A stretch of 43,424 nt of DNA from a virus, in IMG/VR virus record IMGVR_UViG_3300020171_001620, positions 1 to 43,424 of that record; one strand, 5' to 3'. The position numbers and the translations under genes are program-made. The number at the start of each line of letters is the position of its first letter. Position 1 is the stretch's first letter. The notes beneath the pieces were generated by a model. That model was given only the letters and a program-made list of their open reading frames with translations, was not told where the DNA came from and made no database searches. Shown here one piece after another: positions 1 to 43,424 of this stretch.

Positions 1-237
1 AACTATTGTATTCTTATAATGGTTTGTTATTATATTATTACTATTATCTTATTAGTTATGTATTAATCTTTATTGTATTTGTTATTATAATTCCTTTTTG
101 TTCTCTTGTTTCTTTTTATAATATCTTGTTTGTTTTTCAATAATTCTTTTATATTGTTTTAATATTAATTTTCGTTAAAAATTTATCTATTGCTTCAGAT
201 GCTTTTATTAATGATTGTGTCAATAATTTTGCTTGTT

Positions 238-423
238 CTATTCAAAGACTTTTGTTAGTGTGGTTTCCCATGATATAACATCATTATCATCTCTAAGAAA
301 ACCATTTTCATATCCCTCTTCTATTTGTTTTATCGCCGATCGAGTTAATGATAACCATAAACTATTAGGATCAATACTTGTTGACTCCATAGTAATTCTT
401 ATTATTTTTTTATTTATCATCAT
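238..423 (-). CDS. Small hypothetical protein, possibly frameshifted
   Basis: A 61-residue protein with no family I recognise; it is acidic and helical in its C-terminal part. An AAGGAG-like ribosome site lies about 13 bases upstream of the first of two adjacent Met codons. The frame stops at TAG (238-240), but the next frame continues with coding-like, amphipathic sequence (EQAKLLTQSLIKASEAIDKF) to a TAA at 149. One inserted base near 238 would fuse the two into a protein of about 90 residues. This may be a real frameshift or a sequencing error. Positions 1-148 hold nothing I can support. Confidence 0.5.
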   Translation of the reverse strand: MMINKKIIRITMESTSIDPNSLWLSLTRSAIKQIEEGYENGFLRDDNDVISWETTLTKVFE

Positions 424-441
424 TATTAATAATAATTCTCC

Positions 442-1050
442 TTATTTCTTTTTAGTTTCCTTTTCCATTCTTTTTTCATTTGTTGTTTCTAATATTATTT
501 CTGATGGTGATTCTATATCTTCTGTATTAAATTCTATTCTGTCATTGTGTTGTTTATTTTCTATTTGTGGTATTTTAGGTTTAGTTTCTTTTGTTGTTGA
601 TCTTTGTATTAGTTTTGTTTTTTCTATTATCTCTTGTGTTGATAATCCCATTGACATTAGTTTACCTTGGAATATCTTCATAAGATTTACTTCACTTAAT
701 GCTCCTTCTGATTTGCCTCTTATTCTTTTTATTAATTCGAGGAATACTTCTTCATTGACTTTGTTATAAAGTGTTATAAATTTCTCTATGTCTTCTTTAC
801 CGAATATGTTTTGCCATTTTACTATTTCATCTTTTATTGATTGGAGATTTAGATATCTTTTTGTCTGGTAGTCTGAGAATTCACAGTGTTTTCCTGCTGT
901 ATCTTCTGGGACTCCTCTTGCTATTAATATTGCAAATTCCTTTTGTTCGTTGGTTATCTCTTTATCTTCCAATGGAGGACGTCCAGCTTTTGGGTTTTCG
1001 AATCGTTTATCGAATGTTGTATTTGTTTTACGCTTCTTTATTTTCTCCAT
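442..1050 (-). CDS. Putative helix-turn-helix / small-terminase-like protein
   Basis: This 202-aa protein has a basic N-terminus (residues 1-25). A segment at about 33-75 with the pattern 'TNEQKEFAILIARG..EDTAG' reads like the N-terminal DNA-binding helices of phage small terminase or HTH_58-type proteins. A helical middle and a low-complexity charged tail rich in Lys, Glu and Thr follow. The start at 1050 has a purine-rich AAGAGAGA site upstream. The terminase idea is inference from the helix-turn-helix-like opening only, and no large terminase lies in the window. A generic phage DNA-binding protein is equally possible. Confidence 0.45.
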   Translation of the reverse strand: MEKIKKRKTNTTFDKRFENPKAGRPPLEDKEITNEQKEFAILIARGVPEDTAGKHCEFSDYQTKRYLNLQSIKDEIVKWQNIFGKEDIEKFITLYNKVNEEVFLELIKRIRGKSEGALSEVNLMKIFQGKLMSMGLSTQEIIEKTKLIQRSTTKETKPKIPQIENKQHNDRIEFNTEDIESPSEIILETTNEKRMEKETKKK

Positions 1051-1078
1051 TATAATTATCTCTCTTTATTATTTAGCC

Positions 1079-1270
1079 TTATATTTTTGAACCACAACGA
1101 GTACATCTCCATGGATCTGATTTAAGAATACATAATAACCACACTGCAAGCCATAAACCGCAAGTAATTACGCTCATTAATAAATGCAGAATATGATTTG
1201 ATTTATTGCGTATTGCCATCGATTATTTATTACATACTTTACAAAACGTTGTCTTTCTTTGTTCACTCAT
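1079..1270 (-). pseudogene. Zinc-ribbon/one-TM protein interrupted by in-frame TAA
   Basis: The frame starts at ATG 1268-1270 with a good AAGGAG site and reads MSEQRKTTFCKVCNK. It then hits TAA (1223-1225) and continues in the same frame as S-MAIRNKSNHILHLLMSVI... to a CTRC motif and a TAA at 1079. The whole 62-residue frame has the shape of a small family with a CxxC knuckle, an NHILHLLL-type segment, one membrane helix and a closing CxxC. The stop separates the two Cys pairs that would bind one zinc. An internal ATG (1217-1219) could restart translation but has no clear ribosome site. Either a nonsense mutation or coupled re-initiation would explain it. Confidence 0.6.
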
Positions 1271-1294
1271 ATTTTATTCTCCTTTTTTATAATA

Positions 1295-1837
1295 TTACCA
1301 ACAATATCCTATGCCTCCAACTATACCTCTTCTATTATCATATTCTATTTGCAGTATTATATTTTTTATTGGAAAACAACTGAATCCACCTCCATATACA
1401 CCACAAGTTTTAGTCTCAGATGACTGTTCATAATACCAACTAGTAACATTCGATTGAACAAGATATACTTCATCATAAAATGATAATCCACATAATAGAA
1501 ACGCAAATACTCTTTTATTTTTTATAATCTCTATTCCATATTTTCCTATTAAAGCAAACTCTCCCCCATCTTGTTTTACTCCAATATCTGTATAGTCATT
1601 ATGATAAAGAGGATATTCACAAGTATTGGATGGAATATTATCACCATTGAAAATAAAAGCCATATTTATTGATGCAAGAACTTTATCTGATATAATACCT
1701 CCGAATTCAAACGTAATGCTTGGAGCATTTCCTGCTCCTCCTGCTCCTCCATTAATAGCAGTATATATACCTGCCGTTACTATAGTTGGAATCGCCAAAA
1801 TTAAAACCATTACCAATAAAACCAATTTCTTTTTCAT
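1295..1837 (-). CDS. Secreted, outer-membrane barrel-like protein
   Basis: This 180-aa protein starts with a clear signal peptide: a KKK start, a hydrophobic core at residues 4-20, and a likely cleavage site after VTA at about 22. The mature part alternates polar and hydrophobic residues with many Gly, Tyr and Phe. It ends in an aromatic residue (GIGYCW), as C-terminal beta-signals of outer-membrane barrels do. Two Cys pairs might form disulfides. I infer a small surface or outer-membrane barrel protein made in the infected host, which implies a diderm host. I do not recognise a named family. The next small gene starts 24 bases upstream of this stop in the opposite sense of coordinates (1270). 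Confidence 0.6.
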   Translation of the reverse strand: MKKKLVLLVMVLILAIPTIVTAGIYTAINGGAGGAGNAPSITFEFGGIISDKVLASINMAFIFNGDNIPSNTCEYPLYHNDYTDIGVKQDGGEFALIGKYGIEIIKNKRVFAFLLCGLSFYDEVYLVQSNVTSWYYEQSSETKTCGVYGGGFSCFPIKNIILQIEYDNRRGIVGGIGYCW

Positions 1838-1851
1838 AATTATCTCCTTTT

Positions 1852-2640
1852 TTATTTATTTAAACAGACTCCATAGAATCCTTCAAAATCAAACCTTCTC
1901 CAATAGTATTTTAATATCCATTTATATCTTTTTGGATATTGAAGATATATATCTTCATAAACTATATTCCAGCCGGCATACTTGAATATCTTTCTCCAAT
2001 CTTTTGGCGACAATTCAAATATGTGTATATCTTCCGGAGTATTTCCTTGCTCATAATTCAGATTTATTCTGCTCTTTTTCAAATATGGAACTGTTATTAT
2101 AATTGATCTTACATTACTTTGTTTCAATCCTTTTAAAAATCTTATTGGATTTTCTAAATGCTCCAATGTTTCAAAGCATATTATAATTGAATCGTTTTTT
2201 AGTTCTACATGAAAATAGTCCATAACAAATAACTCTGCATCATCATGATGTGCAATCAATCCTTTATTTCTTATTTTTATTATTGCATTATAATCATTGT
2301 TTATGCTAACGTATTCTATCTTTTTATTTAATAATTTTTTTAGATATAATATATGGTTGCCTGATGAATCACCAATATCAATTATTCTTTTTACTTTATT
2401 AATATTCAGATAATTAAAAACCATCTTAATCTGAAATGCATGGAGGTATCTTATTTTTATTCTTATATAATTACTGTTAATATTAACTGAATTATACTGG
2501 TCATCTATATTGGGAATGGTTCTTTCTAATTGAGAAATAAGATAATTACTATTATGATTTGAATTCACAATAGACCAAATTCTAAATCGATTATATAGAT
2601 TATGAATTAATTTTATCTTCTTTAATCTATTTTTTATCAT
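1852..2640 (-). CDS. Class I SAM-dependent methyltransferase
   Basis: A 262-aa protein with a Rossmann methyltransferase core. Motif I is 'IIDIGDSSGNH' (about residues 86-96) and the later 'CFETLEHLENPIRFLKGL' is the usual post-motif segment of Methyltransf_11/23 proteins. The N-terminal 60 residues are basic and helical. It overlaps the preceding NeuB-like gene by 14 bases, so the two are probably translated together. In this setting it most likely methylates a sugar or sugar precursor of the surface glycan; the substrate is not visible from sequence. Confidence 0.8.
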   Translation of the reverse strand: MIKNRLKKIKLIHNLYNRFRIWSIVNSNHNSNYLISQLERTIPNIDDQYNSVNINSNYIRIKIRYLHAFQIKMVFNYLNINKVKRIIDIGDSSGNHILYLKKLLNKKIEYVSINNDYNAIIKIRNKGLIAHHDDAELFVMDYFHVELKNDSIIICFETLEHLENPIRFLKGLKQSNVRSIIITVPYLKKSRINLNYEQGNTPEDIHIFELSPKDWRKIFKYAGWNIVYEDIYLQYPKRYKWILKYYWRRFDFEGFYGVCLNK

Positions 2641-3352
2641 GATAAATTTTTTCTATTTCGTCTCTGTATTTACATAATTGTTTCAGTTCATTTAACTCAA
2701 TACTACAAGCGTGATCGGGCCCGATCATATTCTTATCTAATGTAATATGCTTTTCTATTATTTTTGCCCCTAATGACATTGCAACTATACTCGCTGTTAA
2801 CCCAATTGTATGATCAGAAAAACCCTTATATAAAGTTTCAGTAAAAATAGTACTATAAAAATTTACATCTTTTAATTGAGCTGGATATTTTGAGACACAA
2901 TATAATAATTTTATCTTATTATAATTTAAAATATAATCTGGGATATTCTCTTTAATCATTCCGCACGATGCAATTACTTCTTTATTTGTATTTAATATAG
3001 CTTTTACCAAATCAATATTATAAATGCTTTTGCTTGCTATTTTATATCTATTTATTCCTATCTCTTCCAACCAACTAAGTCTTTCTAAATCAAAAACAGA
3101 AGCTAAAAAATTTATTTTGGCTTTTTCACACTCATCTTTTAGAAAAAAGATATGCCCCCTCTTTAATTCTGATTTAAGAAGAATATCTTTATATTTATGA
3201 ATATTTATGTCAGCTCTTTTTCTTGGATCATATAATTGGAACTTAACTGTATCTGCTCCGGCTTTTTTTGCTTCATAAATAAGCATTTTAGCAAGATCCA
3301 TATCTCCATTATGATTTATCCCTATTTCTGCAATTATTTCTATATTATTCAT
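2627..3352 (-). CDS. neuB: NeuB-family sialic/nonulosonic acid synthase, barrel only
   Basis: The protein (about 241 aa from ATG 3350-3352) carries the TIM-barrel signature of N-acylneuraminate-9-phosphate/NeuB synthases: 'AEIGINHNGD' near the N-terminus, 'VKFQLY', 'YKIASKS', 'FSDHTIGL' and 'IIEKHITLD...GPDHACS'. These enzymes condense phosphoenolpyruvate with a hexosamine derivative. Family members are usually about 340 aa with a C-terminal SAF/antifreeze-like domain; that domain is missing and the gene ends right after the barrel. A TTG at 3362-3364 could add four residues; neither start has a strong ribosome site. It partners with the CMP-sugar synthetases at 9297 and 30162. Confidence 0.85.
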   Translation of the reverse strand: MNNIEIIAEIGINHNGDMDLAKMLIYEAKKAGADTVKFQLYDPRKRADINIHKYKDILLKSELKRGHIFFLKDECEKAKINFLASVFDLERLSWLEEIGINRYKIASKSIYNIDLVKAILNTNKEVIASCGMIKENIPDYILNYNKIKLLYCVSKYPAQLKDVNFYSTIFTETLYKGFSDHTIGLTASIVAMSLGAKIIEKHITLDKNMIGPDHACSIELNELKQLCKYRDEIEKIYHDKK

Positions 3353-3491
3353 CTTAAATACCAAATTATTTTCATTTAGACAGCCTTAAATACAATGAAA
3401 TATTTTGTAGGATTGATTATCTTTTGTAATGTATATAAAATTATATATTAAAAATAATCTACTTTAATTTTTTAAGAAATTTAACATTTAT

Positions 3492-3677
3492 TCATATTCC
3501 CATTTTAATATTACTCATATCAAATTTAGGTTTATTCTGTATAATTCTCTTTGCTTTTATATAATAATATCTTATGAATTTAAGAAAGTCATAAACTTCA
3601 TCTCTGTATTTTGCGCATAAACATAATGAAGTTACAATAAAGATTATAATTATTAATAGAATACAAATATAAATCAT
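3492..3677 (-). CDS. Small single-pass membrane protein
   Basis: A 61-aa protein with an N-terminal hydrophobic helix (residues 2-22) followed by a basic, tyrosine-rich tail. It has a strong AAAGGAG ribosome site just upstream of ATG 3677. No family recognised. Downstream, 3365-3491 is a short AT-rich gap that could hold a promoter for the NeuB-like gene, but I see no convincing element there. Confidence 0.6.
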   Translation of the reverse strand: MIYICILLIIIIFIVTSLCLCAKYRDEVYDFLKFIRYYYIKAKRIIQNKPKFDMSNIKMGI

Positions 3678-3703
3678 AATTCTCCTTTATTAACTTATTA
3701 AAC

Positions 3704-3895
3704 TTAAATCTGGTTCTGGCCTTCCTTGTTCTTTATTTCTTTATTATCCGGAATCATATATTCAATATAATGACCACATAAAGGACAAAATCTCATCCAT
3801 GAATTTTTTATTTTCTGATCTATACAACATTCATTAAAAAGCATTTTAATGTCTTCTGTTCCTATTCCTTGACTCCAAATTGCGTATGCTTGCAT
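3704..3895 (-). CDS. Small CPLCG zinc-knuckle protein
   Basis: A 63-aa protein with 'NECC' and 'RFCPLCGHYIEYM', a probable half zinc ribbon. I choose ATG 3893-3895 because AAAGGA sits eight bases before it. A longer frame from 3994 would only translate the overlapping upstream zinc-ribbon gene out of frame. Function unknown. Confidence 0.55.
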   Translation of the reverse strand: MQAYAIWSQGIGTEDIKMLFNECCIDQKIKNSWMRFCPLCGHYIEYMIPDNKEIKNKEGQNQI

Positions 3896-3923
3896 ATGCA
3901 AATTCCTTTCACCTAATATGGTA

Positions 3924-4094
3924 TCATTTGTATTGCCATCCTGGATAATAATAACACTGTTCACACTTATATGGGCCTTCCCATGTTTTCTCATAATGTC
4001 CGTAATCTCGTCTAAGATTTATATTTTTACCACAAAATCCACATCGAACATTTTTATCAGGCTGTTTTTTCTTGTGTTTATCGAAAGCCTCCAT
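3924..4094 (-). CDS. Small zinc-ribbon protein
   Basis: A 56-aa basic protein with two CxxC pairs, CGFC at 18-21 and CEQC about 23 residues later, the classic spacing of a zinc ribbon. Its ATG (4092-4094) shares one base with the TGA of the upstream gene (TGATG) and has GAGGTGG as ribosome site, so translation is coupled. Related in style to the other zinc-ribbon proteins of this window; role unknown. Confidence 0.65.
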   Translation of the reverse strand: MEAFDKHKKKQPDKNVRCGFCGKNINLRRDYGHYEKTWEGPYKCEQCYYYPGWQYK

Positions 4095-4669
4095 CAATCC
4101 CACCTCGCTAATTCCATATAATATTCTCCGTAATCAAATTTATATAATAATATTGGGTCAGCATCCTTTATAACTTTTTCGCCAAGTTGAAGAACACTTT
4201 CATCAATACTATACATTTTAACAAGTGTCGGGTGGTTATGGTTAGAGGATAAAGTTGCAATATGAAGAAATGGGTAATGCTTGTTATTAACCTTTTGTAA
4301 TATTTCTATAATATTAGCAGGGACTTGTTGCTGGTATTCTGCAATTGAAACAAATTCATAACAATATAATAGCTCGTTATAACACTCATATCTATCTGTC
4401 TCTTTTAGTTTTTTATTATATCCATGTTCTTTTAGCCATTTCCCACTATATGTTCCGTTATATTTGGATTCAGTTTTTTGCTGATAGATTGGAATACTTA
4501 AAGCATTACAAACATCGAAAGCAGCTTCTAATTCAAGTTTCTGACCAGCTCTTATCAATCCGGCATCTTTATATTGTTTTGAATTATTTAAAAGATTGAT
4601 AGCCTTCTGTGATATTTGAGTCTTTAGACTTAAGACTGTATCAAATTGTAAGTTAATAATATCCATCAT
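4094..4669 (-). CDS. Hypothetical protein, 191 aa
   Basis: A soluble, mostly helical 191-aa protein with no motif I can assign. The start at 4669 is supported by a strong GGAGGTAAG ribosome site. It follows the G+C-rich insert at 4705-4872 and overlaps the next zinc-ribbon gene by one base. Probably a conserved phage protein of unknown function. Confidence 0.55.
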   Translation of the reverse strand: MMDIINLQFDTVLSLKTQISQKAINLLNNSKQYKDAGLIRAGQKLELEAAFDVCNALSIPIYQQKTESKYNGTYSGKWLKEHGYNKKLKETDRYECYNELLYCYEFVSIAEYQQQVPANIIEILQKVNNKHYPFLHIATLSSNHNHPTLVKMYSIDESVLQLGEKVIKDADPILLYKFDYGEYYMELARWD

Positions 4670-4680
4670 CTCTTACCTCC

Positions 4681-4896
4681 ATAGTATGGCTTAATCATTT
4701 CTTAACCTTTAGACGCAATTCTGGACGTATGCCCTTGCATGTAATCGGGGCGGGTCGCTACCCCCGCATCTGCCGTTTGAATCGGGCATGACTCTGACAC
4801 ATTGACGACTGTTTTGCGTGATATAAACGTGGCCTTTGTTTATTCTCATCTTAAACTACCCGATGTGTTCTTATAGTATGGCTTAATCATTTCTTA
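4681..4896. repeat. 24-bp direct repeats flanking a G+C-rich 168-bp segment
   Basis: The 24-mer starting ATAGTATGGCTTAATC is present exactly at 4681-4704 and 4873-4896. The 168 bases between are about half G+C by hand count, far above the surrounding DNA. They contain hairpin-forming stretches (GCGGG/CCCGC near 4750; TGCC/GGCA near 4775). One copy overlaps the stop codon of the 4894 gene and the other abuts the ribosome site of the 4669 gene. The arrangement therefore looks like an insertion or duplication into a short intergenic space. Confidence 0.7.
4709..4849 (-). CDS. Possible small ORF inside G+C-rich insert
   Basis: A 46-codon frame runs from ATG 4847-4849 to TAA 4709-4711, filling almost the whole insert between the 24-bp repeats. 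The product would be rich in Arg, Cys, Gly and Asn with no known family. The ribosome site is weak and the codon use is unlike the rest of the window. It could equally be a structured RNA or a chance frame. Confidence 0.3.
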   Translation of the reverse strand: MRINKGHVYITQNSRQCVRVMPDSNGRCGGSDPPRLHARAYVQNCV

Positions 4897-5145
4897 TTCC
4901 AATTCTTCTGCATTATATATGCAAAAATCGCCTATTAATTCTTTTAAGCATTGTTGGCACAAATCACAACTAATCCTATCCATATCTCCAAAAACAGAAC
5001 CATAGCCACCAACGAAATAAATACTATATACTTCTTGAATTTCAAAAGTGTCATCATAAGAGAGTTCTTTTTTACATCTGTCGCAAATGAATTTATCAAA
5101 GACTTGCTGTTTAATCATCTCTGTTTCTGTTTTATATTTTATCAT
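4894..5145 (-). CDS. Small multi-Cys zinc-binding protein
   Basis: An 83-aa protein with CDRC near the N-terminus and CDLCQQC near the C-terminus, likely one zinc ribbon. I choose ATG at 5145 (MIKYKTE...). An AGGAG site lies about ten bases upstream and the longer frame starting at 5208 would run into the end of the aminotransferase gene. The TAA stop lies inside a 24-bp direct repeat. Function unknown. Confidence 0.6.
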   Translation of the reverse strand: MIKYKTETEMIKQQVFDKFICDRCKKELSYDDTFEIQEVYSIYFVGGYGSVFGDMDRISCDLCQQCLKELIGDFCIYNAEELE

Positions 5146-5167
5146 TTTTTCATTTCTCCTACCTCCT

Positions 5168-6421
5168 CTATTTCGGGAACAAATCAGAATTAAAACAAAC
5201 TCCTTCAATCTTGCTTTTTATCTTTTCTTTGTCTCCTGCCATATTACGCAACTCACTAAAAACATGATTATAAACTATTAAAGTTTTTTTAATCGCATAT
5301 TCATCATGACAAGCCATAACAAAATGATCTCTATTGTAAAATATTCCATTTTTCATTATCTCTTGTAAAAAATAACATTGCTCTAAATAATTTTCGTTAT
5401 TCCATACAAAACTATTCCATGCTCCAAATCCTTTTATATAAACAATATCTCTCATTTTATGTTTAGTTATCAAAATATCTATATCATTAAAAAATTGTTG
5501 GCCCATATTATTTATTTTTTCTACAATATTATTATTAATAAGATATTTTATTGTTGTTAGGGCCACTTCTATTGAATGGTTCTCTGTAAAATAAGTTCCA
5601 CTGATTTGCAATTTTATTATCTCTTTCATTAGTTCTTTTCTACCAACAAGAGCTGAAATTGGATAACCATTACTCATTGCTTTGCCAAAACAAGCCAAAT
5701 CAGGTATTACATTATATAATTCTCCTCCACCTCCTAAAGCATATCTAAATCCCATTATCATTTCGTCAAATATCAGTAATACTCCATATTTTCTACATAA
5801 TCTTTTTACCTCTAATAAATATTCTCTATCGGCTTTTTCGGGACATAATCTTGACATAGGTTCTAATATAAAACATGCGGCATCATTTCCATATAATTCA
5901 TAATCCAATTGTCCTAAATTTCCATAATCAATTTTAACAACATTTTCATTTTCTGTTCCGCCATTCTTAGGAAATGGTAATGTACTTGCATACCAATCAT
6001 GCCAACCATGATACCCACAACAAATCACTTTATTTCTTCCTGTTATATATCTTGAAAGTCTTACTGCTGCCGTACATGCATCAGAACCATTTTTAAATAA
6101 TCTAACCATTTCAGCACATGGAATTATCTCACACAATAATTCACATAATTCTATTTCTTTTTTATTTGGCAAGGAATAAAGACAATCATTTTTGAAATTA
6201 CAACAATCATTATAGCCTATTATCTTTGCTCCAAGTGAAGCACTCCAATCAATATAACTATTATCATCTTCATCGATTATATTATAGCCATGTGCGCTTT
6301 TTATATAAGCTGGAGCTATTCCCATAACGAATCTTGCATACATTTTGCTTATAGTATGAGTGCCACCTGGTATTACTTTAATTGCACGTTTATATAGCTC
6401 TAAAGATTTTTTCTGATTCAT
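5168..6421 (-). CDS. Class III PLP aminotransferase (GSA-aminomutase-like)
   Basis: A 417-aa enzyme of the class III aminotransferase fold, close in layout to glutamate-1-semialdehyde aminomutase. Visible motifs are 'NGSDACTAAVRLSR' (PLP phosphate site, about 111-124), 'GYHGWHDW' (137-143), 'IFDEMIMGFR' with the PLP-contacting Asp at about 219, and 'CFGKAMSNG' with the Schiff-base Lys at about 247. Such enzymes also occur in sialic-acid-like clusters, where they aminate or move an amino group on a sugar precursor. It lies two genes upstream of the NeuB-like synthase. The exact substrate is unknown. Confidence 0.85.
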   Translation of the reverse strand: MNQKKSLELYKRAIKVIPGGTHTISKMYARFVMGIAPAYIKSAHGYNIIDEDDNSYIDWSASLGAKIIGYNDCCNFKNDCLYSLPNKKEIELCELLCEIIPCAEMVRLFKNGSDACTAAVRLSRYITGRNKVICCGYHGWHDWYASTLPFPKNGGTENENVVKIDYGNLGQLDYELYGNDAACFILEPMSRLCPEKADREYLLEVKRLCRKYGVLLIFDEMIMGFRYALGGGGELYNVIPDLACFGKAMSNGYPISALVGRKELMKEIIKLQISGTYFTENHSIEVALTTIKYLINNNIVEKINNMGQQFFNDIDILITKHKMRDIVYIKGFGAWNSFVWNNENYLEQCYFLQEIMKNGIFYNRDHFVMACHDEYAIKKTLIVYNHVFSELRNMAGDKEKIKSKIEGVCFNSDLFPK

Positions 6422-6434
6422 TTATTTTCCTTTA

Positions 6435-6818
6435 TTAAATTTTATCGGCTTCGCTTTCATCAAAAAATTCTCTATTTTCTTCATAAAACATTTCTTTAAC
6501 TTTTTTATAATCCATTTCTATATACTTTGTTTCTATTCTATCCCAACAAAAATTAAAAATAGGCATATGAATTACGCTGTGAAATAATTGGCGCAAATCG
6601 CCATACCATTCTCTAACTGTTGTCCATTCTCCTTCATTATCTTCTATGCGTTCTTTATCCTTTAATCGAAATTTTATATTTGGTAATGGTATTGGCGGAA
6701 TTATATCGCATATAAATTCTGCAATCCTTTCTATTGCGAATATGTGCCAAGGAGCTGTTTCAAGAGAGATGTTTGTTGTTTTATAATAATTATTTATTCC
6801 GTAAGACCAGTTTTTCAT
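6435..6818 (-). CDS. Hypothetical protein, 127 aa
   Basis: A Trp- and Glu-rich soluble protein with no family I recognise ('APWHIFAIERIAEF', 'EGEWTTVREWYGDL'). Its ATG overlaps the stop of the GT2 gene (6815-6818), so it is translated with the glycan genes. Probably a structural or enzymatic accessory, but this cannot be inferred further. Confidence 0.5.
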   Translation of the reverse strand: MKNWSYGINNYYKTTNISLETAPWHIFAIERIAEFICDIIPPIPLPNIKFRLKDKERIEDNEGEWTTVREWYGDLRQLFHSVIHMPIFNFCWDRIETKYIEMDYKKVKEMFYEENREFFDESEADKI

Positions 6819-7699
6819 TTATAAAATATTTCCTTATAGATAAGTTTCATATAAAGTATTATTAAATGTAATCTTACTTTTCTATTTTCTTTTCTAGTTA
6901 ATTTTTTAAAGTCCATCGCTCTCTTAACAACATCAATTTCTTCCATTGTACATCTTGCAGGAGTCTTTGTTGTTAACTGATTTGAATGAATTCTATAATA
7001 TGCTAATGGTTCTTTTACATAACTACATTTATATTTTGCTGTCATTTTTAAAATCCAATCATAATCTTCAGCGGCGCTATAATGCATAGGATTACCAATT
7101 ACTTCTTGTAATGCTTTTCTCTCAAACATTAGCGTAGGACATGGCATAAAATTATATTTTGAAAGCAGATTGAAAAACAGATTGTCCATTAGCGGAGGAT
7201 ATTTATCATGAAATGTATATTCTAATATTTTACTGTAATCTTTTTCTTCGTACATTATTGGATAATTCTCTATTGGAATCATTTTCTTTTCCCAATGCAA
7301 ATAATAACAATCTGAAAAAACAAGTTTTATATCATTATTGGATTTAAATATTTCTAATTGTTTTTCTAATTTATTTTCTGTCCATATATCATCAGCATCA
7401 ACAATAGCAATATAATCAAACTCATCTGAAAAGCATTTATTCACCATCATAAATCTTGCAATACCTATTGGAAGTGTCTTGCCTATAAGCAAAGCATTAG
7501 TTGAATATATACTCATTTTATCTTTTAATTGATTTTTAGCATAATTCATAGCAATATTTAACGAATTATCAGATGAACAATTATCCCAAAATATAACATG
7601 AAAATTCTGATATATCTGGTTAATAATACTTTTCATTAAATCATCTATAAAGTCTTGATGATTAAAACAGCTCACAACTACTGCTATTTTATCGTTCAT
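6815..7699 (-). CDS. Family 2 glycosyltransferase
   Basis: A 294-aa GT-A enzyme. The N-terminal 'VVVSCFNHQDFI' is the nucleotide-binding strand, 'IVDADD' at about 100-104 is the DxD metal site, and 'AAEDYDWILK' is the catalytic ED region. It transfers a sugar from a nucleotide donor onto a growing glycan. The gene overlaps both neighbours by four bases (ATGA type), tying it to the DegT aminotransferase upstream and the 127-aa protein downstream. Donor and acceptor are not predictable. Confidence 0.85.
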   Translation of the reverse strand: MNDKIAVVVSCFNHQDFIDDLMKSIINQIYQNFHVIFWDNCSSDNSLNIAMNYAKNQLKDKMSIYSTNALLIGKTLPIGIARFMMVNKCFSDEFDYIAIVDADDIWTENKLEKQLEIFKSNNDIKLVFSDCYYLHWEKKMIPIENYPIMYEEKDYSKILEYTFHDKYPPLMDNLFFNLLSKYNFMPCPTLMFERKALQEVIGNPMHYSAAEDYDWILKMTAKYKCSYVKEPLAYYRIHSNQLTTKTPARCTMEEIDVVKRAMDFKKLTRKENRKVRLHLIILYMKLIYKEIFYK

Positions 7700-8883
7700 T
7701 TTATTCCTCTTAACAAACTAAAAATTATTCTATTTAACTTCCCTTTCTGTACTCTTTGATGTGTTGGAAAATTGATTATATATTTAGATATATATTCAGC
7801 ATTCGGGCAACTACCTTTTATATATTTAACTCTATCAAAATCTTTACAGCCAAATATAACCGAATTAAACCATTTTCCTATAACTATATATTTATTTATA
7901 TTATTAAACTTGCTTATTGCTTGTTTAAGCATAGATAATCTTAACAATGGTTCTTTACCTACTATACTTTTTCGATGCCTTAAATTAGCTTGTAAATTAT
8001 TTAATTGATTAATCCCAATAAAGGATTGAATATTTGATAGTCTTAAAGGACAATTCTTTGGTTTTTCTTCTTTATTTTCGTCTCTAAAAAAATAAAATAT
8101 TCTTATCTTATCCAGGAAATGTCTCAATGGTTTTAATAACCAATATATTCTTGGATGTGTTATTGTTACCTCTATTATAAATGTAAATATAATTTGTAAT
8201 ATTCTAAAATATGACAAATGATTTCTTCTATTGTTACTTATTTTAACAGCTAATTCATCATCATTAGTAAATGCCATCCCACCCGTACTTGTTGATATTA
8301 CTTTAGTATGATCTGAAGAATAAAATCCTGCATCTCCTTGTAATTTTGTTATTCCTACTGAATGAGCGCAATCTTCTATTATTGCAATATTTTTCTTTCC
8401 AATAATTCTTTTGACTTGTCCAATATCTGCTGGCTTACCAAAGGTATGTTGAATGATGATTGTCTTTGTTCTTTTTGTGATATGACTTTCAATTTGTTTG
8501 ATATCCATATTATAGGTTTTGCTATCAATATCGCAATAAATAGGCATGGCACCGCAATAAATAATACTATTGGAAACCACAACACAAGTAAAAGCCTGTA
8601 AAATAACTTCATCTCCTTCTCCTATATCTAAAGATTTTAAAATACTATATAAAGCATGTCGCCCAGTTACAAATGAATATGCATATTTAGCACCCATAAC
8701 TTTTGCAGCTAATTCTTCATATTTTTCTATATAATTTCCTCTTACTATATTTGTTCCATTAAATATTTCTTTTATTATCATCCAACATTCATCAATAGTA
8801 TTTGAGCCGCAGAAAAAATCGTATTGATAAAAATGCCTTCTAATAAATATCTCTTTTATGCTATTTATTATTTGTTTTATCAT
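7696..8883 (-). CDS. DegT/DnrJ/EryC1-family aminotransferase
   Basis: A 395-aa PLP enzyme of the sugar aminotransferase family: 'GRHALYSIL' (about 74-82), 'IIEDCAHSVG' with the PLP Asp at 171, and 'DHTKVISTSTGGMAFT' with the likely Schiff-base Lys at 194. Residues around 225-260 form a hydrophobic insertion that is uncommon in the family and may touch membrane. A likely role is adding an amino group to a keto-sugar nucleotide. It has an ATGA overlap with the GT2 gene downstream. Confidence 0.8.
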   Translation of the reverse strand: MIKQIINSIKEIFIRRHFYQYDFFCGSNTIDECWMIIKEIFNGTNIVRGNYIEKYEELAAKVMGAKYAYSFVTGRHALYSILKSLDIGEGDEVILQAFTCVVVSNSIIYCGAMPIYCDIDSKTYNMDIKQIESHITKRTKTIIIQHTFGKPADIGQVKRIIGKKNIAIIEDCAHSVGITKLQGDAGFYSSDHTKVISTSTGGMAFTNDDELAVKISNNRRNHLSYFRILQIIFTFIIEVTITHPRIYWLLKPLRHFLDKIRIFYFFRDENKEEKPKNCPLRLSNIQSFIGINQLNNLQANLRHRKSIVGKEPLLRLSMLKQAISKFNNINKYIVIGKWFNSVIFGCKDFDRVKYIKGSCPNAEYISKYIINFPTHQRVQKGKLNRIIFSLLRGIK

Positions 8884-9155
8884 TTTTTTATATACATTGG
8901 TGACATGCTAAATGTATCTCTTTCTATCGTCACCATAATATTATTACATATAACAAATCGCCATCTTTTATATTTATAATATTCTGCTTCTTTGAAATCA
9001 TTATTTATTATTCTCTTAATCAATCCTGCTGTCATTCTTTCTTTTTTAGCTTTATTAAAAAGATTTAATATTCCATCTTCAATATTACATACATATTTAT
9101 TATCTTTTCCCATTTCAAAAATATATTTCTCTTGAGCATGTTTAGATATAATCAT
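8880..9155 (-). CDS. Small hypothetical protein, 91 aa
   Basis: A basic alpha/beta protein beginning 'MIISKHAQEKY', reminiscent of DUF4258/RelE-like folds (His-Ala-x-x-R/K opening and a C-terminal strand pair ending 'VICNNIMVTIERD'). That link is only by shape. It overlaps both neighbours by four bases. Confidence 0.5.
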   Translation of the reverse strand: MIISKHAQEKYIFEMGKDNKYVCNIEDGILNLFNKAKKERMTAGLIKRIINNDFKEAEYYKYKRWRFVICNNIMVTIERDTFSMSPMYIKK

Positions 9156-9283
9156 TTCTCAAATCCACACTTAGGGCATTTCTTGAATCCTATTTTTACT
9201 TCTTTTTCTGGCAATAAATATTTATGTTTACAAGCTGGGCATTGCATAACGCTAACCACTTTTATATTATCTTCTTTATCCAT
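9152..9283 (-). CDS. Tiny zinc-ribbon protein
   Basis: A 43-aa protein with CPAC at 14-17 and CPKC near the end, a complete zinc ribbon. AAGGA precedes ATG 9281-9283, and its TGA overlaps the ATG of the 9155 gene. It is shorter than most gene callers accept. Function unknown. Confidence 0.65.
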   Translation of the reverse strand: MDKEDNIKVVSVMQCPACKHKYLLPEKEVKIGFKKCPKCGFEK

Positions 9284-9296
9284 TTATTATTCCTTT

Positions 9297-9977
9297 TTAT
9301 ATCATTAACATTTCAGCAAATTTGAAATCAATTTTATCGTCTATATCAATACTTCGCTCTTTTGGCATTATATAAGCTGCTGCTCCTTCATAATAAAATG
9401 TTTTATGTTCTTTGAATTTTTCTATATCCACTATTACTATTGAGCCGTTTCCAAAATATGTATCTGGAACATTACTACTTTCAAATCTATTCAAGTCTTG
9501 AAAATAAACTGCTTTTAAATTATTGCCACTCAAATACATAGCGGAATAAGCGTTTTTTGTTGATTTATAAACTGATCTAATAGTTTTTCTTTCATTTTTT
9601 ATAAACATATTATAACAAGTTATTATATCTTCTGATTGTATAAATGGATTACTTGGTTGTATCATTATTAAAGTGTCAAATTCTTTATTTTGTTCTTTTA
9701 ATTGTTCTAAGCTATATAAACAAACATCTTTTATTTGATATGGATCTTTTGCTAATTCTAATGGTCTTTTTAAAATATTAACTACATTACTTTTACATAA
9801 ATCTTCGATTTCATCTGACTCAGTAGTAACATATATTTGCCCAATATTACTTTTTCTTGCGGCATATATCGAATAATCAAATAATGGAGTATTATCCAAT
9901 AAAAGCAAATTCTTTCTTAGCAATCTCACTGAGCATTCTTTAATCGGAATTAAAATCGCCACTCTATCTTTTTTCAT
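9297..9977 (-). CDS. neuA: CMP-nonulosonate (sialic acid) cytidylyltransferase-like
   Basis: A 226-aa enzyme of the acylneuraminate cytidylyltransferase family. 'ILIPIKECSVRLLRKNLLLL' is the nucleotide loop, 'YVTTESDEI' matches the S-T-D-S-D-E motif, 'IQPSNPF' follows, and 'RSIDIDDKIDFKFAEM' is the typical C-terminal signature. It would activate a sialic-acid-like sugar as its CMP form. It shares TAATG with the upstream 28-aa membrane peptide. The canonical basic loop is partly degenerate, so a related nucleotidyl substrate is possible. Confidence 0.82.
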   Translation of the reverse strand: MKKDRVAILIPIKECSVRLLRKNLLLLDNTPLFDYSIYAARKSNIGQIYVTTESDEIEDLCKSNVVNILKRPLELAKDPYQIKDVCLYSLEQLKEQNKEFDTLIMIQPSNPFIQSEDIITCYNMFIKNERKTIRSVYKSTKNAYSAMYLSGNNLKAVYFQDLNRFESSNVPDTYFGNGSIVIVDIEKFKEHKTFYYEGAAAYIMPKERSIDIDDKIDFKFAEMLMI

Positions 9978-10063
9978 TATTTAAACCATTCTTTTATTAA
10001 AATAATTGCTAACCCAATTAATCCAATTATCCATAATATTTTCTCTATTAATTTTATTTCCAT
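9977..10063 (-). CDS. 28-aa single-helix membrane peptide
   Basis: This short frame (MEIKLIEKILWIIG...) is almost wholly one hydrophobic helix with charged ends. It sits between the carbamoyltransferase and NeuA-like genes, with TAATG overlap into the latter. AAAGG lies just upstream. Its position and overlap make it a likely real mini-gene. Confidence 0.45.
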   Translation of the reverse strand: MEIKLIEKILWIIGLIGLAIILIKEWFK

Positions 10064-10069
10064 ACCTTT

Positions 10070-11824
10070 CTATTTCTTCCATATCAATAAATCTCCAAGC
10101 AATAAATAATCTAAATCTGATCTCTTAAAAGTATCGACAGCATCTATATAATTTAAAACTATAGGCTCACCATGTAAATTAAACGATGTATTTAATAAAG
10201 CCCCTATTCCGGTCAATTTCTCAAATTCTTTAATAATATCTCTATACCCATCATTTTGACCAAGTTCTAAAATTTGCGGTCTTATTGTAAAGTCTGCTGG
10301 ATGAATAGCTGCTTTTAAATGTTTTTTTGCAAGCTCTGTACTATCGAAAGCCATTGTCATATAAGGACATGGAATCTCTTTAGGATTAATAATATAATCT
10401 TTTTCTCTTTCTTTTAATATTGTTGGAGTAAACGGCATCCAGAAATCTCTTTTCTTAATAGCTTGATTTATTTTTCTTATATTGTCATAATTACTTGGAT
10501 CTGCAAGTATTGATCTATTGCCTAATGCTCTCAAGCCAAATTCCATTCTACCAGAACAGATACCTATTATATTTCCTCTTACAAGTAAAAATGCTATATA
10601 TTTTGCTCCTATGTTTTCACTATATTCAAAAATTATTTTACAATCAGATTCAATCATTTCATTGTATCTATATCCTGGCCCAAGATAAATATTACTTAAT
10701 GATTTACCTCTTTTATTTTGATAATAACAAGCCCCTATACTAACAGAAGTATCGCCAGCAGCAGGTGAAATATAGATCTTTTTTAAATTTTTTATCTCTG
10801 ATATTTTCTTACATGCCTTTATATTCTGAGCAACTCCACCAGCAAAATATACATTACCAATATTAAAAGTATTAATACATTTACTAATCCATTCAACTAA
10901 TAAATTTTCAGTAAATTTCTGAACTGCTCCAGCAATACCATCGAATCTATGTCCTTCTAATTTCTCTTTAAAATAAAAATATAAATCTTTTGGTTTCTTA
11001 TTATATACAATATTGAATCCCTCAACTTTTAATATATCTTTGAATACCTCATAGCTTTTTTCTATTTCATGTTTATTAGCATAAGGAGCTAATCCCATAA
11101 CTTTATATTCATGCTGTGCTGGTTTCATTCCCAATATCAAAGTTATGTATTGATAGATATGTCCTAAATGATTTTCATTAGTCCAAGCAATAGGACTTTG
11201 AATTTCATTATTTATAACCAATGAAACTGTAGCATTTGAATAATCGCCCGCCCCCTCTGAAGTAAAAATTAAAGCATTTTCATGTTGAACCGGAGCGGAA
11301 TAATAGGCGTAATATATATGACAATCTTCATGTTTAACTATGGATATTTTATCTTTATCTATTCCTAATTTATCAGAAATAAAATCAATTCTAATTTGTT
11401 TTAATTGTTCCATTTCATCTTTATCCATATAACCATTCAATAGATGATCTATCGGATAATCATTATCATAAACGAAATCTTTTCTATCTTTAAAAATATC
11501 ATAATAATTTATTTCTTTGTTTTCAAATAAGACTGGTTTCCAATATTTCTGCTGTTCTTCTACCCAGTCATTTACAGAAAAATTTGCATTTCTTTTTATC
11601 TTAGTCAAAACAGGGTTAAAACGTTTTGTTGATAAAACAACTTTATCTAAATCATCAACTTTTATATTTTGTGATTCAAGACAATATTTAATTGATTTTT
11701 CTGGATAACCATAATCCCCTTTCAGTCGACTTGCACGCTCTTCTTGCATTGCAGCAACTATTTCTCCATTAATCATCAAACAAGCTGAACAATCATGCCC
11801 CTCATGTAGGCCGAGTAGCTTCAT
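10070..11824 (-). CDS. NodU/CmcH-family carbamoyltransferase
   Basis: A 584-aa protein of normal family length. The N-terminal Kae1-like domain starts 'LGLHEGHDCSACL' and contains 'EERASRLKGDYGYP', 'HEDCHIYYAYY' and 'TSEGAGDYSN' (metal/ATP residues). The C-terminal YrdC-like half has 'GRMEFGLRALGNRSILADP' and 'NTSFNLHGEPIV'. These enzymes transfer carbamoyl from carbamoyl phosphate to sugar hydroxyls. Next to an AsnB-like gene and CMP-sugar genes, it probably carbamoylates a glycan building block. Confidence 0.92.
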   Translation of the reverse strand: MKLLGLHEGHDCSACLMINGEIVAAMQEERASRLKGDYGYPEKSIKYCLESQNIKVDDLDKVVLSTKRFNPVLTKIKRNANFSVNDWVEEQQKYWKPVLFENKEINYYDIFKDRKDFVYDNDYPIDHLLNGYMDKDEMEQLKQIRIDFISDKLGIDKDKISIVKHEDCHIYYAYYSAPVQHENALIFTSEGAGDYSNATVSLVINNEIQSPIAWTNENHLGHIYQYITLILGMKPAQHEYKVMGLAPYANKHEIEKSYEVFKDILKVEGFNIVYNKKPKDLYFYFKEKLEGHRFDGIAGAVQKFTENLLVEWISKCINTFNIGNVYFAGGVAQNIKACKKISEIKNLKKIYISPAAGDTSVSIGACYYQNKRGKSLSNIYLGPGYRYNEMIESDCKIIFEYSENIGAKYIAFLLVRGNIIGICSGRMEFGLRALGNRSILADPSNYDNIRKINQAIKKRDFWMPFTPTILKEREKDYIINPKEIPCPYMTMAFDSTELAKKHLKAAIHPADFTIRPQILELGQNDGYRDIIKEFEKLTGIGALLNTSFNLHGEPIVLNYIDAVDTFKRSDLDYLLLGDLLIWKK

Positions 11825-13104
11825 GCAAACTCCTCTAAAAATATCTTAGTATTAATAATCCCGAACAAAAATTTATTTTCTTCTCCAGTTAGATTTTGTT
11901 TAAATATTAATAATCTTACTTTATCCTTGTCGATAAAATCCCATATATCGCTATTATTAAAAAACCAATTTAAATTTCTTTTGTCAGTCATATCAAATAA
12001 TTCTCTTAATTCTACATTGAATCCTATTTTCTGTCTATTATCTAATATAAAATCTGGTATAATTCCTTTCATTGCATTTCTTAATATTGCTTTACTATAT
12101 CCATTTCTTAAAAGATATTTTGTTGGAATTTTATTTGCAAATTCAAATAATTCTTTATCTATAAAAGGTGATTCTCCTTTTAATAAAAAATATTCTGCAT
12201 TACTTCCTTCCTGTTTTAGCGCAAGTGGAATCGTCTCATTAAACATTTCATTTAACATTCTATTTCTTAGATTATTACGTGAATAAATCGACTCATAAAA
12301 ATCTTCTTTCCAATTAACAAGTAAATATTTTTCAAAATCAAAATAAAGATGTTTTCTAAAATATGGATTTTCTTCAAATAAAACAAAATCTTGTAAATAT
12401 TGATTTCTAATATTTGGAAGTATATAATTTATCCAATCTTTGAAAACTATTCTATATTCTGAAATATTATTTTTTTTCAATTCTGATAAATAATAAAGCC
12501 AATGATCATAATATCCTGCAAAAAGTTCATCTCCGCCCTCTCCACTTACTACGACACTATATCCTTCTTTATTTATTTCTCTCAGCATGAGCCAGTGGAC
12601 ATAATAGCTTATTGTGGCCAATGGGAATTTATGATGTTTTATTATAGTTTTTAGATTATTTATAAAATTGCTTTTATCCAAATTTATAAATTTATGCTTT
12701 ATCTTATATTCATTAACAACTTTGTTTACTATTTCTGATTCATCATATTTTTTATCTTTGCTTGTAATTGTAAATCCACATATATTTTTATAACTTAAAA
12801 CATTTTTTACAATACCTAAAATAGAATTTGAATCAATACCACCGCTTATACAAAAAGCAATATCATCATTTCTGTTCAGCTTATTTTCTATGGATTCGAT
12901 TAAAAGATTTTTAACTCTTTTTAAACAATAATCAAATGATAAATTTTCATCAGTAATATATTTGTTTTTGTCATCTAAAAATGGCAATAAATCATCTTCG
13001 ATAACTTCTTTGAAAAAAGATTCTTGCTTATTTTTATAAAGGCTTTTATATCCATTTATCAAGTATCTAAATAGTTGATTATAATTAATTTCATATTCCG
13101 GCAT
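11821..13104 (-). CDS. Asparagine-synthase-like amidotransferase domain protein
   Basis: A 427-aa protein carrying the AsnB C-terminal PP-loop ATPase: 'CISGGIDSNSILG' (SGGIDS at 87-92), 'KDKKYDESEIV' and 'SGEGGDELFAGY'. The N-terminal glutaminase domain with its catalytic Cys is absent, so it should use ammonia or a partner for nitrogen, or act as an adenylating ligase. It is typical of glycan clusters (WbpG/PglA-like amidation). It overlaps the carbamoyltransferase by four bases and the GNAT gene by 14. Confidence 0.85.
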   Translation of the reverse strand: MPEYEINYNQLFRYLINGYKSLYKNKQESFFKEVIEDDLLPFLDDKNKYITDENLSFDYCLKRVKNLLIESIENKLNRNDDIAFCISGGIDSNSILGIVKNVLSYKNICGFTITSKDKKYDESEIVNKVVNEYKIKHKFINLDKSNFINNLKTIIKHHKFPLATISYYVHWLMLREINKEGYSVVVSGEGGDELFAGYYDHWLYYLSELKKNNISEYRIVFKDWINYILPNIRNQYLQDFVLFEENPYFRKHLYFDFEKYLLVNWKEDFYESIYSRNNLRNRMLNEMFNETIPLALKQEGSNAEYFLLKGESPFIDKELFEFANKIPTKYLLRNGYSKAILRNAMKGIIPDFILDNRQKIGFNVELRELFDMTDKRNLNWFFNNSDIWDFIDKDKVRLLIFKQNLTGEENKFLFGIINTKIFLEEFA

Positions 13105-13831
13105 TAATATTTTCTCCAGTATGAAGATGAAAAATACTTTTCATTTCTACCAATTCACATCCAAAAGACTTATATAAATTTACAGCAGGTAAATTAGATG
13201 ATTGAGTTCCAACTTTTTTATCAATAAATTGAACTGCATTAATAAAAGTCTCTATTAATAACGATGCAACGCCTTTGTTTCTATAACTTTTTTCAACTAC
13301 TATGAGATCAATTACAACTTTACTTTCATCAAACATTGACAATAAAAATCCAGCCGGAATATTATTATTCAAAGCAATAAATACACAATCCCCTCTAAGT
13401 CCTGTTACATAGCTTTCAGCCCATTCTCTTTTTATTTTATTTGCTGTTTCATTATCAATAAATTCATCCTGATGAAATCTTGAATTAGAAAAAGAAGTCT
13501 CTGCTATTTCTAAAATCTTATCTTTATATTTTATAGGAATAGAATCAAAAGAAACAATATTAAAATTTTCATTTTTTTCATTGCCTTTATCTATATTTTT
13601 ATCTGGAAATTTATATCTAAATTCAAGGTCAATATATATAAATCCCTTCTTTACTAAAGCCTCTCTTAGTCCAAAAAGATATATAGAATCATTAATTTTA
13701 GTATAATAAAATGCTTTTCTATCATTAGTTATTATATCCAAATCTTCTTTTTTGAAATGGCTATCAAATTCAATTTTGAAAGTATCTTTTTTTAATAAAT
13801 TTGATAGCCAAGTGTCTTTTGTTATTTGCAT
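13091..13831 (-). CDS. GNAT N-acetyltransferase
   Basis: A 246-aa protein whose C-terminal half (about 110-240) is a GNAT fold. 'VEKSYRNKGVASLLIETF' matches the acetyl-CoA loop (Q/RxxGxG/A) and 'NLPAVNLYKSFGCELVE' is the closing motif. The N-terminal half, about 100 aa, is an extra domain as in WecD-type sugar acetyltransferases. It likely N-acetylates an aminosugar. It begins 13 bases beyond the small repeat array. Confidence 0.8.
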   Translation of the reverse strand: MQITKDTWLSNLLKKDTFKIEFDSHFKKEDLDIITNDRKAFYYTKINDSIYLFGLREALVKKGFIYIDLEFRYKFPDKNIDKGNEKNENFNIVSFDSIPIKYKDKILEIAETSFSNSRFHQDEFIDNETANKIKREWAESYVTGLRGDCVFIALNNNIPAGFLLSMFDESKVVIDLIVVEKSYRNKGVASLLIETFINAVQFIDKKVGTQSSNLPAVNLYKSFGCELVEMKSIFHLHTGENINAGI

Positions 13832-13843
13832 TTTATTTATTTA

Positions 13844-14033
13844 AAATACGCTCATCCTCAATAGTTTTCTCTATTTTTGTAGCTCGCTCAATTTCAATAG
13901 ATTTCTCACAAATCTTAGCTCACTCCAACTTCATAGTTTTCTCTATTGCCTTAGTACACTCTTGTCATATAGTTTTCTCTTATTCAGTAGTTCGCTCTTA
14001 AACGATAGTTTTCTCATAGCCTATAGCTCATTC
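13844..14033 (-). repeat. TIGR-like array 2 (36-nt period, degenerate)
   Basis: About 5.3 periods of exactly 36 nt. On the plus strand one 10-nt repeat (TAGCTCGCTC type) starts at 13844 (degenerate), 13880, 13916, 13952, 13988 and 14024. The other (TAGTTTTCTC type) starts at 13862, 13898, 13934, 13970 and 14006. Between them lie ten 8-nt spacers, all different, e.g. tatttttg, caacttca, tattgcct, ttaaacga. Several repeats carry point changes (TAGTACACTC, TAGATTTCTC, TAGCTCATTC), so this array looks older than array 1. On the minus strand it begins five bases after the tas-like stop codon, so it is probably transcribed as the 3' end of that message. Confidence 0.88.
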
Positions 14034-14038
14034 ATTTT

Positions 14039-14791
14039 TTATGCTGCTTTTCTATTATGTTCTCTTCCCAAATATTCTTCTGCATAAGGTTTTCTTACTG
14101 GCAGCCCTTCTATTTCCCGCCATGCAACATATAAATCTATCAAAAACATTTTAATCATTATTCGTATAGCATCATTATGGCGATGACTTTTTGTAGCATC
14201 CTTCCATGCTATTAATTTAGCTTTTTCTCCCTTTTTACTTATTTCCCAAACTTTTTCATTACTATTTTCTGTTCTCATTTTTCTATTATAATAATAGCCT
14301 GTATATGGAACAGATTTACATTGAAGAAATAACGAACCAAGTACACCACATAATTTACTTTTAAGAAATTGATTATATTTACATTTTTGACCTTTTGTTT
14401 TTTTGTCCTTACCTGGCGCAAGTCCAGCAAATGATATTAAATTACTTGCAGCAGGAGCTTTGTATATATCAAATTGACTAATAATTACGGCGGCCATTAC
14501 TGGGCCACATCCCTTAACAGTATCTCGTAAAAATCCAGTCCATAAAGGATGATCTTGAATAAGCAAGGTAATTTCTTTTTCCATAATTTTTTCTGCATTA
14601 GAAATTTCATTTCTCCTATCTTGAAGATAAACTAACATAGCGAGATCACGCATAGGGGCTTTCTTTTTAATTGTTCCATCTTTTTTTTGTCCCAAACGAT
14701 TATCCATGGCAATTCTTTCATATTGATAATCATAATATGCCCTTATGGAAATCCCTAAAGATGTCAACATTTCATCTGTAAATTTTTTCAT
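14039..14791 (-). CDS. tas: Nop-only Tas-like protein (IS110 Transposase_20-like, nuclease-less)
   Basis: A 250-aa protein. Residues 1-90 are helical, probably coiled coil. Residues 91-225 match the C-terminal Transposase_20 part of IS110/IS116/IS902 transposases: 'VKGCGPVMAAVIISQFDIY' (HhH-like), 'ASNLISFAGLAPG', then 'AIRIMIKMFLIDLYVAWR'. The N-terminal DEDD/RuvC domain of IS110 enzymes is absent. Where the family has its catalytic Ser-Gly after GLAP, this protein reads DKKTKGQK, so transposition looks impossible. Two 36-nt-period arrays flank it. Known TIGR-associated (Tas) proteins carry a Nop domain related to box C/D snoRNP proteins and IS110, with or without HNH or RuvC; this fits a nuclease-less Tas. 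It overlaps the ParB-like gene by ATGA. Confidence 0.75.
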   Translation of the reverse strand: MKKFTDEMLTSLGISIRAYYDYQYERIAMDNRLGQKKDGTIKKKAPMRDLAMLVYLQDRRNEISNAEKIMEKEITLLIQDHPLWTGFLRDTVKGCGPVMAAVIISQFDIYKAPAASNLISFAGLAPGKDKKTKGQKCKYNQFLKSKLCGVLGSLFLQCKSVPYTGYYYNRKMRTENSNEKVWEISKKGEKAKLIAWKDATKSHRHNDAIRIMIKMFLIDLYVAWREIEGLPVRKPYAEEYLGREHNRKAA

Positions 14792-15480
14792 GCCACCACC
14801 TCGCTTTCTATAATTGCAGCTTGTATAGCTTCCATTAATTCTTTCAATATGGCTATTTCATTAGGAGTTAATGGGAAAGCATTTGCTCTTAAAGCATTAA
14901 GCAATAATCTTGCATTAACGATAGGCAACATTCCATTTGCTGTTCTTGCATAGGTCTCTTGTTTTTTAGTTAATTTTTTACCCGCTAAATCCATTGCTCC
15001 AGCAGATAAAGCAATCTTTTCTCCTTCTTGAGTAACCGCTGTGCGCTTCTCTTCGAACTGTTTGATTTTTTCTTTTGTCATACCAAGGATTTCGCCTATT
15101 TTAGCAAGAGGAATTTTCTTTCTTCTGGCAGTTAAGATTACATATACTTTATCTTTTGGTGATAATGGTAATCCGTGAACAGTATTTAAACGAGCTGCTT
15201 CAAGAAACATTTCTATTTCATTAGCATATTCACGAAACTCAACATCAACTATTGCATCATTTCCATAAAACAATAAAGTTGCTTGATGCCGATGAAATCC
15301 ATCTATAATTCTAAAACTTACTTTATCCGCAATAATTGGGTCTTTAAATTTACTTCCTGATCTTAACACCTCCTTTAATTTTGAAACATTGGTTGAATCT
15401 AATTCATTTGCTTCATGCCTTGGCCACAAACTCCAATCTTTAATTAATTCTAATGCCTTTACTTGTGTTATTTCTCCCAT
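14788..15480 (-). CDS. ParB/Srx-fold protein with helix-turn-helix, Tas partner
   Basis: A 230-aa protein. Residues 1-85 form a ParB/sulfiredoxin nucleotide-binding domain with the signature 'RIIDGFHRHQATLL' (57-70, matching GxxRxxA). Residues 105-150 contain a KorB/ParB-type helix-turn-helix ('IPLAKIGEILGMTKEKIKQFEEK'). A C-terminal helical region follows. AAGGAA precedes the ATG at 15480. It is the first gene after array 1 and overlaps tas by four bases, so the two proteins are made together. No ParA gene is near, so plasmid partition is unlikely. It may bind the array DNA, regulate tigRNA transcription, or act as a nucleotide-driven effector on target DNA. Confidence 0.8.
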   Translation of the reverse strand: MGEITQVKALELIKDWSLWPRHEANELDSTNVSKLKEVLRSGSKFKDPIIADKVSFRIIDGFHRHQATLLFYGNDAIVDVEFREYANEIEMFLEAARLNTVHGLPLSPKDKVYVILTARRKKIPLAKIGEILGMTKEKIKQFEEKRTAVTQEGEKIALSAGAMDLAGKKLTKKQETYARTANGMLPIVNARLLLNALRANAFPLTPNEIAILKELMEAIQAAIIESEVVA

Positions 15481-15499
15481 TTTAAATTTCCTTTCTTAT

Positions 15500-15543
15500 G
15501 TCCCATACGGGACTTTTATATTACTTCTTTCATACGAAAGAAG
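15500..15543. promoter_or_regulatory. Two hairpins with the same ATAC loop between array 1 and parB-like gene
   Basis: GTCCC-ATAC-GGGAC lies at 15500-15513 and an 8-bp perfect stem CTTCTTTC-ATAC-GAAAGAAG at 15524-15543. Both have the same four-base loop closed by C-G, and on the transcribed minus strand the loop reads GTAT in both. No T-run follows in the direction of transcription, so these are not classic terminators. They could be processing sites separating array RNA from the mRNA, or palindromic operators for the ParB-like protein. Confidence 0.6.
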
Positions 15544-15574
15544 GTGCTACACTCAATTACTTTTTTAAAATTTT

Positions 15575-15980
15575 TAGTTCGCTCGTTAATATCAGTTTTC
15601 TCTTTGTATTTAGCTCGCTCAGCGACTGTAGTTTTCTCTTATTATATAGCTCGCTCTTTCATAGTAGTTTTCTCAGCTCAAGCAGCTCGCTCGCTTTTCG
15701 TAGTTTTCTCCCAATATCTAGCTCGCTCCAGAAACATAGTTTTCTCAGCTATGATAGCACGCTCTCTGCATTTAGTTTTCTCTATCAGAATAGCTCGCTC
15801 CAGAAACATAGTTTTCTTTCGTTTTTTAGCTCGCTCTATTTTTTTAGTTTTCTCGAGAGGTGTAGCTCACTCTTTGACTTTAGTTTTCTCAGTCAGGATA
15901 GCTCGCTCCTTTAAATTAGTTTTCTCATCTTTGATAGCTCGCTCGGACATAATAGTTTTCTCAACCACGATAGCTTTTCA
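15575..15980 (-). repeat. TIGR-like array 1 (36-nt period, dual repeats, 8-nt spacers)
   Basis: Eleven exact 36-nt periods plus a degenerate end. Plus-strand TAGCTCGCTC copies start at 15575, 15611, 15647, 15683, 15719, 15755, 15791, 15827, 15863, 15899 and 15935, with a decayed copy at 15971. TAGTTTTCTC copies start 18 nt after each, at 15593 through 15953. The 22 spacers are each 8 nt (e.g. agcgactg, ttattata, gcttttcg, gagaggtg, aaccacga); cagaaaca occurs twice (15729, 15801), both times in the same half of the unit. Read on the minus strand the unit is GAGCGAGCTA-N8-GAGAAAACTA-N8. A promoter-like block lies directly upstream on that strand. The period equals the 36-nt dual-spacer tigRNA of TIGR-Tas systems. 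Confidence 0.92.
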
Positions 15981-15990
15981 GTTCCCATTC

Positions 15991-16038
15991 TCTTTAATCT
16001 TATTATATATTATTTTTTAAAAATTTTTGAAATTATTT
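15991..16038 (-). promoter_or_regulatory. Promoter-like block driving array 1
   Basis: On the minus strand this reads AAAAAATAATATATAATA followed by AGATTAAAGA. The TATAAT lies at 16007-16002, so a transcript would start near 15995, fifteen bases before the array. Three near-identical blocks occur at 16231, 32287 and 39871, each just after a stop codon. The function is inferred from the repetition and the TATAAT match. Confidence 0.65.
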
Positions 16039-16052
16039 TCAAAAACAGGATA

Positions 16053-16172
16053 TTATTTTGACGACCTCCTGGTATTAGCATAAATAAGATGCAATGGTAT
16101 TGTAATAATCAAACCAAACAATCCGAACAAAATTGCAACTATATGTAATATTATAAAAATAAAATGACCCAT
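16053..16172 (-). CDS. Small membrane protein, 39 aa
   Basis: MGHFIFIILHIVAILFG... is one long hydrophobic helix with a basic C-terminal tail (RRSSK). An AGGAG site lies eight bases before ATG 16170-16172 and a promoter-like block lies just upstream at 16231-16280. It belongs to a recurrent type of short phage membrane protein. Its role is unknown. Confidence 0.6.
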   Translation of the reverse strand: MGHFIFIILHIVAILFGLFGLIITIPLHLIYANTRRSSK

Positions 16173-16230
16173 TTTTCATTCTCCTATTTTAAAAATCTTA
16201 TCATAATATATTTCTAAATTCCTTTCTCAT

Positions 16231-16280
16231 TCTCTTTAATTCTATTATATATTATTTTTTCAGAATTTTTGAAATTATTT
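16231..16280 (-). promoter_or_regulatory. Promoter-like block (copy 2)
   Basis: The minus strand has the same AAAAAATAATATATAATA core followed by GAATTAAAGAGAATG. The TATAAT-like hexamer is at 16249-16244. It lies between the stop of the epimerase gene (16282) and the 39-aa membrane protein start (16172). Confidence 0.6.
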
Positions 16281-16281
16281 T

Positions 16282-17277
16282 TCATTTTGCTAAAAAATCT
16301 TTATACCAACCAATATATTTTATAATTCCATCGTCAATAGGATATTCAGGACTATATCCAAGCAGCTTCTTAGCTTTGTCAATATTCAAAGTACCTCTAT
16401 ATGGCACAAGTTTATCCCTTTTCTTATACTGAAATTTAATTGCAGCAAATTCCTTTCTTAATATATCAACTACATCCAATAATTTTCTTGATTCTCCATA
16501 AGTTAAATTAAATGTTTCTCCGTATGCTTTCTCGTTTCCTATCATCAAACATATCCCATTTACAAAATCATCAACATAAGTAAAATCAAGTTTTTCCTGT
16601 CCATCTCCTTGAACAAAAATAGTTTCATCATTTAAAATATTTTCAATAAATATCTGAACTACTCTTCTGCTTATACATCTCTCCCCATACAAAGCTGATG
16701 GTCTTACAATGGTATAATTAAAATCATCAAATATTTGACTATATGCCTTTACTAATAATTCTCCTGATATTTTTAATGCACCGTATATTCCAATCGGATC
16801 TAAATTATCATCTTCCTTTACTTCTTCTGATTGAAAATTGCCATACACCATACTGGATGAGAAATATATAAATTGCTCAACTGTTTTATAAGAAGCATCA
16901 AGGGCATTTTCAAGCGTTCGCAAACTGTGGTCAAAAGTTGAATAAGGATCTTTATTTGATCGATTTGCATGGGAAACAGCGGCTAAATGGATAACCACTT
17001 CTGGCTTAAACTCACTTATTGAATGAGATAGTAAATGATAATCTCTTGCGTCAGTACAATCCAGCTCTATTCCTGCTTCTTCTATTAATTCAAGCCTTTT
17101 TTTAATAAAAGAAAAATATAAATCTCTATTTGGAATATCACGCTTACTAATTAAATAGCCAAAATTATTAACCTGCAAATTATCAACAATTTTCACGACA
17201 TAACCAAGTAAATTTAGATGAAGACTCAAGTGATGCCCTAAGAATCCAGCTCCGCCAACTAATAAAATTCTTTTCAA
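16282..17277 (-). CDS. NAD-dependent sugar epimerase/dehydratase (extended SDR)
   Basis: A 331-aa extended short-chain dehydrogenase: 'LVGGAGFLGHHL' is the GxxGxxG NAD site at 6-17, 'HLAAVSH' follows, and 'YGALKISGE' is the YxxxK catalytic pair. Family length is normal. It would act on an NDP-sugar (GalE/RmlB/Gne class). Its ATG overlaps the stop of the intein-bearing aminotransferase gene (17274-17277), so both may act on one intermediate. Confidence 0.88.
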   Translation of the reverse strand: MKRILLVGGAGFLGHHLSLHLNLLGYVVKIVDNLQVNNFGYLISKRDIPNRDLYFSFIKKRLELIEEAGIELDCTDARDYHLLSHSISEFKPEVVIHLAAVSHANRSNKDPYSTFDHSLRTLENALDASYKTVEQFIYFSSSMVYGNFQSEEVKEDDNLDPIGIYGALKISGELLVKAYSQIFDDFNYTIVRPSALYGERCISRRVVQIFIENILNDETIFVQGDGQEKLDFTYVDDFVNGICLMIGNEKAYGETFNLTYGESRKLLDVVDILRKEFAAIKFQYKKRDKLVPYRGTLNIDKAKKLLGYSPEYPIDDGIIKYIGWYKDFLAK

Positions 17278-19268
17278 TTAATATTCTCCTTTATAGTTTC
17301 AATAATATAATTCAAATTATTCTTAGTTATATGCGGCCCGATTGGCAAACATAATGAATTATTAGCTATATTCAAAGCATTCTGGAATCTAATTTTTTGA
17401 AAACCATATTTTTTTTGATAGAAAGAAAATTGATTAACCGGATGAGGATAATAAATGCTACATCCAATCTCGTTTTCTTTGAATACATTTAACATTTTTT
17501 CTCTAATCTCGTTGCTTTTATATACGACGCTCAAACAATAATAAGACTTCATTCCATGATCGTTATAAATAATTCTATCTATGTTCCCGAATGCTTTATT
17601 CTCATCTCTTAATTTTTCTATACCGTTTTTCAAGTAATAGAAATTGAATTTTCTTGTTTCTAAATTTTTTTCTATTGATTGCATCTGACAAAATCCAAGA
17701 GCTGCCTGCAATTCACTCATTCTATAATTTAATCCAAGCTTATCTATATCATATTTAAAGCCAGTACTATCATCAGATTTTCCAAAAGCTCTTATACTTT
17801 TTGCTTTTTCAAAAATATCTTTACTATTCGTTGTAAACATGCCTCCCTCACCGGTAGTAATATGCTTACATGGATAAAAACTAAAGCAATTATGAACTGC
17901 TACATTAGCAACAAAATAACTATGGTCATCTTCTATTTCTAAATTATATACTTTTCTTTTACTTTTATATTTTTTTTCAATACTTTTTATAGGGACATAA
18001 ATTAAACCTAATTCATTATCAACATAATATTCTTTATTATTTTTACGTTTATTTTTTTCTTTTTTGGGATAAACCCAAACAATATCATCATAATAAGATT
18101 TAAGTTTCTCTGAATATTTAGTTATTTTTCTTTTTCTTGGCAATTTATTCTCGACTTCAATAGCTATTACTTGATTATCTTTTATGGCTATTATATCCGG
18201 AATCGCTATTCCAATTGGAATAATTCTATACCCTTCCTTCTCATATTTTTTAGCTACTGGTAAAATATCCTTATAATAATGTTTAAATTTAGACGTAATA
18301 TAATTTGACTCCTTTTTTCTATCCTTAACTTTTGAAATTTTATCACCAACTCCTTTTATTTGGGCAGGATTACAATATTCGCATATCTGCCAATAAAAAG
18401 GGATAATTTTCCCGCATACTTTGCACTTAGAAGTTCTTATATAGCAATAATCTGTTTTTTTATTTAAATCTTTTATCAATACCCATTTTTTTTCTCCATT
18501 CCTATTTACTAAAATTGGATGTTCTTCTGTAGCATTTAATGTTCTATTTCTCCAGCCAGCAGTATTACTCATCCCATCTAATTTTAAATTATACCAATAT
18601 CCAGAATAATATCTCATATATGTCTTTGTAACTTTTTTATATCTATTTTTATGCGTTAAAACTTCATCCCCAATATTTACTTTTGATATTGGTAATAAAC
18701 CTTTCTTTGTCGAAATCTTTGCTCTGCAATCAAAACAACCCACATCTGATAGAGTTCCAGTATGATTTCCTTCTATATCTCTTGCCCCTAATGATAAAGC
18801 ACAATCCTCTATTACTTTCAAATCATAGTCATTTACTATTTCCATTATTTTTTTCATGTTATTTGGAATGCCTAAAAAATGTACCAGGGAAATAGCTTTT
18901 GTTTTATTGGTTATATTTTTTTCAATCTGATAAATATCAATATTTCCATCAACACCATTACAATCAATAAATATAGGAGTTGCTCTAACTAATTCTACTG
19001 CATGAACTGTTGCTACATGAGTCATAGCAGGAACTATAACTTCATCTCCTTCTTTTATTCCTAAAACCAAATAAGCCAGATGAAGCGCTGCCATACATGA
19101 ACTAACCACAAGACAATATTTTGCTTTTGTAAATTTTCTAAATTCTTCTTCAAATTTTCTGCATTGTTCTCCATCGGTTAATTTTGTTTGATTCAACAAT
19201 ACATTTTTTATATATTCTGCATCTTGTTTTCTTATATTTGGAATTGCAAAAGGTATAATTCTTTTCAT
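17274..19268 (-). CDS. DegT/DnrJ/EryC1 aminotransferase with intein
   Basis: A 664-aa precursor. Residues 1-177 and 461-664 join into a 381-aa sugar aminotransferase: 'VVSSCMAALHLAY', 'VIEDCALSLGAR' (PLP Asp region) and, after the splice point, 'CFSFYPCKHITTGEGG' with the Schiff-base Lys at precursor residue 468. The intein splits the sequence just before this loop, so the enzyme should be inactive until splicing. Probable role: amination of a keto-sugar nucleotide, together with the epimerase downstream. A free-standing homing endonuclease gene lies directly upstream. Confidence 0.9.
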   Translation of the reverse strand: MKRIIPFAIPNIRKQDAEYIKNVLLNQTKLTDGEQCRKFEEEFRKFTKAKYCLVVSSCMAALHLAYLVLGIKEGDEVIVPAMTHVATVHAVELVRATPIFIDCNGVDGNIDIYQIEKNITNKTKAISLVHFLGIPNNMKKIMEIVNDYDLKVIEDCALSLGARDIEGNHTGTLSDVGCFDCRAKISTKKGLLPISKVNIGDEVLTHKNRYKKVTKTYMRYYSGYWYNLKLDGMSNTAGWRNRTLNATEEHPILVNRNGEKKWVLIKDLNKKTDYCYIRTSKCKVCGKIIPFYWQICEYCNPAQIKGVGDKISKVKDRKKESNYITSKFKHYYKDILPVAKKYEKEGYRIIPIGIAIPDIIAIKDNQVIAIEVENKLPRKRKITKYSEKLKSYYDDIVWVYPKKEKNKRKNNKEYYVDNELGLIYVPIKSIEKKYKSKRKVYNLEIEDDHSYFVANVAVHNCFSFYPCKHITTGEGGMFTTNSKDIFEKAKSIRAFGKSDDSTGFKYDIDKLGLNYRMSELQAALGFCQMQSIEKNLETRKFNFYYLKNGIEKLRDENKAFGNIDRIIYNDHGMKSYYCLSVVYKSNEIREKMLNVFKENEIGCSIYYPHPVNQFSFYQKKYGFQKIRFQNALNIANNSLCLPIGPHITKNNLNYIIETIKENIN
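17889..18737 (-). mobile_element. Intein with PD-(D/E)XK-like domain and zinc ribbon
   Basis: The intein is 283 aa. It starts CFDCRAKISTKKG-LLPISKV (block A), has 'NATEEHP' (block B, TxxH) and ends 'DHSYFVANVAVHN' before Cys+1, so all splicing residues are present. The central part lacks LAGLIDADG and HNH motifs. Instead there is a CKVC...CEYC zinc ribbon (about 105-122), then 'IPDIIAI' and 'IAIEVENK' (180-198), which match a PD...ExK nuclease core. Insertion is between Gly177 and Cys461 of the host enzyme. Confidence 0.85.
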
Positions 19269-19283
19269 TTTTTTATCTCTTTA

Positions 19284-19967
19284 TTAATATTCATAATTCT
19301 GTTTTATTACTGTTCTGTATATTTCTTTCCATTCATCGCGATTGAAATTCGCTTTACAATTACATGATCTACAATTTGAAATTAAATTTTCAAAAGTACA
19401 GTTCTTCTTGTCATAGTCAATGTGATGAACGCCCAAAGGATTGTTCCTGGTAATAGGTTTCTCGCAAAATGGAGTCATGCATTTATAATTGTCTCTTTGT
19501 TTTATGAATTCCTTCAGGTCTTTGGTAAATTCAAAGCAGTATGGCTCAAGCGAAGTTCCACCACGCCACATATGGCTATCTTTACCGCAATACTTACCTC
19601 TCTTACCTTTAGATATTTTTTGGCATGTTTCAATAGTATGTTTTCTACCTTTTTTAGATTCTGATATTTTCTGTTTTGTTTCTTCAGAAAGTTTTTTGCT
19701 ATAATTAGGGTGTTTGTTATTGATTCTACCAAACATAGGGTGATTTTTACCAGTTATACCAAACATAGGATTATTTTCGCCTTTTAAAGCTTGTGATATT
19801 TTTCTTTTTGTTTCTTTTGTATGTTTTTTACCAAAATTAGGATTCTTTTCGCCCATGTTTGCCTTGCTCATTTTTTCAAGCGTTTCCTCAGAAAAAATAC
19901 GCCCTAATAATACTTTAGATCTTTTTCTTTTATGTTCTTCTGTTTGTTTATATCCTTTTTTTGGCAT
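19284..19967 (-). CDS. NUMOD3-HNH homing endonuclease
   Basis: A 227-aa protein. The first 130 residues hold repeated NUMOD3 units ('SEET..K.S.A..G..NPMFG', at least five). The C-terminus is an HNH domain ('YKCMTPFC...GVHHIDYDKKNCTFENLISNCRSCN'). It is closely similar to the 24976 gene, especially in the last 90 residues. It sits 15 bases upstream of the intein-bearing gene and probably mobilises itself or a neighbour. Role in phage growth: none expected. Confidence 0.92.
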   Translation of the reverse strand: MPKKGYKQTEEHKRKRSKVLLGRIFSEETLEKMSKANMGEKNPNFGKKHTKETKRKISQALKGENNPMFGITGKNHPMFGRINNKHPNYSKKLSEETKQKISESKKGRKHTIETCQKISKGKRGKYCGKDSHMWRGGTSLEPYCFEFTKDLKEFIKQRDNYKCMTPFCEKPITRNNPLGVHHIDYDKKNCTFENLISNCRSCNCKANFNRDEWKEIYRTVIKQNYEY

Positions 19968-19991
19968 ATTTCTTTCTTTCTAAATAACTAT

Positions 19992-20234
19992 TCAGCCTTC
20001 TATTTTACCATATTCTTTCATAAATACTTCATCAATTAATTTTCTTAATGTTATCGGAACTATTTTTAGCATTTTATTAATATCATTATATATTTTATTT
20101 GGAGCCTTTCTATATGCTTCACAAAAATTATCTATATTGCCATATAACTCTAAACATGACTTTTTAATAATATCTAACCAAAACTCTTTATAATTCTCTG
20201 CAAAATCAAATTGTTGTATTGGCCTTTCTAACAT
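19992..20234 (-). CDS. Hypothetical protein, 80 aa
   Basis: A small helical protein with no recognised motif. Its ATG overlaps the end of the DUF692-like gene by seven bases, suggesting coupled expression and perhaps partnership with it. Confidence 0.45.
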   Translation of the reverse strand: MLERPIQQFDFAENYKEFWLDIIKKSCLELYGNIDNFCEAYRKAPNKIYNDINKMLKIVPITLRKLIDEVFMKEYGKIEG

Positions 20235-21016
20235 TTTATTTCTCCTAAAAATTTATTTAAATATTTATATTCCTTCTCCAACTTCTCAAAATCATTATAA
20301 TATTCAATAACAAAATAAATATTTTCAAAATCAATTCTATCTCGCAACCAATCAATAATATGATATTCTTGTATCGTAGGTATCTCATGACTGTCTTCTA
20401 AAATATTATCAATAAATACTATATGACTTAAATGAATCTCAACACATCTATCTAATGGCAAAAAATTCAAATATTCTCTGATATTCATTTTCATATTATA
20501 TGCAGATATAATTGCATGAGCTATATCTAATAAGAAATAAATATCATTCTCTTCTATTATTTCTGTTATGAATTGTGGTTCACATATATATTCATAAGCT
20601 GGAAGATAAAAATAATTGGTATTTTCCAATGCTATTTTACCATTAAAATTGTTTCTAATAAATTTTATTCTATTTTTTATTAATTTCTTTAAATCAGATT
20701 TTTCTAAAATATCACTTTGACAAATATATCTTCCATCATCAATAAAATATTCAGAACATACTGGTCCTAATGTACATGAAAATATTTCTACGTTTATAAA
20801 TTTTAAAAAAGGAAGTGTGCTAATAAAATAATCTTCAAAGTTATTTTTTATTATTCCTATATTACTATGAAATAGCATCTTTTTATCTTTATCATAACAA
20901 AGTATTGTTCTTGCTAATTTTTCTTTTATATCTTTAAATTCAAAAGAATTTATACCACTGATTCCAAAATAGTTTTTTCTATTAACAAGATTACTTATCG
21001 GAAGGGTTAAGTTCAT
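20228..21016 (-). CDS. DUF692/MNIO-like TIM-barrel protein
   Basis: A 262-aa protein with features of the DUF692 (multinuclear non-heme iron oxidative enzyme) family: 'IALENTNYFYLPAYEYICEPQFITEIIE', then 'DIYFLLDIAHAIISAYN' (cf. LLDVNN..VSAxN) and 'CVEIHLSHIV' (EIHLAG). Known members modify Cys or other residues of ribosomal peptides, using two or three irons. Here it stands in a glycan region without an obvious precursor peptide, unless the 80-aa protein at 19992 is one. A sugar-isomerase-like barrel is the alternative. Confidence 0.6.
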   Translation of the reverse strand: MNLTLPISNLVNRKNYFGISGINSFEFKDIKEKLARTILCYDKDKKMLFHSNIGIIKNNFEDYFISTLPFLKFINVEIFSCTLGPVCSEYFIDDGRYICQSDILEKSDLKKLIKNRIKFIRNNFNGKIALENTNYFYLPAYEYICEPQFITEIIEENDIYFLLDIAHAIISAYNMKMNIREYLNFLPLDRCVEIHLSHIVFIDNILEDSHEIPTIQEYHIIDWLRDRIDFENIYFVIEYYNDFEKLEKEYKYLNKFLGEIKC

Positions 21017-21359
21017 TAATTATTTCACCTGTATTTTTTATTACTTGAATTGCTCTGTCATCATATAGCTTCCTCATGCCATAATCTTTGATATTAGTTA
21101 CTTCTAAATCAGGCAAACCATTATCTTTTAACCATTGCTCTACATATTGTTTATGTTCTGGAATAGTTGATCTTGCAGTAAATATTTTGACAGTATAATT
21201 ATATATTCTACCATTTCTTATTTCTTCAATAAGTAATAATTTAGCCCTTGGAATAATTTTTCCTATATGACTCGCTCCTCTCCAATAATCATAAAATGCA
21301 AGAGTCCCATCTAAATCAAAACCTACCCAGTATTGATAATTTTTAATATCAAAATCCAT
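20991..21359 (-). CDS. Small HAD-superfamily protein
   Basis: A 122-aa protein with 'VGFDLDGTLAFYDYW' (DxDGT, nucleophile Asp), 'VKIFTARS' (motif II Thr) and 'YDDRAIQV' (motif IV), a minimal HAD phosphatase without a large cap. I choose ATG 21357-21359 because GGGAGGT lies just before it. That start overlaps the upstream TAA (TAATG). Likely a sugar or nucleotide phosphatase in the glycan pathway. Confidence 0.75.
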   Translation of the reverse strand: MDFDIKNYQYWVGFDLDGTLAFYDYWRGASHIGKIIPRAKLLLIEEIRNGRIYNYTVKIFTARSTIPEHKQYVEQWLKDNGLPDLEVTNIKDYGMRKLYDDRAIQVIKNTGEIINELNPSDK

Positions 21360-22414
21360 TACACCTCCCAAGGAAATTTATCTTTATAATGTTTTATAAT
21401 TGGCATTTCAGATGAATTTAATAAAAAATCGTACATCTTATTCACCGCTTCATTAATATCGTCATATACAAATATTGAGTCTCCAAATTGTTTTAATACA
21501 TCTTTTCTAACTGGAGCTGCTTTATAATATCTCAAGCAAAGAGATGGAATATTTAAATAAATAGCATCATATATAGTTGTAGAAACACAATCAGTTATAA
21601 AATAAGACGTTTTAGATAACAGCTTATTAAAATTATTTTTATTTTCTATTTTTATATATTTTAAATTGTCTCTTATAAAATCAGGAGTAGGATCATATAT
21701 TTCGTTACCTTTTGAAAAGCATTTATAAATAACTTTATAGTCTCCTAATATATTTAATTCTGTTAAAATCTTAATTCGATGTTTATATCTTATTATTTCA
21801 GGAAATAGTTGAGGAAATCTATCGCCAGTAGGAAATTGAGGGGCATACATTATTATTTTTTTATCTATTTTTCTTTTTACTTTTGGCATTGGTCTTTGCC
21901 ATTCTCTTATTTTTATATTACTGCCATATTTTTTTACTTCTTCTTCCATGTGTTTTCTTATACTTGAATCATTAGCATAAAAATAATCATAATTCATAAT
22001 TCTATCATAAACTATATATGGATGATATGTGCCTGTATCTCCATGATCAAGATATATTGTTTCAAGATTAATAATGCTGTTAGCAGCCTCTAATGCTGCA
22101 TGAGGATATAAATTATCTCTTGTTAGTTTATCTACAACTAAATAATTTATATTATTATTTAAAAGCCATATTTTAATTCCGCTTACCATTAACTTGAATT
22201 TTTCTTTATCAAAATCCAAATATCTCCAATCAAATTTTTCATATTTTAACGGAAGAAATTTAATTGAGCAATCATTTTGAGAAAGAATCTTAATTATAAC
22301 ATCGGTAATAGTTCTATTATAACAAATAAAAGCTATATTATTTCTAAGCAAACTGCTTGATAAGCTTTCAATCACCTGTTGTATTAATAATCGTATTATT
22401 TTTTTAATATTCAT
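21359..22414 (-). CDS. Putative surface-polysaccharide GT-B transferase
   Basis: A 351-aa protein. The C-terminal part ('YKVIYKCFSKGNE...SKTSYFITDCVSTTIYDAIYLNIPSLCL') matches the end of GT-B/CDP-glycerol-transferase-like and capsule enzymes, where D-x-x-S-T...E/D-A lines the nucleotide site. The middle has 'IYLDHGDTGTYHPY'. It overlaps the HAD gene and the 119-aa gene (11 bases). The donor is unknown. Confidence 0.6.
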   Translation of the reverse strand: MNIKKIIRLLIQQVIESLSSSLLRNNIAFICYNRTITDVIIKILSQNDCSIKFLPLKYEKFDWRYLDFDKEKFKLMVSGIKIWLLNNNINYLVVDKLTRDNLYPHAALEAANSIINLETIYLDHGDTGTYHPYIVYDRIMNYDYFYANDSSIRKHMEEEVKKYGSNIKIREWQRPMPKVKRKIDKKIIMYAPQFPTGDRFPQLFPEIIRYKHRIKILTELNILGDYKVIYKCFSKGNEIYDPTPDFIRDNLKYIKIENKNNFNKLLSKTSYFITDCVSTTIYDAIYLNIPSLCLRYYKAAPVRKDVLKQFGDSIFVYDDINEAVNKMYDFLLNSSEMPIIKHYKDKFPWEV

Positions 22415-22763
22415 TATTATGTTTGTTAATTAAATTTTTTAGTATTTTATACTGATCTCCAACATAATCTATCCATTTAACATTAAAAATAGTCTTATAT
22501 TCTTTTAAAAATCTCTTCCAGTATTGTTTCGTTTCTTCTTTTTCTAATTCATTTAAACAAAATACATTGTATTCTGAAAAATCTTTAACATCTATTAATT
22601 CTGGATAATAATAATCTTCCGGAATTGAATATTGAATATTTAGTTTATCTAATTGATAACAAGCCAATGGAGTTAAAGCCATTATATTTACATAATTTCC
22701 GAAATTAATTTCTTCTTTTATTTGAAAAATACTTGGAAGATATTCAAGAAATAAACTTTTCAT
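22404..22763 (-). CDS. Possible N-terminal piece of a surface-carbohydrate protein
   Basis: A 119-aa protein whose segment 'IMALTPLACYQLDKLNIQYSIPEDYYYPE' resembles the opening domain of large surface-carbohydrate synthesis proteins. The following gene (21359) could be the rest, so the pair may be a split version of one longer enzyme. They overlap by 11 bases in different frames. This is an inference from layout; no definite family. Confidence 0.45.
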   Translation of the reverse strand: MKSLFLEYLPSIFQIKEEINFGNYVNIMALTPLACYQLDKLNIQYSIPEDYYYPELIDVKDFSEYNVFCLNELEKEETKQYWKRFLKEYKTIFNVKWIDYVGDQYKILKNLINKHNNEY

Positions 22764-22766
22764 TTT

Positions 22767-22985
22767 TTATTTTACCATCATTTTAATAATTATTTCTTCC
22801 TGTTCATTTAGCCGTCTTAATAGAGCATTGCATCGTTCATATAATCGTTCAATATGAGATTCCATTTGCCATGTTGTCCAACCTGAAATTTCATGACATG
22901 AATATTCCTGATCTCCAGGATCCCCAAGCTCTTCTAATTCTTCTTTCCAAACAATACCTATTTTTGATTCTTTTAAATTATCCAT
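22767..22985 (-). CDS. Small hypothetical protein, 72 aa
   Basis: An acidic protein with a C-terminal coiled-coil stretch ('ESHIERLYERCNALLRRLNEQEEI'). The ATG overlaps the radical SAM gene end by 13 bases. It resembles short phage proteins of unknown role. Confidence 0.45.
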   Translation of the reverse strand: MDNLKESKIGIVWKEELEELGDPGDQEYSCHEISGWTTWQMESHIERLYERCNALLRRLNEQEEIIIKMMVK

Positions 22986-24085
22986 TTCTTTTTATCCTTA
23001 TTAAATATAGCAAAATTCTTGCCAATAAAACGTCTCTGACAATAAATGCAGCTCTTAGGTAAATTAGGCACCCAAGTTAATTCATATTTCATCATCATAT
23101 TACGAAAATTAATCATATACCTAGAATTAAAATCATAATTATAACTCACATTTCCAATATTTCTTCTGTGTGGCAAATGGCAACACTCCGCAATATCCCC
23201 CCTGCTATTAAAACAGAAATAATACCAAGGCTGGATACATCTTGAATAACGAAACTCATCAGAATTTATATCAAATATCTGAGAAATAACTATATCAAAA
23301 GGATAATCATCTCTTTTCATAATTGATTCTATATAGCCTATTTCTTTTTTCGAGTCTTTAGTTAATGAATAAAACTCTTTTGTTCCATGCGGATTTATAT
23401 TATGAAATGTAACTTGTGAAGGGCTAAATGATTCAGCAAACTCAAGCATTTCTTCTATTTGAAATACATTCCCTTTATGGAGAAGAAAAGAATAATGAGC
23501 CTTAATATCAGAATATGATATTTCATCAAAGCTTTTTATGAGTTTTACATACTGCTCATTTGTCCCTCCTCTATTTTTTTGATAAGAAACATAATCATAA
23601 CAATCAAGGCTAATATTCATCTCATCAATATCTTTTATTTGCTCAATTTTATCTTTTATCAATATTCCATTAGTAGAAATTTTGACTATCAATTTATATA
23701 ACTTACATAATTTTATTATATCTTTTATTTCTGGATGTAATAATGGCTCGCCACCGGTTAAAAATATAATATCTGCTTTTTTTGCTTTGTATTTATCTAA
23801 TATAAATTTCAAATCTTCTATTTTTAAAAAACCACGAGACAGATATTTCTTATCTTCTAATACATAAAGGCAAGTTGGGCATCTTAAATTACATGCTTCT
23901 GTTATTGTTGCAATAAAAATTGGAGGTATAAAATTAATTTCACTACTATTTAAAACATTCCAATCATATTTCAACCAATTATAAGACTTCTGAAAAGATA
24001 ATTTTTTATAAAAAATATTATAAAAAAATCTTGGCAACATTTTTTGTCGATTTGAAAGTTTACTTTTGATATTATTTAAATTCAA
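22973..24085 (-). CDS. Radical SAM/SPASM enzyme 1
   Basis: A 370-aa protein with the CxxxCxxC iron-sulfur motif 'EACNLRCPTC' (Cys 65, 69, 72), 'FLTGGEPLLHPEI' (SAM-binding GGE) and a C-terminal SPASM-type Cys cluster ('CIQPW...CCHLP...CIYC'). The start is TTG (24083-24085) with AAGGAG six bases upstream. Such enzymes modify peptides or sugars by radical chemistry; the substrate is not evident. A second member is at 30955. Confidence 0.88.
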   Translation of the reverse strand: MNLNNIKSKLSNRQKMLPRFFYNIFYKKLSFQKSYNWLKYDWNVLNSSEINFIPPIFIATITEACNLRCPTCLYVLEDKKYLSRGFLKIEDLKFILDKYKAKKADIIFLTGGEPLLHPEIKDIIKLCKLYKLIVKISTNGILIKDKIEQIKDIDEMNISLDCYDYVSYQKNRGGTNEQYVKLIKSFDEISYSDIKAHYSFLLHKGNVFQIEEMLEFAESFSPSQVTFHNINPHGTKEFYSLTKDSKKEIGYIESIMKRDDYPFDIVISQIFDINSDEFRYSRCIQPWYYFCFNSRGDIAECCHLPHRRNIGNVSYNYDFNSRYMINFRNMMMKYELTWVPNLPKSCIYCQRRFIGKNFAIFNKDKKKWII

Positions 24086-24105
24086 AATATCTCCTTATAA
24101 AATTT

Positions 24106-24464
24106 TTAATAATAAGCCGCTGATTTATAACGTTTTTTATTATATTTTGGGTTCAATTTTTCAATCAAATAAAATTCTATATCTTTACAATTAGGATGTA
24201 ATTGTCTAAAACTATCAAAACTATCTTCATAAATAATTTTAATTATTTTAATATTATCTTTATTTTTAAAATGAGAATTACCAGTAATATGTACATTTAA
24301 TCTACCCTTTAAATAAGAAGACCAGCCAATATAAAGTAATTCCTTTCTTTGATTAAATAAAAATAAAGTCCTCTTTGATTTTTTAAATATCTATGGCATA
24401 CTTTAGCCCAAGAATACTTGGGATATAAATAGGCATGAATAAAAGAATCATATTTTAATTTCAA
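24106..24464 (-). pseudogene. Frameshifted GIY-YIG endonuclease
   Basis: From a TTG at 24462-24464 (AGGAG upstream) the frame reads ...KVCHRYLKNQRGLYF and then leaves frame. The adjacent frame continues FNQRKELLYIGWSSYLKGRLNVHIT...IEFYLIEKLNPKYNKK to TAA at 24106. GLY, YIG, R and E residues are those of GIY-YIG nucleases. One missing T in a T5 run (near 24347) would restore a single protein of about 120 aa. It is either a decayed homing endonuclease or a sequencing error. Confidence 0.7.
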
Positions 24465-24473
24465 TTTATACTC

Positions 24474-24956
24474 CTATGCCCCAGATTTTTTCATTGTATA
24501 TGCCCAACTTGCAAGAGAAATACGACGTTGCCCAGAACCAAAATGAATACATATTTCTTTCCCTTTTCTCAAAAATTTCTTAAAATTTATTTTATCTAAA
24601 TCAGGTTTACATTTAAAAATTATTTCAAATTCTCTTAAAACTCTTATAAACCAATAAGTATCATATGTTTCAGCATGAGTTCTCTTGATCCAATTCCATA
24701 TAGTAGATAAATCATTGTCAAAACTTGGGGCTTCTGCATGACAATTCCGACATAAAAGAACAAAATTAGATGGAATATCAAAACCACTTACTTGAGCAGG
24801 AATAATATGGCACCTATGCAAGCTATTTGTTTTATGAGTATCCCCACATCGCCAACAATGAGTTAATGCTTCCGCCCAATCACATCCAATATCACCTTCA
24901 TAAATTCGTGATTCCCAATAACTTTTTATTTCTTCATGAGTTGTTTTAATAATCAT
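24474..24956 (-). CDS. HNH endonuclease
   Basis: A 160-aa protein with 'CWRCGD', 'LHRCHIIPAQ' and 'NFVLLCRNCHAEAP', a complete HNH/zinc nuclease core in the first 90 residues, plus a C-terminal helical DNA-binding part ending in basic residues. It sits between a GIY-YIG remnant and a NUMOD3-HNH gene, so it is most likely another homing nuclease. Confidence 0.85.
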   Translation of the reverse strand: MIIKTTHEEIKSYWESRIYEGDIGCDWAEALTHCWRCGDTHKTNSLHRCHIIPAQVSGFDIPSNFVLLCRNCHAEAPSFDNDLSTIWNWIKRTHAETYDTYWFIRVLREFEIIFKCKPDLDKINFKKFLRKGKEICIHFGSGQRRISLASWAYTMKKSGA

Positions 24957-24975
24957 AATCTCTCCTTTTGTTTGT

Positions 24976-25662
24976 TTAATAATTATAATTCTGTTTTATG
25001 ACTATTCTGTATATTTCTTTCCATTCATCACGGTTGAAGTTTGCTATTGAATTACATGATCTACAATTTGAAATCAAATTTTTAAAAGTACAATTCTTTT
25101 TATCATAGTCAATATGGTGAACTCCCAATAGGTTGTTTTTAGTAATAGGTTTATTGCATAATGGTGTCATGCACTTGTAACCGTCTCTTTCTTTTATAAA
25201 AGCTTTGAAATCTTTTGTAAATTCCTGACAGTAGGGTTCGAGTGAAGTGCCGCCACACCAATTAGGATTATTTTTACCTTGTAATGCTTCTGATGTTATT
25301 TTAGATATTTTTAATTTTGTTTCTTCGGGCATATTTTGCCTTATAATAGACATTTTTAATTTTGTTTCTTCAGAATGCTTTTTACCAAGCATGCCCCTAT
25401 GATTTTTAGATATTTTTTGTTTAGTTTCATTAGTATGCTTCTTGCCATAAAAGGGGCTACCCTCTCCAGTTTTGCCAAACATAGAATTATTTTTGCCTTT
25501 GTTAGCAATAGATATTTTTCTTTTTGTTTCTTCTGAACGTTTTTTACCTTTATGAGCTAAAGACATTTTTCTTTTATGTTCTTTAGAAAATTTGCGGCCT
25601 TTTTGAGCCCTACTGCTATTTATTTTATGTTCTTCTGTTTGCCTATACCCTTTTCTTGGCAT
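24976..25662 (-). CDS. NUMOD3-HNH homing endonuclease (paralogue)
   Basis: A 228-aa protein nearly collinear with the 19284 gene: the same MPxKGYxQTEEHK start, five or more NUMOD3 units, and the same HNH end ('YKCMTPLC...GVHHIDYDKKNCTFKNLISNCRSCN'). The HNH domains are almost identical while the repeats differ, suggesting recent duplication with changed DNA specificity. Confidence 0.92.
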   Translation of the reverse strand: MPRKGYRQTEEHKINSSRAQKGRKFSKEHKRKMSLAHKGKKRSEETKRKISIANKGKNNSMFGKTGEGSPFYGKKHTNETKQKISKNHRGMLGKKHSEETKLKMSIIRQNMPEETKLKISKITSEALQGKNNPNWCGGTSLEPYCQEFTKDFKAFIKERDGYKCMTPLCNKPITKNNLLGVHHIDYDKKNCTFKNLISNCRSCNSIANFNRDEWKEIYRIVIKQNYNY

Positions 25663-25667
25663 TTTAT

Positions 25668-27011
25668 TTATCCCTTTTTATTAAATTTAAAATATTTCTC
25701 TATAAATTTTTTATTTTCCTTTATATTGACAATCATATTTTCTTGAAAATCTTTGTAATATAAACTATCTCCAATTTGCATCAATGGGGACATATTAACA
25801 TAACTCTTTAATTCGGGTATAATGATTATGCATCCATAAGCTAAAGCTTCGAGACAAACACTTGAATCTAAGGCTACTACAAATTTTGATTTTTCTAATA
25901 TTGAATTCAAATTTATATTATCAATTTGTTTATTATTATCAGGATGAACTTTAAAAAATAATTCACAATTTCTAAAATTATATCTATCAACAAATTTTAT
26001 CAATTCTTTATTTTGGTCATTATTAGATGGAGAAATAACAGTTATTAAATTATCTTTCTCATATTCTTTCTTTATAACTTCTTTCAAGTAATCAAATCTG
26101 CCAGCTCCAGATATATAACATCTATCTCCATAATATTCTTTAAATATGTCATAAGTTATTTGTCCTAAAACTCCTATCTTATCAGGAAATGGCATTATTT
26201 TTACTTCTTCTTTATCATAAAAATATGTCATTATATTAATACCAGGAGTAGAACATAATATAGCATGAATTTCTGCTTTATTTTTAAATGCTATGCAAAG
26301 TGCTTTTTCCCATGCTTGTCCTTCATATACATAGTAAATTTTTCTCGCTTCTAAAAATGATTTATGAAGATTTCTAAATGCTCTTTCATAAAATAATCCT
26401 TCTATCAAAACATCTCCAACAAATGATCTCCATGTATCTTCTTTAAAAAAATCATAATAATTGTCTCTATAATTCCAATCTCTACAGAACCATTTAAAAC
26501 CAAAATCATTCATTGCTTCTTTTAAAAGAGAATTTAATAATAAAAAATTTAAAATAGAATTTATATATTGAAAAAATACAATTATAAAATCATACCAATT
26601 AATAAATCTATCTATTACAATATTATTTTTATCTTTTAGGATCTTTTTATAATCGTTTTTTTGAGGCAATATTATTTTAATAAAACTATCATTTTTAATT
26701 ATATGGTCTAAATAATTACCATAATAACTTACAGCTATGTTTCTAATATTGTTTTTGGAAAATTTCTTTGAATTAAAATTAAATAGAATATATCTGACAA
26801 GAAAAATAAAATACTTTTTTATTGCATTATAAAAAGATTTTAAGATTATAAATTTTGGTATAATTGGATAGATATTTTTTACTAAATTATGATATGTATT
26901 TGTTTTAGTAGTGTTCTTTTCATGAATAAGTGAATACCACCAGATATTTCCAAATTTCTTATGAAATATTTTTGAAAGTTCTGATATGAATTTTAAATAA
27001 TTATTTCTCAT
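25668..27011 (-). CDS. Surface carbohydrate biosynthesis protein (TIGR04326-like)
   Basis: A 447-aa protein from ATG 27009-27011. The C-terminal half is GT-B-like ('YYVYEGQAWEKALCIAF', 'FFKVHPDNN', 'ALDSSVCLEALAYGCIIIIPEL'), matching the TIGR04326 surface carbohydrate family. The N-terminal 150 residues are basic and hydrophobic and may touch membrane. The chosen start overlaps the TGA of the upstream membrane peptide (ATGA); a longer frame from 27047 has no ribosome site. Confidence 0.7.
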   Translation of the reverse strand: MRNNYLKFISELSKIFHKKFGNIWWYSLIHEKNTTKTNTYHNLVKNIYPIIPKFIILKSFYNAIKKYFIFLVRYILFNFNSKKFSKNNIRNIAVSYYGNYLDHIIKNDSFIKIILPQKNDYKKILKDKNNIVIDRFINWYDFIIVFFQYINSILNFLLLNSLLKEAMNDFGFKWFCRDWNYRDNYYDFFKEDTWRSFVGDVLIEGLFYERAFRNLHKSFLEARKIYYVYEGQAWEKALCIAFKNKAEIHAILCSTPGINIMTYFYDKEEVKIMPFPDKIGVLGQITYDIFKEYYGDRCYISGAGRFDYLKEVIKKEYEKDNLITVISPSNNDQNKELIKFVDRYNFRNCELFFKVHPDNNKQIDNINLNSILEKSKFVVALDSSVCLEALAYGCIIIIPELKSYVNMSPLMQIGDSLYYKDFQENMIVNIKENKKFIEKYFKFNKKG

Positions 27012-27154
27012 ACTACAAAAATAAACCCATATATAATGATACCACATGTAATTCCGAAAGCCGCTATAATATAATCAGGATAAGATATATTAAGTAATCC
27101 TCCCCCTATTCCAAGTATTATACCACATACAAACCATAAAAATAATATTTTCAT
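27008..27154 (-). CDS. Small two-helix membrane protein, 48 aa
   Basis: Two hydrophobic helices joined by a Gly-rich turn (GIGGGLL) and 'SYPDY'. AAGGAG sits before ATG 27152-27154 and its TGA overlaps the next ATG. It could be a holin-like or anchoring peptide, but there is no direct evidence. Confidence 0.55.
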   Translation of the reverse strand: MKILFLWFVCGIILGIGGGLLNISYPDYIIAAFGITCGIIIYGFIFVV

Positions 27155-27156
27155 AA

Positions 27157-28053
27157 TTATTCTCCTTTTTCTTTATTCAACTCTTCTATTACAGATAATA
27201 GCCCAGCACCAAAGTCATAATAAGAATCCGCAATATATTTCTTAGCTATATCATTTTCATACTTATATGGTATTATTTTGTAATGTCCTTCAACGCTCTC
27301 ACCATCTCCAAAATTAATAATATATTCGTTACCAAGGATTTCTTTGATCATCAATATCATATCTTCGGCTTTTATAGGATTAATGCCAGAAATAATCATT
27401 GAGCTATTATTAAATTTTTTATCGATCATATCAACTGAACATTTTGCAACATCCTTAACATGTATATATTCTCTGACATTTTCTTTGCTTCCATAATAAG
27501 ATATCACTTTTTTCTTTAATGCTTTTTCAATAATATCTCTTATTGAATTTCCTTCTCCGGCTCCTTGCCCATATACTGTTCCATATCTCAGAATTACATA
27601 AGGAAAATTATGTTTCTTTGCATAATATTTAACTAATTTTTCAGAAGCAGATTTTGTAATTCCATATATTCCTGATTCATTATTGTGAACATAAACTGAT
27701 GATGTATAAATAAATTTTGCTTTATAATGAGTTGCATAAAATAAGGCATTTAAATTACCTATTATATTATATTGTAAAGCTTTCTCTGAATCTTCATTGC
27801 ATTCCTTTATATTTGATATTGCAGCAAGATTATAAATTACTTCAGGATAAAAATTACGAGAAGTACAAGCGTTATATATGGCTTGCTTATTTAAAATATT
27901 ACCTTCACAAAATTCATAGCTATCATTTAATCTTATTTTTGCATCAGTACATTTAACTATGTCATAATTCAAAACTCTATGCCCTTTCAACAAGAGTTCT
28001 TCAATTATATGCTTTCCTATAAATCCAGACCCACCAAACGTAAGAACTTTCAT
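27157..28053 (-). CDS. NAD-dependent sugar epimerase/dehydratase (extended SDR)
   Basis: A 298-aa protein with 'FGGSGFIGKHI' (NAD motif, 7-17), 'YNLAAISN', 'YTSSVYVHN' and 'YGITKSASE' (YxxxK). It is somewhat shorter than the 16282 paralogue. Acts on an NDP-sugar; it probably provides a second epimerised or reduced sugar for the glycan. Overlaps the dehydrogenase gene by four bases. Confidence 0.87.
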   Translation of the reverse strand: MKVLTFGGSGFIGKHIIEELLLKGHRVLNYDIVKCTDAKIRLNDSYEFCEGNILNKQAIYNACTSRNFYPEVIYNLAAISNIKECNEDSEKALQYNIIGNLNALFYATHYKAKFIYTSSVYVHNNESGIYGITKSASEKLVKYYAKKHNFPYVILRYGTVYGQGAGEGNSIRDIIEKALKKKVISYYGSKENVREYIHVKDVAKCSVDMIDKKFNNSSMIISGINPIKAEDMILMIKEILGNEYIINFGDGESVEGHYKIIPYKYENDIAKKYIADSYYDFGAGLLSVIEELNKEKGE

Positions 28054-28829
28054 ATTTCTTTCAATCCTTTCAATAAATTTTCTACGGCCAGGGCCTCCAT
28101 TGCTTTTCTTGCGTCATAAGTCATTGATGCAATATGTGGGGTTCTTATAATTTTATTCTCAATAGATTTATTTTTAGACACTAAACTTAAATTTACATCT
28201 GTTGCTACTCCTGCCAATTTTCCTGATTTTAATGCTTTTAAAATAGCTTTCTCATCTATACATTTCTCTCTCGCTGTATTTATAATATAACTCCCACCTT
28301 TCATTAATTTCAATTCATCTTCTCCAATAATTTGTTCGTTTCCTGAAACATGAATTGTTATAATATCTGATTCTTTTAATACATATTCTTTATTTGAAAC
28401 ATAAAATGACATTTTTTTATCACAACCATAAACAACGCATCCAATAGATAGTAATATATCTGAAACAGCTTCGCCTATTCTACCAAAACCAATAATGCCT
28501 ATTTTTAATTCTCTTAAATTCCTGCCTCCAATATTTTTTCTTATCAAATTCAACATCTGCATTATTGTAAATTCTGCTACTGCATCAATTAATTCTTGAC
28601 ATGGAGTTATAAATACTTTTATATTTCTTCTTTCACATTCCTGTAAATCTATATTATCTATCCCAACACCAATTCTACTAATAACGCTTAAATCAAGATA
28701 TTTATCTAAATCAAATTCTCTTGTATCAAGAATAACTCCTTTTATTTCTTTTGAATCATCTATATTTTTTACTTGTTTATAAATATCTTTTTCGTTTACT
28801 ATTTTTAAACTTTCCAATATTTCTATCAT
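28050..28829 (-). CDS. D-2-hydroxyacid dehydrogenase
   Basis: A 259-aa enzyme of the SerA/PdxB family: 'IGIIGFGRIGEAV' (NAD GxGxxG), 'SRIGVGIDNIDL', 'IINTAREKCIDEKAI' (catalytic Arg) and 'RTPHIASMTYDA' (catalytic His). It oxidises or reduces a 2-hydroxy acid, perhaps a glycan side-group precursor. Start overlaps are tight on both sides. It is shorter than SerA because the regulatory ACT domain is absent. Confidence 0.85.
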   Translation of the reverse strand: MIEILESLKIVNEKDIYKQVKNIDDSKEIKGVILDTREFDLDKYLDLSVISRIGVGIDNIDLQECERRNIKVFITPCQELIDAVAEFTIMQMLNLIRKNIGGRNLRELKIGIIGFGRIGEAVSDILLSIGCVVYGCDKKMSFYVSNKEYVLKESDIITIHVSGNEQIIGEDELKLMKGGSYIINTAREKCIDEKAILKALKSGKLAGVATDVNLSLVSKNKSIENKIIRTPHIASMTYDARKAMEALAVENLLKGLKEI

Positions 28830-29867
28830 TTATTTCTCCAGTATATATCTCAATTCACCTTCTCCATAAAGCGTTTTTTCTTCATCAGTATCGCATCTCA
28901 AATCTGTTTCTCTTACATTCTTTAGCCTCGTTATTTTCTTTATTTCTAACCTATTCAGAATTTCTCTAATTTCTATATCTGTAGAATGCTTCTCTACGGG
29001 CGTGTACCAATTATCGCAAAAAATAAATCTATCAGAAGACAGCCCAATTAAATCCAATACTTTCATTATATAATCTTGAGGAATATTTTTCATTACTTTT
29101 CTCATTTCTTTTCTTGCATACCAGAATATCCCACCCGACCCATAGAGATATAACCAAATCTTTCCATTTGATTTAGTCACTCTTACTATTTCTTCAATAC
29201 CTTTTCTCATATCTTCAGTATGATGCAAAACTCCATTACAGAAAACAAAATCAAAATAATTATTTGGATACGGCAAGCTTAAAACATCTCCTCTTTCAAA
29301 ATGCATTCCATCAATTTTAGATTTCCTAACAATATCTTTTGCTATTTCTATTCCTTTGCTTCCATAATCGATACCTACAACTGGATAACAGCCTAACTTT
29401 CTTAATGCAAAAGAATATCTGCCTGAACCACAACCAACATCCAAGACACTCTTATTTTTAAACCAATCTAAATCAAAATCATTTTTCTCTAACCTCTCTT
29501 TTAAAATATTAAATGTTTTATCTGTCAGTTGTTCAAAAGTAAATTTATCCCATAATTTACCATAGATATTTCCTGTTTGTTCTTTTATATCTATTTGTTT
29601 TTCTATATTTTTAAAATCAAAATTATATGAACCAATCTGATTTATGTTAAATAAAAAAATTATTAGTTCTTGTATTTTTTTATATATTCTTTCTGTATTA
29701 TCTCCAATATTATTAAAAGGAATATATGGATCAACAGGATAAAGATTTCTATAATACTCATGCATTACTATAATTATTGCCCAAGGATAAGACTTAGTTA
29801 ATAATAAACACGAAACAAAAAATCTATCTGATATGACTTGGAGTTCTTTAAGAGTTTTTATTCCCAT
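28830..29867 (-). CDS. SAM-dependent methyltransferase
   Basis: A 345-aa protein. The core at about 135-250 holds 'VLDVGCGSGRYSFAL' (motif I), 'GDVLSLPYPNNYFDFVFCNGVLHHTEDM' (motifs II and III) and 'EIVRVTKSNGKIWLYLYG'. The N-terminal 130 residues are a non-Rossmann helical domain. A glycan or peptide methylation role is likely from context. Confidence 0.88.
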   Translation of the reverse strand: MGIKTLKELQVISDRFFVSCLLLTKSYPWAIIIVMHEYYRNLYPVDPYIPFNNIGDNTERIYKKIQELIIFLFNINQIGSYNFDFKNIEKQIDIKEQTGNIYGKLWDKFTFEQLTDKTFNILKERLEKNDFDLDWFKNKSVLDVGCGSGRYSFALRKLGCYPVVGIDYGSKGIEIAKDIVRKSKIDGMHFERGDVLSLPYPNNYFDFVFCNGVLHHTEDMRKGIEEIVRVTKSNGKIWLYLYGSGGIFWYARKEMRKVMKNIPQDYIMKVLDLIGLSSDRFIFCDNWYTPVEKHSTDIEIREILNRLEIKKITRLKNVRETDLRCDTDEEKTLYGEGELRYILEK

Positions 29868-29874
29868 TTATTTT

Positions 29875-30165
29875 TTATCCACCAGATGTATTATTATATG
29901 TCAAAGTATTGCCACTATATGATGTTATCCAGCCACTGTATATTATTTTATATGGATCATACCACCACGGATATACTGGATAAAATGGATACACAGGATA
30001 CGGAGCAGATACAACTTTTTCCTTCTCAAATGTCTTATTTAGCAAGTCTTTTAATTCCATAGCTTCATTTATTGTCAACTCAATCTTTTTGCCATTGACA
30101 ATCAATTCTATTTTTGATATTTTAACTTTTTCCATCATCTCCTCTTTTTTTCTATTTAAATTCAT
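29875..30165 (-). CDS. Small protein with Tyr-Pro repeat
   Basis: A 96-aa protein: a charged N-terminal half with beta strands, then 'YPVYPFYPVYPWWYDPY', an aromatic and proline repeat, then a Ser, Thr, Asn and Gly tail. The start overlaps the upstream TGA (ATGA); an internal ATG near residue 11 is closer to a GAGGAG site. It may be a virion or surface-contact protein, but no family is recognised. Confidence 0.5.
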   Translation of the reverse strand: MNLNRKKEEMMEKVKISKIELIVNGKKIELTINEAMELKDLLNKTFEKEKVVSAPYPVYPFYPVYPWWYDPYKIIYSGWITSYSGNTLTYNNTSGG

Positions 30166-30953
30166 AATTCACTCATTTTATTTAGGCAGTACTTTAACTG
30201 TCCAATTTGCCACTCATAGTCTATATCGCAGGCCGGAATATCCTGTTTATAACCAAGTATATTCTTCCCTAACCATTTCTGAGGAAGTAATCCATTTTCC
30301 ATATTTTCTATGCACTCCGGTCTGACCACAGCACATGAACAATCATAAAACCAAGCATCATCTCCACTATTTCTATCACAATTAACTTGATTTTCTTCTT
30401 CAAATATATCTTTTACAAACGGATCAAGCCATCCATGTTCATTAATTCTTCTTGTTCTATAAGGTGAATACATATTATATTTTGAAATTGTGCAAATAGA
30501 AGAAGCAATTGCATTATCTCTTAATATTTCTATCATTTCGTTCATCATGTTTGCAGTAATACAAGGGGCGTTTGCAAATAATAAAACTACAAATTCAATC
30601 TTCTGTCCTTCAAATCTCTGATAAATTTCTTTATTTCCTTTTTTTGCTATAAGCGCATCTATACTTGGCCATAATCCTTTTTTAATTTCATTATATGCGT
30701 GAACAAAAACATCATCAGATAGAGCTTCATCTATAGCTAAATATTCTGGTCTATTTATAATATTTGCCCCATAATTATCTGCTATATTTTTCAATTCAGC
30801 ACTATCTGAAGAAAAAAATACCTCATCAACATACTTACAACCATTAGCAGCTATAATTGGATATGCCATTAATGGTATATTATTAATGAGATATGAATTT
30901 TTATTCGGGAATCCTTTGCTATTTTTTCTCCCTATACAAATTACAGGAATCAT
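30162..30953 (-). CDS. CMP-sialic-acid-type cytidylyltransferase 2
   Basis: A 263-aa NeuA-family enzyme: 'ICIGRKNSKGFPNKN' (basic nucleotide loop), 'VFFSSDSAELK' (STDS motif), 'LFANAPCIT' and 'ACDIDYEWQIGQ'. It activates a nonulosonate-like or related acid sugar as CMP. This is a second such enzyme besides 9297, suggesting two different activated sugars. Confidence 0.85.
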   Translation of the reverse strand: MIPVICIGRKNSKGFPNKNSYLINNIPLMAYPIIAANGCKYVDEVFFSSDSAELKNIADNYGANIINRPEYLAIDEALSDDVFVHAYNEIKKGLWPSIDALIAKKGNKEIYQRFEGQKIEFVVLLFANAPCITANMMNEMIEILRDNAIASSICTISKYNMYSPYRTRRINEHGWLDPFVKDIFEEENQVNCDRNSGDDAWFYDCSCAVVRPECIENMENGLLPQKWLGKNILGYKQDIPACDIDYEWQIGQLKYCLNKMSEL

Positions 30954-30954
30954 A

Positions 30955-31911
30955 TTAAACTTCTCCTCCTATTATAACACAACTTGTTCTCAAATAGCAC
31001 CCTTCACATGCTGCAATTATATGTGCATTCCCTTCTAAATGCATTTCCCTCATATATTTCATACTACTCCAAGCCTTTCTTATACTCATTTCTTTTGCAT
31101 TTCCTAAAACAGCAAGTTCTCTATCATCATGATTGCAAGGCAAAATATTCCCATTAAATAAAACTGACATTCTCTGCCATAATTGTTGACATGCCCAATT
31201 AGATTTAATTCCATTTTCTCTATTGCTCATATCTTTATATTTTATATAAGAAATCTCATCACAATACGACTTCCAAAAATCCCTAAAATGTCTCAAATTC
31301 AAATCAGGCAATTCAACAGTTTGTATTCTAATTTTAATATTATATTTCTGAGCATAAGCGTCAAATAAAACTACATTCTTTACTACTTCATTAAAATCTG
31401 CGCCTTTCCTATTTTTCTCATATTCATCTTTTGTATATCCATCTATCGAAAAACTTATTCTATCTAACCCAGTATCCAATAATTCTTTCATTTTATCTTC
31501 TTTTAACAAAGTAGCATTAGTATTCAAATATACATCAATTAATCCTTTTTTCTTTGCATAAATTATAAATTTGCAAATATCTTTATGTAGTAATGGTTCT
31601 CCTCTTCCTATTGTATGAAATTTACAACCATAACATCCATTATCACTTGCCTCATCTATTATCTTTTTAAACAGATCGAACTCCATATATCCTTTTTTAA
31701 AATTAGCTTTTGTCTGAACACAATGAGGACATCTAAGATTACAAATACTTGTTGCTTCTATATCAAGAAACAATGGAAAATCTTCAACAATATTATATAA
31801 TGGATTATTATGCCATTTTCTTCGATACTCTCTATAAATCTTATCTTGAAGATATTCGCTTTCTGCTATATCAAAACCATAAAGAATATTTATATTTGAG
31901 TTTATTTTCAT
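30955..31911 (-). CDS. Radical SAM/SPASM enzyme 2
   Basis: A 318-aa protein with 'TSICNLRCPHC' (Cys 57, 61, 64), 'TIGRGEPLLHKDI' (GGE-like) and C-terminal Cys groups 'ACQQLW', 'PCNHDDRE' and 'CEGCYLRTSC' typical of SPASM. The second residue of the GGE motif is Arg (GRGEPL). It is distinct in sequence from the 22973 enzyme. Its substrate is unknown. Confidence 0.88.
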   Translation of the reverse strand: MKINSNINILYGFDIAESEYLQDKIYREYRRKWHNNPLYNIVEDFPLFLDIEATSICNLRCPHCVQTKANFKKGYMEFDLFKKIIDEASDNGCYGCKFHTIGRGEPLLHKDICKFIIYAKKKGLIDVYLNTNATLLKEDKMKELLDTGLDRISFSIDGYTKDEYEKNRKGADFNEVVKNVVLFDAYAQKYNIKIRIQTVELPDLNLRHFRDFWKSYCDEISYIKYKDMSNRENGIKSNWACQQLWQRMSVLFNGNILPCNHDDRELAVLGNAKEMSIRKAWSSMKYMREMHLEGNAHIIAACEGCYLRTSCVIIGGEV

Positions 31912-31929
31912 TATTTTCTCCTTTATACA

Positions 31930-32280
31930 TTACCATAAATAAACTATAATTAATTGAACTACATGCAATATTTGATCACCAACTTTATATCTTGAAATAT
32001 CTGGTTGTATAATATTTTCTTTTTCTATAAGCCATATTGGATTTGGGTCTATTTTTACTTTAAAATAATCAATTATAAAATGCCCTGTTAGTAAAAAAAT
32101 AAATTTTAATATATTAAATTCTTTAAAATATTCTAACACTACACTTATACATCCAGTCCATATGAAACAATGCAAAAATAAAATAGACAGATTTTTACTT
32201 TTATAAATATTAATAAAATTAGTTCTGAGAAAAAAATCTCCTATTAAATGAGCAAAAAATAAGAATATTAAAATTTTCAA
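31930..32280 (-). CDS. DUF3307-like membrane protein
   Basis: A 116-aa protein with several membrane helices. 'AHLIGDFFLRTNFI', 'LTGHFIIDYFKV' and 'GDQILHVVQL' are the conserved His/Asp motifs of DUF3307. The start is TTG (32278-32280) with AAAGGT upstream. A promoter-like block lies directly before it. The function of the family is unknown. Confidence 0.75.
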   Translation of the reverse strand: MKILIFLFFAHLIGDFFLRTNFINIYKSKNLSILFLHCFIWTGCISVVLEYFKEFNILKFIFLLTGHFIIDYFKVKIDPNPIWLIEKENIIQPDISRYKVGDQILHVVQLIIVYLW

Positions 32281-32286
32281 TATTGA

Positions 32287-32324
32287 CCTTTATTTTTATT
32301 ATATATTATTTTTTCAGAATTTTT
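32287..32324 (-). promoter_or_regulatory. Promoter-like block (copy 3)
   Basis: The minus strand carries AAATTCTGAAAAAATAAT then ATATAATA, with TATAAT at 32303-32298, ending about ten bases before the TTG start of the DUF3307 gene. Same core as the blocks at 15991, 16231 and 39871. Confidence 0.6.
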
Positions 32325-34734
32325 ATGAATAATATCTTTTTATAAATTCTTTTCTAAAATACTCAAACATATTATTTCCTATATTATCAAATTTTTCTGC
32401 TATATTTATATCCGCATAATTCCATTTATTAAACTTAACGTATAAAGAAAACGTTCTTTGCAATCCTTTAAACTGTTCTTTCGTCATATACCTGTATTTA
32501 ATATCTGCTCCATCTAATAATTGCTCTGTTTTTGTATCTTCATCTATCAATCCATTTTCCAAACAATACTTGTGTATCCATGTGCCTCTATACGGAGTCA
32601 TCATATAGCAGTTCATTGTTTTTGGATTTATTTTTCTGTTCAACTCAACCGTATCAAACACTAATTCTCTTGTCTCATCAGGCCAACCTATTATATTATT
32701 TACAGTATATGGAATTTCATATTTCTCAATTATACCTAATGCTTTTAATATCTGTTCATTGCTTCCTTTTCTATTTAACCATTTCTTTCTAAAATCTTCA
32801 TTGCCATGCTCAATTCCAAACTGCATATCAGCAACACCGGCTTCTTTTAAATATTTTATTTTATTTTCTGTTACACTTTCAGTTCTACCTTGGCACCAAA
32901 ATGGAATGTCTATTTCATTTTTATATCTTTTTGAAAAATCCTTTAATTCATTTTCAGGTCTTGCAATAAATGATTCTGCACTAAAATCTATATAATCTGG
33001 TTTGTATTTGTTTTTTAGAAATTTTATTTCATCGATTATTCTATCAACTGTTTTTCTTCTATAATAATTTTTATAACCAACTTCTGAATACATTTTCTTT
33101 ATAGCAGGGGCCTCACAATATGTGCAATTATGAACCAAAACATTATTGGCATAAAACCAATGATATTTTGGAATTTCCATACAATAAACATCTTTTTTAT
33201 CTTCTAACCATTCAACCTTTACAACTTTATGATTTGGATCTTTTAACTTTTTTCCTTTATTCCAAGGAATTTGTCCTTTATTGGCCTCTGATATTTTCTT
33301 CCTTGTTTCTTTACTAACTATCCTACCAATACCAGCCAAACTTAATTTTTTCTTATGCTCTTCAGTCATATTTTGTGCAGCTAAACTTAATTTTTTCTTA
33401 TGTTTCTCAGATAATTTTTTACCTCGCATCGTCTTAGAAATTTTATCTCGCCATTTTTGTGTCATATTTTTAGCCGGATTATTTTTTTTCATTCTTTTAG
33501 AAACTTCTGGATGAAATTTAGGAGTATGATTATTTTTATCAGTTAAGGCTAAATTATTTAATACATTATTATTTTTATTACCATCTATATGATGTACACA
33601 TTCATTTAGTTTTAATTTTCTATTTAATTTACTTTCTAATATAAGTCTATGCAGAAATCTTCTTTCTCTTCTTCTCCAAGAAATTATATTATATCCACCT
33701 ATATCTATGCTATATTTAACAGCTCTAACACTATCCTTTGGTTTTAAATCCTGCGCCTCTATAATGTTTTCCCTAACATCAACAAATTGATTACCATTTA
33801 TAAATTTCTTAAATCTATGATCTGGTGTACAATCAATAAATGTATTATCATCAAAATGAACTCTTACTAATTGAACATTTTTATTTGTTTTTCTAATATG
33901 AATAGCATCAACAAATAAGACTTCATTATTCTCGCTATTATATGTTAAAACTTTAATTTTTTTACCTACTAAATTCTTTATTGGAATCATTCCATCTATT
34001 GTATTTATTAATGCCTCTCCTTCAAGACATTGAAAAGGGCATCCCCTATCCAATTCAACATGAATCATCCTATATACTTTACCATGCATTACCCTATTAA
34101 TTCTGTTTTCTTCAAAAATATCAAAATCAGGATATGGAAGGGTATTTAAATCAATTGGTTTGTTTAATGGATTATAAAAAATCGTTTTTAAAGGAAAATA
34201 ATATTGATTTGAAGTTTTAATTATCAAATTATTAATATTAATATATTCTTTTTTATTATAAATAGCATTACATAATTCAACTAATGCAACCTCTCCTTCT
34301 CCTCTACACAAAATATCAATATTTTCATTTTCTAATAATTTTCCTGTATTAAAATTAACTCCCACTCCGCCAGCAATAACTGGACATTCATAATCTTTTA
34401 TTGATTCAAGCAAAGACAATCCAAGATCAATAGTATCTTGAACAAGAGAAATACAAATCAAATCAGGCTTATAATTATTGACTACATTTTTTAAATCCTC
34501 ATATATATCTGTTTGTTTAAATGGTATATTAAGATCAAATGGCTTAACCTGAAGAAGTTGCTCTTTTTTCTTCTCAAAATTAATAGATTCAGTTTTATAA
34601 AATGTCGTATCAAACAATTCTACTTCAAAATTATTTTCTTTTAGACATGCAGAAAGGATAGAAATAGACAATGGAAGTAATGTAGCCATCATACAATTAG
34701 GATATATTATCATGACTCTAAATCGATTCTTCAT
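32323..34734 (-). CDS. B12-binding-type radical SAM protein with intein
   Basis: An 803-aa precursor. Residues 1-235 hold a B12-binding-like domain ('LPLSISILSACLKENNFEVELFD', 'CRGEGEVALVEL') and the first Cys of the 4Fe-4S motif (GCPFQ). After the intein, residues 537-803 continue CTYCEAP and the radical SAM barrel. Without the intein the motif reads C-PFQ-C-TY-C, and the mature enzyme would be about 502 aa. Such enzymes methylate or rearrange carbons; the role here may be glycan or lipid modification. The protein can only bind its cluster after splicing. Confidence 0.9.
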   Translation of the reverse strand: MKNRFRVMIIYPNCMMATLLPLSISILSACLKENNFEVELFDTTFYKTESINFEKKKEQLLQVKPFDLNIPFKQTDIYEDLKNVVNNYKPDLICISLVQDTIDLGLSLLESIKDYECPVIAGGVGVNFNTGKLLENENIDILCRGEGEVALVELCNAIYNKKEYININNLIIKTSNQYYFPLKTIFYNPLNKPIDLNTLPYPDFDIFEENRINRVMHGKVYRMIHVELDRGCPFQCLEGEALINTIDGMIPIKNLVGKKIKVLTYNSENNEVLFVDAIHIRKTNKNVQLVRVHFDDNTFIDCTPDHRFKKFINGNQFVDVRENIIEAQDLKPKDSVRAVKYSIDIGGYNIISWRRRERRFLHRLILESKLNRKLKLNECVHHIDGNKNNNVLNNLALTDKNNHTPKFHPEVSKRMKKNNPAKNMTQKWRDKISKTMRGKKLSEKHKKKLSLAAQNMTEEHKKKLSLAGIGRIVSKETRKKISEANKGQIPWNKGKKLKDPNHKVVKVEWLEDKKDVYCMEIPKYHWFYANNVLVHNCTYCEAPAIKKMYSEVGYKNYYRRKTVDRIIDEIKFLKNKYKPDYIDFSAESFIARPENELKDFSKRYKNEIDIPFWCQGRTESVTENKIKYLKEAGVADMQFGIEHGNEDFRKKWLNRKGSNEQILKALGIIEKYEIPYTVNNIIGWPDETRELVFDTVELNRKINPKTMNCYMMTPYRGTWIHKYCLENGLIDEDTKTEQLLDGADIKYRYMTKEQFKGLQRTFSLYVKFNKWNYADINIAEKFDNIGNNMFEYFRKEFIKRYYS
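33127..34029 (-). mobile_element. Intein with HNH and NUMOD3 units in radical SAM Cys motif
   Basis: The intein is 301 aa. It runs from CLEGEALINTIDGMIPIKNL (block A) through 'CTPDHRF' (block B) to 'HWFYANNVLVHN' followed by Cys+1. The centre is an HNH domain ('ECVHHIDGNKNNNVLNNLALTD') followed by NUMOD3-like repeats ('SEKHKKKLSLA', 'SKETRKKISEANKG'). Insertion lies between Gln235 and the second Cys of the CxxxCxxC cluster motif. Confidence 0.9.
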
Positions 34735-35382
34735 ATTTCTTCCTTATGATATTACTATAAAGATTTTCATAATATTCTCTATATTTCTTATTTTCAGCTC
34801 TCATATTACAACTATGACATAAAGAAATTAAATTCCAAGGATTACAGTCTTTCTTAATATGATTGATATGATGGAGGCATAACTTATGATTAGGATTGCA
34901 GTCTCCCTTGCAATGTGGATTCTGACAAGTATTATTGTCTCTGTCTCTTATGCTCTACTTGTATTCTTTATCCATCCATATTTCGCAATAAGGTTCACAT
35001 GATATCCCGCCTTTCCAATTCCAATGAAGTTCGCCTGTTGTTTTTTCAGATGCTCTTCTTCTACTTTCATCGTTTTCTTTAGTCCTACCATATAAAGGAT
35101 TATTTTCCCTTGTTCTACCAAACAAAGGACTATTTTCACCAGAAAAATCAGCATGATTTTCAGACATTTTTAATTTTGTTGCTTCAGTGTGCTTCTTTCC
35201 AAACATATAATTTTTTTACCAGTTCTGGATTTAGACATCTTTTGTTTTGTTTCATCAGTATGTTTATGACCAAACATAGAATGCCTTTTCCCTATTTTAC
35301 CATACCAAGGATTATTCTCCCCAGTTTTAGCTCTACACATTTTTTCTATTGATTCTAATGTATGTTTTGATCCCTTTATCAT
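34718..35382 (-). pseudogene. Broken NUMOD3-HNH homing endonuclease
   Basis: NUMOD3 repeats start at 35382 (MIKGSKHTLESIEKM...). A frame break occurs at an A7 run (35217-35211); one more A would give GKK-NYMFGKKH. NUMOD3 repeats then continue to an in-frame TAG at 34955-34957. The same frame goes on with a full HNH part (CQNPHCKG...CLHHINHIKKDCNPWNLISLCHSCN) to TAG 34718. So there are one frameshift and one nonsense codon. The 3' end overlaps the start of the intein-bearing gene. Confidence 0.85.
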
Positions 35383-35397
35383 TATTCAAATAATTTA

Positions 35398-35541
35398 TTA
35401 TTCATCTATTCTATGCCTTATAAATGATATTCTACAAGATAAAGTTGCAATAACCGCAAATGCTCCAATAATCGTACATATTCCTATTAGTCCAGCTATT
35501 CCTTTCAAAACTATCATTAAACAAATAATTAAAAATTCCAT
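35398..35541 (-). CDS. Small membrane protein, 47 aa
   Basis: MEFLIICLMIVLKGIAGLIG... forms one long or two short hydrophobic helices with a basic C-terminal tail. ATG is at 35539-35541 and the upstream site is weak (GAGATAAT). Role unknown. Confidence 0.5.
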   Translation of the reverse strand: MEFLIICLMIVLKGIAGLIGICTIIGAFAVIATLSCRISFIRHRIDE

Positions 35542-35566
35542 AATATTATCTCTTTATTATATAAAA

Positions 35567-35779
35567 TTATTTTATTAATTTGTAAATTTTCCAATCAACA
35601 CTATATTCATCTAAATCTGCATCATATGATGTGGTAACAATCTTTTCGCAATTCAAACATCTTTTCCTCGGGATTCCATTTCCTGTCCAATAAATTAATC
35701 TTTTATGTCTTTTCTTGCACATTGGGCATATACATTCTATTAATTCGGCAAATGAGCTAACATCTTCGTAATTAGACAT
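35567..35779 (-). CDS. Zinc-ribbon protein, 70 aa
   Basis: CPMC and, about 20 residues on, CLNC, with basic residues between: a zinc ribbon of the type seen in transcription or recombination factors. It lies next to the Rad50 C-terminal-half gene. Function unknown. Confidence 0.65.
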   Translation of the reverse strand: MSNYEDVSSFAELIECICPMCKKRHKRLIYWTGNGIPRKRCLNCEKIVTTSYDADLDEYSVDWKIYKLIK

Positions 35780-35789
35780 TTTAAATAAA

Positions 35790-36416
35790 TTATTTATCCT
35801 TGATTAATGTTACAATAGATTTTCCATTTATTCTTTTGAACTTATATACTTTATCTATTATTTGTACTAATTGAGGTTCATGGGTTGCTATCACTAATTG
35901 AAACTTGAGCCTATAACTTAATTCTTTCATCATTTTAGCCGCCCTTATTATTTCCTCTTCTGCTCCGCTTCCCACATGTTTTAAAGGTTCATCTAATACA
36001 AAAAAAGCCCTACTCTTAGGGCTTTGTAAACTCCACAATACTATTCTTAATGCAAAAGAAATTATGTCGATAATACCAACTCCCATATCGTCTTTTGGAA
36101 CAAATTCAATTCCATTTTCCATTACAATAAGTTGGCACTCGGTTTGATTTCTTTTTCTCTCAAATTTTAACACGAATTCATAATTGTCTTCAAATACTGA
36201 TTGAATTGCAAGGGTAACTAATTTCTCAACCCTCTCTTTAAATTTCTCTTGCGTATTTTTTGCAACTTGTACTATAATATAATTAGCTGCCAGAAAATCA
36301 TCTCTATTTTTTTTCTCTAAAGTTAAAGATTTTTCTTTGGATTTTAGCTTATTTTCTAAAAAATCCATGTTTGCTTTTATGCTAAAAAATCTATTTTCTA
36401 TATTTTCAAGATTCAT
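35790..36416 (-). CDS. Rad50/SbcC-like ATPase, C-terminal half
   Basis: A 208-aa protein from ATG 36414-36416 (GGAGAG site; an upstream Met at 36443 is less likely). After a coiled coil (1-80) come 'GVGIIDIISFALRIVLW' (degenerate ABC signature region), 'AFFVLDEPLKHVG' (Walker B and D-loop) and 'LVIATHEPQLVQI' (H-loop). It lacks Walker A, which is in the separate 38157 gene. The two halves should combine into one ABC ATPase head for DNA-end processing with the Mre11-like protein at 36648. Confidence 0.85.
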   Translation of the reverse strand: MNLENIENRFFSIKANMDFLENKLKSKEKSLTLEKKNRDDFLAANYIIVQVAKNTQEKFKERVEKLVTLAIQSVFEDNYEFVLKFERKRNQTECQLIVMENGIEFVPKDDMGVGIIDIISFALRIVLWSLQSPKSRAFFVLDEPLKHVGSGAEEEIIRAAKMMKELSYRLKFQLVIATHEPQLVQIIDKVYKFKRINGKSIVTLIKDK

Positions 36417-36651
36417 AACTCTCCAGCTTTTCCTGTACCTCAATCAAAAGTTTCTCTTTCTGTTTCTCTAATAAATCAATCTTTTCTGTAATAGAATTTA
36501 AGTTTTTCTGTGCATCTTTAACAGATGAAATATCATAATCCTTACTTAGTTTTTCCATTAGTTCATTTAGCTTACTTGTCTTTAAATGGAAATCTAATTT
36601 GATTGACTCTACTTTATCCCTGAATTCTATTAGTTGTTTTTCTTCACTCAT
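36406..36651 (-). CDS. Small coiled-coil protein
   Basis: An 81-aa, almost wholly coiled-coil protein between the Mre11-like and Rad50-C genes, overlapping both. It could be a detached piece of the Rad50 arm or a linker for the split ATPase. Confidence 0.6.
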   Translation of the reverse strand: MSEEKQLIEFRDKVESIKLDFHLKTSKLNELMEKLSKDYDISSVKDAQKNLNSITEKIDLLEKQKEKLLIEVQEKLESYES

Positions 36652-37589
36652 AATTCTTTCCTTTCTTCGGTAATATTTACAATTCCAGCAATAATGTTCT
36701 GGATATCTTTTGAAACATTTTGTTGTTTAATGAATTCAAATAAATTTTCTACAATATTTACTCCAGAAAATTCTTTTGTATCCTGTATATTTTTAACAAA
36801 CTCATCAAGAATTAAATCCGTTTCAACTTTATTTTCTATATGGTTTCTTGACAAAACTTCTTCTGCTGGTTTATGCGGAATAATATGTTTCTCTATTTTT
36901 CTTGTATCTGTATCGTAGCTATAAAAACATGGCTCATATTTAAAATTATATTCGTCAGCAGTTTTTCTCAATACACAGCCAGTATTTATGATATGTCTTC
37001 CATTAAATTCTATACAAAATTCTCTATGAATATCGCCACATAAAATCAAATTATAATCTTTATTTTCTTTCAAAAACTTCTTGGCATCCATATAATTTTG
37101 ATTTGGAAACAATGACTCTTCTGCAATAGGAGCATGAATTACAAGAATATTAAAATCATTTTTATTTTTTATTTCTGGAATTTTCTCCCCAAAAGAACAA
37201 CCATATAAAGATATATGATTTTTTTTATTATTATAATAATCAACATATATTGGATCTTCATTTAATATCTTTACTAATCCAATTTCATTTAATATTCCTA
37301 AAGATGTCGATGGTTTTGATTCTTCTGAATACATATAATAATCGTGTTGCCCAGCCACACAATATATTTTAGTTCTATAGCCTTTTAAAAAAGTAATTAT
37401 TTGTGGCAAACCCGTCCAACTGCGAGGTCTATCGTTGAAATCACCAGATTGCAGTAATATAGCCCTGTTTCTCCCACCCCATCCCCAAACATATGACAAC
37501 TTATCAAACTGAACTTCGACAAGATTATCAAGTCTTGCAACTGGATTTTGCCATAATAAATGAAGATCACTTAGTAATACTATTTTCAT
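36648..37589 (-). CDS. Mre11/SbcD-like metallophosphoesterase
   Basis: A 313-aa protein with the calcineurin-like metal motifs 'LLSDLHLL' (Asp8, His10), 'SGDFNDRP' (Asp50), 'AGQHDYY' (His82; Gln replaces the usual Asn), 'LVIHAPI' and 'LCGDIHREF'. It matches phage Mre11/SbcD (T4 gp47-type) nuclease subunits. It lies between the two Rad50-like genes, as expected for a repair complex that trims DNA ends. Confidence 0.88.
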   Translation of the reverse strand: MKIVLLSDLHLLWQNPVARLDNLVEVQFDKLSYVWGWGGRNRAILLQSGDFNDRPRSWTGLPQIITFLKGYRTKIYCVAGQHDYYMYSEESKPSTSLGILNEIGLVKILNEDPIYVDYYNNKKNHISLYGCSFGEKIPEIKNKNDFNILVIHAPIAEESLFPNQNYMDAKKFLKENKDYNLILCGDIHREFCIEFNGRHIINTGCVLRKTADEYNFKYEPCFYSYDTDTRKIEKHIIPHKPAEEVLSRNHIENKVETDLILDEFVKNIQDTKEFSGVNIVENLFEFIKQQNVSKDIQNIIAGIVNITEERKEL

Positions 37590-37883
37590 TTATACTCTCT
37601 CTAAATCCACAATTTGATCATTCAAGTTGCCAACTTCTTTTTTTAAGTCTGAATTTTCACCCTGCAATTCTTCTATTTCATCTCTTAAATCAACAAGCTC
37701 GTCTTCTAATTCTGAAACCTCATCATTCAAATTTGCCTTTTCGTTTTCTAAATCTTCTATTATACTTTCATAATCTTTATAATAATCGTTTATTCCGCCT
37801 ATCAATTGCTTAACATAAAATACTATATCTCTTCTATCATATAAAGTATTTTCAGAAGGTAGATTATTTACTTTTAAAATCAT
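37590..37883 (-). CDS. Coiled-coil protein
   Basis: A 97-aa protein whose residues 40-97 form an acidic heptad repeat ('LEDELVDLRDEIEELQGENSDL'). It touches the Mre11-like gene end to end. Possibly part of the same repair complex or a structural spacer. Confidence 0.6.
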   Translation of the reverse strand: MILKVNNLPSENTLYDRRDIVFYVKQLIGGINDYYKDYESIIEDLENEKANLNDEVSELEDELVDLRDEIEELQGENSDLKKEVGNLNDQIVDLERV

Positions 37884-37914
37884 TAATATTTCATTTATTA
37901 TTTCTTCATCTGTT

Positions 37915-38160
37915 TCATGTTAAAATATCCTCTTCTAATTCTATTTCATTAACTATAAATATTTTAGATGGATCAAAAGTAGTTAGAGCATATCCATTAA
38001 TACCAACTCTACATTTATAAAATAATTGCACTCCCCCGGAACATTCATTTGCCATTCTTTCTACAATAAGCATTAATGTTTTTTGCTTATCGCTTTTTAA
38101 TTTGTGATGAACTATATCTCCTACTTTAAATTCAAATCCCAACTTATCTAAATTTTTCAT
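37915..38160 (-). CDS. Small hypothetical protein, 81 aa
   Basis: A beta-rich protein beginning 'FKVGDIVHHKLKSDKQKTLMLIVE', the look of a small SH3-like fold found often in phages. Overlaps the Rad50-N gene by four bases. Function unknown. Confidence 0.5.
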   Translation of the reverse strand: MKNLDKLGFEFKVGDIVHHKLKSDKQKTLMLIVERMANECSGGVQLFYKCRVGINGYALTTFDPSKIFIVNEIELEEDILT

Positions 38161-39398
38161 AACGCCTCCAATATTATCTTCAAATTATTATTCTTTAAAT
38201 CAGAAAAACAAACAGGACACTTGCCTAATTTCTTTAATAAATCAACATAGTCTTTTTTATATTCATTATATTTTTCTTTTTTAATTTCTGTTTCCTGATT
38301 TAATTCCAAAAATTCATTTACTATTATTCTTTTTATTTTTAAATCATTTAATTCTACTCCTATATCTTGTAATTTATTCAAGCTTTTTTCTGAAATCAAT
38401 AAATCTTTCAACTCCTTTATTTCATTATCAATATTTATATAATCTATCAATAAATCTTCTTTGAAATATAACTCCTCTAATTCTTTATTAACGTCATCTA
38501 ACTCATTTAAACTATTTTCTGAAACTAACAACTCTTTTAAAATATCTGTATCTTGTTTCAATTCAATATAGCTATTTATAATATCTTCGTGTAAATATAA
38601 ACCATTTAATTGGCTGTTAATTTTGCCAATCTCAGATACAACAAAATCAAATCTTTTTTTAATATCATCATATATCTTTTTTAAACTGCTGGCCTCAATT
38701 TCCAATTCAGTTATTTCAGAAACTAATTCTAAAACATTATTATAATTATCTGTAAAATTTGTTATTTTCTTATCTTTTAGTTTTAAAACTTTTATTTTAT
38801 TTTCAACTTTATCAATATCATCATACTTCTTTAAATCATTTTTTATACTGTTAATATCTGTTTCTGTTTCCGTTATTTCTCTTTTAGATAAATTTATCTT
38901 TTTGTTAAGTTCAGATATCCATACATCAGCCTTATCTATATTTGTAATTTTATTTATTGTTCTGGAAACCTCACCAGGAGAACTTGTTATAAGAAATGGC
39001 TGATCTAATTGCTTTTGAATATTAAGTTCAGAAATATTTAATGCTTGTCTAATTTTATCTGGAACATCTCTTCCTACTCCAGAAAACTCCTCCCCGTTAA
39101 TAATATAATTTGTTGATATTAAATTTTTAGTTTTATCTTTTGCTACTTTAACATTTTTTATTACAAAAATTTTATTATTATCGATATCTAATGATATTTC
39201 AGTACTTCCATTTTTAGAAGCAAAATTTGAATAGAATCTTGCGCTTGATGGCTTGTTTTCGGTAAGCAAAGATAAAGCTCTTAATGCCGCTGTTTTGCCT
39301 GACTGAGATCTTCCTATCAGGCCTGTAACACCTTCGCTAAATTCAATATTTAAATTCTCATGTGACTGAAAATTTTTTATTTTTAAATTTCTAAGCAT
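38157..39398 (-). CDS. Rad50/SbcC-like ATPase, N-terminal half with zinc hook
   Basis: A 413-aa protein. 'LKIKNFQSHENLNIEFSEGV' and Walker A 'GLIGRSQSGKTAALRAL' open it, with a Q-loop region around 'LDQPFLITSSPGEV'. A long coiled coil follows, in which a unit of about 44 residues repeats (e.g. 'ELYFKEDLLIDYINID' and 'GLYLHEDIINSYIELK'). It ends at CPVC (394-397), the zinc hook. The second arm and Walker B are absent and are supplied by the gene at 35790. It works with the Mre11-like protein. Confidence 0.88.
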   Translation of the reverse strand: MLRNLKIKNFQSHENLNIEFSEGVTGLIGRSQSGKTAALRALSLLTENKPSSARFYSNFASKNGSTEISLDIDNNKIFVIKNVKVAKDKTKNLISTNYIINGEEFSGVGRDVPDKIRQALNISELNIQKQLDQPFLITSSPGEVSRTINKITNIDKADVWISELNKKINLSKREITETETDINSIKNDLKKYDDIDKVENKIKVLKLKDKKITNFTDNYNNVLELVSEITELEIEASSLKKIYDDIKKRFDFVVSEIGKINSQLNGLYLHEDIINSYIELKQDTDILKELLVSENSLNELDDVNKELEELYFKEDLLIDYINIDNEIKELKDLLISEKSLNKLQDIGVELNDLKIKRIIVNEFLELNQETEIKKEKYNEYKKDYVDLLKKLGKCPVCFSDLKNNNLKIILEAL

Positions 39399-39579
39399 TA
39401 TATTTTAATAATTTTAATATTAACTTTTTTGGCCTTATGGCATGAACTTTGAATAAACTTCCTTTTAATTCAACTCGCTCACCAACTTTAAAAACTCCTG
39501 AATCCATAGGCCATTTTTTCTCAGCCATTTCAAAAATCTCTTGTGGTATTTCTTCAAAGTATCCTCTTCCGGAATCCAT
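39391..39579 (-). CDS. Small hypothetical protein, 62 aa
   Basis: A small basic protein with a strand-rich C-terminus ('VFKVGERVELKGSLFKVHAIRPKKLILKLL'), like the SH3-type phage proteins. AAAGGAGGAG is a strong ribosome site. It overlaps the Rad50-N gene by eight bases. Confidence 0.55.
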   Translation of the reverse strand: MDSGRGYFEEIPQEIFEMAEKKWPMDSGVFKVGERVELKGSLFKVHAIRPKKLILKLLKYNA

Positions 39580-39618
39580 AAATCTTATCTCCTCCTTTAA
39601 TGTAAAGCATAACGTTTT

Positions 39619-39654
39619 AGATCAGCGGCACGGCATTTTGTATCCGCTGCATCT
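39619..39654. other. Stable hairpin in 5' leader of repair operon
   Basis: AGATCAGCGG pairs with CCGCTG-C-ATCT, ten base pairs with one bulged C and a 15-nt loop, in a locally G+C-rich spot. It lies between a 47-aa gene and the strong ribosome site of the 39579 gene. It may be an RNA control element or processing site. No T-run follows, so it is not a normal terminator. Confidence 0.5.
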
Positions 39655-39659
39655 GTGTG

Positions 39660-39803
39660 TTATATTTTGTAATTAAATTCTTTTGAATATTCTTCTGATG
39701 CCTGGAAAAGTTTTAATCTCAATTTTTCTTCAGGCGTAAGTTTGAATTCTTTGTGTAAGTTTTTTAGCGCCTCATTTATTTTACGCATTGTTTCTTTATT
39801 CAT
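39660..39803 (-). CDS. Small charged protein, 47 aa
   Basis: MNKETMRKINEALKNLHKEF... is one amphipathic, charged helix pair. GAGGAT sits before ATG 39801-39803. It is the first gene after the promoter-like block at 39871. Role unknown. Confidence 0.55.
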   Translation of the reverse strand: MNKETMRKINEALKNLHKEFKLTPEEKLRLKLFQASEEYSKEFNYKI

Positions 39804-39870
39804 TACATCCTCAAAAATATAACCAGTTAATAGACGGAAACTTTTCCACCTATTGTGATATTAAACTACA

Positions 39871-39920
39871 TTTCTTTAATTCTATTATATATTATTTTTT
39901 AAAAATTTTTGATTTTATTT
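39871..39920 (-). promoter_or_regulatory. Promoter-like block (copy 4)
   Basis: The minus strand contains AAAAAATAATATATAATA followed by GAATTAAAGAAATG, with TATAAT at 39889-39884. It overlaps the end of the nuclease gene (39899) and would start transcription towards the repair genes. Confidence 0.62.
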
Positions 39921-40471
39921 TCATTATTTAAAAATAATTTCATACTTTCAGATGAGAAATATTTCAGAAAAGAATAAAATGGTATAACAATTAAATTATC
40001 ATTGAGTCCAGTCAAGAAAATTGAAATAATATTGTCTACCCATTCTCCACAAATCAATTCCATTTTAGAAAAAGTCTTTCTATCAAACACTATAACTGGA
40101 TGTTTAAAATCTCTTTTAATAATAAGCATAACTGCTTTTCTATCACCAAATATTTTTTCTTCTTCCGCTTTTAACCACCATTTTATAAGCACTGGGTCTT
40201 TCTGTCTGCCATCGACAAGTAGCATAATTCCTAAATCTGAATATCCTCTTTTCAATTCAATAAGAAAATAATTAACAAAAGATTCTCCAATAGGATCTGT
40301 AAATGAAATATCACCATATTGATTTTTGGATTTTATATTCTTTTTTGCTCTTGTTGTCGCTCTTGCTCCGCTTCCAGAACTTCTCCAAAAAATATCATCT
40401 CTTTTATTATTAGTAAACCATAGAGATAATTTCTTTGATACTTCCCTTTCCCATGCCGCGCCTTTTGCCAT
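39899..40471 (-). CDS. PD-(D/E)XK nuclease-like protein
   Basis: A 190-aa protein. 'GAAWEREVSKKLSLWF', 'WRSSGSGARATTR', 'YGDISFTDP' and 'FLIELKRGYSDL' form the E...GD...E-x-K core of restriction-like and Holliday-junction-resolvase-like phage nucleases. Probably a recombination or packaging nuclease. It lies next to thymidylate synthase. Confidence 0.72.
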   Translation of the reverse strand: MAKGAAWEREVSKKLSLWFTNNKRDDIFWRSSGSGARATTRAKKNIKSKNQYGDISFTDPIGESFVNYFLIELKRGYSDLGIMLLVDGRQKDPVLIKWWLKAEEEKIFGDRKAVMLIIKRDFKHPVIVFDRKTFSKMELICGEWVDNIISIFLTGLNDNLIVIPFYSFLKYFSSESMKLFLNNENKIKNF

Positions 40472-40472
40472 A

Positions 40473-41279
40473 TTACTTTCCTTTTTTAAATTCTTCTATT
40501 GTTTTGCCTCTTATTATTCCTGCAAGCTCCCATACATAATTATATAAATGGAGTCCTTTGCTTGAGGTAATTATTTCTCCATTTTTAACTCCGATTTCAG
40601 AAGCAATATATTGTTTCATTAATTCTATTGCAGCAAGATTAGCGGGAAATCCACCCCACAAATCCCATGATCTAAAGTAAGGAAAGAAATGTAAATATCC
40701 ATCTTGTATTCTGGTATCAATATGGCGCAGACATGGAGGATCTTGAAGTAACATATCTGTAGGTTGAGCCACCTGTAGACACATCTGATTATTTCGATAT
40801 CCTTTATTTTTATATGTCCAAATAAGCAATTCTATCTGGTTGATAAAAATTTTCCCATGCTCATTTTTAATAATATTTGGATTTTCCCAAACTTCTTTAT
40901 CTTGAATTAAAATATTAAGCATAGCTTTTTGAAGCCATCTGGTTGACTGCCCATTTTCAAGAGTACATTCACTTAATCTCTGCCCGTATGTATAGCTTTC
41001 TCCTTCCTTTAATTTGCCGGTCATTAAGTATGGTAAATATTCATCTAAATAATCAGATGCAACTGGGTTCGGTATATTGTATTGAGAAATATCAGGAAGC
41101 AAAGGAAGGACCCACGGATATTTAATTCGAACAGTTATATAATCAAATTCTCTTCTTTCTTGTCCTGCATAAGAGCCTTGATCGATTTTAAAATTGTTTC
41201 CAATCTCAATGCATTTATATAACGATTGATACCAGGCGTCTAATAAAGATGTTGATTCAATATAAATTGGATTTAACAT
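40473..41279 (-). CDS. thyA: Archaeal-type thymidylate synthase
   Basis: A 268-aa protein. 'DPPCLRHIDTRIQDGYLHFFPYFRSWDLWGGFPANLAAIELM' contains the catalytic Cys183 (PCL rather than the usual PCH) and the RS-D phosphate and base site in its archaeal form (RSWDLWGGFP). 'SSKGLHLYNYVWELA' follows. It converts dUMP to dTMP, or acts as a related dCMP/dUMP hydroxymethylase. The archaeal-style motifs set it apart from common T4-type ThyA. Confidence 0.82.
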   Translation of the reverse strand: MLNPIYIESTSLLDAWYQSLYKCIEIGNNFKIDQGSYAGQERREFDYITVRIKYPWVLPLLPDISQYNIPNPVASDYLDEYLPYLMTGKLKEGESYTYGQRLSECTLENGQSTRWLQKAMLNILIQDKEVWENPNIIKNEHGKIFINQIELLIWTYKNKGYRNNQMCLQVAQPTDMLLQDPPCLRHIDTRIQDGYLHFFPYFRSWDLWGGFPANLAAIELMKQYIASEIGVKNGEIITSSKGLHLYNYVWELAGIIRGKTIEEFKKGK

Positions 41280-41729
41280 TTAATATCCTCCTGAAGGCAT
41301 ATCTAACCCGCCTTTGATAATTACATCTTCTTGCTCTTCTTCTCGAATATTTTTATATTTAATATCAAAAGTATGCCTATCTTCATTTAATTCTTTTAAA
41401 TATTGTTTAGATATTTCGATATCAGAAACTACATAATCGCCTTCAACATCTTCTTTAAAAAATGGAGCTATTCTACCCTGCCTCTCTTTAAAACAAAATC
41501 CCATTTGTGCATAATGAGCTATTTTTTCAAAATCATGTTCTTTGCCACAACTACTCCAAAGTCTTAAAGCATACTTTAAGATATTCCAGAGCATTACTCT
41601 TAATCCTGTATAATGACAAAGATCATTAAACTTTAATTCAGAACCATATTTCTTTTGAGGAGTTTCTATATACTCTTCCATTCTCTTGCTGAATTTTTGC
41701 CAATCACCAATTCTGTCAAATTTATTCAT
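41280..41729 (-). CDS. Hypothetical nucleotide-metabolism neighbour, 149 aa
   Basis: A soluble helical protein with 'KYGSELKFNDLCHYTGLRVMLWNILKYALRLW', a helix pair recalling all-alpha nucleotide-handling proteins (MazG/DUF1599 style), but without a clear metal motif. It adjoins thyA directly. Annotation uncertain. Confidence 0.45.
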   Translation of the reverse strand: MNKFDRIGDWQKFSKRMEEYIETPQKKYGSELKFNDLCHYTGLRVMLWNILKYALRLWSSCGKEHDFEKIAHYAQMGFCFKERQGRIAPFFKEDVEGDYVVSDIEISKQYLKELNEDRHTFDIKYKNIREEEQEDVIIKGGLDMPSGGY

Positions 41730-42120
41730 ATTTTTCTTCCTCTTCTAATTCTTCATTTTTTATCTTAAATAATTTTTCTTCATATTCTGTAAGTTCAGGG
41801 TTATAAGTTGATTTTAACGGAAACGGAACAGAATTACTCATAAATTCTCTATTTGCTAATAGTACATTATCAAAGCTCCATCTTCCTATCTTACAACTAT
41901 TCTTTTCTTTAGCTAATGCGTATAATGCTCTTGTCTTTGCAATAGCTCTACCTACTTTTTTACACGGCTGATCTAAATCACTACAAATTGCAATACCTCT
42001 TCCAATATCATTCCCTACTCTAATAAGACATACTGTAATTATAGGCCTCCCCAATCCATCTTTAGTTATCCTAACTTCATCTCTGATATAATAATATTTT
42101 TCATCCCATATTTTTTCCAT
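41722..42120 (-). CDS. Hypothetical protein, 132 aa
   Basis: A mixed protein with 'GRPIITVCLIRVGNDIGRGIAICS' strands, 'KKVGRAIAKTRALYALAKE' helix and an acidic tail. Overlaps the 41729 gene by eight bases. It looks like a conserved phage protein; no function visible. Confidence 0.5.
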   Translation of the reverse strand: MEKIWDEKYYYIRDEVRITKDGLGRPIITVCLIRVGNDIGRGIAICSDLDQPCKKVGRAIAKTRALYALAKEKNSCKIGRWSFDNVLLANREFMSNSVPFPLKSTYNPELTEYEEKLFKIKNEELEEEEKYE

Positions 42121-42129
42121 AACTTCTCC

Positions 42130-42978
42130 TCAAAAAGCTACAATAATTCTATCAATCCACTCAAAAAATCTATCTTTTTCAAGAAAACTTGCGAACCCAT
42201 ATTTTTTAAATAAGCTATAAAATCTTTTTTCTTCTTTATTATCATTTTTCAATTCTATATTTATTGGCTTCAACCCTTTAAATGGCAATTCAATGAGCTT
42301 TCTATTCCTTTTAACAATCTCTTGCCCTTCTTTGCTTTCAATTCTATCAAATACTTTCCCTTTACTAATCATGCCACGCATATATTTTGTAGCAGTTAAT
42401 TCTCCAACTCCTTCTATACCTCTGATATTATCGCCTGAACAACCCGCTCTTGCTTTGATATCTATCCAGTTATAATGTGAAGTTTTCCATTCATCTATAA
42501 AACTATCTGGAGTTACCCTGTTTTTACCATTCCAAATAGTAGTAAATTTATCCATACATTGAAGCATATCATTATCTGAAGAAACTATAATATTATAATC
42601 AGATAGTTGTTTTGATATGTATGCCATTAAATCATCTGCTTCATATCCTGCTTGTATAAAATTATTATTAAATCCTAAATATGGCAGAATTTCTTTTCTC
42701 AATAAATCAAATTGCTTATATGCAATTGATAAACTCTTTAATTCATCACTACTCTTATCCTTCCTGTTTGCTTTATACTCTGGATAAATTAATTTTCTAT
42801 AGCTCTTTTTAGAATCCCAACAAAAAATAAAATGTCTTGATTCAAATTTCTTTGCAAGATATAAAAGCTCAGACATAAAACCAAATATGATTCCTGTATC
42901 TTCTTCTTTATATTTTAATCCACCCATTGTGTAAAAATTTTTGTAGCAGAGATTATTTGCGTCTATAATTATTTGCAT
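42130..42978 (-). CDS. 5'-3' exonuclease / flap endonuclease
   Basis: A 282-aa protein of the PolI N-terminal / T5 FEN family: 'IIDANNLCYKNF' (Asp6), 'FCWDSKKSYRKLIYPEYKANR', 'QAGYEADDLMAYIS' and 'IIVSSDNDMLQC' (metal acidic cluster), then a helix-hairpin-helix 'CSGDNIRGIEGVGELTATKYM'. It removes RNA primers and flaps at the replication fork. Confidence 0.92.
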   Translation of the reverse strand: MQIIIDANNLCYKNFYTMGGLKYKEEDTGIIFGFMSELLYLAKKFESRHFIFCWDSKKSYRKLIYPEYKANRKDKSSDELKSLSIAYKQFDLLRKEILPYLGFNNNFIQAGYEADDLMAYISKQLSDYNIIVSSDNDMLQCMDKFTTIWNGKNRVTPDSFIDEWKTSHYNWIDIKARAGCSGDNIRGIEGVGELTATKYMRGMISKGKVFDRIESKEGQEIVKRNRKLIELPFKGLKPINIELKNDNKEEKRFYSLFKKYGFASFLEKDRFFEWIDRIIVAF

Positions 42979-42991
42979 AAATTACTTCTCT

Positions 42992-43165
42992 TTATTTTTT
43001 TAAAATAAGTGGTCTTCCTTTGATTGTTTCTATATCAAAATATTTCCAAGAATATATAAACAAACATTTTTTACTACAAATAAAATCTCTATTACAGAGT
43101 TTAAACATGTTTGAAACATCAGATAATGATTTGTTACAAATAGAACAAATTATAGTATTATCCAC
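42992..43165 (-). CDS. Small zinc-finger protein with GTG start
   Basis: A 57-aa protein: CSIC at 7-10, a Cys at 24, then CSKKC at 30-34. The likely start is GTG (43163-43165), overlapping the stop of the upstream gene by eight bases, so it is translationally coupled. Possible regulatory DNA-binding peptide. Confidence 0.5.
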   Translation of the reverse strand: MDNTIICSICNKSLSDVSNMFKLCNRDFICSKKCLFIYSWKYFDIETIKGRPLILKK

Positions 43166-43391
43166 TTCTATTTACTTTAATCCTTTTATTTTTATTGGAA
43201 TGCTCTTTTTCAAGTTGTTCGCAATATTCATTTAGTTTTATTTCAACATCTTCATAAATTCTATCAAACTCTTCTTCTAAGTCATCTTTATCTTGAATGT
43301 CTTGTAATAATCCGACTTGTATTTTGATAGATTCGTAATCTCCAAGATTTATAGTTTTTCCTATTGAGATTTCTATTCGTCTATTTTTCAT
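43158..43391 (-). CDS. Conserved small phage protein, 77 aa
   Basis: MKNRRIEISIGKTINLGDYESIKIQVGLLQDI... is a beta-strand N-terminus followed by an acidic helix ('DDLEEEFDRIYEDVEIKLNEYCEQL') and a basic tail. Proteins of this pattern recur in phages; function not known. The last 33 bases of the window hold nothing I recognise. Confidence 0.55.
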   Translation of the reverse strand: MKNRRIEISIGKTINLGDYESIKIQVGLLQDIQDKDDLEEEFDRIYEDVEIKLNEYCEQLEKEHSNKNKRIKVNRSG

Positions 43392-43424
43392 TATTAATCT
43401 CTAATACTTTGACTTTCTATTAGT

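What the first reader, a model, noticed from the sequence alone, without database searches (positions are those of the whole stretch)
13844..14033. Second, degenerate array at the 3' end of the tas message
It has the same period and repeats as array 1 but more mutated repeats, and it starts five bases after the tas stop codon. Two arrays bracketing the genes could mark an old and a young guide set, or one array may regulate tas mRNA.
Basis: seen in the sequence. Interest (0 to 1): 0.75.

Follow-up and report, generated by a model that had tools for sequence, protein, structure and literature searches.

The report
Second TIGR guide-RNA array after tasA
The repeats just after this phage gene are a second, probably working, set of short guide-RNA units for a known type of RNA-guided DNA-binding system; their apparent mutations compensate one another instead of breaking the units, so this is a well-preserved example of a recently described system and not a decayed leftover.

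Summary
Observation confirmed. On the minus strand, 14033-13844 is a TIGR dual-repeat array: five complete 36-nt units (10-nt edge, 8-nt spacer A, 10-nt loop, 8-nt spacer B), beginning 5 nt after the tasA stop. It is far beyond chance. Its edge repeats are more mutated than those of array 1, but it is not degenerate where it matters: all five units keep both Watson-Crick pairs that join one edge repeat to the next in a mature tigRNA, and the variant edges are compensated (A7 of edges 2 and 3 with T4 of edges 3 and 4). Uncompensated decay lies only in the outer half-edges, which no tigRNA contains. In ~85 related loci the same inter-repeat covariation exceeds all 2000 shuffles.

The effector is a TasA with a TasParB partner, a combination and array layout already described (PMC12045711). 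An array abutting the tas stop occurs in 36 of 59 Tas lineages; in 16 the stop codon lies inside the first edge repeat. 'Old versus young array' is not supported as a rule. No tigRNA targets its own phage above chance (422 units, 27 records), so guides probably point elsewhere. New member of a known kind.

The parts
13844..14033 (-). Array 2 (the finding): TIGR dual-repeat array of 5 complete 36-nt units plus a closing half-edge; edge consensus GAGCGAGCTA, loop consensus GAGAAAACTA, 8-nt spacers
14024..14033 (-). Edge 1, GAATGAGCTA: 5' half decayed (in no tigRNA), 3' half intact
13988..13997 (-). Edge 2, GAGCGAACTA: A7 pairs with T4 of edge 3
13952..13961 (-). Edge 3, GAGTGTACTA: T4 pairs with A7 of edge 2; its own A7 pairs with T4 of edge 4
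13916..13925 (-). Edge 4, GAGTGAGCTA: T4 pairs with A7 of edge 3
13880..13889 (-). Edge 5, consensus GAGCGAGCTA
13844..13853 (-). Edge 6, GAGCGTATTT: closing truncated edge; 5' half GAGC intact, 3' half decayed; several relatives also end in GAGCGT-type half-edges
14039..14791 (-). tasA, 250 aa, solo Nop-domain Tas protein, no nuclease domain
   Evidence: Pfam Transposase_20; profile hits TasR 9mty 2.8e-23 and TasH 3.1e-22; AlphaFold2 model pLDDT 91 matches TasH TM 0.81 and TasR TM 0.68-0.69
14788..15480 (-). tasParB, 230 aa, overlaps the tasA start by 4 nt
   Evidence: PHROG ParB-like 3.9e-5; AlphaFold2 model pLDDT 92 matches ParB/Noc/KorB, best E 1.5e-6; relatives also precede tasA
15575..15980 (-). 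Array 1: 11 complete tigRNA units between the promoter-like site and tasParB
16002..16031 (-). Promoter-like site (TTCAAA-18-TATAAT) just before array 1; possible start of the whole transcript
   Evidence: consensus match only; number of such sites not above shuffles
13091..13831 (-). GNAT acetyltransferase, 12 nt after array 2; no terminator-like site between, so array 2 probably lies inside a polycistronic message

Best explanation
Array 2 is a preserved TIGR guide array of a phage TIGR-TasA/TasParB locus. Inferred steps: it is transcribed as the 3' untranslated part of the array1-tasParB-tasA message; TasA-dependent processing cuts each edge repeat in the middle and releases five 36-nt tigRNAs, severing the tasA message a few bases after its stop codon; each tigRNA closes through two pairs between the 3' half of one edge repeat and the 5' half of the next, and a TasA dimer uses its two 8-nt spacers to bind one strand each of a ~16-bp DNA target. 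With no nuclease domain, the complex probably binds or bends DNA and brings TasParB to it, on DNA other than the phage's own. Shown here: the array, protein family and fold, gene order, inter-repeat pairing and its covariation, and absence of self-targets above chance.
For: Array anatomy. All ten inter-edge pairs of array 2 are Watson-Crick. In 755 units of ~85 loci, pair 7(n)-4(n+1) is Watson-Crick in 727 versus 698 +- 3.5 after within-locus shuffling, and 8(n)-3(n+1) in 621 versus 601 +- 3.3; none of 2000 shuffles reach either; control position pairs show no excess. Downstream arrays alone show it: 468 versus 448 +- 3.1. Of 22 units where both positions deviate from the locus majority, 19 are Watson-Crick. 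Changes in array 2 avoid the boxes (P 0.003). Box C is CTA in all ten array-2 repeats and in nearly all of array 1, but mainly CCA in the nearest relatives, so both arrays follow one recognition rule. TasA profile and fold match TasR/TasH. PMC12045711 shows processing mid-edge into 36-nt tigRNAs, Tas dependence, two-strand targeting, and tasParB-tasA operons with arrays upstream, downstream and between. No self-targets above chance in 27 records: 6 units at >=15/16 versus 6.9 in permuted pairs.
Against: No RNA data; expression and processing in this phage are inferred. In the window alone only two units carry a compensatory change (by my count, the chance that both A7 fall opposite a T4 is about 0.025); the strong statistics come from the family. 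Units copied mid-edge to mid-edge would also correlate neighbouring half-edges, though not specifically as complementary pairs. No target was found, so DNA binding in trans and any role of TasParB are inference. Promoter-like sites are no commoner than in shuffles.
Confidence: 0.78

Rival explanations
1. Decaying relic: array 2 is an old guide set no longer processed, with array 1 the active one.
For: Internal edge repeats carry more changes than array 1 (5/40 versus 3/100, p 0.043); fewer units; no promoter-like site of its own on that strand.
Against: All ten inter-edge pairs intact, changes compensated and confined to linker positions, boxes untouched, loops as good as in array 1. Box C matches array 1. 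No general tendency for downstream arrays to be more mutated.
Confidence: 0.12
2. Regulatory 3' end: the array mainly serves as a processing site that lets Tas protein trim or destabilise its own message, or separates tasA from the GNAT/asparagine synthase/carbamoyltransferase genes downstream; the guides are secondary.
For: The array starts within 60 nt of the tas stop in 36 of 59 lineages, mostly within -7 to +7 nt; in 16 the stop codon lies inside the first edge repeat, with its 3' half still able to pair. Processing needs the Tas protein (PMC12045711). No terminator-like site between array 2 and the next gene.
Against: Placement is equally explained by compact phage genomes. Downstream arrays hold up to 30 units with rapidly changing spacers, more than a cleavage site needs. 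The RNA is not unusually structured (z -0.38).
Confidence: 0.2
3. Self-targeting partition or packaging mark: tigRNAs guide TasA and TasParB to the phage's own genome, an RNA-specified parS.
For: A ParB-fold partner encoded in the same operon.
Against: No tigRNA of the window has a target above chance in the window, nor do 422 units in 27 phage records (6 versus 6.9 expected). Records are partly fragments.
Confidence: 0.05
4. Chance repeats or a coding repeat, not a guide array.
For: An ORF of 66 codons crosses it on the plus strand.
Against: Lag-36 identity 0.63 versus 0.322 +- 0.042; pattern matches expected 0; same layout beside Tas genes in dozens of relatives.
Confidence: 0.01

Closest known systems
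TIGR-TasA with TasParB (Faure et al., PMC12045711, fig. S14 and methods section on parB-like genes)
   Same: tasParB-tasA operon, solo Nop protein, 10-nt edge and loop repeats, arrays upstream and downstream of the genes, occurrence in phages
   Different: Box C reads CTA where the nearest relatives found here mostly have CCA; edge repeats of the downstream array vary more, with compensation
IMG/VR record of locus L016/L002 (nearest relative found, TasA 60-62% and TasParB 67% identical)
   Same: Array upstream of tasParB and array immediately after the tasA stop; same repeat plan
   Different: A third array between tasParB and tasA; no shared units (best 10 of 16 spacer letters)
TIGR-TasR and TIGR-TasH (PDB 9mty; 21kl, 9w04 and others)
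   Same: Nop-domain fold (TM 0.68-0.81), dual-repeat arrays, inter-edge pairing as described for TasR
   Different: No RuvC or HNH domain in the 250-aa protein; 8-nt spacers; repeat boxes differ
CRISPR arrays
   Same: Repeat-spacer guide arrays next to an effector gene, spacer turnover
   Different: Two alternating short repeats, two half-spacers per guide, no adaptation genes seen nearby, unrelated effector
IS110 transposases with bridge RNA
   Same: Shared domain (Pfam Transposase_20) and related fold
   Different: No DEDD catalytic domain; associated with arrays, not a single bridge RNA; transposon ends not searched

Membership tests
TIGR-Tas system, TasA type | Nop-domain Tas protein | tested here: met
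   Profile hits TasR 2.8e-23 and TasH 3.1e-22; model matches TasH TM 0.81, TasR TM 0.68-0.69; tblastn to Salicola phage CGphi29, the TasH phage, 4e-12
TIGR-Tas system, TasA type | Dual alternating 8-12-nt repeats with short spacers, 36-nt unit, next to the tas gene | tested here: met
TIGR-Tas system, TasA type | Array begins with a 5' truncated edge and ends with a 3' truncated edge | tested here: met
   GAATGAGCTA and GAGCGTATTT
TIGR-Tas system, TasA type | Rho-independent terminator after the array (typical, not obligatory, in the paper) | tested here: not met
   None seen after array 2 by a simple consensus scan
TIGR-Tas system, TasA type | Inter-edge base pairs supported by covariation (described for TasR) | tested here: met
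TIGR-Tas system, TasA type | No nuclease domain (TasA rather than TasR or TasH) | tested here: met
   250 aa, only Transposase_20 found; fold covers the Nop part
TIGR-Tas system, TasA type | Processing into 36-nt tigRNAs and RNA-guided DNA binding | not testable with these tools
   Needs RNA and binding experiments
tasParB-tasA subtype | parB-like gene in operon with tasA, arrays around both | tested here: met
   4-nt gene overlap, ParB fold, same order in relatives
CRISPR-Cas | Single 25-36-nt repeat and Cas proteins | tested here: not met
   Two 10-nt repeats; no Cas family among the seven neighbouring proteins scanned
IS110 transposon | DEDD catalytic domain and transposon with bridge RNA | tested here: not met
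   Only the C-terminal Transposase_20 part is matched; the protein is closest to Tas folds; transposon ends were not searched

The most novel reading that the evidence does not exclude
Downstream TIGR arrays double as a built-in feedback device: because the first edge repeat abuts or contains the tas stop codon, every round of tigRNA maturation cuts the tas message at its stop codon, so guide production and Tas synthesis are coupled, and in this phage the cut also separates tasA from the downstream metabolic genes.
Probability: 0.15. Interest if true: 0.62.

Novelty: new member of a known kind. Interest (0 to 1): 0.42.

Why it matters
TIGR systems without a nuclease (TasA) have no known function, and their arrays come almost only from metagenomes. 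This locus shows how to tell a preserved array from a decayed one: read edge changes across neighbouring repeats, not within one. The family comparison gives three checkable constraints: the pairs joining successive edge repeats apply to TasA arrays; guides do not point at their own phage; arrays begin at the tas stop codon, often inside it. Half-unit spacer sharing within loci (24 and 31 pairs versus about 6 expected each) bears on the open question of how dual-spacer arrays grow.

Tried and rejected
Self-targets in the window and in 26 other phage records under two spacer orders with gaps of 0-4 (two more orders in the window only): none above permuted pairs. Cross-targets among all fetched DNA: 9 versus 9.0 and 6 versus 7.0. 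Search for other phages with the exact repeat pair: none. tasParB in phage records and tasA in plasmids: none. Kin of a virus record cannot be drawn. Special RNA folding of array 2: z -0.38. 'Downstream arrays are older' as a rule: no consistent direction. A twelfth unit of array 1: both inter-edge pairs fail, so 11 units.

Full report
What is there. The window is a 43,424-bp virus record from IMG/VR. On the minus strand the order is: promoter-like site, array 1, tasParB, tasA, array 2, GNAT acetyltransferase, asparagine synthase, carbamoyltransferase. Array 2 runs from 14033 to 13844 and holds five 36-nt units of edge repeat (GAGCGAGCTA), 8-nt spacer A, loop repeat (GAGAAAACTA) and 8-nt spacer B, with an incomplete edge at each end. 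Identity at lag 36 is 0.63 against 0.322 +- 0.042 in the rest of the window, and the full repeat pattern has no match outside the two arrays.

What the protein is. The 250-aa product has the Pfam Transposase_20 domain. A profile of it and seven relatives finds the solved TasR and TasH proteins (2.8e-23, 3.1e-22). Its AlphaFold2 model (mean pLDDT 91) matches TasH at TM 0.81 and TasR at 0.68-0.69, and IS110-family recombinases more weakly. It has no nuclease domain, so it is a TasA. The upstream gene overlaps it by 4 nt and its model matches ParB, Noc and KorB. Faure et al. [quoted passage not shown] The locus is therefore a member of a known kind, and two arrays bracketing the genes are expected.

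Is array 2 degenerate? Counted repeat by repeat, its internal edges carry more changes than those of array 1 (5/40 versus 3/100, p 0.043); its loops do not. A mature tigRNA runs from the middle of one edge to the middle of the next (PMC12045711), so the meaningful unit is the 3' half of edge n with the 5' half of edge n+1. Read that way, all five units keep both pairs, 7(n)-4(n+1) and 8(n)-3(n+1), as Watson-Crick pairs. Edges 2 and 3 have A at position 7, edges 3 and 4 have T at position 4, and these face each other. Within one edge, edge 2 would be mispaired (C4-A7). The remaining decay is in the 5' half of edge 1 and the 3' half of edge 6, which belong to no tigRNA. All six changes in internal repeats fall in linker positions and none in 54 box positions (P 0.003).

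The family test. I collected TasA relatives from IMG/VR and GTDB genomes and parsed 843 distinct units, 755 with a parsed next edge. Pair 7(n)-4(n+1) is Watson-Crick in 727 and standard in 741; within-locus shuffling gives 698 +- 3.5 and 726 +- 1.9. Pair 8(n)-3(n+1) gives 621 and 744 against 601 +- 3.3 and 733 +- 1.8. No shuffle of 2000 reached these values; position pairs 6-5, 9-2 and 10-1 show no excess. Downstream arrays alone show the same. This extends to TasA arrays the pairing that the TasR structure showed. Caution: related loci are not independent, and unit copying could correlate neighbouring half-edges; but of 22 units that deviate at both positions, 19 are complementary. In the window alone the support is modest (about 0.025 by my count).

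Concerted change of box C. All ten repeats of array 2 and nearly all of array 1 end in CTA, whereas the nearest relatives mostly have CCA. Both arrays thus follow one recognition rule, which argues against array 2 being a leftover from before that change.

Position. Clustering Tas proteins gives 59 lineages; in 36 an array starts within 60 nt of the tas stop, mostly within a few bases, and 14 have arrays on both sides (lower bounds, since three units were required). In 16 lineages the stop codon lies within or touches the first edge repeat, and in all of them that edge can still make its 7-4 pair. If processing is mid-edge, the tas message is cut at its stop. Genome compaction is a sufficient explanation; feedback is the more interesting one.

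Old and young sets. Among loci with both arrays the downstream one is sometimes more, sometimes less mutated. Between phages with ~98% identical tas DNA the spacers differ widely while some runs of units are shared. Within loci, single spacers recur with a different partner spacer (24 and 31 pairs versus about 6 expected), and one relative (L013) has the same spacer A in both its arrays. Arrays are being reshuffled, so position is no simple clock.

Targets. Under the rule of PMC12045711 (spacer A pairs with one strand, spacer B with the other, gap 0-2) I derived the order A + reverse complement of B from the cleavage geometry and also tested the opposite order. No excess over permuted A-B pairs exists in the window or in 27 phage records with 422 units (6 versus 6.9), nor across all fetched DNA. 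Guides of 16 nt cannot be assigned in a collection the size of IMG/VR. The self-marking idea is disfavoured; targets in other elements or hosts remain possible but unseen.

Verdict. Array 2 is very probably a functional TIGR array encoding five tigRNAs, part of an already described system subtype. What is shown here is anatomy, homology, fold and covariation; expression, processing, target binding and the job of TasParB are inferred.

Noticed in passing
window 15977-16039 and 16219-16281: 63-nt direct repeat, 89% identical, each copy with a TTCAAA-18-TATAAT promoter-like site on the minus strand, one just before array 1 and one before a small ORF.
   Followed up: partly
window 15500-15513 and 15524-15543: Two palindromes with a common CATACG core between array 1 and the tasParB start (GTCCCATACGGGAC; CTTCTTTCATACGAAAGAAG); candidate operators or RNA hairpins.
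   Followed up: no
window about 16060-16178, minus strand: Small ORF that, read by eye, encodes a hydrophobic ~39-aa peptide (MGHFIFIILHIVAILFGLFGL...), possibly a superinfection-exclusion-like membrane protein.
   Followed up: no
window 17274-19268, minus strand: DegT-like aminotransferase apparently interrupted by an intein (GCFDCRAKIS... to ...VANVAVHN, then CFSFYPC).
   Followed up: no
window 15719-15818 (array 1, units 5 and 7): The same spacer B, TGTTTCTG, occurs with two different spacers A, an instance of half-unit reshuffling seen across the family.
   Followed up: partly
L033-L042 (IMG/VR loci): Phages with ~98% identical tas carry largely different TIGR spacers with shared runs, near-duplicates and an (AG)n expansion inside one unit of L039.
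   Followed up: partly
window 19706-19769 and 35073-35137: Two short tandem repeats of period 30 that share the letters ACCAAACA, unrelated to the TIGR repeats.
   Followed up: no
L041: Distant relative whose arrays use GAGTGAATTA edges and GAGAAAACTA-like loops: another non-CCA box C type.
   Followed up: no

What the first reader, a model, noticed from the sequence alone, without database searches (positions are those of the whole stretch)
15575..15980. Array 1: eleven perfect 36-nt units with dual repeats and 22 eight-base spacers
The repeat phase never slips over about 400 bases while the spacers are essentially random, which argues for selected guides rather than simple satellite expansion. 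Spacer cagaaaca appears twice in the same half-unit with different partners, hinting that the two spacers of a unit are exchanged or acquired independently.
Basis: seen in the sequence. Interest (0 to 1): 0.9.

Follow-up and report, generated by a model that had tools for sequence, protein, structure and literature searches.

The report
Phage TIGR-TasA RNA-guide array
This phage carries a TIGR array, a recently described CRISPR-like store of paired 8-letter guide sequences that lets a small protein find DNA by reading both strands; relatives show that guide halves are reshuffled as half-units, and that one group of marine phages keeps a guide fitting bacterial tRNA genes.

Summary
The array is real: 11 units of exactly 36 nt at 15575-15980 (transcribed on the - strand), with edge GAGCGAGCTA, loop GAGAAAACTA and 22 spacers of exactly 8 nt. 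The units are perfect in length and phase, not in sequence. A second, 5-unit array lies at 13844-14033. Between the arrays are tasParB (14788-15480) and tasA (14039-14791), overlapping by 4 nt.

This is the dual-repeat TIGR-TasA/TasParB system of Faure et al. 2025 (PMC12045711). The window's TasA alone matches the solved TasH (E 3e-18) and TasR (2e-10). All eleven significant fold matches of its model are TasH or TasR. 88 of 91 related loci carry 36-nt dual-repeat arrays. It is a new member of a known kind.

Spacers recur within arrays with a different partner in 37 independent same-half cases, against 1 across halves. Arrays turn over far faster than tas genes. No target was found for the window's guides.

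In marine relatives one unit is kept while its neighbours turn over; its two spacers spell 17 nt of the tRNA D-arm in TIGR geometry. That is a candidate natural target, a question the discoverers left open.

The parts
15575..15980 (-). TIGR array 1: 11 units of 36 nt; edge GAGCGAGCTA, loop GAGAAAACTA, 22 spacers of 8 nt; 5' truncated edge TGAAAAGCTA at 15971-15980
13844..14033 (-). TIGR array 2: 5 units, same repeats, 10 spacers of 8 nt, begins just after the tasA stop; imperfect or truncated edges at both ends (GAATGAGCTA, GAGCGTATTT)
14039..14791 (-). tasA: solo Nop-domain Tas protein, 250 aa, no room for a nuclease domain; Pfam Transposase_20 (IS110 C-terminal) E 3e-5; PDB TasH E 3e-18 and TasR E 2e-10; AlphaFold model pLDDT 82.5, all eleven PDB fold hits with E<=0.001 are TasH/TasR
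14788..15480 (-). tasParB: 230 aa ParB-like protein, overlaps the tasA start by 4 nt; PHROG ParB-like partition protein E 4e-5; model pLDDT 87.3, fold hits ParB, Noc and KorB (partial overlap, TM about 0.35-0.5)
15986..16045 (-). leader just upstream of array 1 with a promoter-like TTCAAA-18-TATAAT (16031-16002); a near copy lies at 16228-16290
   Evidence: the promoter scan alone is at chance level; the duplication is not
15729..15736 (-). spacer B TGTTTCTG, first copy (partner A TCATAGCT)
15801..15808 (-). spacer B TGTTTCTG, second copy (partner A AAAAACGA; loop variant AAGAAAACTA)
15500..15543 (-). two small hairpins (CTTCTTTC-GTAT-GAAAGAAG and GTCCC-GTAT-GGGAC) between array 1 and tasParB; role unknown
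   Evidence: (read directly)

Best explanation
A dual-repeat TIGR-TasA/TasParB locus of a phage. Inferred working: a promoter at about 16000 transcribes array 1, tasParB, tasA and array 2 leftward. With TasA bound, the precursor is cut inside edge repeats into 36-nt tigRNAs (half edge, spacer A, loop, spacer B, half edge). A TasA dimer holds one tigRNA and opens a 16-bp DNA site, spacer A pairing with one strand and spacer B with the other. Having no nuclease, it binds and bends rather than cuts, and it probably recruits or loads TasParB there to block or mark the DNA. Targets are probably not the phage itself; rival mobile elements or host genes are the likely ones. Spacers turn over by gain and loss of whole units and by exchange of half-units between like repeats. 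Shown here: anatomy, family membership, half-faithful re-use and turnover in relatives, absence of self-targets. Known from the family (PMC12045711): processing and two-strand targeting. Inferred: the role of TasParB and the nature of the window's targets.
For: Array anatomy. TasA homology to TasH/TasR of known structure by sequence and fold. Nearest record among 50,697 phage records is Salicola phage CGphi29, the source of the TasH characterised by Faure et al.. tasA-tasParB operon with arrays upstream, between or downstream as published; here array-tasParB-tasA-array, and in relative L007 three arrays. TasParB-like matches in 12 of 50 related records, at least 9 of them beside tasA. 88 of 91 further loci, found by Tas or TasParB homology, carry 36-nt dual-repeat arrays (lag 36 is the top or near-top period). 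Repeat covariation: both window repeats end in CTA where 86 of 89 loci have C at the middle place in both; the inner edge pair is G-C, A-T or G-T in nearly all loci. Half-faithful spacer re-use 37 to 1. No perfect own-genome match for 918 guides.
Against: No transcription, processing or binding data for this locus. No target found for any window guide. The TasParB role rests on operon structure and a partial fold match. The promoter scan of the region is at chance level, and no terminator-like site follows either array.
Confidence: 0.95

Rival explanations
1. Plain satellite or ParB-binding (parS-like) repeat cluster: the 10-mers are protein binding sites for TasParB and the 8-mers are filler.
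For: A ParB-like gene is adjacent and the repeats are short and evenly spaced.
Against: About three quarters of the 50 related records scanned have the same arrays beside a tas gene but no TasParB match. Edge and loop differ only in the middle and change together at the ends, as expected for an RNA held by a protein dimer. The repeats flank a Tas protein related to tigRNA-binding proteins of known structure.
Confidence: 0.02
2. IS110/IS1111-type transposase with its bridge RNA: tasA is a transposase remnant.
For: Pfam Transposase_20 and PHROG 'transposase' matches; IS621 and ISCro4 are the next fold matches.
Against: The protein is 250 aa and lacks the N-terminal DEDD catalytic domain. PDB fold matches rank TasH and TasR far above IS621 (6e-12 to 1e-6 against 5e-3). 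Tandem dual-repeat arrays are not a feature of bridge RNAs.
Confidence: 0.02
3. A TIGR locus whose arrays are maintained without targets, decaying or acting only as an RNA sponge or decoy.
For: No target found for window guides; some repeats carry substitutions.
Against: Both genes are intact and most repeats are exact. In relatives the unit length is kept while spacers turn over fast, and a non-self guide is kept.
Confidence: 0.08

Closest known systems
TIGR-TasA / TasParB loci (Faure et al. 2025 Science, PMC12045711, methods section on the parB-like gene and fig. S14)
   Same: tasParB-tasA operon, solo Nop TasA, dual-repeat arrays with 10-nt repeats upstream and downstream, 36-nt units
   Different: Box C reads CTA in both repeats instead of CCA (the C-to-T change is seen in only 3 of 89 loci here); no shared spacers with the nearest relative
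SpTIGR-TasH of Salicola phage CGphi29
   Same: 8-nt spacers, 36-nt units, homologous Nop domain (25% identity over the alignment; phmmer E 3e-18 to the TasH structure)
   Different: TasH carries an N-terminal HNH nuclease; TasA here does not; no TasParB was seen in the phage collection
TaTasR (PDB 9mty)
   Same: Nop fold, sequence E 2e-10, fold E 2e-7
   Different: RuvC nuclease and 9-nt spacers
IS110 recombinase with bridge RNA (IS621, PDB 8wt6, 8wt9)
   Same: Related Nop-type RNA-binding domain (fold E about 5e-3)
   Different: DEDD recombinase, single bridge RNA, transposition
CRISPR-Cas arrays
   Same: Interspaced guide array processed into small guide RNAs, spacer turnover
   Different: Two alternating short repeats, two 8-nt spacers per guide, two-strand targeting, no adaptation genes known

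Membership tests
TIGR-Tas (dual-repeat) | Two distinct alternating short repeats (8-12 nt) with 8-9-nt spacers, 36-nt unit | tested here: met
TIGR-Tas (dual-repeat) | Adjacent Tas protein with Nop domain related to TasR/TasH | tested here: met
   sequence; fold
TIGR-Tas (dual-repeat) | Array starts and ends with truncated edge repeats (typical) | tested here: met
   TGAAAAGCTA starts array 1; GAATGAGCTA and GAGCGTATTT bound array 2; array 1 ends in a full but substituted edge
TIGR-Tas (dual-repeat) | Rho-independent terminator after the array (described as typical, not required) | tested here: not met
   no minus-strand terminator-like site right after either array; not treated as defining because the paper says 'typically'
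TIGR-Tas (dual-repeat) | Box motifs at repeat ends covary between edge and loop | tested here: met
   CTA in both repeats of the window; the C-to-T change occurs in both repeats of all 3 loci that have it
TIGR-TasA / TasParB subtype | Nuclease-free TasA operonic with a ParB-like gene | tested here: met
   4-nt gene overlap
TIGR-Tas (dual-repeat) | Array processed to 36-nt tigRNAs bound by Tas | not testable with these tools
   needs small-RNA sequencing
TIGR-Tas (dual-repeat) | Tandem-spacer recognition of both DNA strands | tested here: inconclusive
   no window target found; a conserved guide of relatives fits tRNA genes in this geometry
IS110 transposase | N-terminal DEDD domain | tested here: not met
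   250-aa protein; Pfam finds only the C-terminal Transposase_20

The most novel reading that the evidence does not exclude
TIGR arrays evolve by half-units: spacers are copied and recombined together with their own repeat, so spacer A stays A and B stays B while partners change. At least one TIGR-TasA guide kept by selection is aimed at a bacterial tRNA gene (D-arm, 17 of 17 nt in the A / reverse-complement-B geometry), making it a first natural target candidate for a TIGR system.
Probability: 0.6. Interest if true: 0.78.

Novelty: new member of a known kind. Interest (0 to 1): 0.5.

Why it matters
The locus itself adds one phage to a family described in 2025. Its value is what the comparison gives. 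Faure et al. state that the natural targets, and the way TIGR arrays arise and expand, are unknown. Here half-faithful spacer re-use (37 to 1) and fast array turnover point to recombination between like repeats, and a kept guide that fits tRNA genes gives a concrete target to test.

Tried and rejected
Self-targeting: no perfect match of any of 918 distinct guides in its own contig or locus at gaps 0-2. An apparent shortage of near-matches in the canonical geometry was not specific to that geometry in 200 permutations, so self-avoidance is not claimed. Cross-phage targets: two exact 16-nt matches in canonical geometry at gap 0, namely an L113 guide in the window near 20477 and a window guide in L103; both are AT-rich and isolated, so treated as chance. 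Viral collection: window guide 1 (TCGTGGTTGGACATAA) and one 18-nt guide of L011/L013 gave one hit each, in unrelated genes. tRNA test of all guides: none of the 989 regularly parsed guides matches exactly, including the window's. An exact repeat-pattern scan of the viral collection found no other locus. Integration aid: no Phage_integrase match in the 11 records scanned, though these may be fragments. Plasmid collection: no TasA match.

Full report
Observation. The array at 15575-15980 is real. Read on the minus strand, it is a truncated edge TGAAAAGCTA followed by 11 units of [spacer A 8 nt][loop GAGAAAACTA][spacer B 8 nt][edge GAGCGAGCTA], each exactly 36 nt. Six repeats carry one substitution, so the units are perfect in phase rather than in sequence. 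A second array of 5 units with the same repeats lies at 13844-14033. The repeated spacer is TGTTTCTG, spacer B in two units with different A partners.

Surroundings. The window is a whole IMG/VR virus record of 43424 bases. Between the arrays lie two genes on the same strand overlapping by 4 nt: a 230-aa ParB-like protein and a 250-aa protein with an IS110 C-terminal-type domain. Upstream of array 1 is a leader with a TATAAT-like box, a near copy of which lies about 240 bp further upstream.

Identity. Faure et al. 2025 (PMC12045711) describe TIGR arrays: two alternating 8-12-nt repeats, 8-9-nt spacers, 36-nt units, beside a Nop-domain Tas protein. Their methods describe tasParB-tasA operons with 10-nt repeats and arrays upstream, between and downstream. 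The window fits closely; only the typical terminator after the array was not seen. Its TasA alone matches the solved TasH at E 3e-18 and TasR (9mty) at E 2e-10. Its AlphaFold model (pLDDT 82.5) matches only TasH and TasR at E<=0.001, eleven chains, with IS621 next at 5e-3. TasParB's model (pLDDT 87.3) matches ParB, Noc and KorB, with partial overlap. The nearest phage record is Salicola phage CGphi29, whose TasH the authors characterised.

Relatives. Scans gave 91 non-redundant further loci, most by TasA homology and two by TasParB. A generic parser found dual-repeat arrays in 88 of them and in the window, 1203 guides in all. Lag 36 is the best or near-best period in nearly all. Loci of the window's kind have 8-nt spacers, most others 9. 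TasParB matches were found in 12 of 50 records scanned, at least 9 of them beside tasA (positions compared). Repeats covary: the inner edge pair is G-C, A-T or G-T in nearly all loci, and the C-to-T change that gives the window CTA occurs in both repeats of all three loci that have it. This matches the published requirement for a symmetric dimer.

Spacer dynamics. Within arrays, a spacer recurs with a different partner in 23 A-A and 20 B-B pairs of units, against 1 A-B match; chance expectation is 0.27, 0.27 and 0.57. After removing copies from near-identical loci there are 37 independent same-half cases (19 A, 18 B). In 24 of these the partners differ at 4 or more of 8 positions; the rest look like unit duplication followed by mutation. 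One locus (L078) holds a full chimera: A1-B1, A2-B2 and A1-B2. Since Faure et al. report that swapped spacers still work, the strict half-fidelity is best read as copying or crossing over between like repeats. Between phages, L011 and L013 have tas genes 98.8% identical but share 4 of 23 guides; L011 and L012 differ by one whole unit; L016 and L017 (94.3%) share none. The window and L007 share fewer than two spacers by the listing and none by eye.

Targets. The window's 16 guides have no perfect paired match in the window. None of 918 distinct guides has a perfect paired match in its own contig or locus, and no geometry-specific self-avoidance was seen. The window's guides do not resemble tRNA genes. 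One window guide scanned over the viral collection gave a single isolated hit.

A guide that is kept. In L009-L014, and in modified form in L101 and L256, one irregular unit persists while its neighbours turn over: edge variant AACGA(A/G)TGCCA, A CTAACCA(A/G), loop AGCACAACCA, B ATAGCTCAG. B followed by the reverse complement of A reads ATAGCTCAG-(T/C)TGGTTAG, the D-arm of many tRNAs. This is the two-strand geometry that I derive from the published 8-nt 3' overhangs and C-5 rule (A followed by the reverse complement of B on one strand). The T form occurs in 5 of 9 bacterial genomes, each time in a tRNA gene, and never in the reversed control. The T and C forms occur in 6 of 59 genomes of a second phylum, again at tRNA genes. 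Pairing every A with every B in the family gives 0.002 expected tRNA matches per set of guides at gap 0, so chance is unlikely even after allowing for a few geometries; the parse of this irregular unit was made by eye. The 17-mer was absent from all phage sequence held at that point, so the guide is not self-directed. Weak points: the L101/L256 form (ATAACTCAG) was not found in 99 genomes of the phylum of L105, hosts are unknown, and no integrase was found.

Mechanism. Shown: anatomy, homology, half-faithful spacer re-use, turnover, no self-targets. Taken from the family: processing to 36-nt tigRNAs, pairing of A and B with opposite strands, DNA bending. Inferred: without a nuclease, TasA binds and TasParB is loaded or recruited to block or mark the site.

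Verdict. The locus is a new member of the TIGR-TasA/TasParB kind. The extra interest lies in the comparative results. No paper in the searched library reports half-unit exchange or a tRNA target; papers outside that library could not be checked.

Noticed in passing
L009 7116-7165, L010, L011, L012, L013, L014, L101, L256 (array unit with ATAGCTCAG or ATAACTCAG): An irregular TIGR unit kept among fast-changing neighbours whose two spacers spell the tRNA D-arm ATAGCTCAG(T/C)TGGTTAG in two-strand geometry.
   Followed up: yes
window 17274-19268 (-) and 32323-34734 (-): Inteins (Intein_splicing, Pfam) inside a DegT/DnrJ aminotransferase and a B12-binding radical SAM protein, the latter with an HNH/NUMOD3 homing part.
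   Followed up: no
window 1852-13831 and 16282-31911 (-): Large block of sugar and small-molecule genes in a virus record: NeuB, cytidylyltransferases, epimerases, DegT aminotransferases, carbamoyltransferase, asparagine synthase, GNAT, glycosyltransferase, radical SAM.
   Followed up: no
window 20228-21016 (-): MbnB/TglH/ChrH-type RiPP modification enzyme (Pfam E 2e-16) in a phage record.
   Followed up: no
window 15986-16045 and 16228-16290 (-): A leader of about 60 bp with a TATAAT-like box occurs twice, once before array 1 and once about 240 bp upstream of it: perhaps a phage promoter family.
   Followed up: partly
window 19284-19967 and 24976-25662 (-): Two proteins made of three NUMOD3 motifs each, typical of homing endonuclease DNA-binding parts.
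   Followed up: no
L038/L050, L060/L068, L100/L101: Homologous guides differ by one or two spacer bases between close relatives, as if spacers drift or track changing targets.
   Followed up: partly
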